A stretch of DNA of 64,000 bases. Origin: Gilvimarinus agarilyticus (GTDB lineage Bacteria; Pseudomonadota; Gammaproteobacteria; Pseudomonadales; Cellvibrionaceae). The notes under the pieces were generated by a model, which worked only from the letters and a program-made list of their open reading frames with translations, made no database searches and was not told where the DNA came from. A program made the position numbers and the translations under genes. Position 1 is the first letter of the stretch; every line of letters begins with the position of its first letter. Shown piece after piece: positions 1-64,000 of the stretch. Location: the NCBI RefSeq assembly GCF_000832015.1, contig NZ_JXCJ01000001.1, positions 1,773,672-1,837,671 on the forward strand, in the 5' to 3' direction.

Positions 1-47
1 CACTTCGTTGCGCTGGACGTCGCTGACGCTCCGCCTTTTATGTGGGC

Positions 48-54
48 GTTATAA
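48..54 (+). repeat. attC 3' core box (site starts left of window)
   Basis: GTTATAA is the 3' simple site of an attC whose left part starts before the window. The preceding bases (TGGACGTCGC...TTTTATGTGGGC) look like the right arm of the imperfect hairpin seen in the other attC sites here. It marks the 5' boundary of the first visible cassette and shows that the array extends to the left. Confidence 0.75.
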
Positions 55-68
55 CTCTTTAGGACGAT

Positions 69-353
69 ATGGACACTAATAACATTTGGAAAGCTTTTCT
101 AGTTTTATGCTTGGCTCAGTTTGCCTTTCCGTTTATAGCTTCCAATATAAAGGGAAGGTTTCGCGAGCTTGGATATGAAATGAAGTCAGAGCCTTTCTGG
201 TCAATATTAAATGTTACTAATTTTTGGTATGAGGCTAGAGAAAATAATAAAAAATATAATGACAAAAAAATTGCCAATATGCTTCATATACGTACTGGGT
301 GGTGGTTTTTAGTTATAGCATGCTTTCTATTAATGGTAGTGCTAAATAACTAG
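69..353 (+). CDS. integron cassette 1: small membrane protein
   Basis: This 94-residue protein is not recognised. It has two hydrophobic segments, at about residues 8-27 (AFLVLCLAQFAFPFIA) and 76-92 (WWFLVIACFLLMVVL), with a charged Lys/Asn-rich stretch between them, so a two-helix inner-membrane protein is likely. The ATG lies 14 bases after the GTTATAA box, and the stop is followed directly by the next attC, the compact layout normal for a gene cassette. Base composition is clearly AT-richer than the genes after 5.7 kb. The cassette has no promoter of its own that I can see, so expression would depend on an upstream array promoter or read-through. The function is unknown. Confidence 0.7.
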   Translation: MDTNNIWKAFLVLCLAQFAFPFIASNIKGRFRELGYEMKSEPFWSILNVTNFWYEARENNKKYNDKKIANMLHIRTGWWFLVIACFLLMVVLNN

Positions 354-437
354 TTATAACAAGTAAATCAAAGCGTCCATAAAAATACGTAGGCTAGGAC
401 GCGAAAAAAGCCGAGGATCATTTTTTAGGTGTTAGCT
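354..437 (+). repeat. attC site of cassette 1
   Basis: TTATAAC at the left and GTTAGCT at the right enclose about 84 bases with imperfect inverted arms (AAGCGTCC...GGACGC). This is the recombination site that ends cassette 1. Confidence 0.75.
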
Positions 438-481
438 GTAATCGTACTTGGTCAGAAATATGGGAAGTTTTATAAGGTATC

Positions 482-787
482 TTGGCCATAGTGCCAATAG
501 TCTTATGCATATTATCTTTGGTATATCTATTACAAATTTCGGCAGGTGTAAGCGCGGAAGAATTTATGATTTCTAGCCAAGACAAAAACTATCTAAATTA
601 TATTGTAATAAACTTCAAATATGTTGCATGGCTTTCTTATGTGATTTCATCATTTTTGATTATTTTCTGTTTGAAATCAGAATCATTTTCCAAAGAAAAC
701 CGTCGTGGGTGGATAATCGCCTTATTTGTTGCTGCGCCAATTGTTAATCCAATATTCTGGTTTTGGTATGTTCCTAGTAACAGATAA
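482..787 (+). CDS. integron cassette 2: small membrane protein
   Basis: This 101-residue protein of unknown function is read from a TTG, because no ATG precedes the first hydrophobic segment in this frame. There are three hydrophobic segments: about 2-22, 48-64 and 80-97 (WIIALFVAAPIVNPIFWFWYV), so an integral inner-membrane protein is likely. It sits between two attC sites on the same strand as its neighbours and is AT-rich. The start is the least certain part. The DUF or family is not recognisable by eye. Confidence 0.6.
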   Translation: MAIVPIVLCILSLVYLLQISAGVSAEEFMISSQDKNYLNYIVINFKYVAWLSYVISSFLIIFCLKSESFSKENRRGWIIALFVAAPIVNPIFWFWYVPSNR

Positions 788-789
788 AG

Positions 790-857
790 CAGCTAACAAG
801 CCGCAGAAGTCGTTGCCTTTGGCCGCTGGGGCAGACAAAGTTCCACACCTTTTTAGC
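790..857 (+). repeat. attC site of cassette 2 (degenerate 3' box)
   Basis: The left box AGCTAAC is followed by an imperfect hairpin region. At the right end TTTTAGC stands where GTTAGC would be expected, so the 3' box looks mutated. The site may be inactive or its boundary slightly different. Confidence 0.5.
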
Positions 858-1322
858 ATGGCTTCGGTATTTATAATTTTTCTATGTTCGTTTTCTCAAG
901 CATTATCAGGAGAGCTGAGGGAGATAGACGGTGTGGCTGAGGCGTTTCATCACAATTTGCATAGCAGCGACGAAATGTACTTAGTAAGGGTCTTGGCCGT
1001 AAAGTCTGTATCCAGAATCTTTGATAAGGACACTCTAATAATCACGGGAATAATTGAGGAAGTGGTTTACGGGGAAAGAGACGTCGGTTCAGACGTCACT
1101 TTTAGACGGATCTACGATTTCGAAATCGGTGATAGAAGTGATCTTGTCGGGCAGCTATATTATGTTCCCTTTTATCGAGATGGTAATGGTGACCTTGTCG
1201 TGGATGAGCAAGATCCAGCCTGGGTAACTATTCATAGTAAGGAGATGTCTGAATATGTTGCAGCACATAGAAAATCACATAACAAGTCAAAGCAGCAAGG
1301 GGCTTCGCCCGGGACGCGCTGA
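858..1322 (+). CDS. integron cassette 3: secreted protein
   Basis: A 154-residue protein read from the ATG at 858, immediately after the degenerate attC box. An in-frame start further upstream would run through cassette 2 and its attC, so I rejected it. The N-terminus (MASVFIIFLCSFSQALSG) is a convincing signal peptide, so the mature protein of about 136 residues should be periplasmic or outside. The mature part contains alternating beta-like stretches (VTFRRIYDFEIGDRSDLVGQ) and no motif I recognise. The reading frame ends inside its own attC, so the last residues (GASPGTR) are encoded by recombination-site DNA. Confidence 0.6.
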   Translation: MASVFIIFLCSFSQALSGELREIDGVAEAFHHNLHSSDEMYLVRVLAVKSVSRIFDKDTLIITGIIEEVVYGERDVGSDVTFRRIYDFEIGDRSDLVGQLYYVPFYRDGNGDLVVDEQDPAWVTIHSKEMSEYVAAHRKSHNKSKQQGASPGTR

Positions 1323-1349
1323 CGCGCGCCCCTGTTTGAGGCGTTATGG
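1277..1349 (+). repeat. attC site of cassette 3
   Basis: ACATAAC and GTTATGG enclose 73 bases with strong GC-rich inverted arms (GGGGC...GCCCC and GCGCGCTGACGCGCGC). The stop codon of the cassette ORF lies inside the site. Confidence 0.75.
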
Positions 1350-1376
1350 GGATCACCAATGGGGATCTGCTACCTG

Positions 1377-1826
1377 ATGAAACAGGCGGTAATTTCAATT
1401 GTTTTTTTGTTGTTTGCAATAGAGGCTTCAGCAGATTTAATGCCACGCCAAAAGCCCCTTCAAGATACCGGCCAGTTCTTGGAGTGGCTTGAGAGTAAGG
1501 AGGATAAAGAAAAGGCTGTGGCGCTTTGGAATTTTGGTCAAATTTATACAGCCAGTGTTAATGGTCTTTGGGTCGGGATGCATTTAGACCAGCTGGGTTT
1601 TCCAGAGTTGAGTAAAATTCCATATAGTGACTCGTGCAATTACCTGCTTGATGAAGCTGGTGATCTGAAAAGTTTACTGGGTGAATTCAAGCTTTGGCTT
1701 ATGGAGAATAAAGATTATAGAGATAATTTGATATCTAATTCAGTTTTGAGCTATGTTGCTAGTCGATGTTTTAAATCGATTAGAGAGGCCTCTACGGATA
1801 CAAGTATCAATGAAAATGCCCCATAA
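1377..1826 (+). CDS. integron cassette 4: secreted protein
   Basis: A 149-residue protein from ATG 1377. The alternative start at 1359 would put six residues before an otherwise ideal signal peptide (MKQAVISIVFLLFAIEASA). The mature protein is acidic and helical, with two cysteines late in the chain (SDSCNYLL and VASRCF) that could form a disulfide in the periplasm. The late pattern of a Cys, a helix and a final Cys near the C-terminus faintly recalls Rap1a/Tai-type periplasmic immunity proteins, but this is only a resemblance. The gene stops exactly at its attC. The function is unknown. Confidence 0.65.
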   Translation: MKQAVISIVFLLFAIEASADLMPRQKPLQDTGQFLEWLESKEDKEKAVALWNFGQIYTASVNGLWVGMHLDQLGFPELSKIPYSDSCNYLLDEAGDLKSLLGEFKLWLMENKDYRDNLISNSVLSYVASRCFKSIREASTDTSINENAP

Positions 1827-1931
1827 CAAGCGTAGACAGTGCGACATTTATTTCGGCGATTTTTGCGCGGCGGGCGCTACGCTGCCACACAAAATTAATC
1901 TACATAAATGCGCCTGCTACGGGCGTTATGT
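1821..1931 (+). repeat. attC site of cassette 4
   Basis: CCATAAC and GTTATGT enclose 111 bases with inverted arms (GCGTAGACAGTGCG / CGCCTGCTACGGGC). Confidence 0.7.
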
Positions 1932-1950
1932 GCAAGGATAGATTCGAACA

Positions 1951-2307
1951 TTGAAAAATTTAGAAGTCACGATTACAGCAATAGTTTTAATTATTACATG
2001 CCACTTCGGTGGTGTGTTTGGTTTTTTGTTCTGGTTCGGCGGTTTGTTTGCTCTTCCGGCGGTTGCAATGCTTATCCAGTATCGCTATTTGTCAGGCGGT
2101 TCTGGTAAAAAAATAATTTTAGCCGCATTGCCGTGGTTACTTTATGGCACATCTGGTTTGGTGGCGGTTCAAACCATAGAGCATGAAGGTGTTCAAACCA
2201 TGAATCAAACTTACTATTCGGCACCAGTATACTCAGCAATAATGGGTAGTATTATTTTAGGCGTGTGGGCTGCTTATAAAGGTTATCTTAATGAGTCACA
2301 GCAGTAA
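1951..2307 (+). CDS. integron cassette 5: small membrane protein
   Basis: A 118-residue protein read from TTG 1951, as no ATG is available before the first membrane segment. It is very hydrophobic with three or four predicted helices: about 4-24, 26-44, 55-74 and 92-110. This fits a multi-pass inner-membrane protein of a kind common in cassette arrays. No family is recognised. The TTG start is inferred from the hydrophobic N-terminus and is uncertain. Confidence 0.6.
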   Translation: MKNLEVTITAIVLIITCHFGGVFGFLFWFGGLFALPAVAMLIQYRYLSGGSGKKIILAALPWLLYGTSGLVAVQTIEHEGVQTMNQTYYSAPVYSAIMGSIILGVWAAYKGYLNESQQ

Positions 2308-2309
2308 GC

Positions 2310-2397
2310 ACATAACAAGGCGGTCAATGTTCGCCTTCGGCTGGACCGCTAAAAGCGCTGCTTCGCAGCAACGCGGCCCATTACCTTGGCGTTATAC
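2310..2397 (+). repeat. attC site of cassette 5
   Basis: ACATAAC and GTTATAC enclose 88 bases with inverted arms around GCGCTGCTTCGCAGC. Confidence 0.75.
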
Positions 2398-2405
2398 GGA
2401 AATCT

Positions 2406-2744
2406 ATGCATTTAATTAATCCTCCAAAATTAGAAACAATGAAAGATGGCCGTAAATCTATATATTTAAACGCGGCATGCTCTTGGAGCTCTTTTGAACA
2501 GTTTGGAGATGAGTTGGTATCTTATGTACCTGATATTACTGTTACTAAAAAAACGGGTTCGGTTTGCGAGCATTGGTGGTTCTTTACTTATGCCGGAAAA
2601 GAATTGCGCATGATTTACGATGAATGGCCAATTGAAGGTGTCTGGCTAGAAGGTAAATCTCCGAACGACGATGCTGCTGTTTCATCGCTCTGGGAGGAGA
2701 TCCAAAAGCTAGAATTTAAGTACCCGTATAACAAGCGGTTGTAG
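2406..2744 (+). CDS. integron cassette 6: soluble hypothetical protein
   Basis: A 112-residue soluble protein without signal peptide or membrane segment. It is rich in aromatic residues (CSWSSFEQF, EHWWFFTYAG, DEWPIEGVWLEG), like several small alpha/beta proteins described from cassettes, but I cannot name a family. ATG 2406 lies 8 bases after the previous attC box. The ORF ends inside its own attC (YPYNKRL), so the C-terminus is partly encoded by the recombination site. The function is unknown. Confidence 0.65.
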   Translation: MHLINPPKLETMKDGRKSIYLNAACSWSSFEQFGDELVSYVPDITVTKKTGSVCEHWWFFTYAGKELRMIYDEWPIEGVWLEGKSPNDDAAVSSLWEEIQKLEFKYPYNKRL

Positions 2745-2818
2745 GGTCGGCGCACAAAAAACGTGCGGCTGGGACGCCTTACGCTACGCTCCAGTCGCCC
2801 CTAAACCGGGCGTTAAAT
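2726..2818 (+). repeat. attC site of cassette 6
   Basis: GTATAAC and GTTAAAT enclose 93 bases with inverted arms (GTGCGGCTGGGACG / CGCTCCAGTCGCCC). Confidence 0.75.
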
Positions 2819-2845
2819 TTCTCTCGCATAATTTGAGAGCATCAT

Positions 2846-3217
2846 ATGAATGAAGCGCAAAAAGAACAATTTCAATCAACAATTGATGTCGGGCTACAAG
2901 TACTAAAAACGTCCATTCTAATAAATGGTGGTGCAGCTATAGCCTTATTGACATTTATGGGGAATAAGCATGAGCTTGTAAATCTGGCCACATTAATAAC
3001 AGCTCTTAAATGTTTCGCAACTGGAGTGTTCATCTCAGCTCTTGGTGGTTTTTCCTGCTATGCAGCACAGAGGTTACATTTGTACTGCATTTCAAAGAAT
3101 CTTAAATCAAGGTGGCCAGGAATTATTGCGGGCAATGTAGGTGTACTCTTAGTCTTCTTGTCATTATGCCTGTTTGCATTAGGTATCAAAGAGGCATCAT
3201 TTTCATTCAAAACATAA
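2846..3217 (+). CDS. integron cassette 7: membrane protein
   Basis: A 123-residue protein with a short amphipathic N-terminus (MNEAQKEQFQSTIDVGLQ) and then three hydrophobic segments, at about 19-38, 53-75 and 91-115. The pattern of a cytoplasmic N-terminus, Gly/Ala-rich helices and a central Cys/Tyr segment occurs in many small membrane proteins annotated only as hypothetical. The ATG 2846 start is clear, and the next attC starts right after the stop. The function is unknown. Confidence 0.7.
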   Translation: MNEAQKEQFQSTIDVGLQVLKTSILINGGAAIALLTFMGNKHELVNLATLITALKCFATGVFISALGGFSCYAAQRLHLYCISKNLKSRWPGIIAGNVGVLLVFLSLCLFALGIKEASFSFKT

Positions 3218-3336
3218 ATTTAACAAGACTATGCACCGGAAAACAAAAGCTACGCGTTTTTGTGCAACTCGCGCAAGCGCTCAAACAATATCACAAAAAC
3301 ACTCCGCTTTCGTTTCCGGTGATAGCGGCGTTAGTT
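3218..3336 (+). repeat. attC site of cassette 7
   Basis: ATTTAAC and GTTAGTT enclose 119 bases. The length and symmetrical arms (ACACCGGAAAACAAAAGC...GCTTTCGTTTCCGGTGA) resemble the long VCR-like attC class of Vibrio chromosomal integrons. Confidence 0.75.
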
Positions 3337-3342
3337 GTCTTT

Positions 3343-3783
3343 ATGGAAATCTTGCCAAAAATAGGAATAAGCCAAATTAAACTTGGCATGAGTATGGATC
3401 AAGTTAGAAGTGTGCTTGGTGATCCAAGCAATATTGAAACGTTCATACCTATAGAAGATCAACCTGAAGATCGAACAGTTGATTGGTTTTATGGGGATAC
3501 CGAATATAGCTTTGGCTCAGAGGGCGAGTTCTTGCTTGGGAGTATTCAGTCATCATGTCCAAATCTAACTCTGAATAATTTACCAATAATTGGTATTTCG
3601 GTGAAAGAACTAAAAGTCCGATTCCCATTGGCTCAACTAGACGACGAATTTAATTTTTATATAGATGAGTATCGTCATTCGGAGTTGCAGTTATCATTCT
3701 GGGTAAGGGATGGGGCTGTCTATATGGTCACGGTTTACCCTGAATATAATAAAGAAGGTACGGAGGTTATATGGCCTCAGTAA
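3343..3783 (+). CDS. integron cassette 8: BamE/SmpA-like fold hypothetical protein
   Basis: A 146-residue protein read from ATG 3343. The longer frame from 3112 would overlap cassette 7 and its attC and is rejected. Near the N-terminus the segment ISQIKLGMSMDQVRSVLGDP matches the general pattern of SmpA/OmlA-type repeats (G-M-S-hydrophobic-V-x-x-hydrophobic-L-G-x-P). A second weaker copy (IIGISVKELKVRFP) may follow at about 83-96. There is no signal peptide, so unlike true BamE it is probably cytoplasmic. The resemblance is by eye; the role is unknown. Confidence 0.65.
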   Translation: MEILPKIGISQIKLGMSMDQVRSVLGDPSNIETFIPIEDQPEDRTVDWFYGDTEYSFGSEGEFLLGSIQSSCPNLTLNNLPIIGISVKELKVRFPLAQLDDEFNFYIDEYRHSELQLSFWVRDGAVYMVTVYPEYNKEGTEVIWPQ

Positions 3784-3785
3784 AC

Positions 3786-3914
3786 AACTAACAAGGTTAT
3801 CAACCATCACCAGAAAGCTGGCTGGACCTACACTGCGTTGCTTCGTTTACAGTTTAACGCTACGCTACCGTAAACAAATCAACTCCGTTTCGGCCGGTTA
3901 TAACGGCGTTATGT
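3786..3914 (+). repeat. attC site of cassette 8
   Basis: AACTAAC and GTTATGT enclose 129 bases, the longest site in the array, with arms (AAGGTTATCAACC...) that fold back across a central GCTTCGTTTACAG region. Confidence 0.7.
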
Positions 3915-3927
3915 GTAAGGATGCATC

Positions 3928-4206
3928 GTGAAACTAACACACGAAGAAAAGGCCATTGTTGCGCACTATATTAATAGTGATCCCAGTATTTGGGGTGCTT
4001 TCAAAGAATATTGGCCATTTTTAATTCCAATATTCTGCATTGAAATCTACGGCTTGTTTAACTCAGATATTGTTGCCTGCGGTATGGGTTTTGTCTTTCT
4101 GTCTAGCTTCATTGTTTGGTTTTTTAAGCAGGGTGGTAAGTCAGGCCAGCACTTAAAAAGTGCCCTACAAAAATATGAATCAGAGGTTTCGGCCATTGAT
4201 CAATAG
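3928..4206 (+). CDS. integron cassette 9: small membrane protein
   Basis: A 92-residue protein from a GTG start. It has a charged N-terminus (MKLTHEEKAIVAHYIN), then two adjacent hydrophobic segments at about 29-44 and 46-66, and a charged C-terminal tail (KSALQKYESEV) that could form a short coiled coil. This suggests a hairpin membrane protein with both ends on the same side. GTG 3928 fits the distance of about 14 bases after the attC box seen in the other cassettes. The function is unknown. Confidence 0.65.
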   Translation: MKLTHEEKAIVAHYINSDPSIWGAFKEYWPFLIPIFCIEIYGLFNSDIVACGMGFVFLSSFIVWFFKQGGKSGQHLKSALQKYESEVSAIDQ

Positions 4207-4212
4207 TCAAAC

Positions 4213-4311
4213 ACATAACAAACATAGGCAACTCGCCCGCAAAAAGCGCGGGCTGGACGGCTTACACTTCGCTTTGCTCCGTTCCAGCCGCCGTTGCTAT
4301 GGGCGTTATGT
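4213..4311 (+). repeat. attC site of cassette 9
   Basis: ACATAAC and GTTATGT enclose 99 bases with clear inverted arms (CATAGGCAACTCG / CCGTTGCTATGGG; GGCTGGACGGC / GTTCCAGCCG). Confidence 0.8.
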
Positions 4312-4325
4312 GTGGTCGAAAAAAT

Positions 4326-4727
4326 ATGTTTAGCGGTTACAAAAAGATCAATTCGAAGCGCAAAACTAATATAAGGTTTGTTGCAGCGGACCCGTTTCAA
4401 ATTGAATTTTTTGAATTAGAGGGCGTAGAATATTTTGCAATCTATAAATTCAATTATGGAGGAGATGGCAACTTTCAGTATTATGTTGTTAATCTCAAAG
4501 AGACTGAGCTCAAACAAGTATCTCATACAGAATTTTATATGCGGCATGGTATAAGCACATATAGGCTACGTATCGACGACAACAAAAGAAAAATAGGCGT
4601 TACTAGATTGCTATGGGGCGGGCTGCCCTTTAGTAGGGTGGGGGGTAAGGCTACCAGCACGGGTTGCAATGCGTTGAGATTGGAGTTGGAGGGGTATTTG
4701 TCTAATGGGGCAATTCAAAACACATAA
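4326..4727 (+). CDS. integron cassette 10: soluble hypothetical protein
   Basis: A 133-residue protein from ATG 4326. Starts at 4299 and 4308 lie inside or at the edge of the preceding attC and are less likely. It is basic and beta-rich in its first two thirds (FQIEFFELEGVEYFAIYKFNY) with no signal peptide. The C-terminal part (GGLPFSRVGGKATSTG) is Gly-rich. I recognise no domain. The stop overlaps the first bases of its attC. The function is unknown. Confidence 0.6.
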   Translation: MFSGYKKINSKRKTNIRFVAADPFQIEFFELEGVEYFAIYKFNYGGDGNFQYYVVNLKETELKQVSHTEFYMRHGISTYRLRIDDNKRKIGVTRLLWGGLPFSRVGGKATSTGCNALRLELEGYLSNGAIQNT

Positions 4728-4796
4728 CAAGGGTGGCCAATTCGCGGCTATCGCCGCGGGGCTCGCTTTCGCTCGCCCTTGCCACCGGCGTTATAC
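4722..4796 (+). repeat. attC site of cassette 10
   Basis: ACATAAC and GTTATAC enclose 75 bases with inverted arms (AAGGGTGGC / GCCACCG and GCGGCTATCGCCGC). Confidence 0.75.
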
Positions 4797-4815
4797 GCTA
4801 AATTGAAGTCGTCAC

Positions 4816-5175
4816 ATGCATCATAGAATTTCTGGCATCTTAAGCTTATTTGGTGCTTTATCCTTTTCGGCAATATGGGGTGTTTATCTCTTTGGGGCTC
4901 AGCCGGACTGCCTTACTTCGCTAAAAGCAGCAACAGACTCTCTCATATATGCATTAACGCCGAGTGAATCTGGCTATTTTCTTATAGGTCTTCTGGTATC
5001 TATGTTAACTTGCATCTTGTCATCGATGCTTTTCTTTGTAAGTAAATACAAGAAAGTCGCGCTGGGTGTTGTTGCAATACATACATTGGTAGGCGTTTTT
5101 ATCTATACAATAGAGCTTACGTTTACAATTGCATTGCCACTTCTATTTTGGCGTAAGATTTGGCGCGGCGTATAA
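4816..5175 (+). CDS. integron cassette 11: membrane protein (last visible cassette)
   Basis: A 119-residue, strongly hydrophobic protein with about four segments: 7-27, 47-66, 74-92 and 94-113. It starts at ATG 4816 after the attC box and ends within a new attC start (GTATAAC). It is the last cassette before the array is interrupted by an insertion-sequence remnant, so its own attC is incomplete. No family is recognised; a multi-pass inner-membrane protein is the only safe statement. Confidence 0.65.
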   Translation: MHHRISGILSLFGALSFSAIWGVYLFGAQPDCLTSLKAATDSLIYALTPSESGYFLIGLLVSMLTCILSSMLFFVSKYKKVALGVVAIHTLVGVFIYTIELTFTIALPLLFWRKIWRGV

Positions 5176-5190
5176 CAACCGAGTTACCCA
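5170..5190 (+). repeat. truncated attC of cassette 11
   Basis: GTATAAC followed by AACCGAGTTACCC is the left arm of an attC. No matching GTTRRRY end follows; instead IS3-like terminal sequence begins near 5195. The site looks cut by an insertion. Confidence 0.6.
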
Positions 5191-5243
5191 TAAAAAGTAG
5201 ACACCTTCTATAGTTATATTGAACCTATATGGAGGTGTCCAAA

Positions 5244-5378
5244 ATGACACGTAAAAAGCACCAGCACCAGCACCAGTACTACACTGAAGAATTTCCCAAA
5301 GAGGCCATTAAACGATCTGAGAATCCCGGGTCACTCAAGCCCGAGAGAAAATCTTTGGGGGCAGGTCCTAAATCGTGA
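5244..5378 (+). pseudogene. IS3-family OrfA transposase remnant
   Basis: A 44-codon frame starts MTRKKHQHQHQYYTEEFPKE, which matches the usual IS3-family OrfA beginning (basic residues, then Y-x-x-EF-x-x-EAV-x-x). Homology ends after about 27 residues, and the helix-turn-helix and OrfB parts are absent. Upstream, TAGACACCT (near 5198) and AGGTGTCC (near 5233) could be the terminal inverted repeat and an internal copy. A (CACCAG)n run inserts extra His/Gln residues. This is read as a truncated, dead element that ended the cassette array. Confidence 0.5.
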
Positions 5379-5764
5379 ACTGTTTAGCCAAGCAAGCGTT
5401 AACGAAAGGGCTAGGCGGCGAACGGAGAAGATGAATGCCGAAGGGAGATGCCGGCCTGGGCCCGCCCCGCCAAATCGTGCCTCTACAATCGGGCGTAAGG
5501 AGGAGGCCTTATGTGTATTTGGCTTTACTCCACATTCTGTCATCGAATAAATAAACGGCGTGTAGTGAAGCAATAGCCTATAAGAATGCACTGACACCTT
5601 CAGCCCTTTCTACCGGTCTAGTTGGGCGGTTTTTGGTGTTAGCTCATCTTTTTGTTGGCACGTTTTTATCGTGGTTGCAACTCCATGGGGCTGCACTGGC
5701 ACTCGCGCTTAATGAGTGTCAAAATCTGTGTGAATCCACTGACTATAGACAGAGGTGATTTACG
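5379..5764. other. non-coding block after the IS remnant
   Basis: No convincing gene. From about 5325 to 5600 the sequence is GC-rich and highly structured (AAGGGCTAGGCGGCGAACGG, GAGATGCCGGCCTGGG). It carries an 88-codon minus-strand frame (5331-5597) that I think is incidental. The texture resembles catalytic-RNA or other mobile-element DNA rather than a protein gene, but I could not match it to a group II intron domain. After 5600 the sequence is ordinary intergenic DNA with a ribosome-binding site (GAGGTGA) before the gene at 5765. Confidence 0.4.
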
Positions 5765-6997
5765 ATGCGACTTTTCGGTGCCCGGGTAGCCGGGTTGATG
5801 TGTTTTCTCGCCGCCAGCTCAATGTCGGTTTTGGGTGCCAGCTTGCCGGATGGCGAGGGGCGCGATGTGGTTGAAGCCATGTGCTCTGGTTGCCACGGTG
5901 CCGACAAAATCACTAACAGCTTGGGTTACACCCGAGCGGGTTGGCTGACGTTGGCGGGAACGATGATTGATTTGTCGGCCGACCCCGAGCGGCAAGGCGC
6001 TATTGCTGACTATCTTGCCAAGCACTTTCCGCCGAATGAGCGCCGCGCGCCGACGCTTCTGGACGGCGATACTAGCATTAGCTTTCACGAGTGGGTGGTG
6101 CCGACCCTTGGTCAGCGCTCGCGCGATCCAGTCGAGGCGCCGGACGGCACGATTTGGTGGGTAGGCCAGTGGGGCGATATTGTCGGTAAAATCGACCCAG
6201 AGACCGGTAAGATGCGTGAATACGATCTGCCGGCCGGGAGCAAGCCGCATTCGGTAACGATCGCTAATGATGGCGGCGTCTGGGTGATGGGCAACAAGAA
6301 TGCAACGATAGTGCTGCTCGACCCCGACAGCGGCGATATGAAGATCTACGATATGCCCGATCCAAAGGCACGCGATCCGCATACCGCAGTGTTTGATGCC
6401 AACGCCCAACTCTGGTTTACCCTGCAACATTCCAATATGATCGGTCATCTTGACCCTGAAACCGGTGAGATTCGTTTGGCGACCCTGCCGACGGAAAATT
6501 CGCGGCCTTACGGCATTAAAATTGATGCGTCGGGTACGCCTTGGGTGGCGTGTAATGGCAGCAACTGCCTAATAAAAGTCGACCCGAAAACGATGGCGCT
6601 GACAGAAATTAAACTGCCCCACGAGGCCACCACCGTACGGCGGCTTGATATCGCCGATGACGGCATGATTTGGTACGTCAACTCTGGCCGCGGGCGTTTG
6701 GGGCGCTACGACCCAGCTATAGGGGATATTAAAGAATGGCCTTCGCCTAGCGGCCCCACATCTCACCCCTATGCGATTGCCGTGCTCGACGGCGTGGTGT
6801 GGTATAACGAGTCGGGAATGCGCCCGGACCCATTGGTGCGTTTTGATCCGGCCACCGAGACTTTCCAGAGTTGGGCCATTCCCTCTGGCGATATTTTTTC
6901 GGGTATCGTGCGTCATATGCGTCCGACGAGTGACGGCGATATGCTGATCCACCAAAGTGCCACCAATCGCATTATACGGGTCGAGATAGACGACTGA
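5765..6997 (+). CDS. periplasmic cytochrome c / streptogramin-lyase-like (Vgb) propeller protein
   Basis: A 410-residue exported protein. The signal peptide is about residues 1-25. Next comes a short haem-c-like domain with CSGCH at 40-44 (haem ligation by Cys40, Cys43, His44), then a beta-propeller of the virginiamycin-B-lyase family from about 105 to 405. The propeller is recognisable from its repeats of the type DGTIWWVGQ..IGKIDPETG..REYDLP. True Vgb enzymes linearise streptogramins. Environmental homologues with a haem domain are not known to do so, and a role as a periplasmic redox or sensing protein is equally possible. ATG 5765 follows GAGGTGA. It is the first host-like gene after the integron region and appears monocistronic; the next gene is convergent. 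Confidence 0.85.
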   Translation: MRLFGARVAGLMCFLAASSMSVLGASLPDGEGRDVVEAMCSGCHGADKITNSLGYTRAGWLTLAGTMIDLSADPERQGAIADYLAKHFPPNERRAPTLLDGDTSISFHEWVVPTLGQRSRDPVEAPDGTIWWVGQWGDIVGKIDPETGKMREYDLPAGSKPHSVTIANDGGVWVMGNKNATIVLLDPDSGDMKIYDMPDPKARDPHTAVFDANAQLWFTLQHSNMIGHLDPETGEIRLATLPTENSRPYGIKIDASGTPWVACNGSNCLIKVDPKTMALTEIKLPHEATTVRRLDIADDGMIWYVNSGRGRLGRYDPAIGDIKEWPSPSGPTSHPYAIAVLDGVVWYNESGMRPDPLVRFDPATETFQSWAIPSGDIFSGIVRHMRPTSDGDMLIHQSATNRIIRVEIDD

Positions 6998-7165
6998 CCC
7001 AGGCATTGATGGGCGAGCCATGACTGTGCACAACGCGTGGCTTCGCCCTCTGGAGCACGGGTAGGTAAAAATACCGCTGCACGCTTAGGGCAGTTAAGCG
7101 GCACTTGCCGGACGATGGGTTATGCCTTTTGGGGTAGGTGTTTTTGGGCGGGAGTTTTGGAGGCG

Positions 7166-8290
7166 TTATGTTTTGCAGGCGCTGCTAAATATGGCGCGAT
7201 CACGACCTTCCGCCTTGGCTTTGTAAAGTGCTTCATCGGCGCGCTTGAGCCAGGAGTGTTCTGTGGTCCCTGGTGTCCAAGGGGCGACACCCAATGATAC
7301 GGTTATTTCCTCTCCGTCTGGCGTTTTTAGCGCTTGCTTGATCGACGATCTCAGGTTGTTGATAAACGTGTGGTGTTGATCGTGTATTTGGGGTATTAAC
7401 AGTACAAATTCTTCGCCACCGAAGCGATAGAGCCGGTCGTATTGGCGAATATTGGACGTGGTAATTGCCGCGAAATTCTTTAGTACTTCATCGCCAATCG
7501 CATGGCCGTATTTGTCGTTTACGGCTTTAAAGTAATCCAGATCCAGAATCGCCAGTAATGGTTGAGTGCCATTGCGCTCTGCATTGGATAGAGCCGCTTT
7601 TATGTCGGCGCTCATGGCCCTGCGATTAAATGCTCCGGTTAGCGAATCAATGGTATTGAGGGCGTCCAGCAAACGAAACTGCTTTTCACTATGGCTGGCA
7701 TAGACAAAGGTGCTTAGCGATAGCATCAAGATCGTGACCACATAGGATTCGACTGATACGGTGGTAAAGATGTCGGATGAGCTCGCCAGCGCAACGCCAG
7801 CGACCACGTTAATGCCGAGCGCCTCAGTGGGTCTTACGAGAATAAAAGTGCTGGAAAAGACAGGGTACACCCATAAAAAGCTGTCGATACCGTTGGCTTG
7901 TGCAATGGCTACTACACCGATATTAATAAATACGGCTAATATTGCACTTAGGGCCCGGATGTTTCTTGATTGGTGCGCGTAGGCGACTAGCACAAGAATG
8001 CCCAGCACCAGAGATATATCGATGATCGCTGCCGTAAGGTTCCCTTCAAAGTAGCGTATTACCGCAAACGGAAAAATCCCCACGATTGCGACAGCGCTGA
8101 GCAGCCATAATAATGAGAGTTGATATTTTTCCTGAAGCTGGTTGATCATGACGCTGCTCGCAGTAAAAGTAATGATTATGCCTACCAGAGCGATAAATTG
8201 ACAGGCGGATATTTCATTATTTTTTAGAGGCAGTGTAAACCGTCGGTATGCCCTAAGTTGACGCCCTAAGCAGTGACCAGTCAATGTCAC
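7166..8290 (-). CDS. membrane diguanylate cyclase (GGDEF)
   Basis: A 374-residue protein. The N-terminal half has about six hydrophobic segments (roughly 32-200) forming a membrane sensor of MASE-like type. The GGDEF domain spans about 210-370. The active-site motif is GGEEF at 291-295, and the substrate/metal-binding region LDLDYFKAVNDKYGH lies at about 249-263. The inhibitory I-site RxxD is present as R282-QY-D285, five residues before the active site. The enzyme should therefore make c-di-GMP from two GTP and be subject to product inhibition. The residues before about 25 may not all be translated, so the start is uncertain. It is convergent with the propeller gene and transcribed alone. 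Confidence 0.9.
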   Translation of the reverse strand: MTLTGHCLGRQLRAYRRFTLPLKNNEISACQFIALVGIIITFTASSVMINQLQEKYQLSLLWLLSAVAIVGIFPFAVIRYFEGNLTAAIIDISLVLGILVLVAYAHQSRNIRALSAILAVFINIGVVAIAQANGIDSFLWVYPVFSSTFILVRPTEALGINVVAGVALASSSDIFTTVSVESYVVTILMLSLSTFVYASHSEKQFRLLDALNTIDSLTGAFNRRAMSADIKAALSNAERNGTQPLLAILDLDYFKAVNDKYGHAIGDEVLKNFAAITTSNIRQYDRLYRFGGEEFVLLIPQIHDQHHTFINNLRSSIKQALKTPDGEEITVSLGVAPWTPGTTEHSWLKRADEALYKAKAEGRDRAIFSSACKT

Positions 8291-8415
8291 TGTATAGTAC
8301 GTTCAGCGCTTCGTAGACAAATAATATATGGGGTGAAAGACGTTGCAGATCGAGCCTCCTTAAGGTCTACGGATAACGTTAATGAAATCAATAGCTTCGT
8401 GATTAGATCGATCAT

Positions 8416-8637
8416 TTGTCTTTAGTGTGTCAGGCTACTTGTGAGCGGCTTGACGTAATTGGTGTCAGCAAGAAAATGATGCTTGCCAAGATTCAGGAGA
8501 TTGATCTTTGCGACGGTAAACTCGATGGTAAGTGTGTTAAGCAGCACACTTGTCGCTCCTGCCATCGTCCGTTTGCGGCCAGGCATTTAACGTGTATGTA
8601 TTGCGGCGTCTTGGTCGATAAGGCTGAGTTGTTGTAG
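8416..8637 (+). CDS. small zinc-ribbon protein
   Basis: A frame of up to 73 residues whose C-terminal half contains two CxxC pairs (CRSCH and CMYCG, about residues 47-65) with the spacing of a zinc ribbon. The TTG at 8416 gives the full length; ATG 8476 would give about 53 residues starting MMLAKIQEIDL, and neither has a strong ribosome-binding site. The putative metal-binding knuckles argue for a real gene. The role is unknown. Confidence 0.5.
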   Translation: MSLVCQATCERLDVIGVSKKMMLAKIQEIDLCDGKLDGKCVKQHTCRSCHRPFAARHLTCMYCGVLVDKAELL

Positions 8638-8958
8638 CGATATAGGGTTTACAAGAATCTTGGGGCCAGCTTTAATATTTAACCGCTGCCCGGAACTCAA
8701 GGGTAGCGTAAGCGTGCCCGCCTTTAACAAAATAGCACAGAATCTCCGTTAAAAAGCGTTAAGCTACCAGTGTAGGCCGCCACTCATTTTATAACTTATA
8801 CCGGCATCTTTTTTCGCCACGCATCGTTGCTTTTGTTTAACGTAGGCCACTATGCCTGCACAAAAGCGCCTTGATTGGCGAAAAATGCACTCACCATAAG
8901 TCACACGATAAGGAACGGCCTAAGCTAGTATCAATAACATTACCAGGAAAGGTGACGT
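8638..8958. other. intergenic region before the propeller lipoprotein
   Basis: About 320 bases without a gene. The only clear element is the ribosome-binding site AGGAAAGGTG just before ATG 8959. AT-rich stretches around 8800 (TTTTATAACTTATACC) may hold the promoter, but no confident -35/-10 pair can be given. Confidence 0.4.
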
Positions 8959-11295
8959 ATGAGAGCGCAGTGGTTAGTGGCAATTTTGGCGGTAGGGCTT
9001 GGTGGGTGTGGGGGCTCGTCATCGAGTGGCAGTGCTCCCCAGCCTAAAGTGCCTGACGATTCAGTTGATTATACCCAGCTTAAACCCAGCGAACCCAGTG
9101 AGGCGCCTTTGGCGCTGTTATCCGGTGACGACTTTGAGCGTCTGGTTAAAAATGGTCTGCGCCTGCAGTTAGCCAGCCGTTATGATTACGCCGATCGCGC
9201 CGAGTCGGACGATATCGATTTTTCCGCTTCGCCCGATGGTGCTAATGGTGGTGATAACGACCGCTATTCGGATACTAATGTTCACGTCGAGGGCGTCGGC
9301 GAGTCTGATGTCGCCAAGTACGATGGCCGCCACTGGTTTGTTGCCTATCAACCGCAACACCATAATGGTGAATTACCTGGGGTGCAGATTATTGCGACCG
9401 ATCCAGACATTCCTGACGCCACAATCGCCGGCAACTACAGTTTTGCGGATGGTACCTGGGGGCCTGCTTATTCTCTGTATCTGCAAAAAGACAATGATGT
9501 CGCTTCGCACCTGATTGCTATGCGCAGCCATAGGGGCGCGATGGAGCCTGAGCTTCCAGGCTGGGGCATCGAGTTTTCGGCGGCGGACATGAGTATTTGG
9601 CCAGGGCCCGGAAACAGCGAACTTAAGATTGAGTTTATCGATGTCAATCAGCCTGCCACGCCCGCACTTGCCACATCTATTTCTTTAGACGGTACGTTAA
9701 TCGACAGCCGCCGGGTGGGCGATACCCTTTACGTGATTACCCGCTATGACCCCTGGTTGGCATCTTTGCAGTTTGAGGAGCTTGATGGGCAAGCTCGCAG
9801 CGACAACGAGGCCGCGTTAAACGGTATCGAGCTTGCCGAACTGTTACCGCAATATCGGCAGGGCGATATGGCGGCTCCGTTAAGCGACGATTGTTACGCC
9901 CCGAGCGATACCCAGCCCGAGCACGGTTATTATTCTATGGTGAATATCACCGCTATTGATTTAACCGCCCGACAAGTGGTGTCCAGTGAGTGCTTGAGTA
10001 CTGGCGTTAACTCCATGGCCATGAGCCCCAACGCACTCTACCTAACCTCTAATGACTGGCGCGAGAGCGAATCGCGCACTGTTATTCACAAGTTTGATCT
10101 CACCGATAGCGGCGCCAGTTACCGTGCTACCACCAGTGTGCTGGGCCATATTAACGGCGATGCCCCGTACCGGGTAAACGAATACAACGGCGACTTAAGG
10201 GTGGTGACGACTCGGGGCGACTGGAATCAGCCCTCGCACCACCTTAGTATTTTGCGCCAGTCGGGCTCGGGTTTTGACACAGTGGCTGAGTTGCCCAACA
10301 GCGCCCGTCCCGATCTCATCGGTAAGCCGGGTGAAGATATTTATGCGGTGCGTTTTTCGGGGGCCACTGCTTATGTGGTGACGTTTGAACGGGTTGATCC
10401 GCTCTATGTGCTGGATTTGTCCGACAGCGCCGACCCTAAAATCAGCGGTGAGTTAGAGGTGCCGGGTTTTGCGACTTACATTCATGCGCTTAACGATAAC
10501 TACCTGTTTACCCTGGGGCAGGATGCCGATAACCAGACCGGGTGGACAAAAGGTATTAAGGCCCAGCTGGTGAAAGTGGACGCGGGTACACCTGAGTTGG
10601 TGGGCGAGATGTTAATCGGTGAGCGGGGCAGCCACAGCGATGCCTTACACGATTTACGCGCGCTTAATTTTTTGCCCGTGGGTGATGGTGATATGCGCGT
10701 GTCGTTTCCGGTGAGTGTGAACAGCGAACCCAACGTATGGCAGTACAGCGGCCTGCAGATGTTGTCGTTGACGGGGCTGGATGGGCCGGATGGTGCCATG
10801 ATTGATAAGGGCACACTGATCGCCGAGACGGCGGGTAATAACCAGTACGATTACAGTGGCGGTGTCAGACGCGGATTGTTGCATGATGAGGCGGTTTACT
10901 ACGCCCACGACAATCAGGTTTGGTTTAGCGGTTGGGGGGCTGCCGATGCCCCTCAGGGCCCCATCGGTGGCGAGCCTATCGCCTGTACCGAGGAGATTCG
11001 CTACGGCTTAAACATTGACCTCTGGGTGGATGATGAAAGCATCGACGCCTGCGCCGCCCAGGTGGTCGCCACCGATGGTGAATACTCGGAGGTACTGCAA
11101 CCAAAAACAGGTCACTACGGGCCGGGCGGCTGCTATTTTTACGGCGCCCCCGAGCGGGCCGGTAGCTATACTGTTACCGCCACGCTTGATGGTTTTGCCA
11201 CCCAGACCCAGACGGGCGTTGTCGTGTCGGAAGATGTCTGCCACGTGCAGCCGCGTTGGTTGTGGTTTAATTGGCCGATGAACAACGAGCCATAG
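8959..11295 (+). CDS. beta-propeller domain lipoprotein (PF09826-like)
   Basis: A 778-residue lipoprotein: lipobox LGGCG with the acylated Cys at about 17, then a Ser/Gly-rich spacer. The central part starts with SDTNVHVEGVGESDVAKYDG (about residues 110-128), the hallmark opening of the beta-propeller secreted-protein family, followed by WD-like blades to about 640. A C-terminal domain (about 670-765) with cysteines and a beta-sandwich look (SYTVTATLDGFATQTQTGV) may be a carboxypeptidase-regulatory-like fold. The protein should be surface- or outer-membrane-anchored. The biochemical role of this family is not established. It is strongly AGGA-initiated and monocistronic. Confidence 0.8.
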   Translation: MRAQWLVAILAVGLGGCGGSSSSGSAPQPKVPDDSVDYTQLKPSEPSEAPLALLSGDDFERLVKNGLRLQLASRYDYADRAESDDIDFSASPDGANGGDNDRYSDTNVHVEGVGESDVAKYDGRHWFVAYQPQHHNGELPGVQIIATDPDIPDATIAGNYSFADGTWGPAYSLYLQKDNDVASHLIAMRSHRGAMEPELPGWGIEFSAADMSIWPGPGNSELKIEFIDVNQPATPALATSISLDGTLIDSRRVGDTLYVITRYDPWLASLQFEELDGQARSDNEAALNGIELAELLPQYRQGDMAAPLSDDCYAPSDTQPEHGYYSMVNITAIDLTARQVVSSECLSTGVNSMAMSPNALYLTSNDWRESESRTVIHKFDLTDSGASYRATTSVLGHINGDAPYRVNEYNGDLRVVTTRGDWNQPSHHLSILRQSGSGFDTVAELPNSARPDLIGKPGEDIYAVRFSGATAYVVTFERVDPLYVLDLSDSADPKISGELEVPGFATYIHALNDNYLFTLGQDADNQTGWTKGIKAQLVKVDAGTPELVGEMLIGERGSHSDALHDLRALNFLPVGDGDMRVSFPVSVNSEPNVWQYSGLQMLSLTGLDGPDGAMIDKGTLIAETAGNNQYDYSGGVRRGLLHDEAVYYAHDNQVWFSGWGAADAPQGPIGGEPIACTEEIRYGLNIDLWVDDESIDACAAQVVATDGEYSEVLQPKTGHYGPGGCYFYGAPERAGSYTVTATLDGFATQTQTGVVVSEDVCHVQPRWLWFNWPMNNEP

Positions 11296-11547
11296 TTTTA
11301 CATCCAAAGGTTAAAAAATAGCGCTCGCTATTTGTCCGCTCGCCAACGGTTTTTGGCTTTATCGATTTGGTGATGAAGTGTTGGCGAGTTTTGCTCTCCT
11401 AATGGTGTGTTTCGGTGCCAGGGATGCCTGCTCGCCGGGGCGCACAGAGTCTTTTGAAGCCGGAGTCTTAGCCTTCTTGCTTGTCGAATTCCGATCGTGT
11501 CGGTCGACTACCTATTGTGGTTAATCACGCATTAGGAGGGTTAAAAG

Positions 11548-11862
11548 ATGAAATTTCTGTGCCTTGCATTCGAAGATAAAGACGGTTGGGCTTCGCTAAA
11601 CGATGATGAAAAATCGAACGTTTTAGCCCAGGACTCTGTCCTCAGAGGCAGCGGTGCGACCGTGGTTGCGCTGCGCCCCCAGGTAACATCGGTACGCAAC
11701 TGCGGTAAGTATCTAGAGGTCAGCGACGGGCCACATCAGGCTGGTTTAGCGTTGGCGGGTTTTTATATTATCGAGGCAGAACGTGTTGCAACGGTGGTAG
11801 AGCTGGTGGCGAATACGCCCTGCGCGCGGGCTAAGGGCGTGATTGAGATTCACCCGTTTTAG
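11548..11862 (+). CDS. YciI/YCII-related domain protein
   Basis: A 104-residue soluble protein with the ferredoxin-like pattern of the YCII family: N-terminal MKFLCLAFEDKDGW, middle DGPHQAGLALAGFYIIEAE and C-terminal GVIEIHPF. These are the conserved DGPF-type and EIRPF-type segments. Family members are small cytoplasmic proteins, some linked to stress or chlorinated-aromatic chemistry; no reaction can be assigned here. The start has a good ribosome-binding site (AGGAGGGT). The neighbour is convergent. Confidence 0.8.
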   Translation: MKFLCLAFEDKDGWASLNDDEKSNVLAQDSVLRGSGATVVALRPQVTSVRNCGKYLEVSDGPHQAGLALAGFYIIEAERVATVVELVANTPCARAKGVIEIHPF

Positions 11863-11880
11863 AGTGCCGCATTAAGCTCA

Positions 11881-12150
11881 TCACACATTCAGCCAAACTT
11901 GACCCACCACCACAAGCAGCACAATCAAACCCCAGCCGGTGTAAAGCAGCGCTTTGCGCGGTAACTGCTCGGCTTTGTACATCCGGAAGCCTATTAGCAG
12001 TAGCGAGGAGACGCCCAGTTGCATGGCCATAAGCCCCAGGGCTTTGCGGGCGGTGGTTACGGTGGGCTCCATGCCGGCCAATAGGGCGATGATGCCGACG
12101 ATGCCGAAGGTAAATAAAAACCAGCTAAAAATTTTAAGGTAGTGCAGCAC
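11881..12150 (-). CDS. small three-helix membrane protein
   Basis: An 89-residue protein read from GTG 12150, which has GGAG five bases upstream. A longer frame to 12225 would add 25 hydrophilic residues with no such site. Three hydrophobic segments (about 5-24, 36-54 and 67-87) are separated by short basic loops (FRMYKAEQLPRK). It is an inner-membrane protein of unknown role. The gene lies back-to-back with another membrane-protein gene at 12306. Confidence 0.65.
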   Translation of the reverse strand: MLHYLKIFSWFLFTFGIVGIIALLAGMEPTVTTARKALGLMAMQLGVSSLLLIGFRMYKAEQLPRKALLYTGWGLIVLLVVVGQVWLNV

Positions 12151-12305
12151 GTGTGCTCCAGTGGGGTTGTTTACGCTTGCGAGTTTTTCAGGTAACAGGT
12201 TAACGCAGCGCGATGGTGTGGGCAAACGTGAGGCGTGGCTTTAAAATACGCCCGGACGTTGCTCTGGCAGCCGGGTAGGTGCCCGTTATAGTTCAGGGAG
12301 GGGAT

Positions 12306-12764
12306 ATGGCGAATAAGTATTTGGTGGCGGCCGCGGTGTTGTTTGTAGCTGCCGCGTTGGCCCATGTGGGGTGTATTGTTTTTGGTGGCGATTGGTATCG
12401 CCTGTTGGGTGCCGGCGAGCAAATGGCTCAAATGGCCGAGGCGGGGCTTTGGTACCCCACGGTGGTTACCGGCGCTATCGTTTTGCTGTTGTTGCTCTGG
12501 GCGATGTTTAGTTTGTCGGGAGCGAATGTGGTTAAGCGGTTACCTTTTACGCGGGTGGCGCTGGTGGCTATTGCCAGCATTTTACTGCTGAGGGCTGTGG
12601 CTTTTTTGTGGCTTATGCCGATGTTTCCAGGCAATAGCATGACGTTTTGGTGGGTTAGCTCGGCTGTTTGCTTACTTATGGGAGCCTTAGTAGCGCTGGG
12701 CACTTACCAGCGCTGGCACTCAATGAGTGGCAACGACTACGTAACTCGACGTAGTGATCTGTAA
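12306..12764 (+). CDS. four-helix membrane protein
   Basis: A 152-residue protein read from ATG 12306, preceded by GGGAGGGG. The earlier ATG at 12279 lacks such a site and would only add polar residues. There are four hydrophobic segments, at about 5-25, 49-69, 84-104 and 112-132. It carries a Gly-rich periplasmic loop (FGGDWYRLLGAG) after the first helix. The family is not identified with confidence. It ends 47 bases before the MOSC gene and may be cotranscribed with it. Confidence 0.65.
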   Translation: MANKYLVAAAVLFVAAALAHVGCIVFGGDWYRLLGAGEQMAQMAEAGLWYPTVVTGAIVLLLLLWAMFSLSGANVVKRLPFTRVALVAIASILLLRAVAFLWLMPMFPGNSMTFWWVSSAVCLLMGALVALGTYQRWHSMSGNDYVTRRSDL

Positions 12765-12811
12765 CGGCTTTGCGGTTATGGTTGGCTGATTATCAGGATA
12801 AAGGGCCACCC

Positions 12812-13657
12812 ATGAAAATCGGCACGATTCAGTCTATCTGGCGCTATCCGGTAAAAGGGATGGCTGGCGAGCTGCTGCGATCGTGTTGGCTGGACACTAA
12901 CGGCCTTGCGGGTGACCGGTTGTGGGCCGTGCAGGACGTAAAACGCCAAGAGATTCAAAGCTGTAAGTTTCGCCCGCAGTTGCTGCAATGTAGGGCTCAG
13001 AGTTTAGCCAGTGGCGGGGTGGTAATTCGGTTTCCCGATGGTGAGTTACTGCCAAGCCGCGCTGAAAAAACTAATCAGCGCATATCGCAACTGCTGGGGC
13101 ACCCCAGCGTTTTACAGCCACTGCGCCCAGCGGACGATACTGACTTTTACCGCCGCCATAAGCAAGACGATGACACGTGGCTTGCTGAGCTAAAAGCCAC
13201 CTTCGAGCGCGAAGCCGGCGAGCCTCTGCCGGATTTAGATAATTTGCCTCCCGCTATGCAAGAGTACGTCTCGGTGCTTGGCACCTTTTTTCTGGTGTCG
13301 CCCTTGCATTTGTTGACCACCGCCAGCCTGTTTCACATGCAGGCGTGCAATCCGGGCTCAGACTGGCATGTAGAGAGGTTTCGCCCCAATATTGTGATTA
13401 ACACAGAGCCTGCGCTACAGGGGTTGGTGGAGCAGGGCTGGATTAATCACAGGCTCAAAATTGGCGATGTGACGGTGGCGTGTAACGGCGCGGCCCCACG
13501 TTGCGGGGCGGTAGTAAAACCCCAGGGCGAACTCGCTGAAGATAAAAGCATTCTGCGCAGTATTGTAAAAGAGGCGGATCAGAATCTGGGCGTTTACAGC
13601 GATATACAGAACGGCGGCACTATTAATGTCGGAGATGATGTGTTGTTGCTTGATTAA
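12812..13657 (+). CDS. MOSC domain protein
   Basis: A 281-residue protein that begins MKIGTIQSIWRYPVKGMAGELL, the typical start of the MOSC N-terminal beta-barrel (the YPVKS/G motif). It continues into a MOSC domain with RFRPNIVINT (about 189-198) and a late cysteine in CNGAAPRCGAVV that corresponds to the molybdenum-cofactor sulfur-binding region. Family members (YcbX/YiiM/mARC type) reduce N-hydroxylated compounds using the molybdenum cofactor. The extra 14 residues of the longest frame (from 12770) are unlikely to be used. It is cytoplasmic and probably in a transcript with the preceding membrane protein. Confidence 0.85.
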   Translation: MKIGTIQSIWRYPVKGMAGELLRSCWLDTNGLAGDRLWAVQDVKRQEIQSCKFRPQLLQCRAQSLASGGVVIRFPDGELLPSRAEKTNQRISQLLGHPSVLQPLRPADDTDFYRRHKQDDDTWLAELKATFEREAGEPLPDLDNLPPAMQEYVSVLGTFFLVSPLHLLTTASLFHMQACNPGSDWHVERFRPNIVINTEPALQGLVEQGWINHRLKIGDVTVACNGAAPRCGAVVKPQGELAEDKSILRSIVKEADQNLGVYSDIQNGGTINVGDDVLLLD

Positions 13658-13932
13658 ACCCCACCGGTGTTTGTTTATCGCAGGTCTGCCGCCTGCCTGG
13701 CGTAATGGTTCGCGACCTTCGCCGGTGGGTTACGAATGGGCGTAGTGACTAATCGGCGCATTAATGGCGCCAACCCTAACCCTTGAGCTCGCTCAGCTCT
13801 TACCATTCGCGATATTCCGCGTATCTCCGCATCCGTAAAAGTAATGCTATTGATTCGCTGGCGGCTGCATGTTGGCCGCGCCAGCTAGCCCCCAACTCGC
13901 TTTTAGCTATTGCACTAAAACCCTGTCGCCCT

Positions 13933-13951
13933 TAAAATGAGAATCATTATC
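13933..13951 (+). promoter_or_regulatory. Fur box before the iron operon
   Basis: TAAAATGAGAATCATTATC matches 16 of 19 positions of the classical Fur consensus GATAATGATAATCATTATC. It lies 99 bases before the PepSY-type gene at 14050, so the four-gene operon 14050-17533 is predicted to be repressed by Fe-loaded Fur. The rest of the 13658-14049 intergenic region shows no further gene. Confidence 0.8.
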
Positions 13952-14049
13952 GGAATTGGGGTTGGCGCTTAGCTCGCTCCAGTGTTGGTGTAACGCTGGG
14001 TTATGCAGCGGCCAGAATACACGGGCAGAGTTTTACAGGGTGGATAAGT

Positions 14050-14643
14050 TTGGGGTTCGGATCGTTAAGGCAGTGGCACTGGATCAGCTCGGCTGTGTGT
14101 CTGGTAGGTATGTTGTTGTTTGCCGTTACCGGCATCACGCTTAATCACGCCCATCAAATTCCTGCGCAAAAATCCATTGTTGAGAAACAGGGCCAGCTAG
14201 ACGAGACGGTACTGGCAGCGTTAACCGTGCCGGATTCTGAGGTGGGAGCTTTACCCAAAGAGCTGCGTCGTGCACTGCGCCGCACGGTAGGTGTGAACGT
14301 GGCAGCGGGTATCGAAGCCGAGTGGTACGACGACGAAATTTACCTGGCGCTGCCCAGGCCCGGGGGCGATGCCTGGATGAGCATCGACCTGCAAAGCGGC
14401 GAGGTTATCTATGAAAAAACCACTCGCGGCGCGGTTGCCTATTTAAACGATTTGCACAAAGGCCGCAACACCGGTGTCGCCTGGAGCTGGTTTATTGATG
14501 TTTTTGCCGTGGCCTGTGTGATTTTTTCGGTTACCGGCCTGTGGCTGTTGTGCCGTTTGCAAAAAACTCGGCCGGCTACCTGGCCTGCGGTGGCTTTAGG
14601 GGTAGTGGTACCGCTCATCATTATTATTTTGTTTGTTCACTAA
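14050..14643 (+). CDS. PepSY-associated TM helix protein (iron operon)
   Basis: A 197-residue inner-membrane protein read from TTG, the only start before the first helix. It has an N-terminal segment (about 9-32, WISSAVCLVGMLLFAVTGITLNH), a periplasmic region with PepSY-like beta strands (about 60-130), a helix at 141-162 (FIDVFAVACVIFSVTGLWLL) and a final helix at about 176-196. The SRxxHxxxG-like and NDLHKGR segments are typical of the PepSY_TM family that accompanies ferric-siderophore systems. It is the first gene of a four-gene operon behind a Fur box, with 25 bases to the next gene. It probably takes part in ferric-siderophore reduction or handling at the inner membrane. Confidence 0.8.
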   Translation: MGFGSLRQWHWISSAVCLVGMLLFAVTGITLNHAHQIPAQKSIVEKQGQLDETVLAALTVPDSEVGALPKELRRALRRTVGVNVAAGIEAEWYDDEIYLALPRPGGDAWMSIDLQSGEVIYEKTTRGAVAYLNDLHKGRNTGVAWSWFIDVFAVACVIFSVTGLWLLCRLQKTRPATWPAVALGVVVPLIIIILFVH

Positions 14644-14668
14644 ATGCCAATAAGGACATAAACCTTCT

Positions 14669-15175
14669 ATGACATTGTTAAAGCGAGTTATTCCTGCCGC
14701 ATTACTGGGCCTGTGCGGGCCGTTAGCGGCGGCCGATGTGTCGGTGAGCCTAGAGATACCCGAAATGAATGTAGCCGAATATCACCGGCCCTATATCGCG
14801 ATTTGGGTGCAAAACAAAGATAGCAAAGCGGTGACCAATGGCGCCGTGTGGTATCAAATCGACGACGATGGTGAAGGCGAAAAATGGCTTAAGGATATGC
14901 GCCTGTGGTGGCGCCGCAGTGGCCGATCGTTAGAGATGCCCATCGACGGCGTTACCGGTGCCACCCGCAAACCCGGCGCTTACGAGGTTGATTTAACGCA
15001 TGTGGCCGAGCAGCTTGAGCCAGGTGAGTATCAGCTGTACGTCGAGGCCTCACGCGAGGTGGGTGGCCGCGAGTTGCTCAATGTCGACTTCAATTGGCCG
15101 GTAGAGAAATCACAAACGTTAACTGCACAGGGCGAGACCGAGCTGGGTAAGCTTACGGTCAGCTTTAACCCTTAA
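14669..15175 (+). CDS. DUF2271 periplasmic protein
   Basis: A 168-residue protein with signal peptide (about 1-21, cut after PLAAA). The mature domain carries the DUF2271 signature: RPYIAIWVQNKD, WLKDMRLWWRRSGR, DGVTGATRKPG and a closing beta strand. This family is found almost only between PepSY_TM and DUF4198 genes in Fur-controlled operons, as here. The biochemical function is not known; a periplasmic role in iron acquisition is inferred from the conserved neighbourhood. Confidence 0.85.
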   Translation: MTLLKRVIPAALLGLCGPLAAADVSVSLEIPEMNVAEYHRPYIAIWVQNKDSKAVTNGAVWYQIDDDGEGEKWLKDMRLWWRRSGRSLEMPIDGVTGATRKPGAYEVDLTHVAEQLEPGEYQLYVEASREVGGRELLNVDFNWPVEKSQTLTAQGETELGKLTVSFNP

Positions 15176-15193
15176 CAACCACAGGAGTTGGTT

Positions 15194-16015
15194 ATGAAAT
15201 TTAAGAAGTCTTTAGCATTAATGTTGGCATTGGCGCTGCCAATGGCGGCCGAAGCTCACCGTTATTGGGTGTTGCCGGCCGCGACCGTGTTATCCGGGGA
15301 CGATCCGTGGGTTACCGTGGATGCAGCGGTATCCAACGATATTTTTTACTTTAATCACTACCCATTAAAAGCCCATTACCTGTCGGTAGTGCAGCCCGAT
15401 GGAAGCACCGGCGAGATGCAGAACCTGAGCGAAGGCAAACATCGTACGACGTTTGATATTAACCTAACCGAGCAGGGCACTTATAAAGTGCTGATGGACA
15501 GCAGTGGCTTGCACGCAAGCTGGGAAACCGCCGATGGCGAGCGCAAGCGTTGGCCTGGTCGGGGTGAAAAGCCCGAGCCCGGTGATTTTGAAAAGAAAGT
15601 CCCACAAGATGCTAAGAACCTGAAAGTCGGCTATTCGTCCACCAAGCTGGAAACCTTTATCACCGCTGGTAACCCGACTGATACGGTGTTGGCGCTGAGC
15701 AACAAGGGTCTGGAAATGAAGTCTTCGGTGCACCCGAATGACCTGTTTACCGGCGAGCCGGTAACGCTGACCTTTTTTATGGATGGCGAAGCCATTGAAG
15801 GTGTGAAGGTGGTTATTATCCCCGAGGGTATGCGTTATCGCGACTCGCAGGAAGAAATAGCACTGACCACCGACGAAGCGGGCAAGGTAAAGGTTGATTG
15901 GCCTCAGGCGGGCCGCTACTGGTTAGAGGCCGAGTACGAAGACGACAAAGCCGAAGCGCCTGCCACCACGCGCAGCGGTAAATACATAGCGACGTTGGAA
16001 GTTTTGCCGCTGTAA
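15194..16015 (+). CDS. DUF4198 periplasmic protein
   Basis: A 273-residue protein from ATG 15194, with AGGAG eight bases upstream; an in-frame TTG two codons earlier is less likely. The signal peptide runs to about AEA, followed by HRYWVLP, the conserved opening of DUF4198/NikM-like periplasmic metal-uptake proteins. Two immunoglobulin-like halves follow: about 20-150, and 165-270 with LFTGEPVTLTFFMDGEAIEGVKV. DUF4198 proteins are associated with nickel, cobalt and iron uptake. In this operon an iron-siderophore context is the natural reading. The next gene begins seven bases after the stop. Confidence 0.85.
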   Translation: MKFKKSLALMLALALPMAAEAHRYWVLPAATVLSGDDPWVTVDAAVSNDIFYFNHYPLKAHYLSVVQPDGSTGEMQNLSEGKHRTTFDINLTEQGTYKVLMDSSGLHASWETADGERKRWPGRGEKPEPGDFEKKVPQDAKNLKVGYSSTKLETFITAGNPTDTVLALSNKGLEMKSSVHPNDLFTGEPVTLTFFMDGEAIEGVKVVIIPEGMRYRDSQEEIALTTDEAGKVKVDWPQAGRYWLEAEYEDDKAEAPATTRSGKYIATLEVLPL

Positions 16016-16021
16016 TTAACC

Positions 16022-17533
16022 ATGAGTGAGTTTGAACGTATAGCGCTGGCACTTTTGCTGGCGCTTTTTTATGGCGCCTTTTGCTGGTACTGCTTTAGCC
16101 GCCGGCGGATTACCGCAAGGGTCACACTATCGCAAGCTGATGTGGTGGTGGCCTATGCCAGCCAGAGCGGCCGCGCCCATGCCCTGGCGGAAAAAGCCTG
16201 TGAAGCTTTTGCCGGCAGAGCGTCACTGTGCGCGTTAAATCAGCTTACGCCAAGCGCGCTGCAACAGAGTAAAACCCTGCTTATTGTGGCCAGCACGTAT
16301 GGCGAGGGCGAGGCGCCGGACAATGGCGCTTTATTCGAGAAAAGGCTTATCCGGCAAACCCCCGACCTATCGCTTAACGATTCGCAGTTTGCGGTGGTCG
16401 CCTTGGGTGATTCATATTACTCCGGTTTTTGTGCGTTTGGACGGCGAGTGTACTCGGCGTTGCAGCAAAGTGAGGCGCGAGCGTTAGCCGATTGCATAGA
16501 GCTGGATGCCAGTAAGCCCGAACAAGAGCTTGAAGCATTAACGCAGCTAAAGGCGCTGATAAAAACGCTCGGTGGTCGCTTTGACATTGACACCGCCGAA
16601 GCCAGTGTTGTGCCCGATAGGTACTGGGCAACGTTGCAGCGGCGGCAGAAATTAAATGACGGCAGCCCTGGCGCGCCGCTGTATAGCCTGACGATAAACA
16701 CGAGTGATACGGTTAATTACAGCGCCGGTGATATCGCCGAGGTTTACCCGCTGCACGATACGGCGTTGTGCAAGCAGCAGTTAGTGGCACTTGGGCTAAC
16801 CGAGGATGCAACGCTTGAGCTTGACGGCCAAGCGGTTTCTGCCTGGCGGTGGTTGGCCTCTCGCCAGTGGCCGCTACCCGAAAAACCTGCGTCTCTGTCG
16901 GCCGAACAATGGCTTAAACATTTACCGGAAGAAGCGCCACGGCAGTACACCATCGCCAATGCCTATACCCCTAATAGATTGCAATTGGTGGTGCGCCAGC
17001 TGCGCAATACAAACGGCGAGTTGGGGGTAGCCTCGGGTTGGCTGACCGAGCGCGCCGATGTGGGCGATAAGCTGGAATTGGCCATCAGAGATAACCAGGA
17101 GTTTCATACGCCCCCAGCCGAGCAACCACTGGTTTTAATTGGTAATGGTTCAGGCATAGCGGGGCTCAGGGCCCATTGGCAGCAGCGGGATAACACCGGA
17201 GGTGAGGCCTGCTGGGTGCTTTATGGTGAGCGCGACGCCGACACCGATCGTCCGTTTGCGGACGAATTGGCGCAGTTGCAGACAAAAGGCGTTATCCAGG
17301 AGCTGGACTGTGTTTACTCACGTTCAGGCGAGTACTCTGAGTATGTGCAGCAGCGGCTTTTGCGCCGGGGCGACTTGCTAAAAAGTTGGCTCGAGCGCAA
17401 CGCCTGTATTTATGTGTGTGGCAGCCGCGTTGGCATGGGGCAGGGCGTTCACGAGGCACTGCTCGAGCTATTGGGGGAGCCGGCATTGGACGAGCTGCAG
17501 GCGGCAGGGCGCTACCGGCGCGATGTGTATTAA
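16022..17533 (+). CDS. membrane-anchored flavodoxin/FNR-type reductase (sulfite reductase alpha-like)
   Basis: A 503-residue protein with an N-terminal membrane anchor (about 7-24). A flavodoxin domain covers about 41-180 (SQSGRAHALAEKA for the FMN phosphate, STYGEGEAPDNG, ALGDSYYSGFCAFG). A ferredoxin-reductase-like module covers about 195-503, with FAD binding around PRQYTIANAY and NAD(P)H binding around IGNGSGIAGLRAHW and CGSRVGMGQGVHEAL. It should pass electrons from NAD(P)H through FAD and FMN to an acceptor. As the last gene of a Fur-boxed operon the likely acceptor is a ferric-siderophore system, perhaps via the PepSY membrane protein. It is shorter than CysJ and has the CysJ-like order but a membrane anchor instead of a partner subunit. 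Confidence 0.85.
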   Translation: MSEFERIALALLLALFYGAFCWYCFSRRRITARVTLSQADVVVAYASQSGRAHALAEKACEAFAGRASLCALNQLTPSALQQSKTLLIVASTYGEGEAPDNGALFEKRLIRQTPDLSLNDSQFAVVALGDSYYSGFCAFGRRVYSALQQSEARALADCIELDASKPEQELEALTQLKALIKTLGGRFDIDTAEASVVPDRYWATLQRRQKLNDGSPGAPLYSLTINTSDTVNYSAGDIAEVYPLHDTALCKQQLVALGLTEDATLELDGQAVSAWRWLASRQWPLPEKPASLSAEQWLKHLPEEAPRQYTIANAYTPNRLQLVVRQLRNTNGELGVASGWLTERADVGDKLELAIRDNQEFHTPPAEQPLVLIGNGSGIAGLRAHWQQRDNTGGEACWVLYGERDADTDRPFADELAQLQTKGVIQELDCVYSRSGEYSEYVQQRLLRRGDLLKSWLERNACIYVCGSRVGMGQGVHEALLELLGEPALDELQAAGRYRRDVY

Positions 17534-17547
17534 CGCTGCTGCCCCTC

Positions 17548-17712
17548 TTATTGGTTAATCTCGGTTGTTTTCTGAGCAGTAAAGTCTGCACCGTAAAGCC
17601 GGCGTTCTTTGTAACCACTTCTGTTAATTTTAACCTCCCGCTCTGTGCCCGGTTTATAAACGCGGCGAGTTAGGGCTAATTGAGGCAATCCGTCGGGCGT
17701 GAGAGAATCCAT
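17548..17712 (-). CDS. possible small protein (54 aa)
   Basis: A minus-strand frame starting at ATG 17712 gives a basic 54-residue peptide (middle part TRRVYKPGTEREVKINRSGY) in the gap between the iron operon and the DUF2130 gene. Composition is protein-like, but I see no strong ribosome-binding site and no known domain. It could be a fragment or a chance frame. The rest of this 315-base gap shows nothing else except the ribosome-binding site AAGGA before 17849. Confidence 0.3.
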   Translation of the reverse strand: MDSLTPDGLPQLALTRRVYKPGTEREVKINRSGYKERRLYGADFTAQKTTEINQ

Positions 17713-17848
17713 GTCATCGCCCAAGTGCCCCACACGGCCGCGGGGGTACCGCTGATGAGTGTAGGGCTAAGCAATAGCAAAACTTAACTCTACCCCGTTG
17801 TTAGCCGCGCCGTTTTGTCGCACCGGATTAGCTACAAGGATAAAACCT

Positions 17849-19189
17849 ATGCATGAAATCAACTGTCCTCACTGTAAAAAAGCCTTTAAAGTCGATGAAG
17901 CTGGCTACGCGGATATATTGAAGCAGGTTCGCGATCACGAGTTTGAAAAGCAGTTGCATGAGCGCTTGGAGCTGGCGGAGCAAGATAAACAAAACGCGGT
18001 TGAGCTTGCCACCAGCAAAGTTACCCGTGAGCTGGATAAAGCGGCTGCCGCTAAAGATGCCGAAATCAAAGAGTTACAGGCGAAATTAGCCGCCGGCGAA
18101 GACGCCCAAAAACTGGCCGTGATGGAAGCGTTAACGGCGCTCGAAAAAGAGCGCGACAGCTTGGCAAGCGAGCTGAAACAAGCGGCCCAAGACAAAAAGG
18201 CGGCGGCCGAGCTTGCCGAGGTAAAGCGGGTAAACGAGCTGCAGCAGGCGACGGCGGCCAAAGATACCCAGTTACAAAACTTAAAAAGCGAGCTTGAACG
18301 CACGCAGTGGGAAAAACAACTCGAGGCCACTTCACTAAAAGAGCGCTACGAGGCACAAATTAAAGACCGTGAAGGGGAGATAGAGCGTCTGCGCGATATG
18401 AAGGCCCGGTTATCGACCAAGATGGTGGGCGAAACTCTAGAGCAACATTGCGAGACAGAGTTTAACCGGATTCGGGCCACCGCCTTTGCCCGCGCCTACT
18501 TTGAAAAAGACAACGATGCCCGCAGCGGCAGTAAGGGCGATTACATATTTCGCGACTATGGCGGGGCAGAGGGTACTGATGAAGCGGGCACCGAAACTGT
18601 CTCGATCATGTTTGAGATGAAAAACGAGAGCGATGAAACCGCCACTAAAAAGAAGAACGAAGACTTTTTAAAAGAATTGGATAAAGATCGCAACGAAAAG
18701 GGCTGCGAGTACGCGGTGTTGGTATCTTTGTTGGAGCCCGACAGCGAGTTGTACAACTCGGGTATCGTGGATGTATCGCACCGCTACCCTAAAATGTACG
18801 TTATTCGGCCACAGTTTTTTATTCCGATTATTACCTTACTGCGCAACGCGGCACAAAACGCCCTTAAGTACAAAGCCGAGCTGGCATTAGTAAAGTCGCA
18901 AAACATTGATATCACAAACTTTGAGAGTGACCTGGACGCTTTTAAAACGGGGTTTGCGCGCAATTACGAGCTGGCGTCTAAAAAGTTTAAAACCGCTATC
19001 GATGAAATTGATAAAACCATCGACCACCTACAAAAAACCAAGAATGCGTTGTTGGGCTCGGAAAACAACTTAAGGCTCGCTAATAACAAAGCCGATGATT
19101 TAAGCGTTAAAAAGCTCACTAAACGTAACCCTACGATGGCGGCTATGTTTGATGAGCTTAAGCGAGCAGATGAGCGGGACTCTGAATAA
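17849..19189 (+). CDS. DUF2130 coiled-coil protein
   Basis: A 446-residue protein from ATG 17849 (AAGGA upstream); the 17-residue extension of the longest frame is rejected. The N-terminal CPHCKKAF is a single zinc knuckle. A long charged coiled coil follows (about 25-195, Lys/Glu/Ala heptads). The DUF2130 domain (about 195-400) contains DYIFRDYGG...[16 protein letters not shown]; the D...ExK arrangement resembles a PD-(D/E)XK nuclease core. A second short coiled coil ends the protein. The family is cytoplasmic and uncharacterised; a nuclease or DNA-associated role is inferred from the motif. Stand-alone gene. Confidence 0.8.
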
Positions 19190-19237
19190 ACGTATGCTCA
19201 GGTAAACGGCTAGCTGAGCGCGCGGCGCCCAGCAGGG

Positions 19238-20335
19238 TTAAAACTCGTAACTCACCCCTACGGTGTAACGGAAATCGTCTTGCTCGGGCAGTATGCCTTC
19301 ACTGTCGGCTTGAGGGTATTTAACTCGGTCCCAGTAGGCGCTCATGCTTAGATCAAGCGAGTCGGTTAAATCGATGAACAAGCTGACCACCCCGTGATGC
19401 TTGTATTTACCGGAATCTTTGTTGGACGCTGTGATCTGGTAACTGGCGCTGACGTCCATGTAGTCGGTGAGTGATTGGTCGTACTGCGTGGAGAGATAGA
19501 ACGCTCCGGAGTCGACCGTGCGGCTTTGCCCTTCTGGGGTTTCTTCGTAGCGGGTGTACATATAGCCCGGGCCCGCCGACGCTGTCCAGCTAATGTCGTC
19601 GGTATCAAAAATGTACACACCAGCACCCATACCGCCGGTCCACTGGCTTGCGATGTTTTGCAGCGGTGCGCTGTAGTATTCAAACTGCACCGGTTGCCAA
19701 AACCAGTTTTCAGAGCGGCGGATATACCAGCTACCATTGGCGCGATGCTCGTTACTGGTTTCTTCGCCATCGTCGTAAAAGACATCGGCAATGTAGCTAA
19801 GGCGCACACTTGAGCGTGCCGTGCGGCGCAGCAAGTCGACGTTGGCGGTAAAATCTTTTTGGTTGGTGTTGCCGGTACGGTAGTTGGCGGCAGCACCTAC
19901 TTTACCGCTCCAGCGGTCGAGCTCGCTTTTACTGGTATTGGCAATACGCAACACGTCGCCAAACTCAATGGGCCCCTGGCCACCAATCATCAGTTTGCCG
20001 TCTACCGTCTCAAGCGTGCCGGAGTAAAGCAGCTGGCTATTGAGTAGAACATTGAGTGGGGTATGACTGTGAATGGCGGCCACCGAGTCCCAATCAATGT
20101 CTTGGTCGCCTAGCTCGTCACTGTCAAAGCTCAAGGAGTCTTTTTCCAGCGCGGTAATTTCACCTTTTAGCCATTCGCCTGAGGTAAGTTTTACCCAATC
20201 CCAGGGGGCGTTTATTTCGATGGTTATCGAGTCAGAGTTGGTTGGCTCCGCAGCCGTTGCCACAGTTGCGGTGGCGCACAAAAATGCCATAGGCACTAAG
20301 CCTAAAAAACGGAGGGGGCGAGTTTTGGTGATCAC
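19238..20335 (-). CDS. DUF481 outer-membrane protein
   Basis: A 365-residue protein from GTG 20335, with AAGGA seven bases upstream; the 64-residue upstream extension has no signal-like features. The signal peptide ends near ATA-AEP. A short N-terminal domain follows (WVKLTSGEWLKGEITALEKDSLSFDSDELG, an SH3-like barrel seen in several DUF481 proteins). The C-terminal half is a 12-strand-type beta-barrel ending in an aromatic residue (VGVSYEF), typical for Bam-dependent insertion. DUF481 proteins are salt-inducible or of unknown role. The gene lies directly downstream of the predicted CsrB-like RNA on the same strand. Confidence 0.8.
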   Translation of the reverse strand: MITKTRPLRFLGLVPMAFLCATATVATAAEPTNSDSITIEINAPWDWVKLTSGEWLKGEITALEKDSLSFDSDELGDQDIDWDSVAAIHSHTPLNVLLNSQLLYSGTLETVDGKLMIGGQGPIEFGDVLRIANTSKSELDRWSGKVGAAANYRTGNTNQKDFTANVDLLRRTARSSVRLSYIADVFYDDGEETSNEHRANGSWYIRRSENWFWQPVQFEYYSAPLQNIASQWTGGMGAGVYIFDTDDISWTASAGPGYMYTRYEETPEGQSRTVDSGAFYLSTQYDQSLTDYMDVSASYQITASNKDSGKYKHHGVVSLFIDLTDSLDLSMSAYWDRVKYPQADSEGILPEQDDFRYTVGVSYEF

Positions 20336-20525
20336 AACAAAGTCCTTGATATAACGTGTCCAGTTTTGGGTTGCTGCCGCCCTGTAGGGCTCAGCTTTAG
20401 CGCCGTAATTATAGGTGATCTGCAAGTTGAACACGAACTTTGCGAGACTTACGTGAACTTGATAGCGTAATAGAAGGCAACGGCAAGTACTGTAAACTGA
20501 AGGGGTGATGACACAAACGGCGGAC

Positions 20526-20552
20526 AAAAAAAAGGCCCACTTTGCGTGGACC
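20526..20552 (-). terminator. intrinsic terminator of the CsrB-like RNA
   Basis: In minus-strand sense GGUCCAC-GCAAA-GUGGGCC forms a seven-pair stem (one U-G) followed by eight U. Confidence 0.9.
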
Positions 20553-20953
20553 CCTTGTGCGATTAATGTCTGTGTTCATCCATGTAGACTCGGGTACGTC
20601 CTTTACGTTATTGATTGTCCCCTGTGGCGTCCTGCCTGTGCGTCCTTCAAACCCCTGTCGTGGAATTCTTAGTGTGTTCGGCTTCCTTGTGCCGAGTGAC
20701 CAATCCTTGTCGCCTTACCTGTTGTTGTTGTGTTCTTCCCTGGCCAGTCCTTAGCGTGACGTCCGTGTAAATTAATCCTTTATTAGCATCCTGCTTAGCT
20801 CACATCCTGTGAGTGTCCCTGTCTTCCTTAAGCCTGCATCCTGCAGGATTCCGTTCTTGGCGCACCTGTTGGCGCAATTAGCGCAACCACATCCTGTGGT
20901 TGGGTACATCCTGTGAACCTTCCTGGCCCCTTAGTCGTCCGTGTAACGTCCCT
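20526..20953 (-). ncRNA. csrB-like: CsrB/RsmZ-family CsrA-sponge small RNA
   Basis: The minus strand of this protein-free region reads as an RNA of about 430 nt containing 22 GGA triplets by my count. Several sit in hairpin loops of the form CACAGGAUGUG, matching the CsrA/RsmA consensus RUACARGGAUGU. The best are CCACAGGATGTGG within arms CAACCACA/TGTGGTTG (20884-20902), TCACAGGATGTGA (about 20800-20812) and CCTGCAGGATGCAGG (20833-20847). It ends in an intrinsic terminator. The 5' end is inferred about 7 bases downstream of a TACTAC -10-like hexamer. Predicted job: titrate CsrA/RsmA away from target mRNAs under control of a GacS/GacA (BarA/UvrY) system. There is no ribosome-binding site or conserved frame. 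I am confident of the family; the exact 5' end is uncertain. Confidence 0.85.
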
Positions 20954-21011
20954 GTAAGCGTAGTATCCCTAAAACGCTTATGTCGAGATAGTCGCCATTA
21001 ACGTTAGTTTT

Positions 21012-21029
21012 TGTGAGATATGTCGTACA
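21012..21029 (-). promoter_or_regulatory. GacA/UvrY-type upstream activating site
   Basis: On the minus strand TGTACG-ACATAT-CTCACA matches the GacA box TGTAAG-N6-CTTACA at 10 of 12 positions with the exact 6-base spacer. Its centre is about 67 bases upstream of the inferred RNA start. Downstream, TCGACA (20981-20986) and TACTAC (20960-20965) are the best, though poorly spaced, promoter hexamers, as expected of an activator-dependent promoter. Confidence 0.65.
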
Positions 21030-21089
21030 CAGGATGTGATTCCTTCGTTACATATTGGTGTTATTGCTGTGACATTTTTGTTAATGGCG

Positions 21090-22520
21090 CTAACGTATTA
21101 TGCGATAACAAGGCTTGTAGGTACTGCCGGGCAGCTTCATGCGGCCTTGATCCTGAAACGCCTGCAGCAGGTCATCCACGGGTTGCATAATGGCCGAGTC
21201 GCCGCAAATTTCAAATAAGCCATGTTTCTCAATGGCGCGAATTCCCTCGTCTTTAACGTTGCCGGCCACAATGCCTGAAAACGCGCGGCGCAAATTGGCC
21301 GCCAGGGTGTGGGCCTCTTGGTTTTTGTGCAGGGCAAGGGCGTTCATATTGGCGTGAGTCGGGGCGAAAGGTTGCTGAAACATTGGTGCAATTTTTAACT
21401 GCCAATTAAAGTAGTAAGCATCATCTGTGCTTTTACGAAAGGCGCGGACTTCGGCGATACCGTCAAGCATAGTGCGTGCGACTTTTTCCGGATCATCGAT
21501 AATGATTTGGTAGCGCGCCTGAGCCTCAGTCCCCAAAGTGCTGGCGATAAACTCGTCGATTTGCTGAAAATAAGCGGCACTGGAGGCCGGTCCGGTAAAC
21601 ACCAGCGGGAACGGCAACTCGGCGTTATCCGGGTGTAGCAAAATGCCTAGTAGATAGAGAATTTCTTCGGCTGTACCTGCGCCGCCCGGAAACACCACAA
21701 TACCGTGGCCTGCCCGGACAAAGCCCTCCAGGCGCTTTTCGATATCGGGCATAATCGCCAGCTCGTTAACGATGGGGTTGGGGGCCTCGGCGGCAATAAT
21801 GCCGGGTTCGGTAATGCCAATATAACGGCCATGCCCCAAACGTTGTTTGGCGTGCCCGATGGTGGCACCCTTCATGGGGCCCTTCATGGCGCCGGGGCCG
21901 CAACCGGTGCAAATATCCATTCCGCGCAGGCCCATCTCGTAGCCCACCTTTTTGGTGTAATCGTACTCGCCCATACTAATGGAGTGCCCGCCCCAGCAGA
22001 CCACAATATTAGGGTCGATGTGCGGGCGAATAATATGTGCGTTGCGCAGCATATGAAATACGGCGTCGGTGGTGGCTTCTGTTGAGAGCGCATCGCCTTT
22101 ATTGATCGACTGCTGGGTTTCGGCCAGACGACTGTCACCACTGGCAAATATTACGTCGCGCAAGACGGCAAACAAGTGCTCGCTAATCCCGCGAATCATT
22201 TTGCCATCCACAAACGCGCTGGCAGGGGCACCTTTTACATCCAGCTTAATACCGCGCTCCTCCTGAATGACTTTTATATCAAAGTCGGGGTAACGCTCCA
22301 GCAGCTCTTTACCGTCATCCAACGAGTTACCGCAATTAAGTACCGCCAGCGAGCAGCTGCGAAACAGCTTATAGAGCCCGCTTTGGCTAACGTCCAGCAA
22401 CTTGGCGGCCTCCGTTTTAGAGAGAATATTAAGTTGCTCGTGGGGGGCGATAATCGCGTCGGTAGTGTCGTAGTGGCCTGCTTCGTGGTGTGCGTGTTGG
22501 TATGGCTGATTGTGGGGCAT
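21090..22520 (-). CDS. ppnN: nucleotide 5'-monophosphate nucleosidase PpnN (LOG family)
   Basis: A 476-residue protein matching the PpnN/YgdH family in length and order. It has an N-terminal regulatory domain (about 30-150), then a LOG-type Rossmann core with VVCWGGHSIS (about 178-187), DICTGCGPGAMKGPMKGA and the signature PGGAGTAEE (about 273-281), then the C-terminal helical domain. The enzyme cleaves purine and pyrimidine nucleoside 5'-monophosphates to base and ribose 5-phosphate, and the E. coli enzyme is controlled by (p)ppGpp. AAGGAA precedes the ATG. An N-terminal His-rich stretch (NQPYQHAHHEAGHYDTTD) is unusual. The gene is transcribed towards the CsrB-like RNA. Confidence 0.9.
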   Translation of the reverse strand: MPHNQPYQHAHHEAGHYDTTDAIIAPHEQLNILSKTEAAKLLDVSQSGLYKLFRSCSLAVLNCGNSLDDGKELLERYPDFDIKVIQEERGIKLDVKGAPASAFVDGKMIRGISEHLFAVLRDVIFASGDSRLAETQQSINKGDALSTEATTDAVFHMLRNAHIIRPHIDPNIVVCWGGHSISMGEYDYTKKVGYEMGLRGMDICTGCGPGAMKGPMKGATIGHAKQRLGHGRYIGITEPGIIAAEAPNPIVNELAIMPDIEKRLEGFVRAGHGIVVFPGGAGTAEEILYLLGILLHPDNAELPFPLVFTGPASSAAYFQQIDEFIASTLGTEAQARYQIIIDDPEKVARTMLDGIAEVRAFRKSTDDAYYFNWQLKIAPMFQQPFAPTHANMNALALHKNQEAHTLAANLRRAFSGIVAGNVKDEGIRAIEKHGLFEICGDSAIMQPVDDLLQAFQDQGRMKLPGSTYKPCYRIIR

Positions 22521-22745
22521 TGAGTCTTGTTCCTTCTTGGCGCCTAGGCGGCGGTGACTACAGCGGCGGGCTTTGCCACCTCTGTCTACAATGGGTATAT
22601 CGTACGTTTAAGTGTAACTCAGATTGGTTGAGTTGGGTGTTGCAGGCCGTAGGGCTTTATATTTTGCGTGGCCCTTTGTGAAGGAACGCTGGCCTTGGTT
22701 TTGGGGTGGCTGTTAGGTGTGTGGTGATACGGCTCGTTACTCGCA

Positions 22746-22762
22746 TGCACAATATCGGTGCG
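22746..22762 (+). promoter_or_regulatory. candidate NtrC binding site 1 (urease promoter)
   Basis: TGCACA-ATATC-GGTGCG matches the NtrC consensus TGCACC-N5-GGTGCA at 10 of 12 positions with the correct spacer. It lies about 100 bases upstream of the sigma-54-like element. Confidence 0.6.
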
Positions 22763-22785
22763 CAATGTGGTGGCAAATTATTTGG

Positions 22786-22802
22786 CGGATCATTTTGGTG
22801 CA
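22786..22802 (+). promoter_or_regulatory. candidate NtrC binding site 2 (weaker)
   Basis: CGGATC-ATTTT-GGTGCA keeps the right half perfectly and three of six positions on the left. It is centred 40 bases from site 1, a spacing close to four helical turns, which would suit cooperative binding. Confidence 0.45.
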
Positions 22803-22850
22803 TTTCGGTGTTTTGGCCCCCGCCCCGTGGGGCCTGTGGGCGCACTTTGG

Positions 22851-22866
22851 TTGGCATAGATCTTGA
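22851..22866 (+). promoter_or_regulatory. candidate sigma-54 promoter of the urease operon
   Basis: TTGGCATAGATCTTGATC fits the pattern YTGGCA-N6-TTGCW except that the -12 GC is GA. With the NtrC-like sites upstream, it would place urease under nitrogen control. The remainder of 22521-22962 holds no gene. Confidence 0.5.
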
Positions 22867-22962
22867 TCTGTTCTCCGGATAGGCTGTTCCCTGGATAGTC
22901 AGTAGCCCGACCCATAAGACGATAAAGGCCATCATTCACTGGCCACTAAAGAGAGAGTATCT

Positions 22963-23886
22963 GTGCCCCATTCAACCAGCGCCGCTGGGTTATCTGCGCC
23001 CGAATTACCGGCGGATGACGCAAACCCTTTACCTCAGGTGTCGCGCCAGTGGTGTGCGTCTATCGATATCGAGCTGGCCGAGCGAGCCGGGCGCACCGCT
23101 TTGATGCGCGCCCGCCATCTGGGGCCACTGCGTATCCAACGGGTGTTTTACCCCGAGGCGGCCGGTTGCGCCCATGTTTACTTACTGCACCCCCCGGGGG
23201 GCTTGGTGGTTGGGGATGAGCTGAGTATCTCAGTGGCGACGGCCAAGGGGGCTCACGGCCTGTTAACCACGCCCTCGGCGGGTAAGATTTATACCGTTAA
23301 CGGCTTGCGGCACAGCGATGCGGCGACCGAACAGACCCAGCGTGTGCGCTTAGTGCTACAGCCAGATTCTGTTTGCGAGTGGCTGCCGCAAGAAACGATA
23401 ATTTTTAATGGCGCCAATGCCCGGCTTAATACCCAGCTTGAGGCGGCGGCCGACGCTCGCTTTTGTTTGTGGGATATCGTCTGCCTTGGTCGGCCGGCCA
23501 GTAACGAGGTGTTTACCGAGGGTGTTGTCGAGCAAACGTTACAGGTGCGCATCGATAATCGCCCGGTGTTGATCGAGCGCAACCGCGTGCGCGGCGGCGA
23601 TCCCATGATGGAGGCAATGTGGGGCCTGCAAGGCGCCGGCAGTTTTGGCACTTTGGTGGCAAGCGTCACATTAAGCCGCGACCAGATTGATACCTTACTT
23701 GAGAACCTCGCCGAGCGTTGGCCCGATGCCAACTGGGGTATTACGCAAAAAAAACAGCTGCTAATTGCTCGCTACCTGGGTGCCAGCGCCGCCGAGTGCC
23801 GCTATGGTTTTGTGGTGATTTGGCAGACGCTGCGCCCGGCGATGCTCGGTTGCGAGGCGGTAGAGCCACGTATTTGGTATACCTGA
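22963..23886 (+). CDS. ureD: urease accessory protein UreD
   Basis: A 307-residue UreD/UreH-type protein from a GTG start after GAGAGAG. Conserved segments are GPLRIQRVFYPE, CAHVYLLHPPGGLVVGDEL, LTTPSAGKIY, CEWLPQETIIFNGA and ARFCLWDIVCLGRPA. It is a scaffold that binds apo-urease and recruits UreF and UreG for nickel insertion and lysine carbamylation. It is the first gene of the urease operon. The N-terminal 25 residues (Ser/Ala/Pro-rich) are longer than in many homologues, so a later start is possible. Confidence 0.93.
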   Translation: MPHSTSAAGLSAPELPADDANPLPQVSRQWCASIDIELAERAGRTALMRARHLGPLRIQRVFYPEAAGCAHVYLLHPPGGLVVGDELSISVATAKGAHGLLTTPSAGKIYTVNGLRHSDAATEQTQRVRLVLQPDSVCEWLPQETIIFNGANARLNTQLEAAADARFCLWDIVCLGRPASNEVFTEGVVEQTLQVRIDNRPVLIERNRVRGGDPMMEAMWGLQGAGSFGTLVASVTLSRDQIDTLLENLAERWPDANWGITQKKQLLIARYLGASAAECRYGFVVIWQTLRPAMLGCEAVEPRIWYT

Positions 23887-23965
23887 ATTAATAAGTGCAA
23901 CAATGTAAATAGTAAGCTCGCGCTGTTGATGGCGCCACTAACAGACACATTCACAGGAGAGAGTT

Positions 23966-24268
23966 GTGGAACTATCGCCCAGAGACAAAGATAAACTGTT
24001 GCTGTTTACCGCGGCGCTACTTGCCGAGCGGCGCAAAAATCGCGGGGTTAAACTCAACTACCCCGAGTCGGTTGCGTTTATCAGCGCCGAAATAATGGAG
24101 GGCGCGCGCGACGGCAAAACCGTCGCCGAACTGATGGATTACGGGCGCCAGATTTTGCGCCGCGAAGATGTCATGGATGGCATCCCCGAGATGGTGCATG
24201 AGGTGCAAGTCGAGGCGACCTTCCCCGATGGTACTAAGCTTGTCACCGTTCACAACCCGATCGTTTAG
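23966..24268 (+). CDS. ureA: urease gamma subunit
   Basis: A 100-residue protein with the full gamma-subunit pattern ([65 protein letters not shown]). It forms the (UreABC)3 complex with the beta and alpha subunits. GTG start with GGAGAGAG upstream. A 79-base gap separates it from ureD. Confidence 0.96.
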
Positions 24269-24276
24269 GAGGCGCT

Positions 24277-24582
24277 ATGATTCCCGGAGAGTACGACATT
24301 TTGCCTGGTGAAATCGAGCTAAACCCAGGCCGCGAGACGGTGACCTTAAGTATTTCCAACAGCGGCGATCGCCCCATACAAGTGGGCTCGCATTATCATT
24401 TTTACGAGACTAACGCCGCACTTAACTTTGAGCGAGATAAAGCCCGCGGGTTTCGCTTAAACATTGCCGCTGGCACGGCTGTGCGTTTTGAGCCAGGCCA
24501 AACTCGCGAGGTGGAGTTAGTCGCACTAGAGGGTGCTCGCACGGTATACGGGTTTCGTGGCGATGTAATGGGGGAGCTATAA
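24277..24582 (+). CDS. ureB: urease beta subunit
   Basis: A 101-residue protein starting [28 protein letters not shown] (shown in parts), with [16 protein letters not shown], the conserved beta-subunit signature. ATG follows AGGAGG, eight bases after the ureA stop. It is a structural subunit of urease. Confidence 0.96.
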
Positions 24583-24583
24583 G

Positions 24584-26287
24584 ATGGCGACAATAGACAG
24601 GCGCGCGTACGCCGATATGTTCGGCCCCACCACTGGGGATAAAGTTCGCTTAGGGGATACCGAGTTGTGGCTCGAGGTCGAGCGCGACTACACCCGCTAC
24701 GGCGAAGAGGTAAAGTTTGGCGGCGGTAAAGTGATTCGCGATGGCATGGGCCAATCGCAAGCCAGCTGCTTTGACACCCCCGACACCGTCATTACCAACG
24801 CCTTAATTCTGGACTATTGGGGTGTGGTAAAAGCCGATGTCGCGATTAACGATGGCCGTATTAGCGCCATTGGTAAAGCCGGTAACCCGGATGTGCAGTC
24901 CGAGGTGGATATCGTCATTGGCCCCGGCACCGAAATTATTGCCGGCGAAGGCCAGATTTTAACCGCAGGCGGTATTGATGCTCATATCCATTTTATTTGC
25001 CCACAGCAAATCGAAGAAGCGTTAATGAGCGGTGTTACCACGATGATTGGCGGCGGCACCGGCCCGGCGACGGGTACTAAAGCGACTACTTGTACCCCTG
25101 GCCCTTGGCACATCGGTAAAATGCTGCAAGCGGCGGAAAGCTTTCCGATGAACATTGGCTTACTCGGTAAAGGTAACGCCAGTTTACCGATCGCCCTGGA
25201 AGAACAGTTACAGGCCGGCGCGCTGGGTTTAAAGCTCCACGAAGATTGGGGCACGACGCCTGCCAGTATTGATAACTGCTTAACCGTGGCCGAAAAGTAC
25301 GACGTGCAAGTGGCGATTCACACCGACACGCTGAATGAATCGGGTTTTGTTGAAGACACAATAGCCGCGTTTGCCGGTCGCACGATTCACACGTATCACA
25401 CCGAGGGCGCCGGCGGTGGGCACGCCCCCGACATTATTAAAGCGTGTGGCCTGGACAACGTTTTACCCTCGTCGACTAACCCGACCCGGCCCTACACGGT
25501 GAATACCATCGACGAGCACTTGGACATGTTGATGGTGTGCCACCACCTTGACCCTAACATTCCCGAGGACGTAGCCTTTGCCGACTCGCGTATTCGTAAA
25601 GAGACCATTGCCGCCGAAGATATTTTGCACGACTTAGGCGCGTTTTCGATGATCAGCTCCGACTCGCAAGCCATGGGCCGGGTGGGCGAGGTGGTAAGCC
25701 GCACGTGGCAGACGGCGCACAAAATGCGCGTGCAACGCGGCGCATTGCCGGGCGAAACCAGCAGCGCCGATAACTTGCGAGCTAAGCGCTACATTGCAAA
25801 ATACACCATTAACCCCGCGGTGGCGCACGGCATCTCGCACGAGGTGGGCTCGGTCGAGGTGGGTAAACTTGCCGACTTAGTTCTGTGGAAGCCGGCGTTT
25901 TTTGGCATTAAGCCCGCGTTGATTATCAAAGGCGGCGCTATTGCTGCGGCTCCGATGGGCGACCCGAACGCATCTATCCCGACACCGCAACCCGTGCATT
26001 ACCGGCCCATGTTTGGTGCTTACGGCCGCGCCTGCACCGGCACCAGCGTTAGCTTTGTCAGCCAGGCGGCGTTAGAGGCCGGTATTGCCGGCTCGTTTGA
26101 ATTAGAGCGGCGCCTGGTGGCCGTTAAAAATTGTCGCTCGGTAACCAAAGCCGATATGCGCCTAAACGACTACCAGCCCCATATGGAAGTCGACCCACAA
26201 ACCTACGAAGTGCGTGCCGATGGCCAGTTACTGACCTGCGAGCCCGCCACCGAGCTGCCGTTGGCGCAGCGCTATAGCCTGTTTTAA
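24584..26287 (+). CDS. ureC: urease alpha (catalytic) subunit
   Basis: A 567-residue catalytic subunit of normal length, starting one base after the ureB stop. All active-site residues sit at the standard positions: nickel ligands H134 and H136 (DAHIHF), carbamylated K217 ([10 protein letters not shown]), H246, H272 (before GAGGGHAPD), D360 ([11 protein letters not shown]) and flap H320 (MVCHHLD). It hydrolyses urea to ammonia and carbamate in the cytoplasm. Nothing suggests loss of activity. Confidence 0.98.
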
Positions 26288-26297
26288 GTGAGTTGTT

Positions 26298-26816
26298 ATG
26301 TTAGAAGCCTTTAGCGTTAAACCCGAGGCAGCCCCCGGGGCTGTGTTGGAAGTAGAAGCCACTTTCGAGCAGCGGCAAAAAAGCCGCTATCGGACGACCA
26401 CCCGTTGCGGCAAGCCGCTGGGGTGGTTTATCGAGCGCGGCCATGTGTTGCTTGATGGCGAGGTGCTGGAGTGTAGCGATGGCCAACAGGTTCGCGTGAT
26501 TGCCGCACTGGAGCCGGTCAGCCAAGTAACCAGCGATGATGCCTTAGCGCTGACACGGGCGGCATACCATTTGGGTAATCGCCATATGCCGCTACAAATT
26601 GGCGCCGGTTTTTTACGTTATCAGCACGATCATGTCTTAGATTTAATGGTCGAGGGTTTGGGCCTCGCGGTTAACTTTGAGAAGCAGCCCTTTCAACCCG
26701 AAAACGGCGCCTATCACGGCAAAAGCCACGGTCATGCACATTCTCACGCTCATGGTCACAGTCATTCCCACGCCCATTCTAATAGCCACGATCATCACGC
26801 GGAGCACAGTCACTGA
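26298..26816 (+). CDS. ureE: urease accessory protein UreE with His-rich tail
   Basis: A 172-residue nickel metallochaperone. The N-terminal peptide-binding domain is about 1-75, and the metal-binding domain includes [13 protein letters not shown] (about 91-103) and [14 protein letters not shown]. The C-terminal tail (about 140-172) is an unusually long run rich in His, Gly and Ser ([17 protein letters not shown]), expected to bind several nickel ions. It overlaps ureF by one base (TGATG), indicating translational coupling. Confidence 0.95.
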
Positions 26817-27484
26817 TGTCCGGCTCGCTGCTGCACTTAATGCACTTGGTGAGCCCGGCGCTACCGGTAGGCGCTTATGCGTATTCGCAAGGGCTGGAGT
26901 ACGCCATCGATAGCGGCTGGGCCGGCAGCGAGCCGGCGCTGCAAGACTGGATCGAGCAAGTGATGACCCACAGCCTGGGGCAGCTTGATGTACCGGTTTT
27001 GCGTCGGGTGTATAACGCGTGGCAAGCCGATGATTTAGCACAGGTCAATGATTGGAACGACTTTGTCCTGGCCTGTCGTGAGACCCAAGAGTTACTGCTT
27101 GAGGATGAACAATTGGGTTTGGCGCTCGGGCGTTTGCTCGAATCACTCGATATCTCGCAGGCGACGCGCTCAAACTTTAGCCGCTCACCCAGCTACGTAA
27201 CCTTGTTTGCCCTGGCCGGTGTTAGGTGGCAGGTGAGTGTGGATGAGCTAGCGCGGGGTTTTGTCTGGAGCTGGCTCGAGAACCAAGTGGCCGCCGCCAC
27301 TAAAATTGTGCCGCTAGGCCAAACCCGCGCGCAGCAATTACTGGTGGCATTAATGCCGGCGGTGGATGAGGTGTGTGAGCGGGCTAAAACATTAACCGAC
27401 GACGAGTTGGGCCTGAGTTTACCGGGCCTTGCCATGGCCTCGTGTTTACACGAGCGGCAATACACTCGTCTGTTTCGATCATAA
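26816..27484 (+). CDS. ureF: urease accessory protein UreF
   Basis: A 222-residue all-helical protein with [22 protein letters not shown] near the N-terminus and [17 protein letters not shown] towards the C-terminus, both typical of UreF. It bridges UreD and UreG in the nickel-insertion complex. The start overlaps the ureE stop. Confidence 0.94.
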
Positions 27485-27500
27485 GAGGAAGTTAAATCGT

Positions 27501-28115
27501 ATGAACAAACCAGCACTACGTTTAGGTATTGGCGGCCCCGTTGGCTCGGGTAAAACCGCCTTAGTCAAAACCCTATGTGCCCACTTAAAGGATGTCTACA
27601 ACATCGCGGTGATCACCAACGATATTTACACCCGCGAAGACGCCGAGTTTTTGCAGCGCCATGAGGCGCTGGCCGACGACCGTATTATCGGCGTTGAGAC
27701 GGGCGGTTGCCCGCACACCGCGATTCGTGAGGACGCCTCGATGAACCTATCCGCTGTGGCCGAACTGCAAGATCGCCACGCGGGGTTGGATGTGATTTTA
27801 ATTGAAAGCGGTGGTGATAACTTAGCCGCGACTTTTAGCCCCGAGCTGTCGGATTTAACCCTTTACGTGATTGATGTTTCGGCCGGGGATAAGATTCCCC
27901 GCAAAGGCGGGCCAGGTATTACGAAATCGGATTTATTAATTATCAACAAAACCGATTTGGCGCCATTGGTGGGCGCCGATCTTGGGGTGATGGATCGCGA
28001 TGCGAAAAAAATGCGCGGCGATAAGCCCTTTTTGTTTACTAACTTAAAAAGCGAGACAGGTGTTGCCGAGGTAATCGCCTTTATCGAAGAAGCCGGCATG
28101 CTAAAGCGCGCCTAA
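27501..28115 (+). CDS. ureG: urease accessory GTPase UreG
   Basis: A 204-residue SIMIBI GTPase read from ATG 27501 (GAGGAAG upstream); the longer frame from 27429 overlaps ureF and is rejected. P-loop GGPVGSGKT (about 10-18), [14 protein letters not shown], the nickel-binding [11 protein letters not shown] (CPH), [15 protein letters not shown] and the NKTDLA base-specificity motif are all present. It couples GTP hydrolysis to nickel delivery. Confidence 0.96.
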
Positions 28116-28138
28116 TAAACATGTATCAGGAGATAGCT

Positions 28139-28369
28139 ATGACTTTTTCTACCAAACTTAAACAGGGTGCTCTGTGGGCTTGCTCGGGGTTAGTGTTGGC
28201 TCCGTTGGCGTTGGCGCACCCAAATCACGGTGCCGAGCCGGCCGATCACGTGCATTTTTCTCTGGTTAGCTTACTGTTTGTGGGTGCCGCTTTGGTTGGA
28301 TACTTTGCATTTGCCCGTAAAAGCCGGGCCCAATCGCGCCAGCGCGTCGAGCGCCAGTCAAAAGATTAA
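28139..28369 (+). CDS. small His-containing membrane protein in the urease operon
   Basis: A 76-residue protein from ATG 28139 with AGGAGA upstream; an ATG at 28121 lacks a site. It has a signal-like N-terminus ending LALA, then HPNHGAEPADHVHF, then one membrane helix (about 41-60) and a basic cytoplasmic tail. The mature start (AHPNHG) recalls the AHPGH start of HupE/UreJ nickel transporters, but the remaining helices are missing. The His cluster facing the periplasm would suit metal capture. It lies 23 bases after ureG and is most likely cotranscribed. The function is inferred only from position and histidines. Confidence 0.75.
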   Translation: MTFSTKLKQGALWACSGLVLAPLALAHPNHGAEPADHVHFSLVSLLFVGAALVGYFAFARKSRAQSRQRVERQSKD

Positions 28370-28377
28370 ACCCTACC

Positions 28378-28402
28378 CAGCCAGGCGTTGATGCCTGGCT
28401 GG
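28378..28402 (+). terminator. hairpin after the urease operon
   Basis: CCAGCCAGGC-GTTGAT-GCCTGGCTGG is a perfect stem directly after the operon's last gene. It lacks a clear T-run, so termination may be weak or Rho-assisted. Confidence 0.5.
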
Positions 28403-28573
28403 CGTATTGCGCTTGCCTCGCTCAAATCTAAAAATCCCTTGGTTTTTACTCATTCGCCGCCTTAGTCTGTAAAATTGTGTACCGGAGTTTTCTTAACCGT
28501 GCCCAACTTGGGTATACTCGGGGCCGATTCTCGTCACCGCAAGGGTGCGACGTAATAATATTAGGGAGATTGT

Positions 28574-30502
28574 ATGAGCTATCGTGTCTTAACAGCATCT
28601 GTGCGCTGGAGCTTGCTGTGTGCCAGCGTCGCACTGGTGAGTGCTTGTGGCAGTGACGACGGCCAGCAGGAGTTAGAAACCATCCATGTAACCGCCAGCA
28701 GTGGTGAGGGCGGCACGGTAACCCCTACCGAGTCCGACGTGATCCGCGGCGCTTCGTTGCATATTAGAGCTAACCCAGAGCTGGGTTATAAATTGCTTAA
28801 TATGACCGGCTGCGATGGCGCAGTCATCGAAGAAAATCACTACAAAACCGCCGCTATCGAAGCCCCCTGCCATATTCAGGCCACCTTTGAGACGGGTCCT
28901 ATCGAGGAGCAGGCAGAACTCGAATTTAGTAACACGGCCATTGCCCGCAGCATTGGCTTAAAATGGAATCAAGTGCCATACGCGCTGCGCTACACGCTGT
29001 TTAAAAACATCGATGGCACGTCCGGCTTTACCCAGTTAGGGCCAGAGCTTGCAGGGGATGAGCTGAGTTATCAAAGTACTGAGACGCTCTACGATAACTT
29101 AGACGCGCAGTACATGCTTGAGGCCTGTAACGACGAGAGCTGTTTGGAGTCGGATTTGCTTATTACCGACAGCGGCATTAACCAGGCGATTGGTTACTTT
29201 AAACGCTCGGTCGACGATTCCAGCCTGCGTTTGGGTACGGCCTTAGCCTTCAGTGGCGATGGCGAAACGTTGGCCGCCAGCGCCCCGGAAAATTGCTCCG
29301 CCGATAACGATGGTCTGTGCAGTGGTGTGGTGTATATCTACCGCTTGGGTGAGACTCGCTGGGAGCTGGAAGCGAGTATTGAGCTTGACGATATTCGCAA
29401 CGACTCGCGCTTTGGTGAGCGTATTAGCCTTAGCCGCGATGGCAATACCATCGCCATTAGTGCGCCGGGTGCTAACTCTAGCAACAATAGCGACTCCCAG
29501 GAGGGCGCGGTTTATATTTATCGCTTTGAGTCCAGCGCTTGGGGTGAGACGCACGAGATCAGTGGTGCAGATCAAGGCGAAAACGCCACCCGGATATTTG
29601 GCCTGGGTGCCGATCTGGCATTAAATGCTAGCGGCGATACCCTGGCGATTGTTGCCCAGCGGTCAATGACCAACGACGGACAGGCGCTGCTGTACCGCCT
29701 TAATGAAGACGACGAATGGGCGCTAGAGCAGCGCTTTGAGCCGGCCAGCTCCATAAGCCTTGATAACACGGGTAACTATCTGGCGATTGGTGCGCGCAAT
29801 GCGCAGGGGGAGGCCAATGAGGACACCGGCGTGGGCGTGGCGGGCGTGTATCACTTCACCTTACCGGAGGATGAAGAGGAGGAAACGTGGGTGCTGCAAG
29901 ATGAGTTGCGGGCCCCTGAGACGTTTGCCGGACAACACTTTGGCCACCGGGTATTGCTGAGCGGTAATGCGCGCAAGTTGTTGGTGGGAGTTAACTACGA
30001 GAGTACGGTGGTTAATGCACAGCAACTAGAGCAGCCAGAGGTGTATCTGTTTGAGCCCGCCGAGGACAACGAGTGGAGCTTGAGCCACACTTTTTCCCAG
30101 CTCGATCAAGTTGGCTCCGGGAAGTCAGGCGGAACAGGCCGATCACAATATGGTACCGCACTGGCTATGAGCCGCGATGGTAGCCGGGTATTGATTGGTG
30201 ATTCGGCTGAAGACGGCAATGGCACGGGCTTTTTTGCCAACGATGGTAACAACGCCGCGCTATTGGCAGGAGCCGCCTATTTGTACAATTATGTAGACGG
30301 CAGCTGGCAGGAAGAGGTTTACCTAAAAGCTAAAAACACCGGTGCCGGCGATGAGTTTGGCAAAGCCGTGAGTATCAGTGGCGATGGCGATATTATTGCC
30401 GTGGGCGCTCCAGAAGAGGATGGTCCGGCGGTGGGTGTGGACACCGAGGTTATGGTGGACAGTGGCAACACCGACGCCAGCGGGGCGGTTTATTTGTACT
30501 AG
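28574..30502 (+). CDS. FG-GAP/integrin-like repeat lipoprotein
   Basis: A 642-residue lipoprotein (lipobox LVSACGS, Cys at about 25). After a beta-rich N-terminal part (ASSGEGGTVTPTES, a bacterial-repeat-like motif, to about 90) and an Fn3-like segment (about 105-205), at least six blades of the form DGxTxAxxAP follow: GDGETLAASAP, DGNTIAISAPG, SGDTLAIVAQ, TGNYLAIGAR, DGSRVLIGDS and DGDIIAVGAPEEDG. This is the FG-GAP/integrin alpha-chain propeller pattern. The protein should be anchored on the cell surface and may bind ligands or calcium. No partner is nearby, and the gene ends at a bidirectional terminator. Confidence 0.8.
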   Translation: MSYRVLTASVRWSLLCASVALVSACGSDDGQQELETIHVTASSGEGGTVTPTESDVIRGASLHIRANPELGYKLLNMTGCDGAVIEENHYKTAAIEAPCHIQATFETGPIEEQAELEFSNTAIARSIGLKWNQVPYALRYTLFKNIDGTSGFTQLGPELAGDELSYQSTETLYDNLDAQYMLEACNDESCLESDLLITDSGINQAIGYFKRSVDDSSLRLGTALAFSGDGETLAASAPENCSADNDGLCSGVVYIYRLGETRWELEASIELDDIRNDSRFGERISLSRDGNTIAISAPGANSSNNSDSQEGAVYIYRFESSAWGETHEISGADQGENATRIFGLGADLALNASGDTLAIVAQRSMTNDGQALLYRLNEDDEWALEQRFEPASSISLDNTGNYLAIGARNAQGEANEDTGVGVAGVYHFTLPEDEEEETWVLQDELRAPETFAGQHFGHRVLLSGNARKLLVGVNYESTVVNAQQLEQPEVYLFEPAEDNEWSLSHTFSQLDQVGSGKSGGTGRSQYGTALAMSRDGSRVLIGDSAEDGNGTGFFANDGNNAALLAGAAYLYNYVDGSWQEEVYLKAKNTGAGDEFGKAVSISGDGDIIAVGAPEEDGPAVGVDTEVMVDSGNTDASGAVYLY

Positions 30503-30530
30503 CCGGCTCGTGCGGGTTAGTGACACGTGC

Positions 30531-30562
30531 AAAAAAGGCGCTGAATGTTCAGCGCCTTTTTT
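30531..30562. terminator. bidirectional terminator
   Basis: AAAAAAGGCGCTGA-ATGT-TCAGCGCCTTTTTT serves the convergent genes at 28574-30502 and 30580-31593. Confidence 0.9.
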
Positions 30563-30579
30563 GTTAGCCTGCATTCAGC

Positions 30580-31593
30580 CTAGGCGATAATATCATCGAT
30601 TTTTTTAAGCTCAGTATCGCTAAATTCAGTATTGTTAAGCGCCGCTACTGAGTCTTCAATTTGTTCCACCCGGCTGGCGCCAATAATGGCACTGGTGACG
30701 GTTTTGTTGTTTAGCACCCAAGCCAGCGCCATTTGCGCCAGTGATTGGCCCCGGTCCTCAGCCATGGCGTTTAAGGCGTTAATTTTAGTGATGCTGGTCG
30801 CATCAATATCGCTTTCACTTAAATAAATCTGTTCGCCCCGTGCGGCGCGCGAGTCTTTAGGGATACCGTTTAAATATTTATTGGTGAGCCTGCCTTGCGC
30901 CAGTGGTGAAAACACAATAGCGCCCACGCCTTCGTCATCGAGTACATCGGTTAAGCCGTCTTCAATCCAGCGGTCAAACAGGTTGTAACGCGGCTGGTGA
31001 ATCAGCAGAGGGGTGCCTAACTCTTTTAAAATAGCGGCCGCCTGACGAGTTTGCGCTGGGTCGTAGCTCGAGATGCCCACATACAAAGCACGGCCCGAAC
31101 GGACGATATAATCGAGCGCCTGCATGGTTTCATCCAATGGCGTTTCCGGGTCAAAACAATGCGAGTAAAAAATATCAAAGTAGTCGACGCCGCAGCGCTT
31201 TAAGCTTTGGTCACAGCTGGCTACTAAATACTTGCGTGAGCCACCAATACCGTAGGGGCCGGGCCACATATCGTAACCGGCTTTGCTGGAGATGATCAGC
31301 TCGTCGCGGTAGTAGGATAAACCCTCGGCCATTACCTGACCAAAGGTGGATTCGGCCGAGCCAAAGTTGGGGCCGTAGTTGTTGGCTAAATCGAAGTGGT
31401 TAATGCCCAAATCAAAAGCGCGGTGCAGCATGTTGCGGGCATTGGCTAGCGAGTCGACGGCGCCGAAGTTTTGCCACAGGCCCAGCGACAGCTGAGGCAG
31501 GCGTAAACCGCTTTTGCCGCAGCGCGGGTAGCTCATGGATTGGTAACGGTCGGGAGCCGCGACATAGCGCGGGTTTGGCTCGTGGGTAATCAT
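30580..31593 (-). CDS. aldo/keto reductase (YghZ/Gpr-like)
   Basis: A 337-residue AKR of the L-glyceraldehyde-3-phosphate reductase (YghZ) group: YPRCGKSGLRLPQLSLGLWQ at the start, catalytic Asp and Tyr in HFDLANNYGP, catalytic Lys in IISSKAGYDM, His in DIFYSHCFD, and the NADP-binding end AIIGASRVEQ. It reduces aldehydes such as L-glyceraldehyde 3-phosphate and methylglyoxal with NADPH in the cytoplasm. Length and order are normal. It is a stand-alone gene, convergent with the FG-GAP lipoprotein. Confidence 0.9.
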   Translation of the reverse strand: MITHEPNPRYVAAPDRYQSMSYPRCGKSGLRLPQLSLGLWQNFGAVDSLANARNMLHRAFDLGINHFDLANNYGPNFGSAESTFGQVMAEGLSYYRDELIISSKAGYDMWPGPYGIGGSRKYLVASCDQSLKRCGVDYFDIFYSHCFDPETPLDETMQALDYIVRSGRALYVGISSYDPAQTRQAAAILKELGTPLLIHQPRYNLFDRWIEDGLTDVLDDEGVGAIVFSPLAQGRLTNKYLNGIPKDSRAARGEQIYLSESDIDATSITKINALNAMAEDRGQSLAQMALAWVLNNKTVTSAIIGASRVEQIEDSVAALNNTEFSDTELKKIDDIIA

Positions 31594-31672
31594 TGTGTGG
31601 TCTCTTGTTAGCCGTCTTAGTTATTGAGTATCTGGCTTATTATGGGAGGTGCCAGTGGGTGTATTCTACGCA

Positions 31673-31696
31673 AAAGCCGGTCGCAAGCGACCGGCC
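31673..31696 (-). terminator. terminator of cysK
   Basis: In minus-strand sense GCCGGTCGC-TT-GCGACCGGC is followed by TTTT, 33 bases after the cysK stop. Confidence 0.8.
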
Positions 31697-31729
31697 ATGA
31701 CGAATCTTAACGAAGTTTGCGGGGTAGGC

Positions 31730-32647
31730 TTAGGCGCCGAATAAGTCGTCTATCGATAAATACCGCTCACCGGTATCGTAGCTAAAGGTTAAAATGCGGC
31801 TGCCGGGGGCAAAGTCTGCCTCGCGTTGTTTGATGGCCGCGAGACTGGCGCCGGATGAGATACCCACAAAAATAGCCTCTTTACGGGCGCACTGACGTGC
31901 CATCTCAAAGCTGTCTTCTTCACTGACGGCAATGGTGCCATCGAGGCTGTCGGTATTAAGAATGTCGGGCACAAACCCCGCGCCAATACCTTGCAAGCGG
32001 TGCGGACCTTTTTCTTTACCGGCAATCACTTGTGATTTTTCGGGCTCCACGGCAAAGGTTTGCAGCTTGGGAAAAGCGGCTTTTAACTCTTCCGAGCAGG
32101 CGGTAATGTGGCCGCCGGTGCCTACCCCGGTAATTAAATAGTCCAGCCCTTCGGGAAAGTCAGCCAGAATTTCTTTAGCGGTGGTGTTGCGGTGCGCGTC
32201 GAGGTTAGCTTTGTTGGTGAATTGTTGCGGAATCCAGCTATTGGGGAAATCGTCGTGGAGCTCGTTGGCTTTGGCAATTGCGCCGCCCATGCCCAGCTCT
32301 TTAGGGGTCAGCTCCAGCTCGGCACCGAGCGCTTTCATAATTTTGCGGCGTTCGATCGACATCGATTCTGGCATCGCTAAAATTAATCGATAGCCGCGCG
32401 CCGCGGCGACCATGGCAAGGCCAATGCCGGTGTTGCCACTGGTGGGCTCAATAATAACGGTATCCGGCTTAAGCAGGCCTTTTCGCTCGGCCTCTTCAAT
32501 CATCGCCAGCGCGATGCGATCTTTAATACTGCTGCCGGGGTTAAAGCGCTCGACTTTCATCCAGACTTCGATGTCGGAGCGAAATAGATTGTTGATCTTG
32601 ACGTGAGGGGTGTTGCCGATGGTGTCGAGAATACTGTTAACTTTCAT
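31730..32647 (-). CDS. cysK: cysteine synthase A
   Basis: A 305-residue PLP enzyme. K42 in [10 protein letters not shown] forms the Schiff base, PTSGNTG (about 68-74) binds substrate carboxylate, [10 protein letters not shown] binds the PLP phosphate, and GISSGAS (about 262-268) binds the cofactor ring nitrogen. It joins O-acetyl-L-serine and sulfide to L-cysteine. The length fits the CysK/A-type rather than the longer CysM. Monocistronic with its own terminator. Confidence 0.93.
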
Positions 32648-32818
32648 TGTGGCGCTCCCTGATTAAGTTGACGGAGGTACCCGAGGCAATAATCTAACAG
32701 AAACCTCGGGGTTTGGGCAGAGTGGGTGCTGCGCGCCCTCCCGGCAAATAAGTACGCGCAGACTGAATGCCGTGACCACGTAAGTCGGATGGCGCTCGGT
32801 CTACGGTACCGCGCAAGC

Positions 32819-34072
32819 TCAATCCTTCAGCAGGTCGCTGGTCAGTACCTTAGAGGGCTCCCCGGTGAGATCTTCGACAATGTCACGCAGTTGCGTAAGG
32901 CTGACTTCGCCCAATTTCATCATGGCGCGGGTGGCGTTATCTAAGCTTTTGTCGCCATCGGTGCGCTCACGTATTTCGGCGTCTAGCTCGCCAAACAGCA
33001 GAGCGGCACGGGCTGTGCGCTCGCCGCTGGAGGAGCGACCACGCAGTTGGTCGATATCTTTGCTCCAGTCGGCCAGCCAGCTGTTAACGCGCTCTAAGCG
33101 CTCGTCGGTGAGACCGCCGGCGCGGTGTAACACGGTGTAAGAGTAGTACTCGGCCAGACCCTCAGCGATCCAGTCGTCATCTTTGGCGCCGCTAATGCGG
33201 GTAAGGGTGTGCATTAATTCGTGCAGTAAAGTACTGGTGCCGTTTTCACTGACCATGGGGCGGGCCGAGTGCACAAACAATGAGTTAGGGCCCGACAGGC
33301 CGCCGCGCCACATAGGGTCGCCGGCCATTACCATAAGAATTTTTGGCGGAGTTTCGCCCACTACCTCTTTCAGCGTGGCCCAATTAAGCATGACAAAACT
33401 CAGCACATCCATGCGGCGGATGTCCTCACCGGCGGGGCCGCTTACCGCGATATGCGTGTCGGGTAGGCGTTCACGGCGGGTGCCTAATTTACCAGCAATA
33501 AACCAGCCGGTGGGGCGGTCGAAGCGCCGTTCGGGATTGTCGATACGAAAGGTGCCATCGGCGGTTTTTTCCCAGCCGCTGTTAATGCTGTTCCAGCCCT
33601 TGGGAAGGGTAAAGTACAAGGTGGCGCGGCTTTCGGTGCCTTTGCGGCCGCGCACGCTGGCAGGCGGTATTAAATCGTCACCGCGAAAAATAGCAAAGTC
33701 GTCTTCACGTAAAGCGTCGTAGCCACCACTGTCACGTTTGTGTGGGATTTTTACCTCAAGGCTTAGCCAGGCATCTTTCGCCGGCGGCTGCCAGCGGGCG
33801 CGGCCGTCTTTCAGCTCCAGCTCGCCATTGGCGTTAACGTCGCTGTGAAACGTCTCATCCAGATTAAAATCTATCTCAGTCACACCACTGTCGTCACCGA
33901 GTTCAATCCGCACCAGGGCGTTTTCTTTCGAGTGATCGAGATCGACCCGGTAATCGAGGGTATATACGTCCTCGTCATCTCCGTAAGCCAAAGGCGCGGT
34001 TAAAACGGTGAGCGCGATGCTAAGAAGCATCAGCGGGCTTAGTAAGGTGCGGTGGTGTTTCACGGCTGGCAT
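32819..34072 (-). CDS. M61-like zinc metallopeptidase
   Basis: A 417-residue exported protein from ATG 34072 (AGGAA upstream); the 18-residue longer frame is rejected. The signal peptide ends near LAYG. A beta-rich N-terminal domain follows (about 30-190). The zinc site is HELMH at about residues 284-288, with the downstream Glu in WIAEGLAEYYS, the gluzincin arrangement of M1/M61 peptidases. The order of beta domain then HExxH domain fits the M61 glycyl-aminopeptidase-like group, but there is no C-terminal PDZ domain. It is periplasmic, and its substrates are unknown. Confidence 0.8.
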   Translation of the reverse strand: MPAVKHHRTLLSPLMLLSIALTVLTAPLAYGDDEDVYTLDYRVDLDHSKENALVRIELGDDSGVTEIDFNLDETFHSDVNANGELELKDGRARWQPPAKDAWLSLEVKIPHKRDSGGYDALREDDFAIFRGDDLIPPASVRGRKGTESRATLYFTLPKGWNSINSGWEKTADGTFRIDNPERRFDRPTGWFIAGKLGTRRERLPDTHIAVSGPAGEDIRRMDVLSFVMLNWATLKEVVGETPPKILMVMAGDPMWRGGLSGPNSLFVHSARPMVSENGTSTLLHELMHTLTRISGAKDDDWIAEGLAEYYSYTVLHRAGGLTDERLERVNSWLADWSKDIDQLRGRSSSGERTARAALLFGELDAEIRERTDGDKSLDNATRAMMKLGEVSLTQLRDIVEDLTGEPSKVLTSDLLKD

Positions 34073-34317
34073 AAAAACATCATTCCTGAGGTTAGTGATT
34101 GGCTTGCTTGCGGCTTTGAGTGCCACAGGCGCTGCGGGTTCACCCTGATATCTTCTCGCGGGCTATATTTGTGGGCTGGTTGGGATAACACTTGCTGCGC
34201 ATGTTACAGCTCACTATGATTGCACCTTTTTTGTGCAAGCTAGAATTAAAGCGTAAGAGTGTAACCTAAATTCGGTGTGAGCTAACACCGGATGCTCGGC
34301 AGACGAGGGGAGCGAGA

Positions 34318-35259
34318 GTGAAGAGCTGGTGGCAAGTGTGTTTGGCGTGGCTGGGGGTGGAATCCAATACCACCAGTCATCACGAAAAGTGGATCTCGGC
34401 GCTGGGAGGTGGCCTGGGCATTGCGGCTGTGTATGGATTGTCTCACTGGGCGCTTGATGGCGTGGCCGCCGGATTGATGGTGGCCTCGATGGGGGCATCG
34501 GCCGTGCTCTTATTTGCCGTGCCGCACGGCACTTTGTCGCAGCCGTGGCCGGTGATAGGCGGCCATTTAGTGTCGGGGCTGGTAGGGGTGACATGTTATT
34601 TGTGGCTGGGTAATTCGCTGTTAGCGGCAGGGGTGGCCGTGGGTATAGCCATTGGTGCTATGGCCTATTTGCGTTGTATTCATCCACCTGGCGGGGCCAC
34701 AGCGCTGGCGGCCGTGATAGGCGGGCCAGCATTGCACGATCTGGGCTATGGTTATTTGCTTACGCCGGTAGCTCTCAACCTGATCGCCATTGTTACGGTG
34801 GCACTGATGTTTAATAACGTATTTCACTGGCGCCGCTACCCGGTGGCTTTTATGACACCGCGTAAAACTGAACCCAGCCGGCCGCATCTGGCGCTTTCGC
34901 ACGAGGATTTTGCCGCAGCTATGCACTCACTGGATACCTACGTGGATGTGAGCTCTGAAGAGTTAGCTCAGCTGTTTGATCGGGCTTGGGAGCACGCCCG
35001 GGCGGCCGAGCAACAACCGTTAACCCTAACGCGCGGCCACTATTACAGTAACGGCGAGGTAGGGGAGCGCTGGTGTGTGCGGCAGGTGTTTGATTTGGCG
35101 CCCGAAGATACCGGTAATCCCAGAGCGCGACTTATTTACCGGGCGGTGGCGGGCGCACGGGAGGAGCAAACAGGTATGTGCCGGGTGGATGAGTTTTGTC
35201 GATGGGCCAGGTTTCGGGTTGTTAAGCAGGGCGAGCGCTGGGTTAAAGCGAGCGGATAG
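34318..35259 (+). CDS. HPP-family membrane protein
   Basis: A 313-residue protein from GTG 34318 with GGGGAGCGAG upstream. The first 180 residues hold four or five helices and the family signature RCIHPPGGATALAAVIGG (about 120-137). A soluble C-terminal domain follows (about 190-313). HPP proteins are inner-membrane proteins; a plant chloroplast member has been linked to nitrite transport. The bacterial role is open. Many homologues carry CBS domains at the C-terminus, but this one has a different, unrecognised domain. Confidence 0.85.
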   Translation: MKSWWQVCLAWLGVESNTTSHHEKWISALGGGLGIAAVYGLSHWALDGVAAGLMVASMGASAVLLFAVPHGTLSQPWPVIGGHLVSGLVGVTCYLWLGNSLLAAGVAVGIAIGAMAYLRCIHPPGGATALAAVIGGPALHDLGYGYLLTPVALNLIAIVTVALMFNNVFHWRRYPVAFMTPRKTEPSRPHLALSHEDFAAAMHSLDTYVDVSSEELAQLFDRAWEHARAAEQQPLTLTRGHYYSNGEVGERWCVRQVFDLAPEDTGNPRARLIYRAVAGAREEQTGMCRVDEFCRWARFRVVKQGERWVKASG

Positions 35260-35337
35260 CGGCCGGTATTACGACAGTGGTACGAGGTGGGAATGTGATA
35301 AAATGAGCCTTTAGTAAACCTTTCCCCCGGGCTCTCC

Positions 35338-35838
35338 ATGTTTGAAAATCCGCTGGCTCAGTTTTTTGGGCTGCTTAGCTATTGTCTTGGTATTTATTGT
35401 TTTTACCAGCGGGACGATCGCCGCCTTAAGATCATTATGTTTACCATGCAGGCCAATAACTGCATACATTTTGCGCTGTTGGGGGCCAAGACGGCACTGC
35501 TTAGCTCGGTGTTTTCGGTGGTTCGTACCGGTTTGTCGCTGCACACGAAATCGCGCATTGTGGCGTGGCTCTTTATTGTTGTGAGCTTTTGTTGGGGCTT
35601 GTACCTGACGGATGTGTGGCAGGATATGTTGCCGGTTGTTGGTTCGTGCTTAGGGACTTACGCGTTATTTTGTTTGCAGGGCGTGCGTATGCGCCTGATG
35701 TTTTTAGTGGGAGCCTGCTTTTGGCTGGCCAACAACATTTATGTCGGATCGCTCGGCGGCACGTTACTCGAGGCAACCTTGATTACGGTTAATTGCCGCA
35801 CGATGCTTAAATTGCGTCGCACCGACGCCAAGCCGTAA
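35338..35838 (+). CDS. YgjV-family inner-membrane protein
   Basis: A 166-residue protein with five to six short helices. QFFGLLSYCLGIYCFYQRDDRRLK and ANNCIHFALLGAKTALL at the start are characteristic of the YgjV (imp) family of uncharacterised inner-membrane proteins. ATG 35338 lies after GGGCTC with only a weak ribosome-binding site. It follows the HPP gene by 78 bases and ends at a clear terminator. Confidence 0.8.
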   Translation: MFENPLAQFFGLLSYCLGIYCFYQRDDRRLKIIMFTMQANNCIHFALLGAKTALLSSVFSVVRTGLSLHTKSRIVAWLFIVVSFCWGLYLTDVWQDMLPVVGSCLGTYALFCLQGVRMRLMFLVGACFWLANNIYVGSLGGTLLEATLITVNCRTMLKLRRTDAKP

Positions 35839-35856
35839 TCTTTTAACCTGGCAACA

Positions 35857-35884
35857 AAAAAGCCCGGAGAGCATCCGGGCTTTT
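35857..35884. terminator. bidirectional terminator
   Basis: AAAAGCCCGGA-GAGCA-TCCGGGCTTTT lies between the convergent genes at 35338-35838 and 35936-36502. Confidence 0.85.
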
Positions 35885-35935
35885 GGCGCAATTATTAGTT
35901 ATTGTTGGCGCACGTTATTATCGTGTGCGGCAGCC

Positions 35936-36502
35936 TTAGAAGGTCACGACACCGCCGATGGAGTAGAACGTCATATCGGCGTCATCCAGCTCAAAGATCT
36001 CATACTCTGCGCGCACGGCAAATGAGCCCAACTGGATTTTGGCGCCTATGCCATAGGCGGCATCAGTGCCAGAGTCTGATGTGTCAAATTCAAAGTTGGA
36101 GATGTCGCCATCCCAGGTGATAACCCCGGCTTTACCGAACAGGCCTACCGGGCCTAAGTCTACACCCACCAAGCCCGAGGCGGTCCAGCCGGTAACTTCG
36201 GTTTTTTGGTTGCCCAGTGCGTCGTTCAAAAATTGCTCTTGGGTACCAAAGTCCACATAGCCACCTTCTACAGCTAAATCCAGCAGCGGTAAAACACCAA
36301 AGTTGTAGCCGCCAAAAATTTTATAGGCCGTGTCATCGTCTTTAAAGTCAATGTCGTCAAAGTCAGAGAAACTGGCATCGTAATCGATCTCGGCGTTACC
36401 GAGCGAGCCGCCGAGGTAAAGACCGCTTTCGGTACCGGCGTGGCTGAATGCGGTGGCGCTGAGGGCGCCAGTGGCGAGTAGAGTACAGAGTAGTTTTTTC
36501 AT
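35936..36502 (-). CDS. small outer-membrane beta-barrel protein
   Basis: A 188-residue OmpA-N/Opa-type eight-strand barrel with signal peptide MKKLLCTLLATGALSATAFSHA. Strands alternate aromatic and polar residues (LYLGGSLGNAEIDYD, YKIFGGYNFGVLPLLDLAVEGGYVDFG). The chain ends in FYSIGGVVTF with a terminal Phe, the usual Bam signal. GAGG before the ATG gives a good start. It probably sits in the outer membrane; its function (adhesion, stress or structural) cannot be told. Confidence 0.8.
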   Translation of the reverse strand: MKKLLCTLLATGALSATAFSHAGTESGLYLGGSLGNAEIDYDASFSDFDDIDFKDDDTAYKIFGGYNFGVLPLLDLAVEGGYVDFGTQEQFLNDALGNQKTEVTGWTASGLVGVDLGPVGLFGKAGVITWDGDISNFEFDTSDSGTDAAYGIGAKIQLGSFAVRAEYEIFELDDADMTFYSIGGVVTF

Positions 36503-36711
36503 GCGTTAGCCTCCTATGCTAATAATCGTACGCCGAGAAACAATAGCCCGATTTACGAATGGTGTCTATCGAGCAGCCGGCAAAAAGTGATCGGGTATTC
36601 AAGAATTTAGCTCGCGTTTGCGTAATTTAAAACGTATAAAAATTCATGCGCCACTCACCCAAACTAACTGGGTAATAGTATTAGGCAAAATGTGATAACC
36701 AGATAAAAAAA

Positions 36712-36804
36712 GGGGCCGCAATGCGGCCCAAGGGGGGAGGGTGATGTAAGCCACGGACGTGGCTCTCATCGAAGGGAATAAAAAGGGGCCTATTGGCGGC
36801 CCAA
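36712..36804 (-). terminator. two tandem intrinsic terminators
   Basis: Minus strand GGGCCGCC-AATA-GGCCCCTTTTT (36781-36804) and GGGCCGCATTGCGGCCCCTTTTTTT (36712-36736) both have stems and T-runs. The first ends the microprotein unit, the second backs it up. The rest of 36503-37055 shows no gene. Confidence 0.7.
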
Positions 36805-36870
36805 CGAGGGTTCGGTGAAACGGTCACGACCGGAGCGGGTGCTGTTTAGTCGTTGTTGCTTGACGTTCAT
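36790..36870 (-). CDS. candidate 26-residue microprotein
   Basis: On the minus strand AGGAG lies six bases before ATG 36870, which opens a 26-codon frame (starts MNVKQQRLNSTRSGRDRF, ends SLGRQ). The stop sits inside a GC-rich hairpin (GGGCC...GGCCC) followed by a T-run, so a compact transcription unit with its own terminator is present. The peptide is basic and polar with no membrane segment. I do not recognise it. The ribosome-binding site and terminator are the only evidence; a leader peptide or the 5' part of a small RNA are alternatives. Confidence 0.45.
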   Translation of the reverse strand: MNVKQQRLNSTRSGRDRFTEPSLGRQ

Positions 36871-36912
36871 GCTGTGCTCCTGTCGTTGCCTTCGTTTACT
36901 GTTACTTAGACT

Positions 36913-36931
36913 ATAGCGGGATGCGTGCCAG
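36913..36931 (-). promoter_or_regulatory. candidate sigma-54 or sigma-70 promoter of the microprotein
   Basis: Minus strand CTGGCACGCATCCCGCTATAG keeps the sigma-54 GG-N10-GC geometry with a perfect -24 box (CTGGCACG) and two mismatches at -12. The same stretch also contains TATAGT, a sigma-70-like -10 without a good -35. It lies about 45 bases upstream of the microprotein ATG. Confidence 0.4.
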
Positions 36932-37055
36932 AATTTAAAAATATAATAGATTCAATAGGTTAGGTGTTTTTTGTGTTTCTGGGGCGAAAAAACCAGAAGC
37001 GAATAAGCGGTTCCAGTGTAGTTTTGGCAACAAGCGCTTGTAACTCTTACAGGCG

Positions 37056-37083
37056 TATAAAAAAACGGGCCCAGTGGGCCCGA
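37056..37083 (-). terminator. terminator of the pectin cluster
   Basis: Minus strand CGGGCCCACTGGGCCCG followed by TTTTTTTA, 54 bases after the pectate lyase stop. Confidence 0.85.
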
Positions 37084-37136
37084 AAGAAGGATCAGCTATA
37101 AAAGCTGTTGCCTAGAGGAGAAGCTTGTTGTGCAAC

Positions 37137-38291
37137 TTAAGGTGTCGGCAGGCACTCGCTGATTTTGCCACTGCCAGCATAAGTGGTGACGTGAGACTTC
37201 GTATCGGCACCCGCCATGGCGGTGTAACTGTACTCAGGGGTATAACTAACGGTGGAGGTCAGGTCGGTGCCTGGGCCGGCAATTAAATCGCCATCGGCCG
37301 GATTGCTCCAGCTAATATTGTCGTAAACATTATCCGCTAAATCCCAAAACCCGACTTCTTCCGAGTAAAAGCTCACTATGGGGTTTTGTACGTTTTCAAA
37401 GACAGTACCCTCTACCCGGATATTGGCGCCCATACGCGAGTTAACGGCGGTGGACGATACGTCTTTGTAGTAGTTGTTTAAAATGTGCCCCTCGCCAAAG
37501 CGGAACAGCGGCATACGTGAGCTGGCGTTCTCCCAGAAGTTGGCGTAGAAAGTGATGCGGCGATGGCTGCTGTCGTCATCGCTGCTGCCCCACAGAGACG
37601 TCTTCCAGCTGTCGTGTAGGTAGTTGTACGAGATGGTGACATTGTCCACATCGCGCTTACCGCTCACTAACTCGTCGTAATAATCTTTGTCGCTATCGAG
37701 TGTGTTGTAGATCTCGTTGTGATCGATCCAGATATTGCTGGCCGGGCCTTCGAGGCTAATGCCGTCTTTCTCGCCGATGTCGACATAGCGAATGGTGAGG
37801 TTGCGGATAATAACGTTGTCCGCTTTGTTTACTTTAATACCAATACCATCGAGCATGGCGCTATCGCCCACACCAATGATGGATACGTCGGATATGTCTT
37901 TGATATCAAATTTATCGACGTTGGAATTATCCGGGGTAATGGTGCCGTCGACAAAAATGGTTAATGGGTTGCTGCCCTTACCCGACAACGCCGCGCTAAG
38001 CTCTGTACCGGTGGTGACGGTGACGGTCTCACCGCCGGCGCCGCCGGTGGTGCCATCGCCTAAGCTGGCAAAGCCCACAACGGTGTTCATGGCATCACAG
38101 TGGTTGGCCACTGAACTACTGGAGGAACTCTCGGTGGATGAGCTCTCGCTAGAGGCACTCGAGCTGGCTTCGCTGCTCGATGACGAACTCTCGGGGTAGG
38201 TAGGATCACTGCCAGTCGGGCCGCTGGAGCCGCCACAGGCGCTCAGGGTGGCGGTGAGCACCAAAATACTAGAAAAAGTGACTGTTTTCAT
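37137..38291 (-). CDS. pectate lyase, family PL1, lipoprotein
   Basis: A 384-residue lipoprotein: lipobox LSACGG (Cys about 19), then a polyserine linker (about 34-62), then a single PL1 parallel-beta-helix domain (about 65-384). Signature segments are IWIDHNEIYN (calcium-binding Asp), SWKTSLWGSSDDD, and ASSRMPLFRFGEGH with the catalytic Arg. It cleaves polygalacturonate by beta-elimination at the outer surface. It is the last gene of TonB receptor - lipoprotein - lyase, all minus strand with gaps of 73 and 86 bases, and ends at a terminator. The product should be unsaturated oligogalacturonides for the neighbouring receptor. Confidence 0.93.
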   Translation of the reverse strand: MKTVTFSSILVLTATLSACGGSSGPTGSDPTYPESSSSSSEASSSASSESSSTESSSSSSVANHCDAMNTVVGFASLGDGTTGGAGGETVTVTTGTELSAALSGKGSNPLTIFVDGTITPDNSNVDKFDIKDISDVSIIGVGDSAMLDGIGIKVNKADNVIIRNLTIRYVDIGEKDGISLEGPASNIWIDHNEIYNTLDSDKDYYDELVSGKRDVDNVTISYNYLHDSWKTSLWGSSDDDSSHRRITFYANFWENASSRMPLFRFGEGHILNNYYKDVSSTAVNSRMGANIRVEGTVFENVQNPIVSFYSEEVGFWDLADNVYDNISWSNPADGDLIAGPGTDLTSTVSYTPEYSYTAMAGADTKSHVTTYAGSGKISECLPTP

Positions 38292-38377
38292 GGAATGTCT
38301 CTCTGCATTACTTCATTGCGTCGTTTGCCGTTTTGTCGCTAAAAAGTCGCGGCGGTGTTAGCCACCGCGACTGTCAC

Positions 38378-40543
38378 TTACGGGGCCAGCGGGTCGATAC
38401 TGATGTTGTCGAATTCAACGGTGATGTTGTTTTCGCCCGGTGCCGCGTAAAGGCCTACATACCAGGTGTCACTGTCAGGTGTGGCGGCAAAATCGCTGGT
38501 GCTGTTGGCCTGTACAAAGTCGATACCGTCTTTCGAGTAGTAGCGCTTAACCCGTTTGTCATCGCCATCGTCATAGATCTCGATGCGCACGTAATCACCC
38601 ACTTCTAACTCGGGGATATCCGAGCGCGAGCGGCTGCCGCTAGGTTTCATCTGCGCGCGTGAACCAATCAGCGCCGCCGGGTCACCATCGACATAAAAGC
38701 CGGCATCGGCCCAGCCGGGTAGCTCGGCAAAATCGGCGACCGGATCCATATTTTCAGTGGCCATAATGCCAAAGCGGTAAGCGTTACCCGTGGCAATGTC
38801 GGCGCCGCTTACCGAGCTGATTTGCGCGGTAAACATAAAATCGCTCAACTCAATTTTTTGGCTGGCAAAAAAGAAGTTATGGTTGGACGAAGACATATTG
38901 CCGCCCGTCGCATTTAGGGTGACCGAGAACGCGGTGTTTTCGGTAACTTCACCGGCAGGGGCAATATCCGATTCGCCGGCCAGGTTTAACGTGCTGGGCA
39001 CCCACTCGGCATCAGCGCCAGGGGCGCCATCGGTGTATTCGATTTTAATGTTTTCGAGGGTGATGTTACCCACCCGGCTGTCGGCGCGCAGCTGCAAGAA
39101 CGAGTTAGCCGTACCAAACTCTGGCTCTAGCACTAACTCATAAGGCAGCGAGTCGATGTCGTCGGGGGTGAGCTCGATAAACTTCGAATCGCCACCGTGA
39201 ACCGAGTTACCGGAGCTGGTGGTGTTGTTATCGATGTAGATCTGAAATTTACCCGGGTCGGCGGCATCGACACTGCTGAAGTCGGTGATCATCATGCTGA
39301 CGCGGTAGGGCGCGGTTAAATCGATATCACCCGATGGGTTAGTGGCCTCGGCACTTGGCACGCCGGTGTCGCCAATGGTGAAGCGCGCGTTGTTCATGCT
39401 GAGGGCATTGTTCTCGATTGTGATGCGACTGCTACCGCTGGTGACTTTATAAAACGGATCGGCACGGTTGGTCGAAATCGACACGAAGTCGGCGCCGTCG
39501 GCTTCGCCAAACAGTGTGTCGGCATCGCTTGATAAATCCACGGTTAGTGGCAAGCCGCCAAACGGCGTGCCTTCCACTTCGGGCTCGGGGGCGTTGTTGT
39601 CATCGCCACCGGTGGCGGGGTTAACAAGCTTGTAGTTGGAATCTTTACCGGCACAGTCGGGTTGTGGATTGTTGCCCACATCGCTTTGGTGCTCAATTAA
39701 CAGATCGTCAAACACTGTCCAGCCGCCGCTGGATACACGCATGGCGATAAATGAGTTTTCGGTACCCACGCGCTCGGGCTTAGAGGCAACCAAGGCACCG
39801 CCGGGTGAGAGGGTGGTATCGCCTGGGATATTGATCTCGACTCGCTCGCCCGGCACCAGCGTGTTTACGGGCTGGTTAAAAATACGTGAGCCGACATTGC
39901 CGCCACCGTGAATAGAGCTGGCTTCACTGGTGGTGTTGTTGTCGACATAAATTTGAAAATCGCTGGAGCTGGCCGCGTCGGGTACCGCGACTACACAGAA
40001 TGATATTTTATAATCCTGACTTAAATCCAGCTCGCCCCAGCTTAGGCCTTCGTCGATACCATCGCCTGGGGTAGAGTCTTTGCGTGGATCGGCGACATCA
40101 CCTGCGAGCGACGATACCGTTTGAGCGATGGTAAAGCGCGCGTCACCTAAACGAATTTTTTGATCCGGGTCGGCGGTAATCCAGTTGCCGCCATCGGCAT
40201 CAACTGTGCCGTCTTCCATAAAAACGCCGGCCATTGAGTAGTAAAAACCATCTTCACCGTCTTCGGCGTCGGTTGCCAGCGCTTTATAGGCAGAGGTAAA
40301 GAACCCGGCGGTATCACTCGCGCCAAAATCTTCCATCAAGGGGAGATCGGTATTACTGATTTCGGGCAGGTCGCCGCCGCCGTCGCCACCACCGTCTCCG
40401 CCGCCGGAATCGGGATTTTCGATGTTGATGATAATATCAGGGGCGCTGGAGTCGGGTTCGCTGCCGCAACCGGTCAGTACGCCGCCGGCGATAATCAGTG
40501 AGCTTAGAAGCGTTAGCTTAGTATTGATAAGCTTAGTGTTCAT
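38378..40543 (-). CDS. large lipoprotein with tandem sugar-binding-like repeats
   Basis: A 721-residue lipoprotein (lipobox LTGCGSE) with a Gly/Asp-rich linker at about 45-60. Two homologous domains follow, recognisable from SDFQIYVDNNTTSEASSIHGG (about 199-218) and GKFQIYIDNNTTSSGNSVHGG (about 440-460), each with a companion strand motif for edge strands (ENSFIAMRVSSGG / ANSFLQLRADSR). The C-terminal third (about 530-721) is a different beta-sandwich (EVGDYVRIEIYDDGDDKRVKRYYSKDGIDF), like DUF1349/concanavalin domains. There are no catalytic residues I can name. Its position between a TonB receptor and a pectate lyase suggests surface capture of pectin fragments. The function is inferred from context. 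Confidence 0.75.
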   Translation of the reverse strand: MNTKLINTKLTLLSSLIIAGGVLTGCGSEPDSSAPDIIINIENPDSGGGDGGGDGGGDLPEISNTDLPLMEDFGASDTAGFFTSAYKALATDAEDGEDGFYYSMAGVFMEDGTVDADGGNWITADPDQKIRLGDARFTIAQTVSSLAGDVADPRKDSTPGDGIDEGLSWGELDLSQDYKISFCVVAVPDAASSSDFQIYVDNNTTSEASSIHGGGNVGSRIFNQPVNTLVPGERVEINIPGDTTLSPGGALVASKPERVGTENSFIAMRVSSGGWTVFDDLLIEHQSDVGNNPQPDCAGKDSNYKLVNPATGGDDNNAPEPEVEGTPFGGLPLTVDLSSDADTLFGEADGADFVSISTNRADPFYKVTSGSSRITIENNALSMNNARFTIGDTGVPSAEATNPSGDIDLTAPYRVSMMITDFSSVDAADPGKFQIYIDNNTTSSGNSVHGGDSKFIELTPDDIDSLPYELVLEPEFGTANSFLQLRADSRVGNITLENIKIEYTDGAPGADAEWVPSTLNLAGESDIAPAGEVTENTAFSVTLNATGGNMSSSNHNFFFASQKIELSDFMFTAQISSVSGADIATGNAYRFGIMATENMDPVADFAELPGWADAGFYVDGDPAALIGSRAQMKPSGSRSRSDIPELEVGDYVRIEIYDDGDDKRVKRYYSKDGIDFVQANSTSDFAATPDSDTWYVGLYAAPGENNITVEFDNISIDPLAP

Positions 40544-40616
40544 AGTTAGATACCTTCGTTATTGTAGATTCTTTGGTGGGCGCCATTGCTGGCGCCGTGA
40601 CTATTGATGTAATGAT

Positions 40617-43589
40617 TTACATAAAGCGGTAGTTCACGCCCACTTGGAACGAGGTGCCAAAGTCCTCTGATTCAAACATCATGTTGCCGCGCGAGTACTC
40701 GTTGCCCTCAAAATATTTAAAGCTCTTGTCTTCGGTTAAGTTGATGGCGTCAAAGTAGAACTGAATATCGTCGTTAAACTGATAGGTTGCCTTGGCGTCG
40801 AGACTAAAGGTGTCGTCGTCGTAAATGTCAGCCCAGGTGGCACAGTTTTGCGGTAGGCCAAGGGCGGCATCGGCGTCGATATCCGCCTGCGAGCACGAGC
40901 CGATACGCTCGAGCACTTTACTGCGGTAGTTACTGATTAAGCGCAGCGAGACAAAGTCGTTCTCCCAGCCGAGAGTAAAGTTGACCGTGGTGTCGGCTTG
41001 ATCGGGCAGCTGGATCTCATCGGCGCGGATGGTGTCGCCGACGTTGGCGGTACTGTCGATTAAGGTCATGTTGCTTTGCACAAACAGGCCCGACTCAAAG
41101 TATTGCGAGTAAGACAGCTCGACCCCGTAAACGGTGGCCTCGTCACCGTTGGTGGTTAAGTTTACATCGTTGTAAACCTGCCCCGGCGGGAAGTAAAACT
41201 CGGTAACCTGATCGACCGGAATTTGTACCGGCATGTCTTCAAACGAGCTGGCTACACCGCTGACATCGACAATGAAGTCGGAGATGTCTTTGTAAAAGAA
41301 CGCCGCTTGCAGGTATAAATCATCGCTGGCGTACCAGGTGATCGAGGTGTCGAAGTTAACCGACTTCATGGCGGTTAGGGTTGGGTTGCCCAGATTAATA
41401 ACGTTATCGGGGCTGACGTAAAAGTTCTTGGATTCAGCCGATAAATCGTCCAGTGACTGCGCGCCAATATCAGTGGGGCTGTCGCTACATTCGCCGTAGT
41501 TGGCGCTGCCTTCGATATCGTTACACACTTCGATGCGGCCAGAGAAGTCGGCAAAGGCGCGGGCCTCATTAAACGATGGCCGGGTAAAGCTGGTCCACAG
41601 TGCCGCCCGTACTAAGATGTCCTCGCGGGGCTCGTAGCGGTAGTGCAGGCTTGGAAAGAAGTCGTCATAGGCACTGTCGGCGCCCTCCATGGGGACGGCG
41701 ATATCCAGTACTGCGGCTTCATTGGCCACCTCAAAGCGGTCGTTGCGAATCGACAGGTTACCGGTCGAGGTAAAGTCGGTTTTTTCCCAGCGCACACCGG
41801 CGATTAAGGTGGAGTTTTCGCTTAATTGAAACTCACCCATAAAGTAGGCTGCGGCGGTGTCTTCGGTCAGCGTGTAGTCGTCTTTTACGCTGTCCTGCCC
41901 CGAGCGCAGCGGATCGGTGTACTTGGCAATGGGGGTGGTAATGTCGAGCAGGCGCTCGGCTTCATCGTAAGTAATAAAGTCCTGTTGAATGTCCGGGTGT
42001 GCGGGCGAGAAAGTGGCAAAGTCACCCAGGCGCGCACCGGCTAATTGCAAACACTCAGCATCGCCGTCACAGCCATTGGTGTAGTCGCCGGGTATCACAC
42101 TCCAGCGGTCTTTGTTGCGGTAGCGGTCGCGCTGCTTAACAGTAAAGCCGGTTTTAACGTAATTAATAAAGTCGCTATCGGCGAAGTCTTTTTGCAGGTT
42201 AAGGCTGACCTGATCAATGGTGTCTTCGCGAAAGCTGTCTTCAATAAAGATGTTGTCGTAGAGCAAGTTGGTTTGCCGGCGCTCGCCCTCTTGGTAACCG
42301 TTTAGGCCACCGTAACCGCCCGATTGTGGCAGGCTGCTTGAGCCGCTGAGTGCTTCGAGCACATCGGGGGATACCACCTGGCCCTGAATGTAGCCCGGCC
42401 CGGCGACCCCCAGCATGGGTAAGTCGCGGGTGCGAAACTGCACCCGGCGGCCGTCTGGCTTGGTCCACTCGCCTATCGAGTGGGCAAAGTCGTAATCCAA
42501 CGTCCAGTCGTTGGCAAAGCGATTTTCACCGCCAATGGAGAAAGCGGTGGTCTCTGAGGTGCCATCCTGAATAAAAAATTGTTGCTGCAGATCGGTATCC
42601 ACTAAACCAAATAGGCCACTGTCGTTATCGATATACACGATATCGCCCGAGCCCGCCTGACCAAAGCGGTAGTATTCGCGCATGGCCATGTCCAGGTCGT
42701 CGTACTTGGTGTAGCTGGCTTTTGCGTAATACTCGGCGTTTTCGGTAGGGCGCCAGCCTAGATCGAGCGAGCCCGAGGTGCGGGTGCGCTCGGCATCCTC
42801 CTGGCGCGCTTCGTAGCGAAACGGAATCAACATCGGGTCGCCGACGTATTCTTCGGGTAGGGTTGAGACATCCGGGGTTATGTAGCGTGGCAGCGAATCT
42901 GAGTGGTGCTGCACTTGGTACACAACGCTGGAGCGATCTTCGTACGAGGCGGAGTAGCCCACGCCAATGGTGTCATCGGCAAATAAATGTGTACCGTTGA
43001 TGGCGACCTTGGGGTTAAATTCTTCTTTGTAAGATTGGTAGTTGCCCTGCGCTTTAATTTTAACGCTGTCGCCTTTGCGGTCGAACGCCGATACCGTGTT
43101 GACGTTGACGGTGCCGCCAATGGAGTTGAGGTCCATGTCCGGGGTTAGGGCTTTAATGACTTCAATTGAGCCGAGCATGTCGGCGGGCAGGGCATCCAGA
43201 GCAAAGGCCCGGCTGTCTTCCCCGGCCGAGGCCAGCTCATTACCGTTCATGCTAACGGTGACAAAGCCGGGCCCAAGACCACGCACGGTAACGAACTTAC
43301 CTTCACCTTCAGATTTTTGCAGGGTAATACCGGGCAAACGTTGCAGTGATTCGGCGACATTCTGATCGGCAAAGTTACCGACATCATCGGTGGCGATAAT
43401 CGAGCTAAAGGCGTCTTTATCGCGCTCGCGCTCGCGGGCATTCAGTTCGGCCTGACGAACACCTTGAACGACGATTTCTTCCATGGCGGCACTGTCGAGG
43501 GCCTCTTCTGGCTGTGCAGTCTCCTGCGCCTGAAGTTGGCCGGCGGATGCCACGGCAATCAACGCTGAGAGAAGTCGGTACTTCGGCAT
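40617..43589 (-). CDS. TonB-dependent receptor, carbohydrate type
   Basis: A 990-residue outer-membrane receptor from ATG 43589 (GGAG upstream; the 17-residue longer frame is rejected). The signal peptide ends at LQA. A TonB-box-like stretch (MEEIVVQGVR) follows, then the plug (about 60-190) with DDVGNFADQNVAESLQRLPGI and VTVRGLGPGFVTVSMNGN, typical of the Xanthomonas/Caulobacter-type carbohydrate receptors (TIGR01782 group). A 22-strand-type barrel ends in VGVNYRFM. It should import oligosaccharides with TonB energy. Genomic neighbours (pectate lyase) point to pectin oligomers. Three TGGTnnnACC(A)-type palindromes precede it. Confidence 0.92.
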   Translation of the reverse strand: MPKYRLLSALIAVASAGQLQAQETAQPEEALDSAAMEEIVVQGVRQAELNARERERDKDAFSSIIATDDVGNFADQNVAESLQRLPGITLQKSEGEGKFVTVRGLGPGFVTVSMNGNELASAGEDSRAFALDALPADMLGSIEVIKALTPDMDLNSIGGTVNVNTVSAFDRKGDSVKIKAQGNYQSYKEEFNPKVAINGTHLFADDTIGVGYSASYEDRSSVVYQVQHHSDSLPRYITPDVSTLPEEYVGDPMLIPFRYEARQEDAERTRTSGSLDLGWRPTENAEYYAKASYTKYDDLDMAMREYYRFGQAGSGDIVYIDNDSGLFGLVDTDLQQQFFIQDGTSETTAFSIGGENRFANDWTLDYDFAHSIGEWTKPDGRRVQFRTRDLPMLGVAGPGYIQGQVVSPDVLEALSGSSSLPQSGGYGGLNGYQEGERRQTNLLYDNIFIEDSFREDTIDQVSLNLQKDFADSDFINYVKTGFTVKQRDRYRNKDRWSVIPGDYTNGCDGDAECLQLAGARLGDFATFSPAHPDIQQDFITYDEAERLLDITTPIAKYTDPLRSGQDSVKDDYTLTEDTAAAYFMGEFQLSENSTLIAGVRWEKTDFTSTGNLSIRNDRFEVANEAAVLDIAVPMEGADSAYDDFFPSLHYRYEPREDILVRAALWTSFTRPSFNEARAFADFSGRIEVCNDIEGSANYGECSDSPTDIGAQSLDDLSAESKNFYVSPDNVINLGNPTLTAMKSVNFDTSITWYASDDLYLQAAFFYKDISDFIVDVSGVASSFEDMPVQIPVDQVTEFYFPPGQVYNDVNLTTNGDEATVYGVELSYSQYFESGLFVQSNMTLIDSTANVGDTIRADEIQLPDQADTTVNFTLGWENDFVSLRLISNYRSKVLERIGSCSQADIDADAALGLPQNCATWADIYDDDTFSLDAKATYQFNDDIQFYFDAINLTEDKSFKYFEGNEYSRGNMMFESEDFGTSFQVGVNYRFM

Positions 43590-43627
43590 GAGGGTACTCC
43601 GTTTTTTATAGATTATTAGAAATTTGT

Positions 43628-43640
43628 TTGGTATTACCAA
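43628..43640 (-). promoter_or_regulatory. palindromic operator 1 (TGGTnnnACCA)
   Basis: TTGGTATTACCAA, a perfect palindrome about 40 bases before the TonB receptor start. It has the shape bound by FadR/UxuR-type GntR regulators. The regulator gene is not in the window. Confidence 0.6.
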
Positions 43641-43683
43641 TTTATACCCGATAGTTGCACATTAAGCGCAACTTTTCAATATT

Positions 43684-43715
43684 TGGTTTTACCATTAAAG
43701 CATTTGGTCATACCT
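43684..43715 (-). promoter_or_regulatory. operators 2 and 3
   Basis: TGGTTTTACCA (43684-43694) and TGGTCATACCT (43705-43715) are two more copies of the same motif, 21 bases apart, about two helical turns. Confidence 0.5.
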
Positions 43716-43779
43716 GCGCTGAAGCACAGGTTGCCGGGCGCTGCCCTTGCGTGGGCTCAAGGGGCTGTTGCCCGTAAAA

Positions 43780-43822
43780 CAACGGGGTATTACCACTGGG
43801 TTTGATAGGTAATACCCCGTTG
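43780..43822 (-). terminator. long inverted repeat / terminator after the aldolase
   Basis: Arms CAACGGGGTATTACC and GGTAATACCCCGTTG pair over 15 bases with a 13-base loop, followed on the minus strand by TTTT. It probably ends the phosphofructokinase-aldolase transcript. The arms also contain the GGTATTACC core of the operators. Confidence 0.6.
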
Positions 43823-43867
43823 CAGAGCGCCTTGTGGGCACACAGGTTGATGTGGAGCTACCCGGGC

Positions 43868-44917
43868 TTACGCCAGGTCGACGCTCTTATCTAAATACAC
43901 ATCCTGAATCGAGTGGAGCAGCTGTACACCCTCGGCAAAAGGCTTTTGAAAGGCTTTGCGCCCACTAATCAAGCCCATGCCGCCGGCCCGTTTGTTAATT
44001 ACGGCAGTGCGCACCGCTTGGGATAAATCATTGGCGCCCGAGGCACCGCCGGAGTTGATCAGACCAATCCTGCCCATGTAGCAGTTCGCCACCTGATAGC
44101 GCGTCAGATCGATTGGGTGATCGGAGGTGAGGGTGCTGTAGACTTTGTCGTGAGTTTTACCCACGTTGACCGCGTTAAAACCACCGTTGGTTTCCGGCAT
44201 CTTTTGTTTGATGATGTCGGCCTCAATGGTCACGCCCAGGTAATTGGCCTGACCCGATAAATCCGCCGACACATGGTGATCGTCATCGTCGGTTTTAAAA
44301 GCGCTGTTGCGCAGGTAACACCACAGGATGGTAACCATCCCCAACTTGTGAGCCTCGGCAAAGGCGGCCGAAATCTCCTCGAGCTGACGGCGCGAGGTAT
44401 CTGATCCAAAGTAAACTGTGGCCCCGACGGCGGCCGCGCCCATGTCATACGCCTGGCGTACACTGCCAAACATACGCTGGTCGTAAACGGTGGGGTGGAT
44501 GAGTGCATCGTTGTGGTTGAGCTTAACCACAAACGGAATTTTATGGGCGTAATGACGCGATACCGCACCCAGTACACCGAGGGTAGAGGCGACCGCGTTG
44601 CAGCCCCCCTCAAGCGCCAGCTCGACGATGTTTTTGGGGTCAAAGTAAGCTGGGTTGGGGGCAAAGCTGGCGGCCGCCGAGTGCTCGATACCCTGATCTA
44701 CGGGCAAAATAGACACATAGCCCGTGCCGCCTAAGCGCCCGGCATTTAAGATACTTTGAAAATTACGCAGCACCTGGGGTGGCCGGTCGGTGGCACTGAA
44801 GGTGGCACTGACGTAATCCGGACTGGGTGTAATCAAGGTGTTGGCCGGAATGGTTTGGCTTTTGTGGTTGAGCAGAGAGTCGGCTTCATCGCCGAGCAAA
44901 CTCGCGATATCAGTCAT
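43868..44917 (-). CDS. class I fructose-bisphosphate aldolase (FbaB/DhnA type)
   Basis: A 349-residue Schiff-base aldolase of the FbaB type, recognisable from [56 protein letters not shown] and the phosphate-binding end [13 protein letters not shown]. It splits fructose 1,6-bisphosphate into dihydroxyacetone phosphate and glyceraldehyde 3-phosphate. It lies 27 bases after the phosphofructokinase gene, surely cotranscribed, so the two successive glycolytic steps are made from one message. Confidence 0.92.
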
Positions 44918-44944
44918 GAGAGTTTCCTTTGTCAGTCGTAAGTT

Positions 44945-46225
44945 CTAAGCAGGCTCTTTTACGCCGTCTTTGCGGCCGAAATATTCTGGCAGTTTGCGCG
45001 GCACCAAGCGGTTGCGGCATTTGCGGTAATCGGGCAAACCATTGCGATAGGGTGGGTAGGCCTCGCCGGCAATCAGTGGTGCAAAGTAATCCAGCCCCGT
45101 CTGGGTAACGCTAAAGCCGTCTTTACTCATAAAGTGGCGCGGCATGTTTTTCTCGCCGCTGGCCACCTCTGAGATATGCACCGGTTTGATCTCCCACTGG
45201 TAGGGCACCGACTGGGTGCGGACAATGGCCGGCATTACCGATTGCAATCCGGCTACGGCGTACTCCACGGCTGCCTTGCCCACCGCATAAGATTGCTCGA
45301 CGTCGGTTTGTGAGGCTAAGTGCCGTGCGGCGCGCTGTAAGTAGTCGCACACACTCCAGTGACATTTATAGTTAAAGCGCTGTTTTATAAAGTCCACCAG
45401 CAGTGGTGCCACGCCGCCAAATTGGGTGTGGCCAAACGGGTCTTGATTGGCCGCCGAGGCCAACAGCTCACCGGATGCATCGCGTATACCTTCGGCGGTA
45501 ACCACCACACAAAACCCTTTTTTAGCCACCGTTTGTTTAACGCGCTCTAAAAAAGCGTCAGGGTCGAAGCTGATCTCGGGCACCAGAATAATATCCGGGC
45601 CCAGTTCGCGCTCGTCTTTGGCCAGGCCTGTGGCCGCGGCAATCCAGCCCGAACGACGTCCCATCACCTCCATGACAAACACTTTGGTGGAGGTTTTGTG
45701 CATCGAGGCGATATCAAACGAGGCCTCTAGGGCCGACACCGCGACGTACTTGGCGACAGAGCCAAAGCCCGGACTGTTATCGGTGACAGGCAGGTCGTTA
45801 TCGATGGTTTTGGGAACGCCGATGCAGGTTAAGTCGTACCCCATCCACTCGGCGACCTGAGCGATTTTACGGGTGGTGTCTTGCGAGTCGCCGCCACCGT
45901 TGTAAAAAAAGTAACGAATATCGTGGGCGCGAAACACTTCAATTAAGCGCTGGTACTCATCGTGGGTGACATTGGGGTTTTGCAATCTGTGTCGGCACGA
46001 GCCAAATGCTCCGCCTGGTGTATGCAGCAAAAGCTCCAGTGTTTCGGCTGACTCTTCGCTGATGTCGACGAGGTTTTCGTGCAGTGCGCCAAGGATGCCG
46101 TCACGCCCGGCATACACCTTTTCAAACACCGTTGGGTGTTGCCGCGCCGTTGCAATGATTCCGGCGGCCGTCGCATTGATAACCGCCGAAACGCCACCAG
46201 ATTGACCGTAGAATGCATTTGCCAT
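44945..46225 (-). CDS. 6-phosphofructokinase, probably pyrophosphate-dependent
   Basis: A 426-residue PFK read from ATG 46225 (GAGGAG upstream). Motifs are AFYGQSGGVSAVIN (donor site), NGGGDSQDTT, PKTIDNDLPVTD and MGRRSGWIAAATGL. Lys in PKTIDND, where ATP enzymes have Gly (PGTIDND), and the length of about 420 residues point to the PPi-dependent group. Such an enzyme works reversibly between fructose 6-phosphate and fructose 1,6-bisphosphate using pyrophosphate. It is first in an operon with the class I aldolase. Operator-like TGGTCATACC lies 44 bases upstream of the start. PPi use is inferred from motifs, not shown. Confidence 0.88.
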   Translation of the reverse strand: MANAFYGQSGGVSAVINATAAGIIATARQHPTVFEKVYAGRDGILGALHENLVDISEESAETLELLLHTPGGAFGSCRHRLQNPNVTHDEYQRLIEVFRAHDIRYFFYNGGGDSQDTTRKIAQVAEWMGYDLTCIGVPKTIDNDLPVTDNSPGFGSVAKYVAVSALEASFDIASMHKTSTKVFVMEVMGRRSGWIAAATGLAKDERELGPDIILVPEISFDPDAFLERVKQTVAKKGFCVVVTAEGIRDASGELLASAANQDPFGHTQFGGVAPLLVDFIKQRFNYKCHWSVCDYLQRAARHLASQTDVEQSYAVGKAAVEYAVAGLQSVMPAIVRTQSVPYQWEIKPVHISEVASGEKNMPRHFMSKDGFSVTQTGLDYFAPLIAGEAYPPYRNGLPDYRKCRNRLVPRKLPEYFGRKDGVKEPA

Positions 46226-46268
46226 GTCGCTGCTCCTCAAATTTGTGAGGGAGCATTAAATCATTTAT

Positions 46269-46279
46269 TGGTCATACCG
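46269..46279 (-). promoter_or_regulatory. operator 4 before the phosphofructokinase
   Basis: TGGTCATACCG, the same motif as before the TonB receptor and at nearly the same distance from the start codon (44 against about 40 bases). A half-site TTGGTAA follows near 46290. Confidence 0.5.
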
Positions 46280-46460
46280 GGCAATAAAATTGGTAAGCCT
46301 TGTTTGATTTTTTTGGCAATAATTTAGTGGTTTTTTGGTCTGACAAAAATGACACCGCTGTCATTGCGGTTATGTATTCCAGTGCGAGGCGAGTAATAGC
46401 GGCGGGGTAATTGGTAATTGTATGATTTATTGGTTTTGTGCAAGGTACGCTGTTATTTTA

Positions 46461-46475
46461 ACTGGTCATACCAGT
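46461..46475. promoter_or_regulatory. operator 5, perfect palindrome
   Basis: ACTGGTCATACCAGT, with the same TGGTCATACC core as operators 3 and 4, about 190 bases further upstream. This 46226-46602 gap contains no gene. Confidence 0.55.
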
Positions 46476-46602
46476 GTGCTCTTGCGACTCCGCTGGGCGC
46501 ACGGCCGAGAGCACTGCATTGATTGGCTTTAACCCTTATGTGCTGAACAACAGCGGTGCCAGCCCTGGCGGCGAGCGGTTGATAGCGCATGGGTTCTTGA
46601 TA

Positions 46603-46638
46603 AAAGAAAAAGGCCTGCAAACAGCGTTTGCAGGCCTT
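46603..46638 (-). terminator. terminator of the laminarinase gene
   Basis: AAGGCCTGCAAAC-AGC-GTTTGCAGGCCTT, a 13-pair stem followed on the minus strand by TTTTCTTTTAT, 52 bases after the stop. Confidence 0.9.
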
Positions 46639-46689
46639 GGTTAGATAACGAAGAGCCCTCTGTAGCTAGCGGGGCTCATGGTCGTGGGT

Positions 46690-49600
46690 TTAGTCTGCCA
46701 ACTCCCAGCGCAGGTTGGCTATTTGAAAGGTGACTTCCTGCTCGCCGAATATCGGCCACATCGAGAAAGGAACCGTCACTTTTGTAAGGTCGAGCCCGGC
46801 GTTAGCCAAATCGGCAAAAGGCACGCTGACGGTGTGCCAATCGTTGTCCGCCGGCATGGCAACCGGAACTTCATTGCTGGAGGCACCGCCTTCCACTTTA
46901 ACCAAAAAGCCCGAGGTGTTACCGGCATTGTTGCTAACAACTTTGAGGTCAAACACCAGGTTGCCGTCGGCAAAGGCGCTTAGATCTTTGGCGGCGGTGT
47001 CCTGAATGTAGAAAGTGCCCATGTTGTTTTGGGTGAACTCTGCCTGCAGTACGGTGCCCTTATCGGGGTCAGTTATTGTGGCATCCAGATTGATCACCTG
47101 TCCGTCGGCTTGCCACACACCAAACCCTGGGTTGCCCCAGTCGGCCGACAGCCCGCCGACAAAGACATCCATGTCTTCCGTCACGGTCACCGGTGCCAGC
47201 TTGGGCTGGATGTCGCAATTTTCCAGACAAACGATGCGCACGTTATTAAGCTGAACATGCGAGGCGCCGCCCACCAGCTCTACTTCAAAGGGGTGCATCA
47301 CAGACGAGTAGTCTACGGTTGGCCCCCAGGACTCGTTAGGGTTGGCCCGCAGCGAGTAGAAACGTACAGCAACTGGCGTCCACTGGCCTACCATATCGGC
47401 GCTAAGCTCTATCTCGTCGAAGCTGAGGTTGGGGTACTCCGAGTTCAGTTTAACCTGCAGCTTGGCGCCCACATCGGCCGATTCCACCCAGATATCAAAC
47501 TTAAACTCGCCCAAATTGCGCGGACGGTTGTGCAGTGGGTCGCTGCCGAAGTTAAAGCCATCTTGCACGTCGGGGTAGCTGCCCATATCGGCCGAGCGCA
47601 GCCAGGCCACGCCAGGACTTACGTTGTTAAACTGCAGATCCCAGACCACGCCGCTGGTGCCGCTGTCGATAGGTGTGGCGGCCGGATCAGACATGAGTGA
47701 TCCATCGGGGTTATAGGTTTGATGTTGCAGCGTGTTGAGAACTTCGGTGCTGTTCACATCAAAGCTTAAGGTCTGAATGCCGCCCTCGGCGCCGTTATAC
47801 AACACCACTTCATCGCGTACATCCGGCGGTGGCACATGGCCGGTAATGTCAGTCGGTGTTACGCCCGCGTCGGCGGTTGGTGTCTCACAGCCCTGGCCGG
47901 TTACCGGGTCGTTGGCGCACTCGTAAACGCGCACATAATCGACTTCCATGGTGCGGGTGTCGGTAAAGGTTGGCAGGTCAATGTACTGACCATTACCCAG
48001 TGCAACGTTCAGAATCATATGAAACGCCTGATCGAACGGCTGCGCCTCGGTGCCTACCTGGTAGCCAACTTCCTGGCCACCCCAGTAGTAGATAAACCAG
48101 TTGCCGCTGTTGCGGGCAAACAGGACATTGTCTACATACCAGCGGATCTCGCCTTCTTCCCACTCTACGGTGTAGGTGTAAAAGTCATCCCAAATGTTAG
48201 TGGGTGGCTCGTAAGGCGCGCCACTGTACTGGTTCCAGGGCCATGAATAGCCATAGTGTAACGTGCCGTGCATTTCGTTTTCGGTGCCAGTGGGGGCGGG
48301 CCCCGCTACGCCGGGCTGGAAGGCTTCAAAAATATCCAGCTCGCCACTGTGCGGCCAGCCGCCATAAATGCTGGTGTCACTGGGTAGCATCCAAATGGCA
48401 GGCCAGATGCCCACGCCTTGTGGAACCCGGGCGCGAATTTCCATGCGGCCATAGGTCCAGTCGGCTTTATCGCGGGTGCGCAGGCGGGCCGATGAATAGT
48501 CTTTACAGGTGTTGGCGCCGGGGTAGCCGGGGTCTTCCTGATTCAGGGATGGGCCGCACACCATGCCGGGGCCTTCGTAGATGGCCGATATGTGCAGCAG
48601 GCTATCGTCGACGTAGCTATTGCTGGCGCTGTCGGTGTAACACTGGGCTTCGTTGTTGCCGCCGCCCCAGCAGTTAACCTCGTGCTCCCAGCGGTCGCTG
48701 TCGATGCTCGCACCGTTAAACTCGTCGTTCCACACCAGCTCCCAGCCGGTGGCTAGCGTGGTAGGTGCGCTGCCGCTGGTATCGATGCCGGCACCCGAAT
48801 CGCCACCGCTGCCGGTGCTGGACGAGCTGCCGGTGCCCGTGCCGGGATCAGAGCTGGAACTTGAGCTAGAGCTAGAGCTGGAGCTTGAAGAGCCGGTACC
48901 ACCGGTGTCGGATGAGCTGCTTGAGGACGAGCCCGAAGCGGCGTCGAATACCCAGCGCACGTTATCCAGCTGCACGTGTACGCCACTTTGGTTGCCCCAG
49001 GCGGGCAAAAACACAAACGGCGTGGTAATGGACCCAAGTGTGAAGCCGCCCTGTGGTGCGACGATTAACTCGTCGATCGGGATACTGATGTGAGTCCAGG
49101 TATTAAGCGCCGGGGGCGTCAGAATGTAGTCGCCCGAACCCATGTTGGCACCACTTTCGGCTTTCACCACCAAGCTTTGTGGGTTGCTGCCGTAATCGAG
49201 AACCTTAATGTCAAACTCCAGTGCGCCGTTTGCCGCAAAGGCACTAACATCCTTACCGCTGGTCGCCTGGATGTAGACCACACCGTTGGCACCGGTGGTG
49301 CCAAACTGAACGTCCAGAACCTCGCCTTGGTCAGGGTCGGTGGCGGCCGAGGTGGTAACGTGAGCACCGCCGATTTCATCCCAAATGCCAATGCCAAAAT
49401 CCCACAATGCGTCGGGGGCGGCATTGTCCAATACCGAGAAGGTGTCGGTCAGTACATCAATGGTGGGCTCGGTGGAGCCGCCGCCGTTGATCCACTCGAT
49501 GTTATCGACTTGAATGTGAACGCCGCCCTGGTCGTCCCACGCCGGTAAAATGACAAACGGTGTGTTAAAGGCATCGATATTAAAACCGCTGTTGCCAGGG

Positions 49601-51864
49601 GCTGAGAGCAAATCGGCAATGTCGATGGTCAGGGTTGTCCAGACGCCAGTGGGTACCCGGTCGATAATGTAATCGCCGGTACCGACCCCAGGCCCGCTTT
49701 CGGCTTTTACCACAATGCCGCCGGTGTTGGTGCCGTAATCCAGCACTTTAATATCAAAGCGCAGCTGGCCACCTTCCGCAAAAGCGCGACCATTTTTAGG
49801 TGTGGTGGATTGAATAAAAGCCAAACCATTATTGCCGCTGTTATCGAACAGAATATCCAGCACATCACCGCGGTCGGCGTCGGTGGTAACTTCGGCGGTG
49901 ACATGGCCTGAGTTGTTATCCCAGGTGCCCACACCAAAGTCCCAGTTGGGGCCGGGAATGCCGTTTTTAAATATCGCGAACTCGCCGGTTAAGGTGTCGC
50001 TAACGGCGGCCAATACCGGGTCGATGCCGCAGGGACTTAAACAACCGAGGCGAATGCCCGCCAGTTGCACGTGAGCGGTACCGCCAGAGGCCTCAATGAC
50101 AAACGCATTGATTAACTGACCGAGGTTGGCCTCGCCCGTTTCGATGTTGTTGGGCGATAACTCGTTAATGGCCACCGCAACGTCGGTCCACTCGCCAATG
50201 GCAGGAGTGTCGATGGTGTGGAAGCTAACGTTGGGCCAGCCACTGTCGAGCTTAATATGCAGCTCGGTGGCCGGGTCGATGGCCTCCACCAACATCTTAA
50301 AGCGCAGCTCACCGTAGGCGGCGACATTGGTGAATTTTACACCGTCGTTTACCTCGGGGTAGGCACTCATATCAGCGGTCGATAAAAAGGCATTGCCCGG
50401 GCCATTAAATTCAATATCCCATACGGTATTACCCTGGCCATCGGTCGCTTGTGGGTTGCTGATGACATTGCCGGTGTTGTTGTCGTAAAAACCCGGCACC
50501 AGAGTGTTGGTGATTTCGCCGTCGATGGTGTTGAAGGTAAAGCTGGCGGCCCCCTCGTCGTATAAAGCAAAGCTCTCCGGCGTAGGAGGTGCAACACCCG
50601 CGACGTCTTTAGCGGCCGGGTCTTTTGCGGCGCAGCCTTTGCCCGTGACAGGGTCTGCTGAGCACTCATAAACGCGAACGTAATCCACCTCCATGGTTTG
50701 CGGGAAGCTGGCCGAACCATCGGGTGCGCCGGGCCAGTTGCCACCCACTGCTACGTTCAGCAGCATATGAAAGTTTTGATCGAATGGCGCATCGTCGGCG
50801 CCCAGCTGGAAACCTTGCTCCTGACCGCCCCAGTAATAGGTAAACCAATCGTCTTGAGTGTGAGTGGCAAAGTGCACGTCGTCGACGTACCAGCGAATTT
50901 CGCCTTGCTCCCATTCGATCGCGTACGTGTGGAATTCTTCCCACACATTGGCAGGCGGGATGTAATCGCTACCGGTATTTAAGTTATTGGGCCAACTCCG
51001 GCCGTAGTGCAGGGTGCCGTGCACTTCGTTGCCACCGCCGGCGTTAGGGTTGACGGCCTCCATGATGTCGATTTCGCCGCTCAGTGGCCAGCCGCCGTAC
51101 GCCGAATCGGTTGGCAGCATCCAAATGGCGGGCCACAAGCCGTCGCCTTGCGGCAACTTGGCGTTAATTTCCATACGGCCATAGGTCCACTCGGCTTTAT
51201 TGCGGGTGCGTAAGCGGGCCGAGGTGTAGGGCATGGTGGCGGAGGTGTCGGCGGGGTTGTAGCCCGGATCTTCATTGTTAACGGCCGGGCCGCTAAAAGT
51301 TTCTTGGCGGGCGACGATAAACAGCTTGCCGTCTTGCACGTAGCTGTTGTCGGCGCGGTCGGTGTAACACTGTTGTTCATTGTTGCCACCGCCCCAGCAG
51401 TTAACTTCGTGCGACCACTTACTGCTGTCGATGCTGCTGCCTTCAAACTCATCATTCCACACCATCGTCCAGTCGCCACTGGCCACCGAGCTTGAGCTCG
51501 AGGAGGCGCTTGAGGCGGGTGTGCTGGAGTTGCCGACACTAGAAGAGTTTGCCACAGAGGAGTTGGCGCTGCTGCTAGAACTGCTGCTAGAGCTGCTACT
51601 GATCTCGCTCGAGCTTTGTGATGATTCACTTGAGCTGCTAGAGCTGGAAACCTCTGACGAGCTGGACTCACTTGAGTTGTCTTGTGAGCTGGATGAGCTT
51701 GGCGGTGGTGGTGGCGGCGGATCCTCCGACGACACAGAAGAGCTTACCGAGCTGGCAACGCTGGAGGAGGTGTTTGTGTCGCCTCCGCCAGAGCCGCCAC
51801 CGCAGGCGCTTAAGGTAAGCGCCATAACGCTTACCGTTGGGAGTAGGTATAGGTTTTTTATCAT
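46690..51864 (-). CDS. laminarinase with two GH16 domains, multi-domain lipoprotein
   Basis: A 1724-residue lipoprotein. Lipobox LSACGG (Cys21), then a Ser/Pro linker to about 130. The first GH16 domain covers about 131-405, with catalytic GEIDIME (nucleophile E264, acid/base E269). Three beta-sandwich domains follow (about 430-990); the second and third are close repeats (IKVLDYGTN... and IKVLDYGSN..., each ending QxDNxxW). A Ser-rich linker follows (about 1000-1035), then a second GH16 domain (about 1040-1310) with GELDIFE near 1175, and two more beta-sandwich domains. The sandwich domains resemble the carbohydrate-binding C-terminal domains of beta-1,3-glucan exo-hydrolases. Both GH16 copies keep their catalytic residues and share WGGGNNE-QCYTD. 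Expected to hydrolyse laminarin/beta-1,3-glucans at the cell surface. Monocistronic. Confidence 0.92.
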   Translation of the reverse strand: MIKNLYLLPTVSVMALTLSACGGGSGGGDTNTSSSVASSVSSSVSSEDPPPPPPPSSSSSQDNSSESSSSEVSSSSSSSESSQSSSEISSSSSSSSSSSANSSVANSSSVGNSSTPASSASSSSSSVASGDWTMVWNDEFEGSSIDSSKWSHEVNCWGGGNNEQQCYTDRADNSYVQDGKLFIVARQETFSGPAVNNEDPGYNPADTSATMPYTSARLRTRNKAEWTYGRMEINAKLPQGDGLWPAIWMLPTDSAYGGWPLSGEIDIMEAVNPNAGGGNEVHGTLHYGRSWPNNLNTGSDYIPPANVWEEFHTYAIEWEQGEIRWYVDDVHFATHTQDDWFTYYWGGQEQGFQLGADDAPFDQNFHMLLNVAVGGNWPGAPDGSASFPQTMEVDYVRVYECSADPVTGKGCAAKDPAAKDVAGVAPPTPESFALYDEGAASFTFNTIDGEITNTLVPGFYDNNTGNVISNPQATDGQGNTVWDIEFNGPGNAFLSTADMSAYPEVNDGVKFTNVAAYGELRFKMLVEAIDPATELHIKLDSGWPNVSFHTIDTPAIGEWTDVAVAINELSPNNIETGEANLGQLINAFVIEASGGTAHVQLAGIRLGCLSPCGIDPVLAAVSDTLTGEFAIFKNGIPGPNWDFGVGTWDNNSGHVTAEVTTDADRGDVLDILFDNSGNNGLAFIQSTTPKNGRAFAEGGQLRFDIKVLDYGTNTGGIVVKAESGPGVGTGDYIIDRVPTGVWTTLTIDIADLLSAPGNSGFNIDAFNTPFVILPAWDDQGGVHIQVDNIEWINGGGSTEPTIDVLTDTFSVLDNAAPDALWDFGIGIWDEIGGAHVTTSAATDPDQGEVLDVQFGTTGANGVVYIQATSGKDVSAFAANGALEFDIKVLDYGSNPQSLVVKAESGANMGSGDYILTPPALNTWTHISIPIDELIVAPQGGFTLGSITTPFVFLPAWGNQSGVHVQLDNVRWVFDAASGSSSSSSSDTGGTGSSSSSSSSSSSSSSDPGTGTGSSSSTGSGGDSGAGIDTSGSAPTTLATGWELVWNDEFNGASIDSDRWEHEVNCWGGGNNEAQCYTDSASNSYVDDSLLHISAIYEGPGMVCGPSLNQEDPGYPGANTCKDYSSARLRTRDKADWTYGRMEIRARVPQGVGIWPAIWMLPSDTSIYGGWPHSGELDIFEAFQPGVAGPAPTGTENEMHGTLHYGYSWPWNQYSGAPYEPPTNIWDDFYTYTVEWEEGEIRWYVDNVLFARNSGNWFIYYWGGQEVGYQVGTEAQPFDQAFHMILNVALGNGQYIDLPTFTDTRTMEVDYVRVYECANDPVTGQGCETPTADAGVTPTDITGHVPPPDVRDEVVLYNGAEGGIQTLSFDVNSTEVLNTLQHQTYNPDGSLMSDPAATPIDSGTSGVVWDLQFNNVSPGVAWLRSADMGSYPDVQDGFNFGSDPLHNRPRNLGEFKFDIWVESADVGAKLQVKLNSEYPNLSFDEIELSADMVGQWTPVAVRFYSLRANPNESWGPTVDYSSVMHPFEVELVGGASHVQLNNVRIVCLENCDIQPKLAPVTVTEDMDVFVGGLSADWGNPGFGVWQADGQVINLDATITDPDKGTVLQAEFTQNNMGTFYIQDTAAKDLSAFADGNLVFDLKVVSNNAGNTSGFLVKVEGGASSNEVPVAMPADNDWHTVSVPFADLANAGLDLTKVTVPFSMWPIFGEQEVTFQIANLRWELAD

Positions 51865-52745
51865 GATGGCCTCGTTTTATATCACTTTTTATTAAGGGTT
51901 ATTCCGCGCGGCTGGTGTGCTCGGCGCAATAAACTGGCGCATTCGTCAGGACTTGTTACTGCATTTTTATGGTTATGGCGCGAACCTTTTCCTGTCATTA
52001 AGGGCCCAGCAATTAAAGCCGGCGTAGGTTTGGCGACCGAGCTATCATGTGATGCGCGTCTATGGCCCGTCGTCCCACTTTGCCGGCGCTACGAACGTGA
52101 CCCGTGTCACTCTAAATGAGAGGGAACAGTGACACGGTCATCCAGTGCTGATTAACTGTTTCGCGGGGTTACGGTTATGCGGAGCGGTAAATGATGTTGT
52201 CGGGGGTGGCCCTGGCAAGTCGGAGTGCGGCGTGCTCGCCAGAGCGCGAAACGCTGGGTGCGCGAAATGATGCCGAAATAAACCATAGAGGCGCCTCACG
52301 GGCTTTTTTGGAGACATAAGCTCGTTGGTTTTTAGCGCACCTTTGGCGTGTTGAGTTGTTTCCCCCCCCAAAAACCAAATTGCATGAGTTTTTTAAAACA
52401 AACTTATTTCACATTTTTAAAAAGTTACCAGTAAGCCCACACCCCTTGCAGTTAAAGGGGTGTGGGCGATAGTCTCAATTTTTGTGGGGCAAATGTGGGA
52501 AAGAGTGACTTGTCACATTGGCCCTTGAAGGTTAGTGGGAAGACACCTTTATGGGGCAGGCATACAGTGCAAGCACTGGAACTATGCATGACTCTGAGTA
52601 CTGCGCTTAGAGAGCCGCCCAGCTCCAGCACTGCAGCGCGTCGATTGCGTGACCGACAGGAAGGTTGGAATGATTATCGACGATGGAAGCCGTGCAGCGA
52701 CACATTTACTCAACCTCACACAATGCTAATAATGAGGAGCGCTAC
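51865..52745. other. long divergent intergenic region
   Basis: About 880 bases between the laminarinase and the CBM-oxidoreductase genes. It must hold both promoters. I see GTGAC palindromes (52097-52110, GTGAC-N4-GTCAC; 52505-52516, GTGACTTGTCAC). I also see a strong hairpin GCCCACACCCCTT...AAGGGGTGTGGGC (52435-52467). Overlapping minus-strand open frames at 52138-52378 lack ribosome-binding sites and look like chance. No confident gene. Confidence 0.5.
52505..52516. promoter_or_regulatory. GTGAC-NN-GTCAC palindrome
   Basis: GTGACTTGTCAC, a perfect dyad about 230 bases before the CBM-oxidoreductase start; the same dyad (GTGACAGGTCAC) recurs at 59867. A candidate operator for an unknown regulator. 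Confidence 0.4.
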
Positions 52746-55700
52746 ATGATAGCCAAAACGTTTTCCCGAGGTGCCCTTGCGGCACTGGTCATAGCCGCCA
52801 GCAGCGGCGCCTACGCTCAGATAAGCAACCTATCTGGCTCGGCAACAGCGAGTGCGACAACCCAGGATTTACCCGCCAGTGCGGCCATTGACGGTGACGG
52901 TAATACCCGTTGGGCCTCTACCGCACAAGTTGACCCCTCGTCACTGACACTGGACTTAGGCGCTAGCTTTGCGCTGTCGGAAGTCATTATTTATTGGGAG
53001 GCGGCCAACGCCAACGAGTACGAAATTCAGGGCTCTAACGACGGCAACAACTGGTCGACACTTGCCACCCGCTCGGGCGGCGCTTTTGGCGACCGTACCG
53101 ATACCGTCCCAGTATCGGGCAACTACCGCTATGTACGCATGCACGGTATTAGCCGCAGCGCCGGTAACAACTGGGGCTACTCTATTTGGGAGATGGAAGT
53201 GTACGGCGCGCCGGCCACTCAGGGCAGCGAGGTGGAGCTGACCAACCTTGGCGGTATCATCAGCTCGCAACACGCCGATTCGCCGGCGGGTGAAGGTCAC
53301 GGTGACGCGGTTGATAACAATGTGAACACTAAGTACCTCACGTTTAACAATGCAGCTTGGCTGCAATACGAGGTGGCCGAGCCCTACGTGGTTACCCGCT
53401 ACTCAATCAGCTCGGCCAACGACAGCCCAGAGCGTGACCCGGCAAGCTGGACGTTGCAGGGCTCAAACGACGGTAACAGCTGGACGGCCGTTGATGCGCG
53501 CATTAATGAAGACTTCCCCAACCGTTACCAGACCCGTGACTTTAGCTTTAGTAACAGCTCGGCCTACCGTTTTTATCGCTTAGATATGAGCAATAACTCG
53601 GGCACGATTTTGCAGTTGTCGGAGTTTGAACTGTTTGGCGTTGCTGCAAGTGGTGGCACCAGTGCGACACCCGTGCGCCTGGAAGCCGAAGATTATGATG
53701 CTTATTTTGATACCTCGGCCGGTAACAACGGCACCGCGTATCGCAGTGATGATGTTGATATCGAAGCCAATGGCGCCGGTTATAACGTCGGCTGGATGGA
53801 GCCGGGGGAATGGCTTGAGTACAACGTCAGTCTGGCCGCTGGCACCTACGATATCAGCACCCGCGTAGCGTCTGATACGGGCGGCGGTGCTTACAGTGTG
53901 TCTGTCGCCGGCGGCTCGGTCAGTGGCAATGTGCCTGCTACCGGCGGTTGGCAAGTGTGGCAGGAGCAGGGCCCCGGCGCTATTTCTGTGGCGCAAGCGG
54001 GCAATTACACCGTGCGCCTGGATGTTAATGCCGCGGGTATGAACCTCGATTGGATTCACCTGGAGCCGAGCGCCACATCTAGCTCCAGCTCCGTCTCGTC
54101 CAGTTCCTCCAGCGCCAGCGGTAACTGCGATAACGGCTGCTTGGAATTGGTTAATGGCCAAACCTTGCGCGCCACTGTCAGTGGCGGCGATACGGTAGAC
54201 GTTCACTACACGATTAACGGCGGCGCGCAAAACAACGTGCGTATGAACGAAGCCAATGGCGAGTGGACCTACGACATTGCCGGGCTCAACAGTGGCGATG
54301 TGGTAAGCGTGAGCTTTACGGTGATTACCAACGGTGCCGGTCAGAGCCTGGCGTGGCGCGACTATACCGTAGGCGGCTCTAATAACTCGTCGTCTAGCTC
54401 GAACAGCTCATCAAGTTCAAGCAGTAGCTCAAGTTCCAACTCTAGCAGCTCGTCCAGTAGCTCAAGCACACCTGCCGGTGGCCCGGTAGTGCCTTTGTAC
54501 AACAGTGGTACTTCACTTGAGCCCGTAATTCAGTTTGATCGCGGCGACGCTTTGGTTACACGCTTTTCCGATCGAGGCCGTGATCGTCACGCCAAAGAGG
54601 ATCAGTTTCAGGCTTACGAGCACTATTTAAGCTTTTACTGGGAGGATCGCACGGCGGCCATCGAGATTGTCGATTACGTGGCCAAGGGCGGCGACACCAT
54701 TCGCATGAACGTGGTGACGCAGTTTCGCTTAAACGATACCGAGGCCGAGAACCGCTGGTTCTATCGCGGTGTCGGCACCGTGGCCGAGTTCTGTGACAAC
54801 GGCACCATGGAAGTTATCGATGATTTTAATTACTACAAAGAGCGTAGCTTTAACTGTCGCGAAGGTCGCGCGATTCAGATTGGCGATAAAATGGAATTTG
54901 AGCTGAGTCAGTTTCTGGATCATAGCGTACCGAATGGCCGCTCGGCCTACTACGGTTCAACCTATCTCTATATTGTGGGCGAGGGCTTAGTACCCTGGGA
55001 GGTTGGCGGAGCGACACCTGCCGGTGGTGTTAAAGATTCGGTTAAGATCCCTGAGAAGGCTTGGCTGGGCGGGCACACCACCGTACACGCCATGAGCTCA
55101 AACGAGCCCGACAATTTGTTTATGCAAATGGCAACCAACTTAGGCTTTGATAACGCGCAACCGTTTGTGGAAGGGCGCCGGGTGCTGCATAGCTCGTTTG
55201 TCGATGGCGTGCACGATGAGCGGCCAATTGAGAACCCAGCGTTTGGCCCCGCTATTGGACGCGCAGGTCCCCTGTTTGTAAAAGACAGCTGCGCTGGATG
55301 TCACGTGCGTAATGGCCGTGCGGCGCCTAACGCCGTGGGTGAGCATCTGGACAAATGGGTATTCAAAGTCGGTGATATCAACGGTAATCCACATCCGCAG
55401 TTAGGGCGTGTGTTACAACCCGAAGCCAACAGTGGTGCCGGCAGTGAAGGAGAGGTGGCTATTTCGTCCTGGACCGAGCAAAACGGTTTGCGCTCGCCAA
55501 ACTTTGCGTTTAGCGGCGTAACGCCCGAGACTTTCTCGGCGCGTATTGCACCGCAGTTGGTGGGTATGGGTTTACTGGAGGCGATTTCTGAGTCGGATGT
55601 ACTGGCTCAAGAAGACCCGAACGACAGTAATGGCGATGGAATCTCCGGGCGTGCTAACCGCGTGGCGGATCCTGTGACCGGAGAAACACGTTTGGGCCGC

Positions 55701-56363
55701 TTTGGCTGGAAAGCCGCTAAGGTCAGCGTAGAAGACCAGGTTGCCGGTGCTTTTAATACGGATATGGGAGTGATGAGCTCGGTGTTTCCCGATCCGGATT
55801 GTGGCAGCGCGCAATCTAACTGTGGGGCGTCTGGCTCTGAGCTTAGCGACACTCACCTCGATAATCTGGTGAAGTATATTTCGCTCTTGGGTGTGCGCGC
55901 GCAGCGTGACTACGATGATCCTGCGGTAGTGAATGGTGCGACCGTATTTGACTCAGTCGGTTGTGCCGACTGTCACACACCGTCGTACCAAACCAGCCAG
56001 TACCATCCACTGGGCGAGCTACGTGATCAGGCGATTCAACCTTACACCGACTTGCTTTTGCACGATATGGGCCCCGGCCTTGCCGATAACCTTGGCGAGG
56101 GCGATGCAACCGGTAGCGAGTGGCGCACCACACCGCTGTGGGGCTTAGGCTTAGCGGCTTGTGTTACCGGTGGTACTACCAATGCGGCGCAAGGACAGCA
56201 AGTGTGTACACCGGTACACAGCTACCTGCACGATGGTCGCGCACGCACTATCGATGAAGCGATTCGCTGGCACGGTGGTGAGGGTGAGGCCTCTAAACAA
56301 AACTACGAAGCGCTGTCTAATGCGCAAAGAGAGGATTTACTCGCGTTCTTACGTTCGCTGTAA
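52746..56363 (+). CDS. carbohydrate-binding di-haem oxidoreductase fusion
   Basis: A 1205-residue exported protein from ATG 52746 (GAGGA upstream; the 21-residue extension is rejected). Order: signal peptide to about 25; two F5/8-type C (CBM32-like) domains (about 28-155 and 165-300); a CBM6 domain (about 310-440, RLEAEDYDAYFDTSAGNNG...WMEPGEWLEYNV); Ser linker; a CBM56-like beta-1,3-glucan-binding domain (about 455-545, VDVHYTINGGAQNNVRM); a second Ser linker; then a di-haem oxidoreductase domain (about 580-1205). The haem motifs are CAGCH at 849-853 and CADCH at 1073-1077. The redox domain belongs to the DHOR/peroxidase-like family. Four binding modules fused to a cytochrome suggest electron transfer or oxidation at a polysaccharide surface. 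The reaction is unknown. Confidence 0.9.
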   Translation: MIAKTFSRGALAALVIAASSGAYAQISNLSGSATASATTQDLPASAAIDGDGNTRWASTAQVDPSSLTLDLGASFALSEVIIYWEAANANEYEIQGSNDGNNWSTLATRSGGAFGDRTDTVPVSGNYRYVRMHGISRSAGNNWGYSIWEMEVYGAPATQGSEVELTNLGGIISSQHADSPAGEGHGDAVDNNVNTKYLTFNNAAWLQYEVAEPYVVTRYSISSANDSPERDPASWTLQGSNDGNSWTAVDARINEDFPNRYQTRDFSFSNSSAYRFYRLDMSNNSGTILQLSEFELFGVAASGGTSATPVRLEAEDYDAYFDTSAGNNGTAYRSDDVDIEANGAGYNVGWMEPGEWLEYNVSLAAGTYDISTRVASDTGGGAYSVSVAGGSVSGNVPATGGWQVWQEQGPGAISVAQAGNYTVRLDVNAAGMNLDWIHLEPSATSSSSSVSSSSSSASGNCDNGCLELVNGQTLRATVSGGDTVDVHYTINGGAQNNVRMNEANGEWTYDIAGLNSGDVVSVSFTVITNGAGQSLAWRDYTVGGSNNSSSSSNSSSSSSSSSSSNSSSSSSSSSTPAGGPVVPLYNSGTSLEPVIQFDRGDALVTRFSDRGRDRHAKEDQFQAYEHYLSFYWEDRTAAIEIVDYVAKGGDTIRMNVVTQFRLNDTEAENRWFYRGVGTVAEFCDNGTMEVIDDFNYYKERSFNCREGRAIQIGDKMEFELSQFLDHSVPNGRSAYYGSTYLYIVGEGLVPWEVGGATPAGGVKDSVKIPEKAWLGGHTTVHAMSSNEPDNLFMQMATNLGFDNAQPFVEGRRVLHSSFVDGVHDERPIENPAFGPAIGRAGPLFVKDSCAGCHVRNGRAAPNAVGEHLDKWVFKVGDINGNPHPQLGRVLQPEANSGAGSEGEVAISSWTEQNGLRSPNFAFSGVTPETFSARIAPQLVGMGLLEAISESDVLAQEDPNDSNGDGISGRANRVADPVTGETRLGRFGWKAAKVSVEDQVAGAFNTDMGVMSSVFPDPDCGSAQSNCGASGSELSDTHLDNLVKYISLLGVRAQRDYDDPAVVNGATVFDSVGCADCHTPSYQTSQYHPLGELRDQAIQPYTDLLLHDMGPGLADNLGEGDATGSEWRTTPLWGLGLAACVTGGTTNAAQGQQVCTPVHSYLHDGRARTIDEAIRWHGGEGEASKQNYEALSNAQREDLLAFLRSL

Positions 56364-56395
56364 TTGGCAGTATGGGTAAAGGAGTACCCCAATCG

Positions 56396-56433
56396 TAAAA
56401 ACGCCCGGTCAACGAATTGACCGGGCGTTTTTT
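56396..56433. terminator. bidirectional terminator
   Basis: AAAAACGCCCGGTCAA-CGAA-TTGACCGGGCGTTTTTTT lies between the convergent genes at 52746-56363 and 56493-59636. Confidence 0.95.
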
Positions 56434-56492
56434 TATGGCCGTTGGCGCCGCCTAAGCGGCTACCGAGGCCTGGGTGTTACGGGGTGTTGCGT

Positions 56493-59400
56493 TTAGAAGT
56501 CGTAACGGAAACCTACCCGCAGCTCCCACAGCGAGGCGCTACCCACACGGGTTGGTCCGGCCGGGTCGCGAAACTCTTCAAATACGTAACGACCCTGGTC
56601 GTCCATCGAGGCGTTAACGGCGGCTTGCGAACGAGGGAAGCTGGTCTCGTATTGCACACCCCAATCGTCATTAATCAGGTTACCCAGGTTCTCGATAACC
56701 ATATAAATAGACGAGCGGTGCTCCTCCATAATACCTGGCAGCTCTTGTTCGACTTTTAAATCAAACTTAACCCACCAATCGCTGTTCAGCTCGTTGCGCT
56801 CCATAACCTGACCGCGGGCAAGGCCTTCGCCATCGGCAAATTCAAAAAAGGCGTCGCTGTCAAAGCCTGGATCGAACACCACGTTTGGATCGTCGGTGCC
56901 GGTGGGCACATACAACAGGTGACGGGAAATAAACCCGGTGGAATCACCAAACATGTAACCGCTGCCAAAGGTGTAGCTGTAAGGCCGGCCTTCGTTGGCG
57001 GAGCCAAACAATGTAAAGCGCGTATCGTAATCCCCAAAGAAGGCGTGCTCGTACGCGATCTTGGTGGTAAAGCGGTGCGGAATATTATAGTTAGAGGTAG
57101 CCGGGCCGGGGTTTTCCGGGTCGGCGGTGGCCAGGTTAGTGTAGTTAGAGAAAGCCACCGAGCTGGTCATAGGGTTGACGTCTTCAGCGTCGCTGTAGGC
57201 GTAACCGGCGGCCAACTCTAAACCAAAGTCAAAGTATTTGCTGGCGCCTACCGAGATGGTTAACGCTTCCCCACCGTCCTCAACGTTGGTCAGCATAAAG
57301 TCCTGGCTGCGGCCCTCGACGCTGCCGTAAATCGGGCGGCCGTCAAGCGCGGTACCGGTTTGCACACGAGAGATATCGGAGATTATGGCTGAGTTCTCGT
57401 ACTGGCTGTAAAGAATGTCACCCGACAGTATCAGGTTGCCTGCAAACTCGTAGCTGGTACCAAAGGCGTACTTCCACACCGATGGCAGTTCAAAGTCCGG
57501 GTCCTGCAAGTTAACGCCGCCGTTAGAGCCTTGATTGTTGGCCACCTGATCGTACAGCGCTTGCGGGATGTCGTAGATCGGACGACCTTCACCGGTAAAG
57601 GGCATATCGAGAATTGAGTTGCCCGAATTATCTTGTACCTCAATTTGCGTTACGCCATCGTTAGAGTAGTTATTAGAGATCCATACGTTGGGGTTACCGC
57701 CCGAGTACAAACCTACACCACCGTGAATTTCAAATTGGTCGGCCAAGTCCCAGTTAAAACCTAAGCGCGGTTGTATAAGATCGAGGCCATCCAGATTTTG
57801 ACGGGTATCAATTAGGTAGGTGCCCAGAATGTCGTAATTTTGGGTCGGGGTGTCGTCACTTTCGTAGTAGTCGTAACGCAAGCCGGCTACCACTTTTAGG
57901 TCACCGTCATTGAGGAAGATTTCGTCTTGCAAATACAGTGTATTAATAGCGTATTCAAACTCGGCCGCTGCATCGGCTTTGACATTAGTGCCAGCGGCGT
58001 TTTCGTAGATGATAACGTTCGGGGTGCCGGCCTCGAAATCTTCGATGGACGAGAAACGGTACTCGCCTTCCGATTCCTGAACGAACATGTTGAATACATC
58101 AAAGGTTTCACGCTCATAGCCGAAGGTGAAGGTTTGATGATCTAAGCGGTAGCTACCGGCAAATTTCAAGTTCAACGACTCGTAAGACAGCTTGTTGGCA
58201 TGACGCGAGTCATCGGCGCCCAGGTAAACAGTCGCTTCTGACAAGTTACCGTCGTTGTCATGATCGTTCATGGTGGTGATTTGAACTTCACCAAAGTCGG
58301 TACCGGCAAGCGAGAGCTGACGGTTGTCCAGTTCTTGGTAACCAATTTTTATCTCTGTGGAGAACGCATCGGTCCAATCGGAGAATAACTGACCAACGTA
58401 CGAGGTAAGCTCGGCACCGCGCTCGTAATAGTGGTTAGAGAACTCCAGCTCGTCAGAGTCGCCATCGGACTGCGCAATCGAGTAGCCATCATTGTAATTG
58501 TAGGTAAACGAGGCGCGCTGAGATGTGGTGATGTTCCAGTCCAGTTTAACCAGTAACTTTTCATCTTCTACCGGCAAGCTGGATGGGAAGCTACCCGGAT
58601 CATAGTTATACACATCGTTAGCGATACGCTCGATCTCGGCGATTTGCGCGGCGGACACACCCTCTACCGGGGTGGCAACATTGGCGTCAGCGGTGCCTCG
58701 ATCAAAGGTGTCTACGCCTTCGAGTTTTTCGTAGGCGGCAAAAAAGAACAACTTGTCCTGAATGATTGGCCCGCCCAGGCTAAAGCCATAGCGCTGCTCG
58801 TCAAACGGGGCGATATCGATACTGTCGCCTTCAAGTGAGTCGCCGCCCATGGAGTCGTCGGTGTAGTCGTAAAAAACTGAGCCGTGAAACTCGTTTTCAC
58901 CGGACTTGGTGACAGCATTGATGTTACAGGCACTAAAACCGCCGTATTGCACATCAAATGGTGCCAGCTCTACCGCTACCTGCTCGATGGCATCATACGA
59001 AAAGGGCATACGCTCAGTAGGGTAGCCGTTGCTGTTTAAGCCGAAATTGTCGTTCATGCGAACGCCGTCAACCGTCAAACTGTTAAAGCGTGGGTTGGCG
59101 CCGGCACACTGAATCGAGTCATTAAAGGCTTCGTCGATGTAGATACGCGGATCTAGCCGCACAACGTCTTTTAAGTCGCGGTTGATTGCCGGTGCGGTTT
59201 CTAAATCGTGCAAGCTGAAAGTTGTGTTCGGGCCGACAGCGGCAAAGTTTTGCTCCTGCAGGTTACCAACCACCAGGACTTCCTCGGTGGCCATTTCACC
59301 CACAACCACTTCCAGCTGATAAGAGTCGCCCAACGACAGGTACACATCTTCGACCGTGCTGGTGCCTTCATCGGCGGTCACGGTAATGGTGTAAGGGCCG

Positions 59401-59636
59401 CCCACGCGCAGGCCGCGAGCGTTAAAGCGCCCGGCCTCGGTGGTGGTTAGGTCGCTTTGGCTGTTAGAGGGTGTATGGGTAATGGTAATGGTGGCGTCAT
59501 CCAGTGGCTGGCCGCTGGTATTGGTAACCTGTCCCTGGATCGCAGAGGTGGTTTCCTGTGCGATGGCCGGTAGCGCGGTCCCCATAACCGCCGCTATCGA
59601 AAGAACTAAAGTATTCCGTGTTAATTGCTTTTGCAT
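56493..59636 (-). CDS. Oar-like TonB-dependent receptor
   Basis: A 1047-residue outer-membrane protein read from ATG 59636. The signal peptide ends at AIA. A carboxypeptidase-regulatory-like domain (about 27-112) comes next, with IQGQVTNTSGQPLDDATITIT. The plug (about 120-250) has NRDLKDVVRLDPRIY and AFDVQYGGFSACNINAVTKSG. A long barrel ends LRVGFRYDF. This layout is that of the Oar/OmpA-related TonB-receptor group rather than classical siderophore receptors. Such proteins have been linked to secretion or export as well as import. The gene is divergent from the EEP gene. The ligand is unknown; surrounding genes suggest glycan-related cargo. Confidence 0.9.
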   Translation of the reverse strand: MQKQLTRNTLVLSIAAVMGTALPAIAQETTSAIQGQVTNTSGQPLDDATITITHTPSNSQSDLTTTEAGRFNARGLRVGGPYTITVTADEGTSTVEDVYLSLGDSYQLEVVVGEMATEEVLVVGNLQEQNFAAVGPNTTFSLHDLETAPAINRDLKDVVRLDPRIYIDEAFNDSIQCAGANPRFNSLTVDGVRMNDNFGLNSNGYPTERMPFSYDAIEQVAVELAPFDVQYGGFSACNINAVTKSGENEFHGSVFYDYTDDSMGGDSLEGDSIDIAPFDEQRYGFSLGGPIIQDKLFFFAAYEKLEGVDTFDRGTADANVATPVEGVSAAQIAEIERIANDVYNYDPGSFPSSLPVEDEKLLVKLDWNITTSQRASFTYNYNDGYSIAQSDGDSDELEFSNHYYERGAELTSYVGQLFSDWTDAFSTEIKIGYQELDNRQLSLAGTDFGEVQITTMNDHDNDGNLSEATVYLGADDSRHANKLSYESLNLKFAGSYRLDHQTFTFGYERETFDVFNMFVQESEGEYRFSSIEDFEAGTPNVIIYENAAGTNVKADAAAEFEYAINTLYLQDEIFLNDGDLKVVAGLRYDYYESDDTPTQNYDILGTYLIDTRQNLDGLDLIQPRLGFNWDLADQFEIHGGVGLYSGGNPNVWISNNYSNDGVTQIEVQDNSGNSILDMPFTGEGRPIYDIPQALYDQVANNQGSNGGVNLQDPDFELPSVWKYAFGTSYEFAGNLILSGDILYSQYENSAIISDISRVQTGTALDGRPIYGSVEGRSQDFMLTNVEDGGEALTISVGASKYFDFGLELAAGYAYSDAEDVNPMTSSVAFSNYTNLATADPENPGPATSNYNIPHRFTTKIAYEHAFFGDYDTRFTLFGSANEGRPYSYTFGSGYMFGDSTGFISRHLLYVPTGTDDPNVVFDPGFDSDAFFEFADGEGLARGQVMERNELNSDWWVKFDLKVEQELPGIMEEHRSSIYMVIENLGNLINDDWGVQYETSFPRSQAAVNASMDDQGRYVFEEFRDPAGPTRVGSASLWELRVGFRYDF

Positions 59637-59949
59637 GGCATTTATTCCCGTTAGGTTGTTCCATGGTCGATTGTTCAATGCGTCTCATGCGCCCCATTTT
59701 TTGTGAGTGCATGCTCCCGCCCGCTATGGCGATTTAGCGCCATACGAGAGTTGGTTGTTATCCTGCGGTGGGAGATTATTAGAGTTGTTTTTACATTGGC
59801 CCGAGGACTCTAGCGAAAATATGCGAAACTTCTGTGACCGCGCTGTGACAAAATAAAGACAAAGGGGTGACAGGTCACGGATCGGTCACAAAGTTTGGGT
59901 AGGCTCACGCTTTTTGTGATCGAATGCATCATTAATAAGGTGGCGCTCC
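59637..59949. other. divergent promoter region with GTGAC palindromes
   Basis: Between the Oar-like receptor and the EEP-family gene lie GTGACAGGTCAC (59867-59878) and CTGTGACCGCGCTGTGACA (about 59832-59850), plus CGGTCACAAAG near 59883. The repeated GTGAC half-sites suggest a bound regulator. No gene is present. Confidence 0.45.
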
Positions 59950-61140
59950 GTGCTAAAACATCGGCTAGTAAGAGTATTTTGGGGAATGTTATTGAGTATG
60001 GCGATTACCGGCTGCGCTGAGCGTGAGCACAAAGCGTCCCAATCCGTTAAAATCGCGACCTTTAACGTGAGTATGGAGGCGACTAACTATTTGCCTCGGG
60101 GGACCTCGCCTACACCTGACTCGGCGAGCCTATTGATGCGCGAGTTGGCCTCGGGGGAGAATGCTCAAATCGCGACTGTAGCGGCTATTGTGCAACAGGT
60201 TCGCCCAGACATTTTGTTGCTCAACGAGTTTGATTACACCGCTGATCCAGAGCGTGCGATTGGGTTGTTTCAGGAGAATTATCTGGCGCGCCCGCAGGCG
60301 GATAACGACGCTATTCACTACCCGTACTTTTATACCGCTCCTGTTAATACTGGTGTGTTGTTTCCCTTTGATTTAAACGGTGATGGGGAGGTTACGGCCC
60401 CCGCTGATACCTATGGTTTTGGCCACTACCCGGGGCAGTATGGCATGGTGCTGCTGAGCCGCTACCCCATCGATAAAAGTGCGGTGCGCAGCTTTCAACA
60501 CTTTAAATGGATGGACATGCCCGGTGCATTAATACCGCAAACCGCCGGTGGTGCGGCTTATTACTCTGCTAGCGCCTGGGCTGAGTTTCGGCTGTCGTCA
60601 AAAAGCCACTGGGACATTCCGGTAAACGTAAATGGCAGGACCTTGCACCTGCTGGCGAGTCACCCGACGCCGCCGGTATTTGACGGCCCGGAAGATCGCA
60701 ACGGCAAGCGCAATCACGATGAAGTGCGGCTATGGCTGGATTACATCGGCGGCAGTGCCAGTTATTTGTACGACGATCAGGGAGGCAAAGGCGGGCTGGA
60801 TGCTCAAGCCAGTTTTGTCATTGTCGGTGACTTAAACAGCTCGGCGGTGGAGGGCGATGGCCGTAAAGACGCCATTAGCGCGCTGGTGACACACCCTCGT
60901 ATTTTGGACCCTAACCCGGTGAGCGCGGGTGCGGCTGAGGCGCGTCCGGATAATCGTTACAGCCCTCATCACACCGCAGGCTGGGGCATGCGGGCTGATT
61001 ACGTATTGCCCTCGGCGGAATTGACGGTAACGGACAGTGGTGTGTTCTGGCCCGGGAAAAACGAGGCGCACCGCTCGTGGGTTGAGAGTCGCGCGGTCAG
61101 CTCCGATCATCGGCTGGTGTGGGTGGATGTTGCATGGTAA
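59950..61140 (+). CDS. endonuclease/exonuclease/phosphatase-family lipoprotein
   Basis: A 396-residue protein from GTG 59950 (AAGGTGG upstream). Its N-terminus (WGMLLSMAITGCAE) is a lipobox, so the enzyme is anchored outside the inner membrane. The EEP fold is seen in VKIATFNVSME (metal-binding Asn), DILLLNEFDY (metal-binding Glu), LLASHPTPPVFDGPEDRNG (His), IVGDLNSSA (Asp, Asn) and SSDHRLVWVDV (catalytic Asp-His). It is a phosphodiesterase of unknown substrate; extracellular nuclease or phosphatase activity for phosphate scavenging is a reasonable guess. It is a single gene, divergent from the Oar-like receptor. Confidence 0.88.
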   Translation: MLKHRLVRVFWGMLLSMAITGCAEREHKASQSVKIATFNVSMEATNYLPRGTSPTPDSASLLMRELASGENAQIATVAAIVQQVRPDILLLNEFDYTADPERAIGLFQENYLARPQADNDAIHYPYFYTAPVNTGVLFPFDLNGDGEVTAPADTYGFGHYPGQYGMVLLSRYPIDKSAVRSFQHFKWMDMPGALIPQTAGGAAYYSASAWAEFRLSSKSHWDIPVNVNGRTLHLLASHPTPPVFDGPEDRNGKRNHDEVRLWLDYIGGSASYLYDDQGGKGGLDAQASFVIVGDLNSSAVEGDGRKDAISALVTHPRILDPNPVSAGAAEARPDNRYSPHHTAGWGMRADYVLPSAELTVTDSGVFWPGKNEAHRSWVESRAVSSDHRLVWVDVAW

Positions 61141-61295
61141 TTATTATCCTGATTCGCTAAAAATCATCCAGCTATCACAGCGGTGGAGCTTGGCTGGTAG
61201 GTCGGGTTCTGAGCGGGTGGTGTTTACGGTGTAAAGCTTAATAACCGACACTGTATTCATAGTTGTTTCTCTTATTGTTAAGTATCCGATAATAA

Positions 61296-61326
61296 AAAAC
61301 CCACCCGCCTAAGGCGGGTGGGTTTA
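61296..61326 (-). terminator. terminator of the right-end pectate lyase
   Basis: Minus strand AAACCCACCCGCCT-TAGGCGGGTGGGTTTTTTATT, directly after the lyase gene. Confidence 0.9.
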
Positions 61327-61353
61327 AGGTGGTTACCTGTCAGTGAGAAATCA

Positions 61354-64000
61354 TTACTGACAAGCGACCTTACCTAAGCCTAATACATACCAGGGCTCGT
61401 AGCCGAGCGGCGAGTTAAACGGAACCTCGCCATTTTTACCGGCGGTAGCGCTGACGTAATCGGCCAGCTCTTGCCCGGAGCCTAAGTAGTTATCGCTAAT
61501 GGCATCCCGTGAGGTTTGCGAATAGTTTTGTTTAAGGTCAGACACACTGCCAGAGGCATCGGTAATCAGGTACTCCAGTGATGGGTCGAGATTACAGTTG
61601 GCATCCGAGAACCATACGCGGGTGTTTTCTGAGCGGAAGTTACCGCCGTCTACATCCCGTGCCAGCTCTTCACCGCGCTCATTAAGCGCCTGCACAACGT
61701 CGTCTTTTTCCTGGAAGTCGCGGTTCATTAGCACCATGTTATCTTCCCACAGAACGGTGCCGCCGACACGCACACTTAAGATGTCTTTGCGGTAGTTCAT
61801 AAAGAAGTTTTCAAACATGTGTGAGGTGCCGCGACGAATCAGCGGTATACGGCGAAGGGTGTTACCCAGGTTGTCGTACTGATCGTCCGTGGTGATAAAC
61901 GCGTTGTGGTGCATGGTGGTGGTGATTTGCGAGTTGATTTCGCGGCTATCACTAGAGCCATGCAGTGCGGCACGCTTAACGTTGATCAGTTTATTGAACG
62001 ATATGGTGATGTCATAGGCACCTACTTTCACATCAAACGCTGCGTCACCGGTGGTGTCGAAGGTGTTTTTGTGAATCCAGATGTCGTGTGACGCACCGGT
62101 ATTGCGGATCATGTCTGGGTCCAGGCCGTGGTCTTCAGTATGACCCGCCCCGCGGAAGTCCAGATGAGTCAGAATCACGCTCTCCGCCGTTTGTACCGGC
62201 TGACCGGAGCTGTCGCTGCCGATTGCAAAACCGTTAAAGCGGAAGTAGCCGTTGCTCATGCGACCGTCGAGTGTTTTGTGTGAGCCGATCTTGGTGTTAC
62301 GAATCGGCAAATCATTGTCGTTCAAACGGTCGTTGTAAAACTCGGCCGCGCAGTTCGCATCGGAAATGCCTTTGTCGTCGCACCACTGATGGTAGTCATT
62401 ACACTGAGCTTCGCTGCCATCAATCGCGTCCAGTACATCAGGGTTAGAGCAGTGGTTGCGGTGCATGGAAATTTCAGTCTCATTAGCGAAGTCGACTTTA
62501 TCAAACACAATCCAGTTGTGATCATCACCGGTAACCGCGTCCAGTAGCTGTTGCTCGACTGACGTTGCACTGTTTTTAGTGATAATGGTCAGTTGGCTGT
62601 TGCCGTTTGGATCAAAACCACCCAGAGCGTTCTCGCCGTAACCTACCGCACGACCGAGTGAGTTAGACAAACACTCAACAATTTCCTGGTCGGATTGCAG
62701 CGAAGTTGAGCGCCAGTTGACGTTCGGGTCGGTGGCGATGGCGACACAGTCGTCGGACAGATCTGTCTCGGGAGGTGGTGTCACCGAAGAGCTCGACGAA
62801 CTGCTAGAGCTGGTTTCACTTGATGAACTAGCGTCCGATGAACTGCTTGAACCTTCGATGGGGCCGTTAGCGTTGTATACCTCAATCTCGGCGATTTGCG
62901 GTGCGCCGTTGGCCGAGTGGATCTCGAGGCTCACTTTACTGGTGGATACATCGCCAAATCCAGTAATAACCGCTTCACTACCCAGGCTGCCGCCGGTTGC
63001 CAGTACATCACCGTTGTCGTAGTTGATCAGAGACCAGCTGGTGGTGGCATTGTTAAGCTCGCGCACGATAACCGTGTTAAAGCTGCCCGCTATACCTTTT
63101 ACTGAAATGGTCTCGTTGCTGGACGAGCCCGGCTGCCAGTAAGAGCTACTGTCACCGTCAACGACATTGCCGTAACTGCTGCCGCCGCCTTTACTGCTGC
63201 CGTCGGCGCCGGAGGCCTTGTTATCGCCCAGCTCTGGGGGCTCGGCGGGGGCACTTGACTCGGACGAACTAGACGCTTCGCTGCTTGAGCTAGACGTATT
63301 ACCGCCCGCGCAATCGCCCGCCTGGGGCGCATTACCGGTAATGCTTACGCTGTCGATATTGGCAAGGCCCGAGCTTCCCGTGGCTTCTAAGCGCAAGTCG
63401 TTATAGCCGGCGTTGAGGTACACAGAGACGGTTCCGGTGCCGGTAAAGTCATTCCAGGCGCTGGTGGCTGGCATATCAACATTGGTTTGGCTGGCGCCGT
63501 TGATCAGTACATTACCAGGACGGTTATCGCCGCCATTGGCATAGTGCCAGTTAAGCTCGTACGCGCCCGCTACAGGAACCGTAACAGACCAGTCAATGCC
63601 GGCACCTTGGACGTTTTCGGTGTTGGCAAAACCACTGCCGCTAAAGCCCGAGTGGTTGTTGTCGATAGTGCCTTCGACATTACAGAAGCCGGCTGACTCT
63701 TCGATGGTGAGCGTAGAGGTTGCCGTGCTGATCGTGGCGTCATCGGCGTTAGAGTTAATGACTGTGTTGTTTTGATCGGTGATTTTAATCCAGTAGTAAT
63801 ACGTACCATCGGCAAGGCCGGTATCGGTATAGTTGTTACCAGCGACGCCAGTGGCAATGCGTACGCGTCCGGCAGGATCCGAATCGGTATCTCGATAAAC
63901 CTCTTGATTGCGAGCATCGATATTATCCAGATTCCAGTTCAACTGAGCGGCATTGCCCGAGGTGGTTACGTTTAAGTTCACCTCGCCGGGTGCGCTAGAC
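61354..64000 (-). CDS. multi-domain PL1 pectate lyase (5' end outside window)
   Basis: At least 881 residues; the frame stays open to the window edge (SSAPGE before the first Val), so the true start, signal peptide and probably another Ser-rich stretch lie to the right. From the first visible residue: an Fn3-like domain (to about 90), a CBM35/CBM6-like domain (about 95-225, NHSGFSGSGFANTENVQGAG), Ser linker, an F5/8-like domain (about 245-375), Ser linker, then a PL1 parallel beta-helix (about 405-875). Lyase motifs are LDPDMIRNTGASHDIWIHKN, FDVKVGAYDITISFN and LRRIPLIRRG with the catalytic Arg. It cleaves pectate by beta-elimination, and the extra modules tether it to plant or algal wall material. 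It is distinct from the shorter PL1 at 37137. Confidence 0.92.
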   Translation of the reverse strand, partial: SSAPGEVNLNVTTSGNAAQLNWNLDNIDARNQEVYRDTDSDPAGRVRIATGVAGNNYTDTGLADGTYYYWIKITDQNNTVINSNADDATISTATSTLTIEESAGFCNVEGTIDNNHSGFSGSGFANTENVQGAGIDWSVTVPVAGAYELNWHYANGGDNRPGNVLINGASQTNVDMPATSAWNDFTGTGTVSVYLNAGYNDLRLEATGSSGLANIDSVSITGNAPQAGDCAGGNTSSSSSEASSSSESSAPAEPPELGDNKASGADGSSKGGGSSYGNVVDGDSSSYWQPGSSSNETISVKGIAGSFNTVIVRELNNATTSWSLINYDNGDVLATGGSLGSEAVITGFGDVSTSKVSLEIHSANGAPQIAEIEVYNANGPIEGSSSSSDASSSSETSSSSSSSSSVTPPPETDLSDDCVAIATDPNVNWRSTSLQSDQEIVECLSNSLGRAVGYGENALGGFDPNGNSQLTIITKNSATSVEQQLLDAVTGDDHNWIVFDKVDFANETEISMHRNHCSNPDVLDAIDGSEAQCNDYHQWCDDKGISDANCAAEFYNDRLNDNDLPIRNTKIGSHKTLDGRMSNGYFRFNGFAIGSDSSGQPVQTAESVILTHLDFRGAGHTEDHGLDPDMIRNTGASHDIWIHKNTFDTTGDAAFDVKVGAYDITISFNKLINVKRAALHGSSDSREINSQITTTMHHNAFITTDDQYDNLGNTLRRIPLIRRGTSHMFENFFMNYRKDILSVRVGGTVLWEDNMVLMNRDFQEKDDVVQALNERGEELARDVDGGNFRSENTRVWFSDANCNLDPSLEYLITDASGSVSDLKQNYSQTSRDAISDNYLGSGQELADYVSATAGKNGEVPFNSPLGYEPWYVLGLGKVACQ

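Follow-up and report, generated by a model that had tools for sequence, protein, structure and literature searches.

The window analysed here, a stretch of 64,000 nucleotides from Gilvimarinus agarilyticus, encodes what is probably a haem redox enzyme that is secreted and directed to beta-1,3-glycans. Sequence comparison, structure models and comparative genomics establish its identity, architecture, fold and conserved residues, and link it to GH16, CBM56 and CBM31. Our best explanation, which we hold tentatively and with a little less than even confidence, is that it is exported to act as an auxiliary redox enzyme in beta-1,3-glucan breakdown, through which the glycan would be oxidatively modified.

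Architecture of the gene and its product

The di-haem oxidoreductase (DHOR) gene lies in an open reading frame of 1226 amino acids on the plus strand (52683-56363). An earlier note on this DNA had placed the start at 52746, that is, at Met22; this is our preferred start, although the full reading frame begins at 52683. By inspection of the translation, the protein opens from Met22 with a typical signal peptide, MIAKTFSRGALAALVIAASSGAYA-Q, and is predicted to be secreted. The features of the region are as follows, with the module coordinates of the protein taken from local HMMs.

46690..51864, minus strand: divergent neighbour, 1724 aa; GH16 in two stretches, Exop_C at the C terminus
52746..52820, plus strand: Sec-type signal peptide, residues 22-46 (translation, inspected)
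52842..53177, plus strand: F5/8 type C (CBM32-like) domain 1 (PF00754, two stretches, best 54-165)
53280..53618, plus strand: F5/8 type C (CBM32-like) domain 2 (local HMM, residues 200-312; second stretch of PF00754 unplaced)
53745..54065, plus strand: CBM6 domain (PF03422, E 2.3e-15; local HMM, 355-461)
54141..54344, plus strand: CBM56 (beta-1,3-glucan-binding family) domain (PF22184, E 5.3e-20; local HMM, 487-554)
54387..54467, plus strand: polyserine linker (translation)
54486..55046, plus strand: X domain, residues 602-788 (A3 profile match; AF2 models)
55047..56360, plus strand: DHOR domain, modelled with the bCCP/MauG di-haem peroxidase fold (PF06537; VIA Z 9.2-13.9)
55290..55304, plus strand: haem 1 motif CAGCH, residues 870-874, proximal His874 (H in 54/54 rows)
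55707..55763, plus strand: Trp1009, Gln1019 and Asp1027, proposed bCCP counterparts (hhalign; acid by eye)
55962..55976, plus strand: haem 2 motif CADCH, residues 1094-1098, proximal His1098 (54/54 rows)
56271..56273, plus strand: His1197, predicted haem 2 distal ligand, replacing the bCCP Met (hhalign)

The Pfam matches agreed with the earlier description of two CBM32-like modules, a CBM6, a CBM56 and a DHOR with CAGCH and CADCH in one gene; that domain list was right, yet it had overlooked a conserved domain, here called X, between the polyserine linker and DHOR. F5_F8_type_C matched the protein in two stretches (E 1.1e-30), as did DHOR (PF06537, E 9.4e-67, best stretch 952-1226), which scored 226 bits against a curated cut-off of 22 and is accompanied by two CXXCH motifs. 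E-values this low exclude a chance origin of the domain matches. The protein lacks a hydrolase domain, and Pfam gave no LPMO_10 match within it. A profile search of the whole genome returned a single PF06537 match, the window protein. The genome also contains a cytochrome c maturation gene, CcmH, and we infer that DHOR is loaded with haem.

The X domain

According to the AF2 models, X is an Ig-like beta-sandwich that sits directly before DHOR and has no Pfam model: at E ≤10 no Pfam family had its best stretch inside it. NCBIfam gave no match for the window protein, phmmer of X+DHOR against PDB sequences gave none at E ≤1, and Foldseek with X alone returned weak matches (E 0.053 and worse). In VIA, the top structural match of X was the CBM56 chain 5t7a (Z 8.9, rmsd 2.5, 93/93 chain residues aligned), the best row not of CBM56 type was CrdA (Z 7.3), and beta-GRP chains stood at ranks 12-15. 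We considered X as a CBM56 on the strength of these top rows, but the local CBM56 HMM did not overlap X and hhalign gave X versus CBM56 a probability of 2.8%; since sequence homology failed, X was not given that name.

Conservation, joint modelling and constant co-occurrence place X in one working unit with DHOR. Modelled together, the two reached a pTM of 0.94 and a pLDDT of 93.7, compared to a pLDDT of 86.8 for X alone. Across 42 aligned rows, the mean frequency of the majority residue was 0.56 in X and 0.61 in the DHOR core, with 11% and 20% of columns, respectively, at least 95% conserved, and X holds invariant Arg, His and Tyr residues and contains an RDRH motif. An X-only search gave 28 matches. 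Retrieval of 22 of them for a second look yielded 21 ORFs, and DHOR was found in 21/21; the others were five family proteins in which DHOR was already established and one weak fragment (G277:C56) that was left out.

Fold and haem-site residues of DHOR

In the AF2 model, DHOR has the di-haem peroxidase fold of bCCP and MauG. The best 26 VIA rows for the X+DHOR model (Z 12.6-13.9, mostly over model residues 188/222-625) were all MauG, MauG-like, bCCP-type, BthA or hydrazine synthase gamma chains, with an rmsd of 3.2-3.9 Å over 232-254 residues except for 5c2v (7.0 Å) and 6v59 (4.5 Å), and additional bCCP rows followed at Z 9.2-10.3. Foldseek with X+DHOR gave no match at E ≤0.001 (E 0.045 and worse), with bCCP absent among the best 50 rows, and CCP_MauG (PF03150) was not among the 14 Pfam families matching the window protein at E ≤10. 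The profile of alignment A2 matched 19 PDB sequences at E ≤1, headed by a cytochrome c555 trimer (2e-12; three short stretches, sharing the haem 2 segment only) and followed soon after by hydrazine synthase gamma (0.004) and a bCCP (0.0047).

Global hhalign comparison with bCCPs aligned Trp1009 with the inter-haem Trp and Gln1019 with the distal Gln, column by column, and Asp1027 was assigned by eye to the catalytic acid, with a shift of two residues. Over the 54 aligned rows, these positions are W in 40 (Y in 10), Q in 54 and D in 53; four divergent DHORs of the same genus keep counterparts of the Trp, the Gln, the Asp and His1197. The last of these occupies the hhalign column of the Met that serves bCCP as sixth ligand of its second haem, and is H in 54/54 rows; as judged through the same column, an invariant His also stands where MauG and BthA use Tyr. 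We therefore predict from the alignment that haem 2 is His/His ligated. The 54 sequences, which span several phyla, show little or no variation in the two CXXCH motifs and in the proposed distal residues.

Distribution and phylogeny of X+DHOR proteins

Hosts of X+DHOR proteins belong to the Gammaproteobacteria, Burkholderiales, Planctomycetota, Verrucomicrobiota, Myxococcota and Fibrobacterota. We collected 138 such proteins, five of them cut at a locus edge. GH16, CBM56, CBM6, CBM32 or Lipoprotein_15 was present in 110, compared to 1/30 DHORs without X, while 28 had none of these five modules. CBM56 occurred in 46 of the 138 distinct proteins, and CBM32-like domains were the sole module in 35. 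The GH16 count (17/138) includes L221, whose HMM match looks spurious and which was kept out of the fused group on the tree.

Alignment A2 drew on 53 of 80 loci and alignment A3 on 35 of 80. Trees were built with a 'quick' method, after removal of duplicates, from cores that reached 350 aa and contained few masked letters, and cover a subset of the family loci. On them, proteins with X and DHOR fall essentially into a single branch of the DHOR family. The X/no-X label changed once on the first tree and twice when the divergent Phycisphaerae row L168, which a filter had excluded, was added, and a perfect split was rejected on account of this second change. The row nearest to L168 (L157) fails the X profile yet is aligned across X, and scoring it as X brought the count back to one. 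Gain or loss of the GH16 fusion required 8-10 label changes, 6-7 of them forced by starred branches: 9 on the first tree, 10 on the tree with L168 and 8 on the first tree without four cut rows. Row L056, which ends at the edge of the fetched stretch, was scored as not GH16-fused.

Linkage to GH16 and to beta-1,3-glucan loci

Besides the divergent GH16 neighbour, the window contains receptor genes near the DHOR gene. Fusions of the type GH16-CBM-X-DHOR were found within the bacterial family of the window organism as well as in Pseudoalteromonas and Colwellia, while Aliiglaciecola has one of the type GH16-X-DHOR. That close relatives form part of polymer-cutting enzymes points to an oxidative step, so far uncharacterised, in the breakdown of these polymers of seaweed and fungal type. 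In 20 genomes hand-picked from those high in the match list (others, e.g., G086 and G098, were passed over), GH16 lay within 5 kb of the gene in 11, against 0.3 expected, and near it in none of the other 9; the 11 are not independent, because nine of them share one genus, and the GH16 positions used leave out one second half or fragment in each of four genomes (G000, G045, G081 and G059). Among 80 loci of wider origin, GH16 was fused or flanking in 11/59 with X and 0/21 without X (Fisher p 0.058), and at this p value the association across the whole collection is suggestive only.

Five genomes of one related genus share the order halogenase/cupin genes, X-DHOR, GH16, GH3. The fullest of these loci (L182 and L187, with Pfam naming done on L187) read TonB receptor, Trp_halogenase, cupin, Trp_halogenase, X-DHOR, GH16, GH3, with a TonB receptor visible in three of the genomes. 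The earlier suggestion that such a protein is not part of standard PULs finds no support in these putative operons. Its proposal that a haem enzyme is brought to beta-1,3-glucan, on the other hand, is supported by the CBM56 here and in other X+DHOR proteins, the GH16 fusions and the adjoining GH16 gene. For pectin, also named in that note, we found no link except two pectate lyases elsewhere in the window. Divergent DHORs in the genus of the window organism carry CBM31, a 1,3-xylan module.

Co-occurrence with AA10

The genome has four AA10 genes, none of them in the window; AA10 was the sole LPMO family searched. Within the bacterial family, AA10 was present in 53 of the 62 X+DHOR genomes among the matches listed, and so missing from nine, against 37/82 (odds ratio 7.2, p 7e-7); the 62 were chosen by eye and include two partial matches (G024 and G052). 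We had expected this comparison to oppose LPMO dependence, and inside the family the result was the opposite. Outside it, AA10 was present in 5/20 genomes and missing from 15/20, several of which are MAGs of uncertain completeness and others isolates (22 were searched, but those of L094 and L138, both AA10-positive members of the family, were repeats). Electron supply, one of the contributions raised in the earlier note, is in keeping with the enrichment in family hosts, but the genomes without AA10 leave it without specific support.

Proposed function and alternatives

In the explanation we prefer, the protein would be held to the polymer by its CBM56, its CBM6 and its pair of CBM32-like modules, with a serine linker giving flexibility and the rigid X and DHOR pair as the working unit. 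H2O2 (or O2) would be activated at haem 1, where Trp1009, Gln1019 and Asp1027 would line the pocket, haem 2 may act as an electron relay, and the bound polymer or adjacent molecules could supply the reducing equivalents; the glycan would thereby be oxidatively modified and become easier for GH16 and GH3 to degrade. A His/His haem 2 speaks against this scheme, as it could mean electron transfer only. So do the X+DHOR proteins that have none of the five modules or only CBM32-like ones, the genomes with no GH16 near the gene, and the reported hydrolysis by Xyn65 at nearly the rate of an enzyme lacking DHOR (PMC9638140). We read the protein as a polymer-bound haem auxiliary of beta-1,3-glycan breakdown that would be secreted and would probably use H2O2. 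Peroxidase-type chemistry is an evenly balanced call, and oxidation of the glycan itself by X-DHOR is a possibility towards which we lean less. If the explanation is correct, the breakdown of beta-1,3-glucan and beta-1,3-xylan, which are large marine and fungal carbon pools, includes a haem-dependent redox step that is, to our knowledge, absent from current CAZyme and PUL models. In the open-licence PMC literature we found no description of the X+DHOR family and no measured activity for a DHOR of any kind. A bolder version, which we regard as improbable, makes X-DHOR a peroxide-driven haem depolymerase of beta-1,3-glycans (laminarin, curdlan or callose, 1,3-xylan) with X as the substrate side of the cleft, a counterpart of the LPMOs, which as flat-surface enzymes do not work on such helical polymers.

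The fold and the retained peroxidase residues would also suit a tethered peroxidase that clears H2O2 at the surface of algal or fungal polymers and shields the bacterium and its enzymes from the host oxidative burst, leaving the glycan unchanged, and the broad taxonomic range and varied modules fit such a role. In classical bCCPs the electrons are delivered by a small periplasmic partner, either a cytochrome or a cupredoxin. For a protein that is secreted and CBM-bound there is no evident donor, and H2O2 removal leaves the repeated gain or loss of the GH16 fusion unexplained. We consider it unlikely, if the strongest of the competitors. Somewhat less probable is a dehydrogenase, in which the X-DHOR cleft would oxidise beta-1,3-oligosaccharides at their reducing ends or hydroxyls and electrons would exit through haem 2 without peroxide. 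Its invariant Arg, His and Tyr and a conservation almost equal to that of the DHOR core fit X as part of an active site, and His/His ligation suits electron exit, but the Trp, Gln and Asp of peroxidase type are still present and we know of no sugar dehydrogenase with the DHOR fold.

We give similarly low credence to a role in passing electrons to LPMOs or to some other acceptor outside the cell, like that proposed for Cbp2D/E. The precedent of CjX183 of Cbp2D (PMC8981238), the four AA10 genes and the enrichment within the family argue for it; against it stand the AA10-free genomes inside and outside the family and the absence of AA10 from the window, and the enrichment may merely mark polysaccharide degraders and kin species. 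That the haem domain is catalytically dead, a structural or binding element, is among the possibilities listed by the authors of Xyn65 (PMC9638140), but the near-invariance of the CXXCH motifs and proposed distal residues across phyla makes this highly improbable.

Comparison with known systems

Cbp2D/E of Cellvibrio japonicus, which bear CBMs and are needed for growth on insoluble cellulose, and TERTU_2913/TERTU_3803 of Teredinibacter turnerae are, like the window protein, secreted polysaccharide-linked c-type cytochrome proteins of related degraders (PMC12542752, PMC8981238 and PMC10916295), and CjX183 is able to initiate AA10 reduction (PMC8981238). They are built from X183/X132 with one CXXCH each, YceI-like X158, or X122/X173, and carry cellulose-type CBMs (none in TERTU_2913), whereas the window protein combines a two-haem DHOR with X and CBMs of beta-1,3-glucan type; neither a YceI-like X158 nor a cellulose CBM was among its Pfam matches.

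Stand-alone DHORs (PF06537, DUF1111), such as those described beside imelysins (PMC3143127), have the same haem domain, and nine such rows in alignment A2 share its invariant haem residues, but they are mostly ~470-550 aa and lack X. The bCCP/MauG/BthA proteins (PF03150) resemble DHOR in fold, two c-haem motifs, the Trp and Gln and probably the acid; they differ in the haem 2 ligand, which is Met in bCCP or Tyr in MauG versus the invariant His, and the window protein, unlike them, is predicted to be secreted and CBM-bound.

Also comparable is Xyn65 of Gilvimarinus xylanilyticus (GH26-CBM31-CBM6-Big-DHOR), which made up 82.3% of the 1,3-xylanase spectra in a secretome and hydrolysed with a specific activity close to that of the DHOR-less Xyn80 (76.9 versus 91.9 U/µmol); its authors propose an oxidoreductase activity on the polymer, next to the structural or binding role given above, and the accessible text makes no mention of haem loading of the E. 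coli-made enzyme (PMC9638140). In its likely counterparts in our collection, L247 and L248 (1673 aa), the DHOR is divergent and the X profile found no match, and Pfam listed CBM31, CBM6, Big_7 and DHOR, but not GH26, for L247. Xyn65 and the window protein both contain CBM6, end in a DHOR and are secreted or predicted to be so, and their hosts probably belong to the same genus. The former, however, has its DHOR fused to a beta-1,3-polymer-cutting enzyme, with GH26 and CBM31, while the latter has CBM32/CBM56 instead and no hydrolase domain.

The window protein and its surroundings

The reading frame at 52683-56363 (+) spans 1226 aa, or 1205 aa from Met22 (52746), the likelier start. Profile matches bore out the module list that the earlier note gave for 52746-56363 (two F5/8C, CBM6, CBM56 and DHOR with CAGCH and CADCH), to which we add the X domain. 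The gene and its neighbours are:

46690-51864 (-): divergent upstream neighbour, 1724 aa, two GH16 stretches and a C-terminal Exop_C
52683/52746-56363 (+): X-DHOR gene; N to C terminus, signal peptide (by eye), two F5/8C, CBM6, CBM56, polyserine linker, X, DHOR; haem motifs CAGCH at residue 870 and CADCH at residue 1094
56493-59678: outer-membrane receptor with carboxypeptidase-regulatory and plug domains, downstream of the X-DHOR gene

Past the receptor gene lie a phosphatase-family gene and then a CBM35-bearing pectate lyase. Two pectate-lyase-family genes stand at either side of the region (37137-38291 (-) and 61354-63981 (-)), and no connection of these to X-DHOR was found. A 435-aa ORF at 32819-34126 (-) has no Pfam match at E 0.001. 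A genome-wide profile search gave no second PF06537 match; the genome carries CcmH, a c-type cytochrome maturation gene, and four AA10 LPMO genes, none of them within the window.

Structure and predicted haem site

AlphaFold2 modelled X+DHOR with pLDDT 93.7 and pTM 0.94, and X alone with pLDDT 86.8. The DHOR model matched MauG, bCCPs, BthA and hydrazine synthase gamma (Z 9.2-13.9; best 26 rows at least 12.6). For the X model, CBM56 was best (Z 8.9), followed by further Ig-like modules, among them beta-GRP with bound laminarihexaose (Z 6.5); as modelled, X resembles these in fold at close to background level, and no sequence match backs the likeness.

In the profile alignment of DHOR with bCCP (97.8% local, 99.2% global), Trp1009 and Gln1019 align with the Trp and Gln in the bCCP motif 'WDGR..LxxQA', and Asp1027 corresponds, by eye and with a two-residue shift, to the acid of bCCP 'EM', all residues with roles in bCCPs. 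His1197 falls in the haem-2 Met column. Over 54 rows His1197 and Gln1019 were invariant and residue 1027 was Asp in 53. Trp, Gln, Asp and His1197 are also retained in four divergent same-genus DHORs, three of which carry CBM31 by Pfam; two of these four lose His1127, Arg1006 and other residues. According to PMC6405878, the second haem is ligated by Met-His in bCCPs and Tyr-His in MauG. The haem ligation of DHOR is predicted, with His1197 as the putative haem-2 ligand.

X is tied to DHOR in a widespread family

An X+DHOR or DHOR match was present in 106 of the 144 family genomes, and X+DHOR in at least 62 (counted by eye among the matches listed). One family genome, G138, has eight X+DHOR matches among those listed, an unusual expansion. 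A genome scan for relatives, of which the best 80 of 582 confirmed stretches were kept, placed X+DHOR in 59 of these 80 loci, from Gammaproteobacteria, Burkholderiales, Planctomycetota, Verrucomicrobiota, Myxococcota, Fibrobacterota and others; the closest named relative among them was Gilvimarinus polysaccharolyticus (88% over X+DHOR).

A profile of X alone, searched against 244 genomes of the order, hit 19 of them, with 28 matches in total. DHOR was also found in all 21 X-bearing ORFs on the 20 stretches fetched (22 of the 28 matches; some ORFs cut by contig ends), although distant free-standing X relatives could be missed because the profile was built from DHOR-linked copies. Over all loci, DHOR was missing from one of 145 X ORFs, at L122 (Catenovulum sediminis). 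The tblastn match there runs across a frame break, and X and DHOR seem to occupy two different frames; the chromosome carries another X-DHOR copy (L124). In a tree built from the DHOR core only, a branch with SH-aLRT 98 set X+DHOR apart, one divergent Phycisphaerae pair being ambiguous as to the split.

Among 138 distinct X+DHOR proteins, CBM32-like domains occurred in 78, CBM56 in 46, Lipoprotein_15 in 29, CBM6 in 27 and GH16 in 17 (one doubtful), with 28 lacking all five. These proportions are no census, since similarity to the window protein was the main route by which the set was collected. A single one of 30 DHOR ORFs without X (L157) has any of these modules. Some relatives are single proteins with a GH16-type domain at the start, followed by CBMs (e.g., CBM6, CBM56) and X+DHOR at the end, also in Pseudoalteromonas and Colwellia; an Aliiglaciecola protein has GH16, then Lipoprotein_15, then X+DHOR. 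DHOR-core trees needed 8-10 changes for GH16 fusion, 6-7 of them forced by starred branches; GH16 has thus repeatedly been gained or lost as a fusion partner.

Lipoprotein_15 (PF03640, 'secreted repeat of unknown function') stands N-terminal to X-DHOR, often immediately before it (29/138; e.g., loci L069, L058, L066, L067, L071, L075, L098-L101, L105, L107 and L108), and may be a further redox or binding part. X-DHOR also occurs, at 33-36% identity, in soil-type Burkholderiales (Collimonas, Massilia, Duganella; L130, L132-L137, L142 and L144, from Oxalobacteraceae and others), with two CBM32-like domains each in L132 and L136; a fungal-wall target is possible there.

GH16 neighbourhoods and AA10

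Of 20 genomes picked among the best-matching, 11 had GH16 no more than 5 kb from X-DHOR, whereas GH16 numbers and genome size predicted 0.3. The positives comprise nine g22 genomes and two of the window's own genus; genera g9, g20, g17 and g21 supply the nine negatives. The divergent GH16/X-DHOR pair, followed by aldolase and PFK genes, recurs in G045 (L175), the genome of the 88% relative, with a GH16 protein of 839 aa.

By clustering, five of the 15 fetched neighbourhoods, all from g22 (L174, L177, L182, L183 and L187), share genes in one direction. Pfam domains were assigned among these for L187 only, which reads TonB receptor barrel, Trp_halogenase, Cupin_8, Trp_halogenase, X-DHOR, GH16, GH3; L182 agrees with it in gene clusters and in their order. 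Of the five, L174, L182 and L187 have the receptor cluster in view, and one halogenase-cluster gene is shown in each of L174, L177 and L183. From GH16, GH3 and the receptor we infer a laminarin-type operon.

AA10 was found in 53 of 62 X+DHOR genomes versus 37 of 82 other family genomes (odds ratio 7.2); beyond the family, 5 of 20 genomes had it. AA10 is thus neither required for nor independent of X+DHOR.

Relatives with beta-1,3-xylan modules

Two genomes of the window's genus encode a 1673-aa protein, whose scanned copy (locus L247) has CBM31, CBM6, Big_7 and DHOR, as does Xyn65; its expected GH26 did not show up with Pfam at E 0.001. The adjoining protein has CBM31, Lipoprotein_15 and DHOR:

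L247:1938-5573 (-) and L247:6082-11100 (-): adjacent CBM31-DHOR gene pair, same-genus genome

The pair probably marks a 1,3-xylan locus centred on a Xyn65-like gene. In L249 (same genome) and L250 (a further genome), a DHOR gene whose X match is weak adjoins a CBM6-CBM31 gene, and the L249 DHOR protein itself bears CBM31. According to PMC9638140, Xyn65 accounts for 82.3% of xylanase spectra in the secretome on 1,3-xylan, more than any other 1,3-xylanase, and oxidoreductase activity is among the options that its authors propose. Given the CBM31-DHOR proteins and Xyn65, there are thus two beta-1,3-linked polymers whose modules are repeatedly found together with DHOR.

Proposed function and comparison with known systems

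We favour a reading in which the X+DHOR protein would be secreted, bind the polymer and assist beta-1,3-glycan degradation as a haem auxiliary that uses peroxide. Its targeting to beta-1,3-glycan polymer is well supported; the proposed peroxide chemistry is not well supported. CBM-linked cytochromes (Cbp2D/E and Teredinibacter proteins; PMC8981238, PMC12542752, PMC10916295) and a DHOR-fused xylanase (PMC9638140) are already published. Against the open-licence PMC literature, what appears new is the recognition that X+DHOR proteins make up a single family, widespread and directed at polymers, that is marked by a domain and a residue signature of its own.
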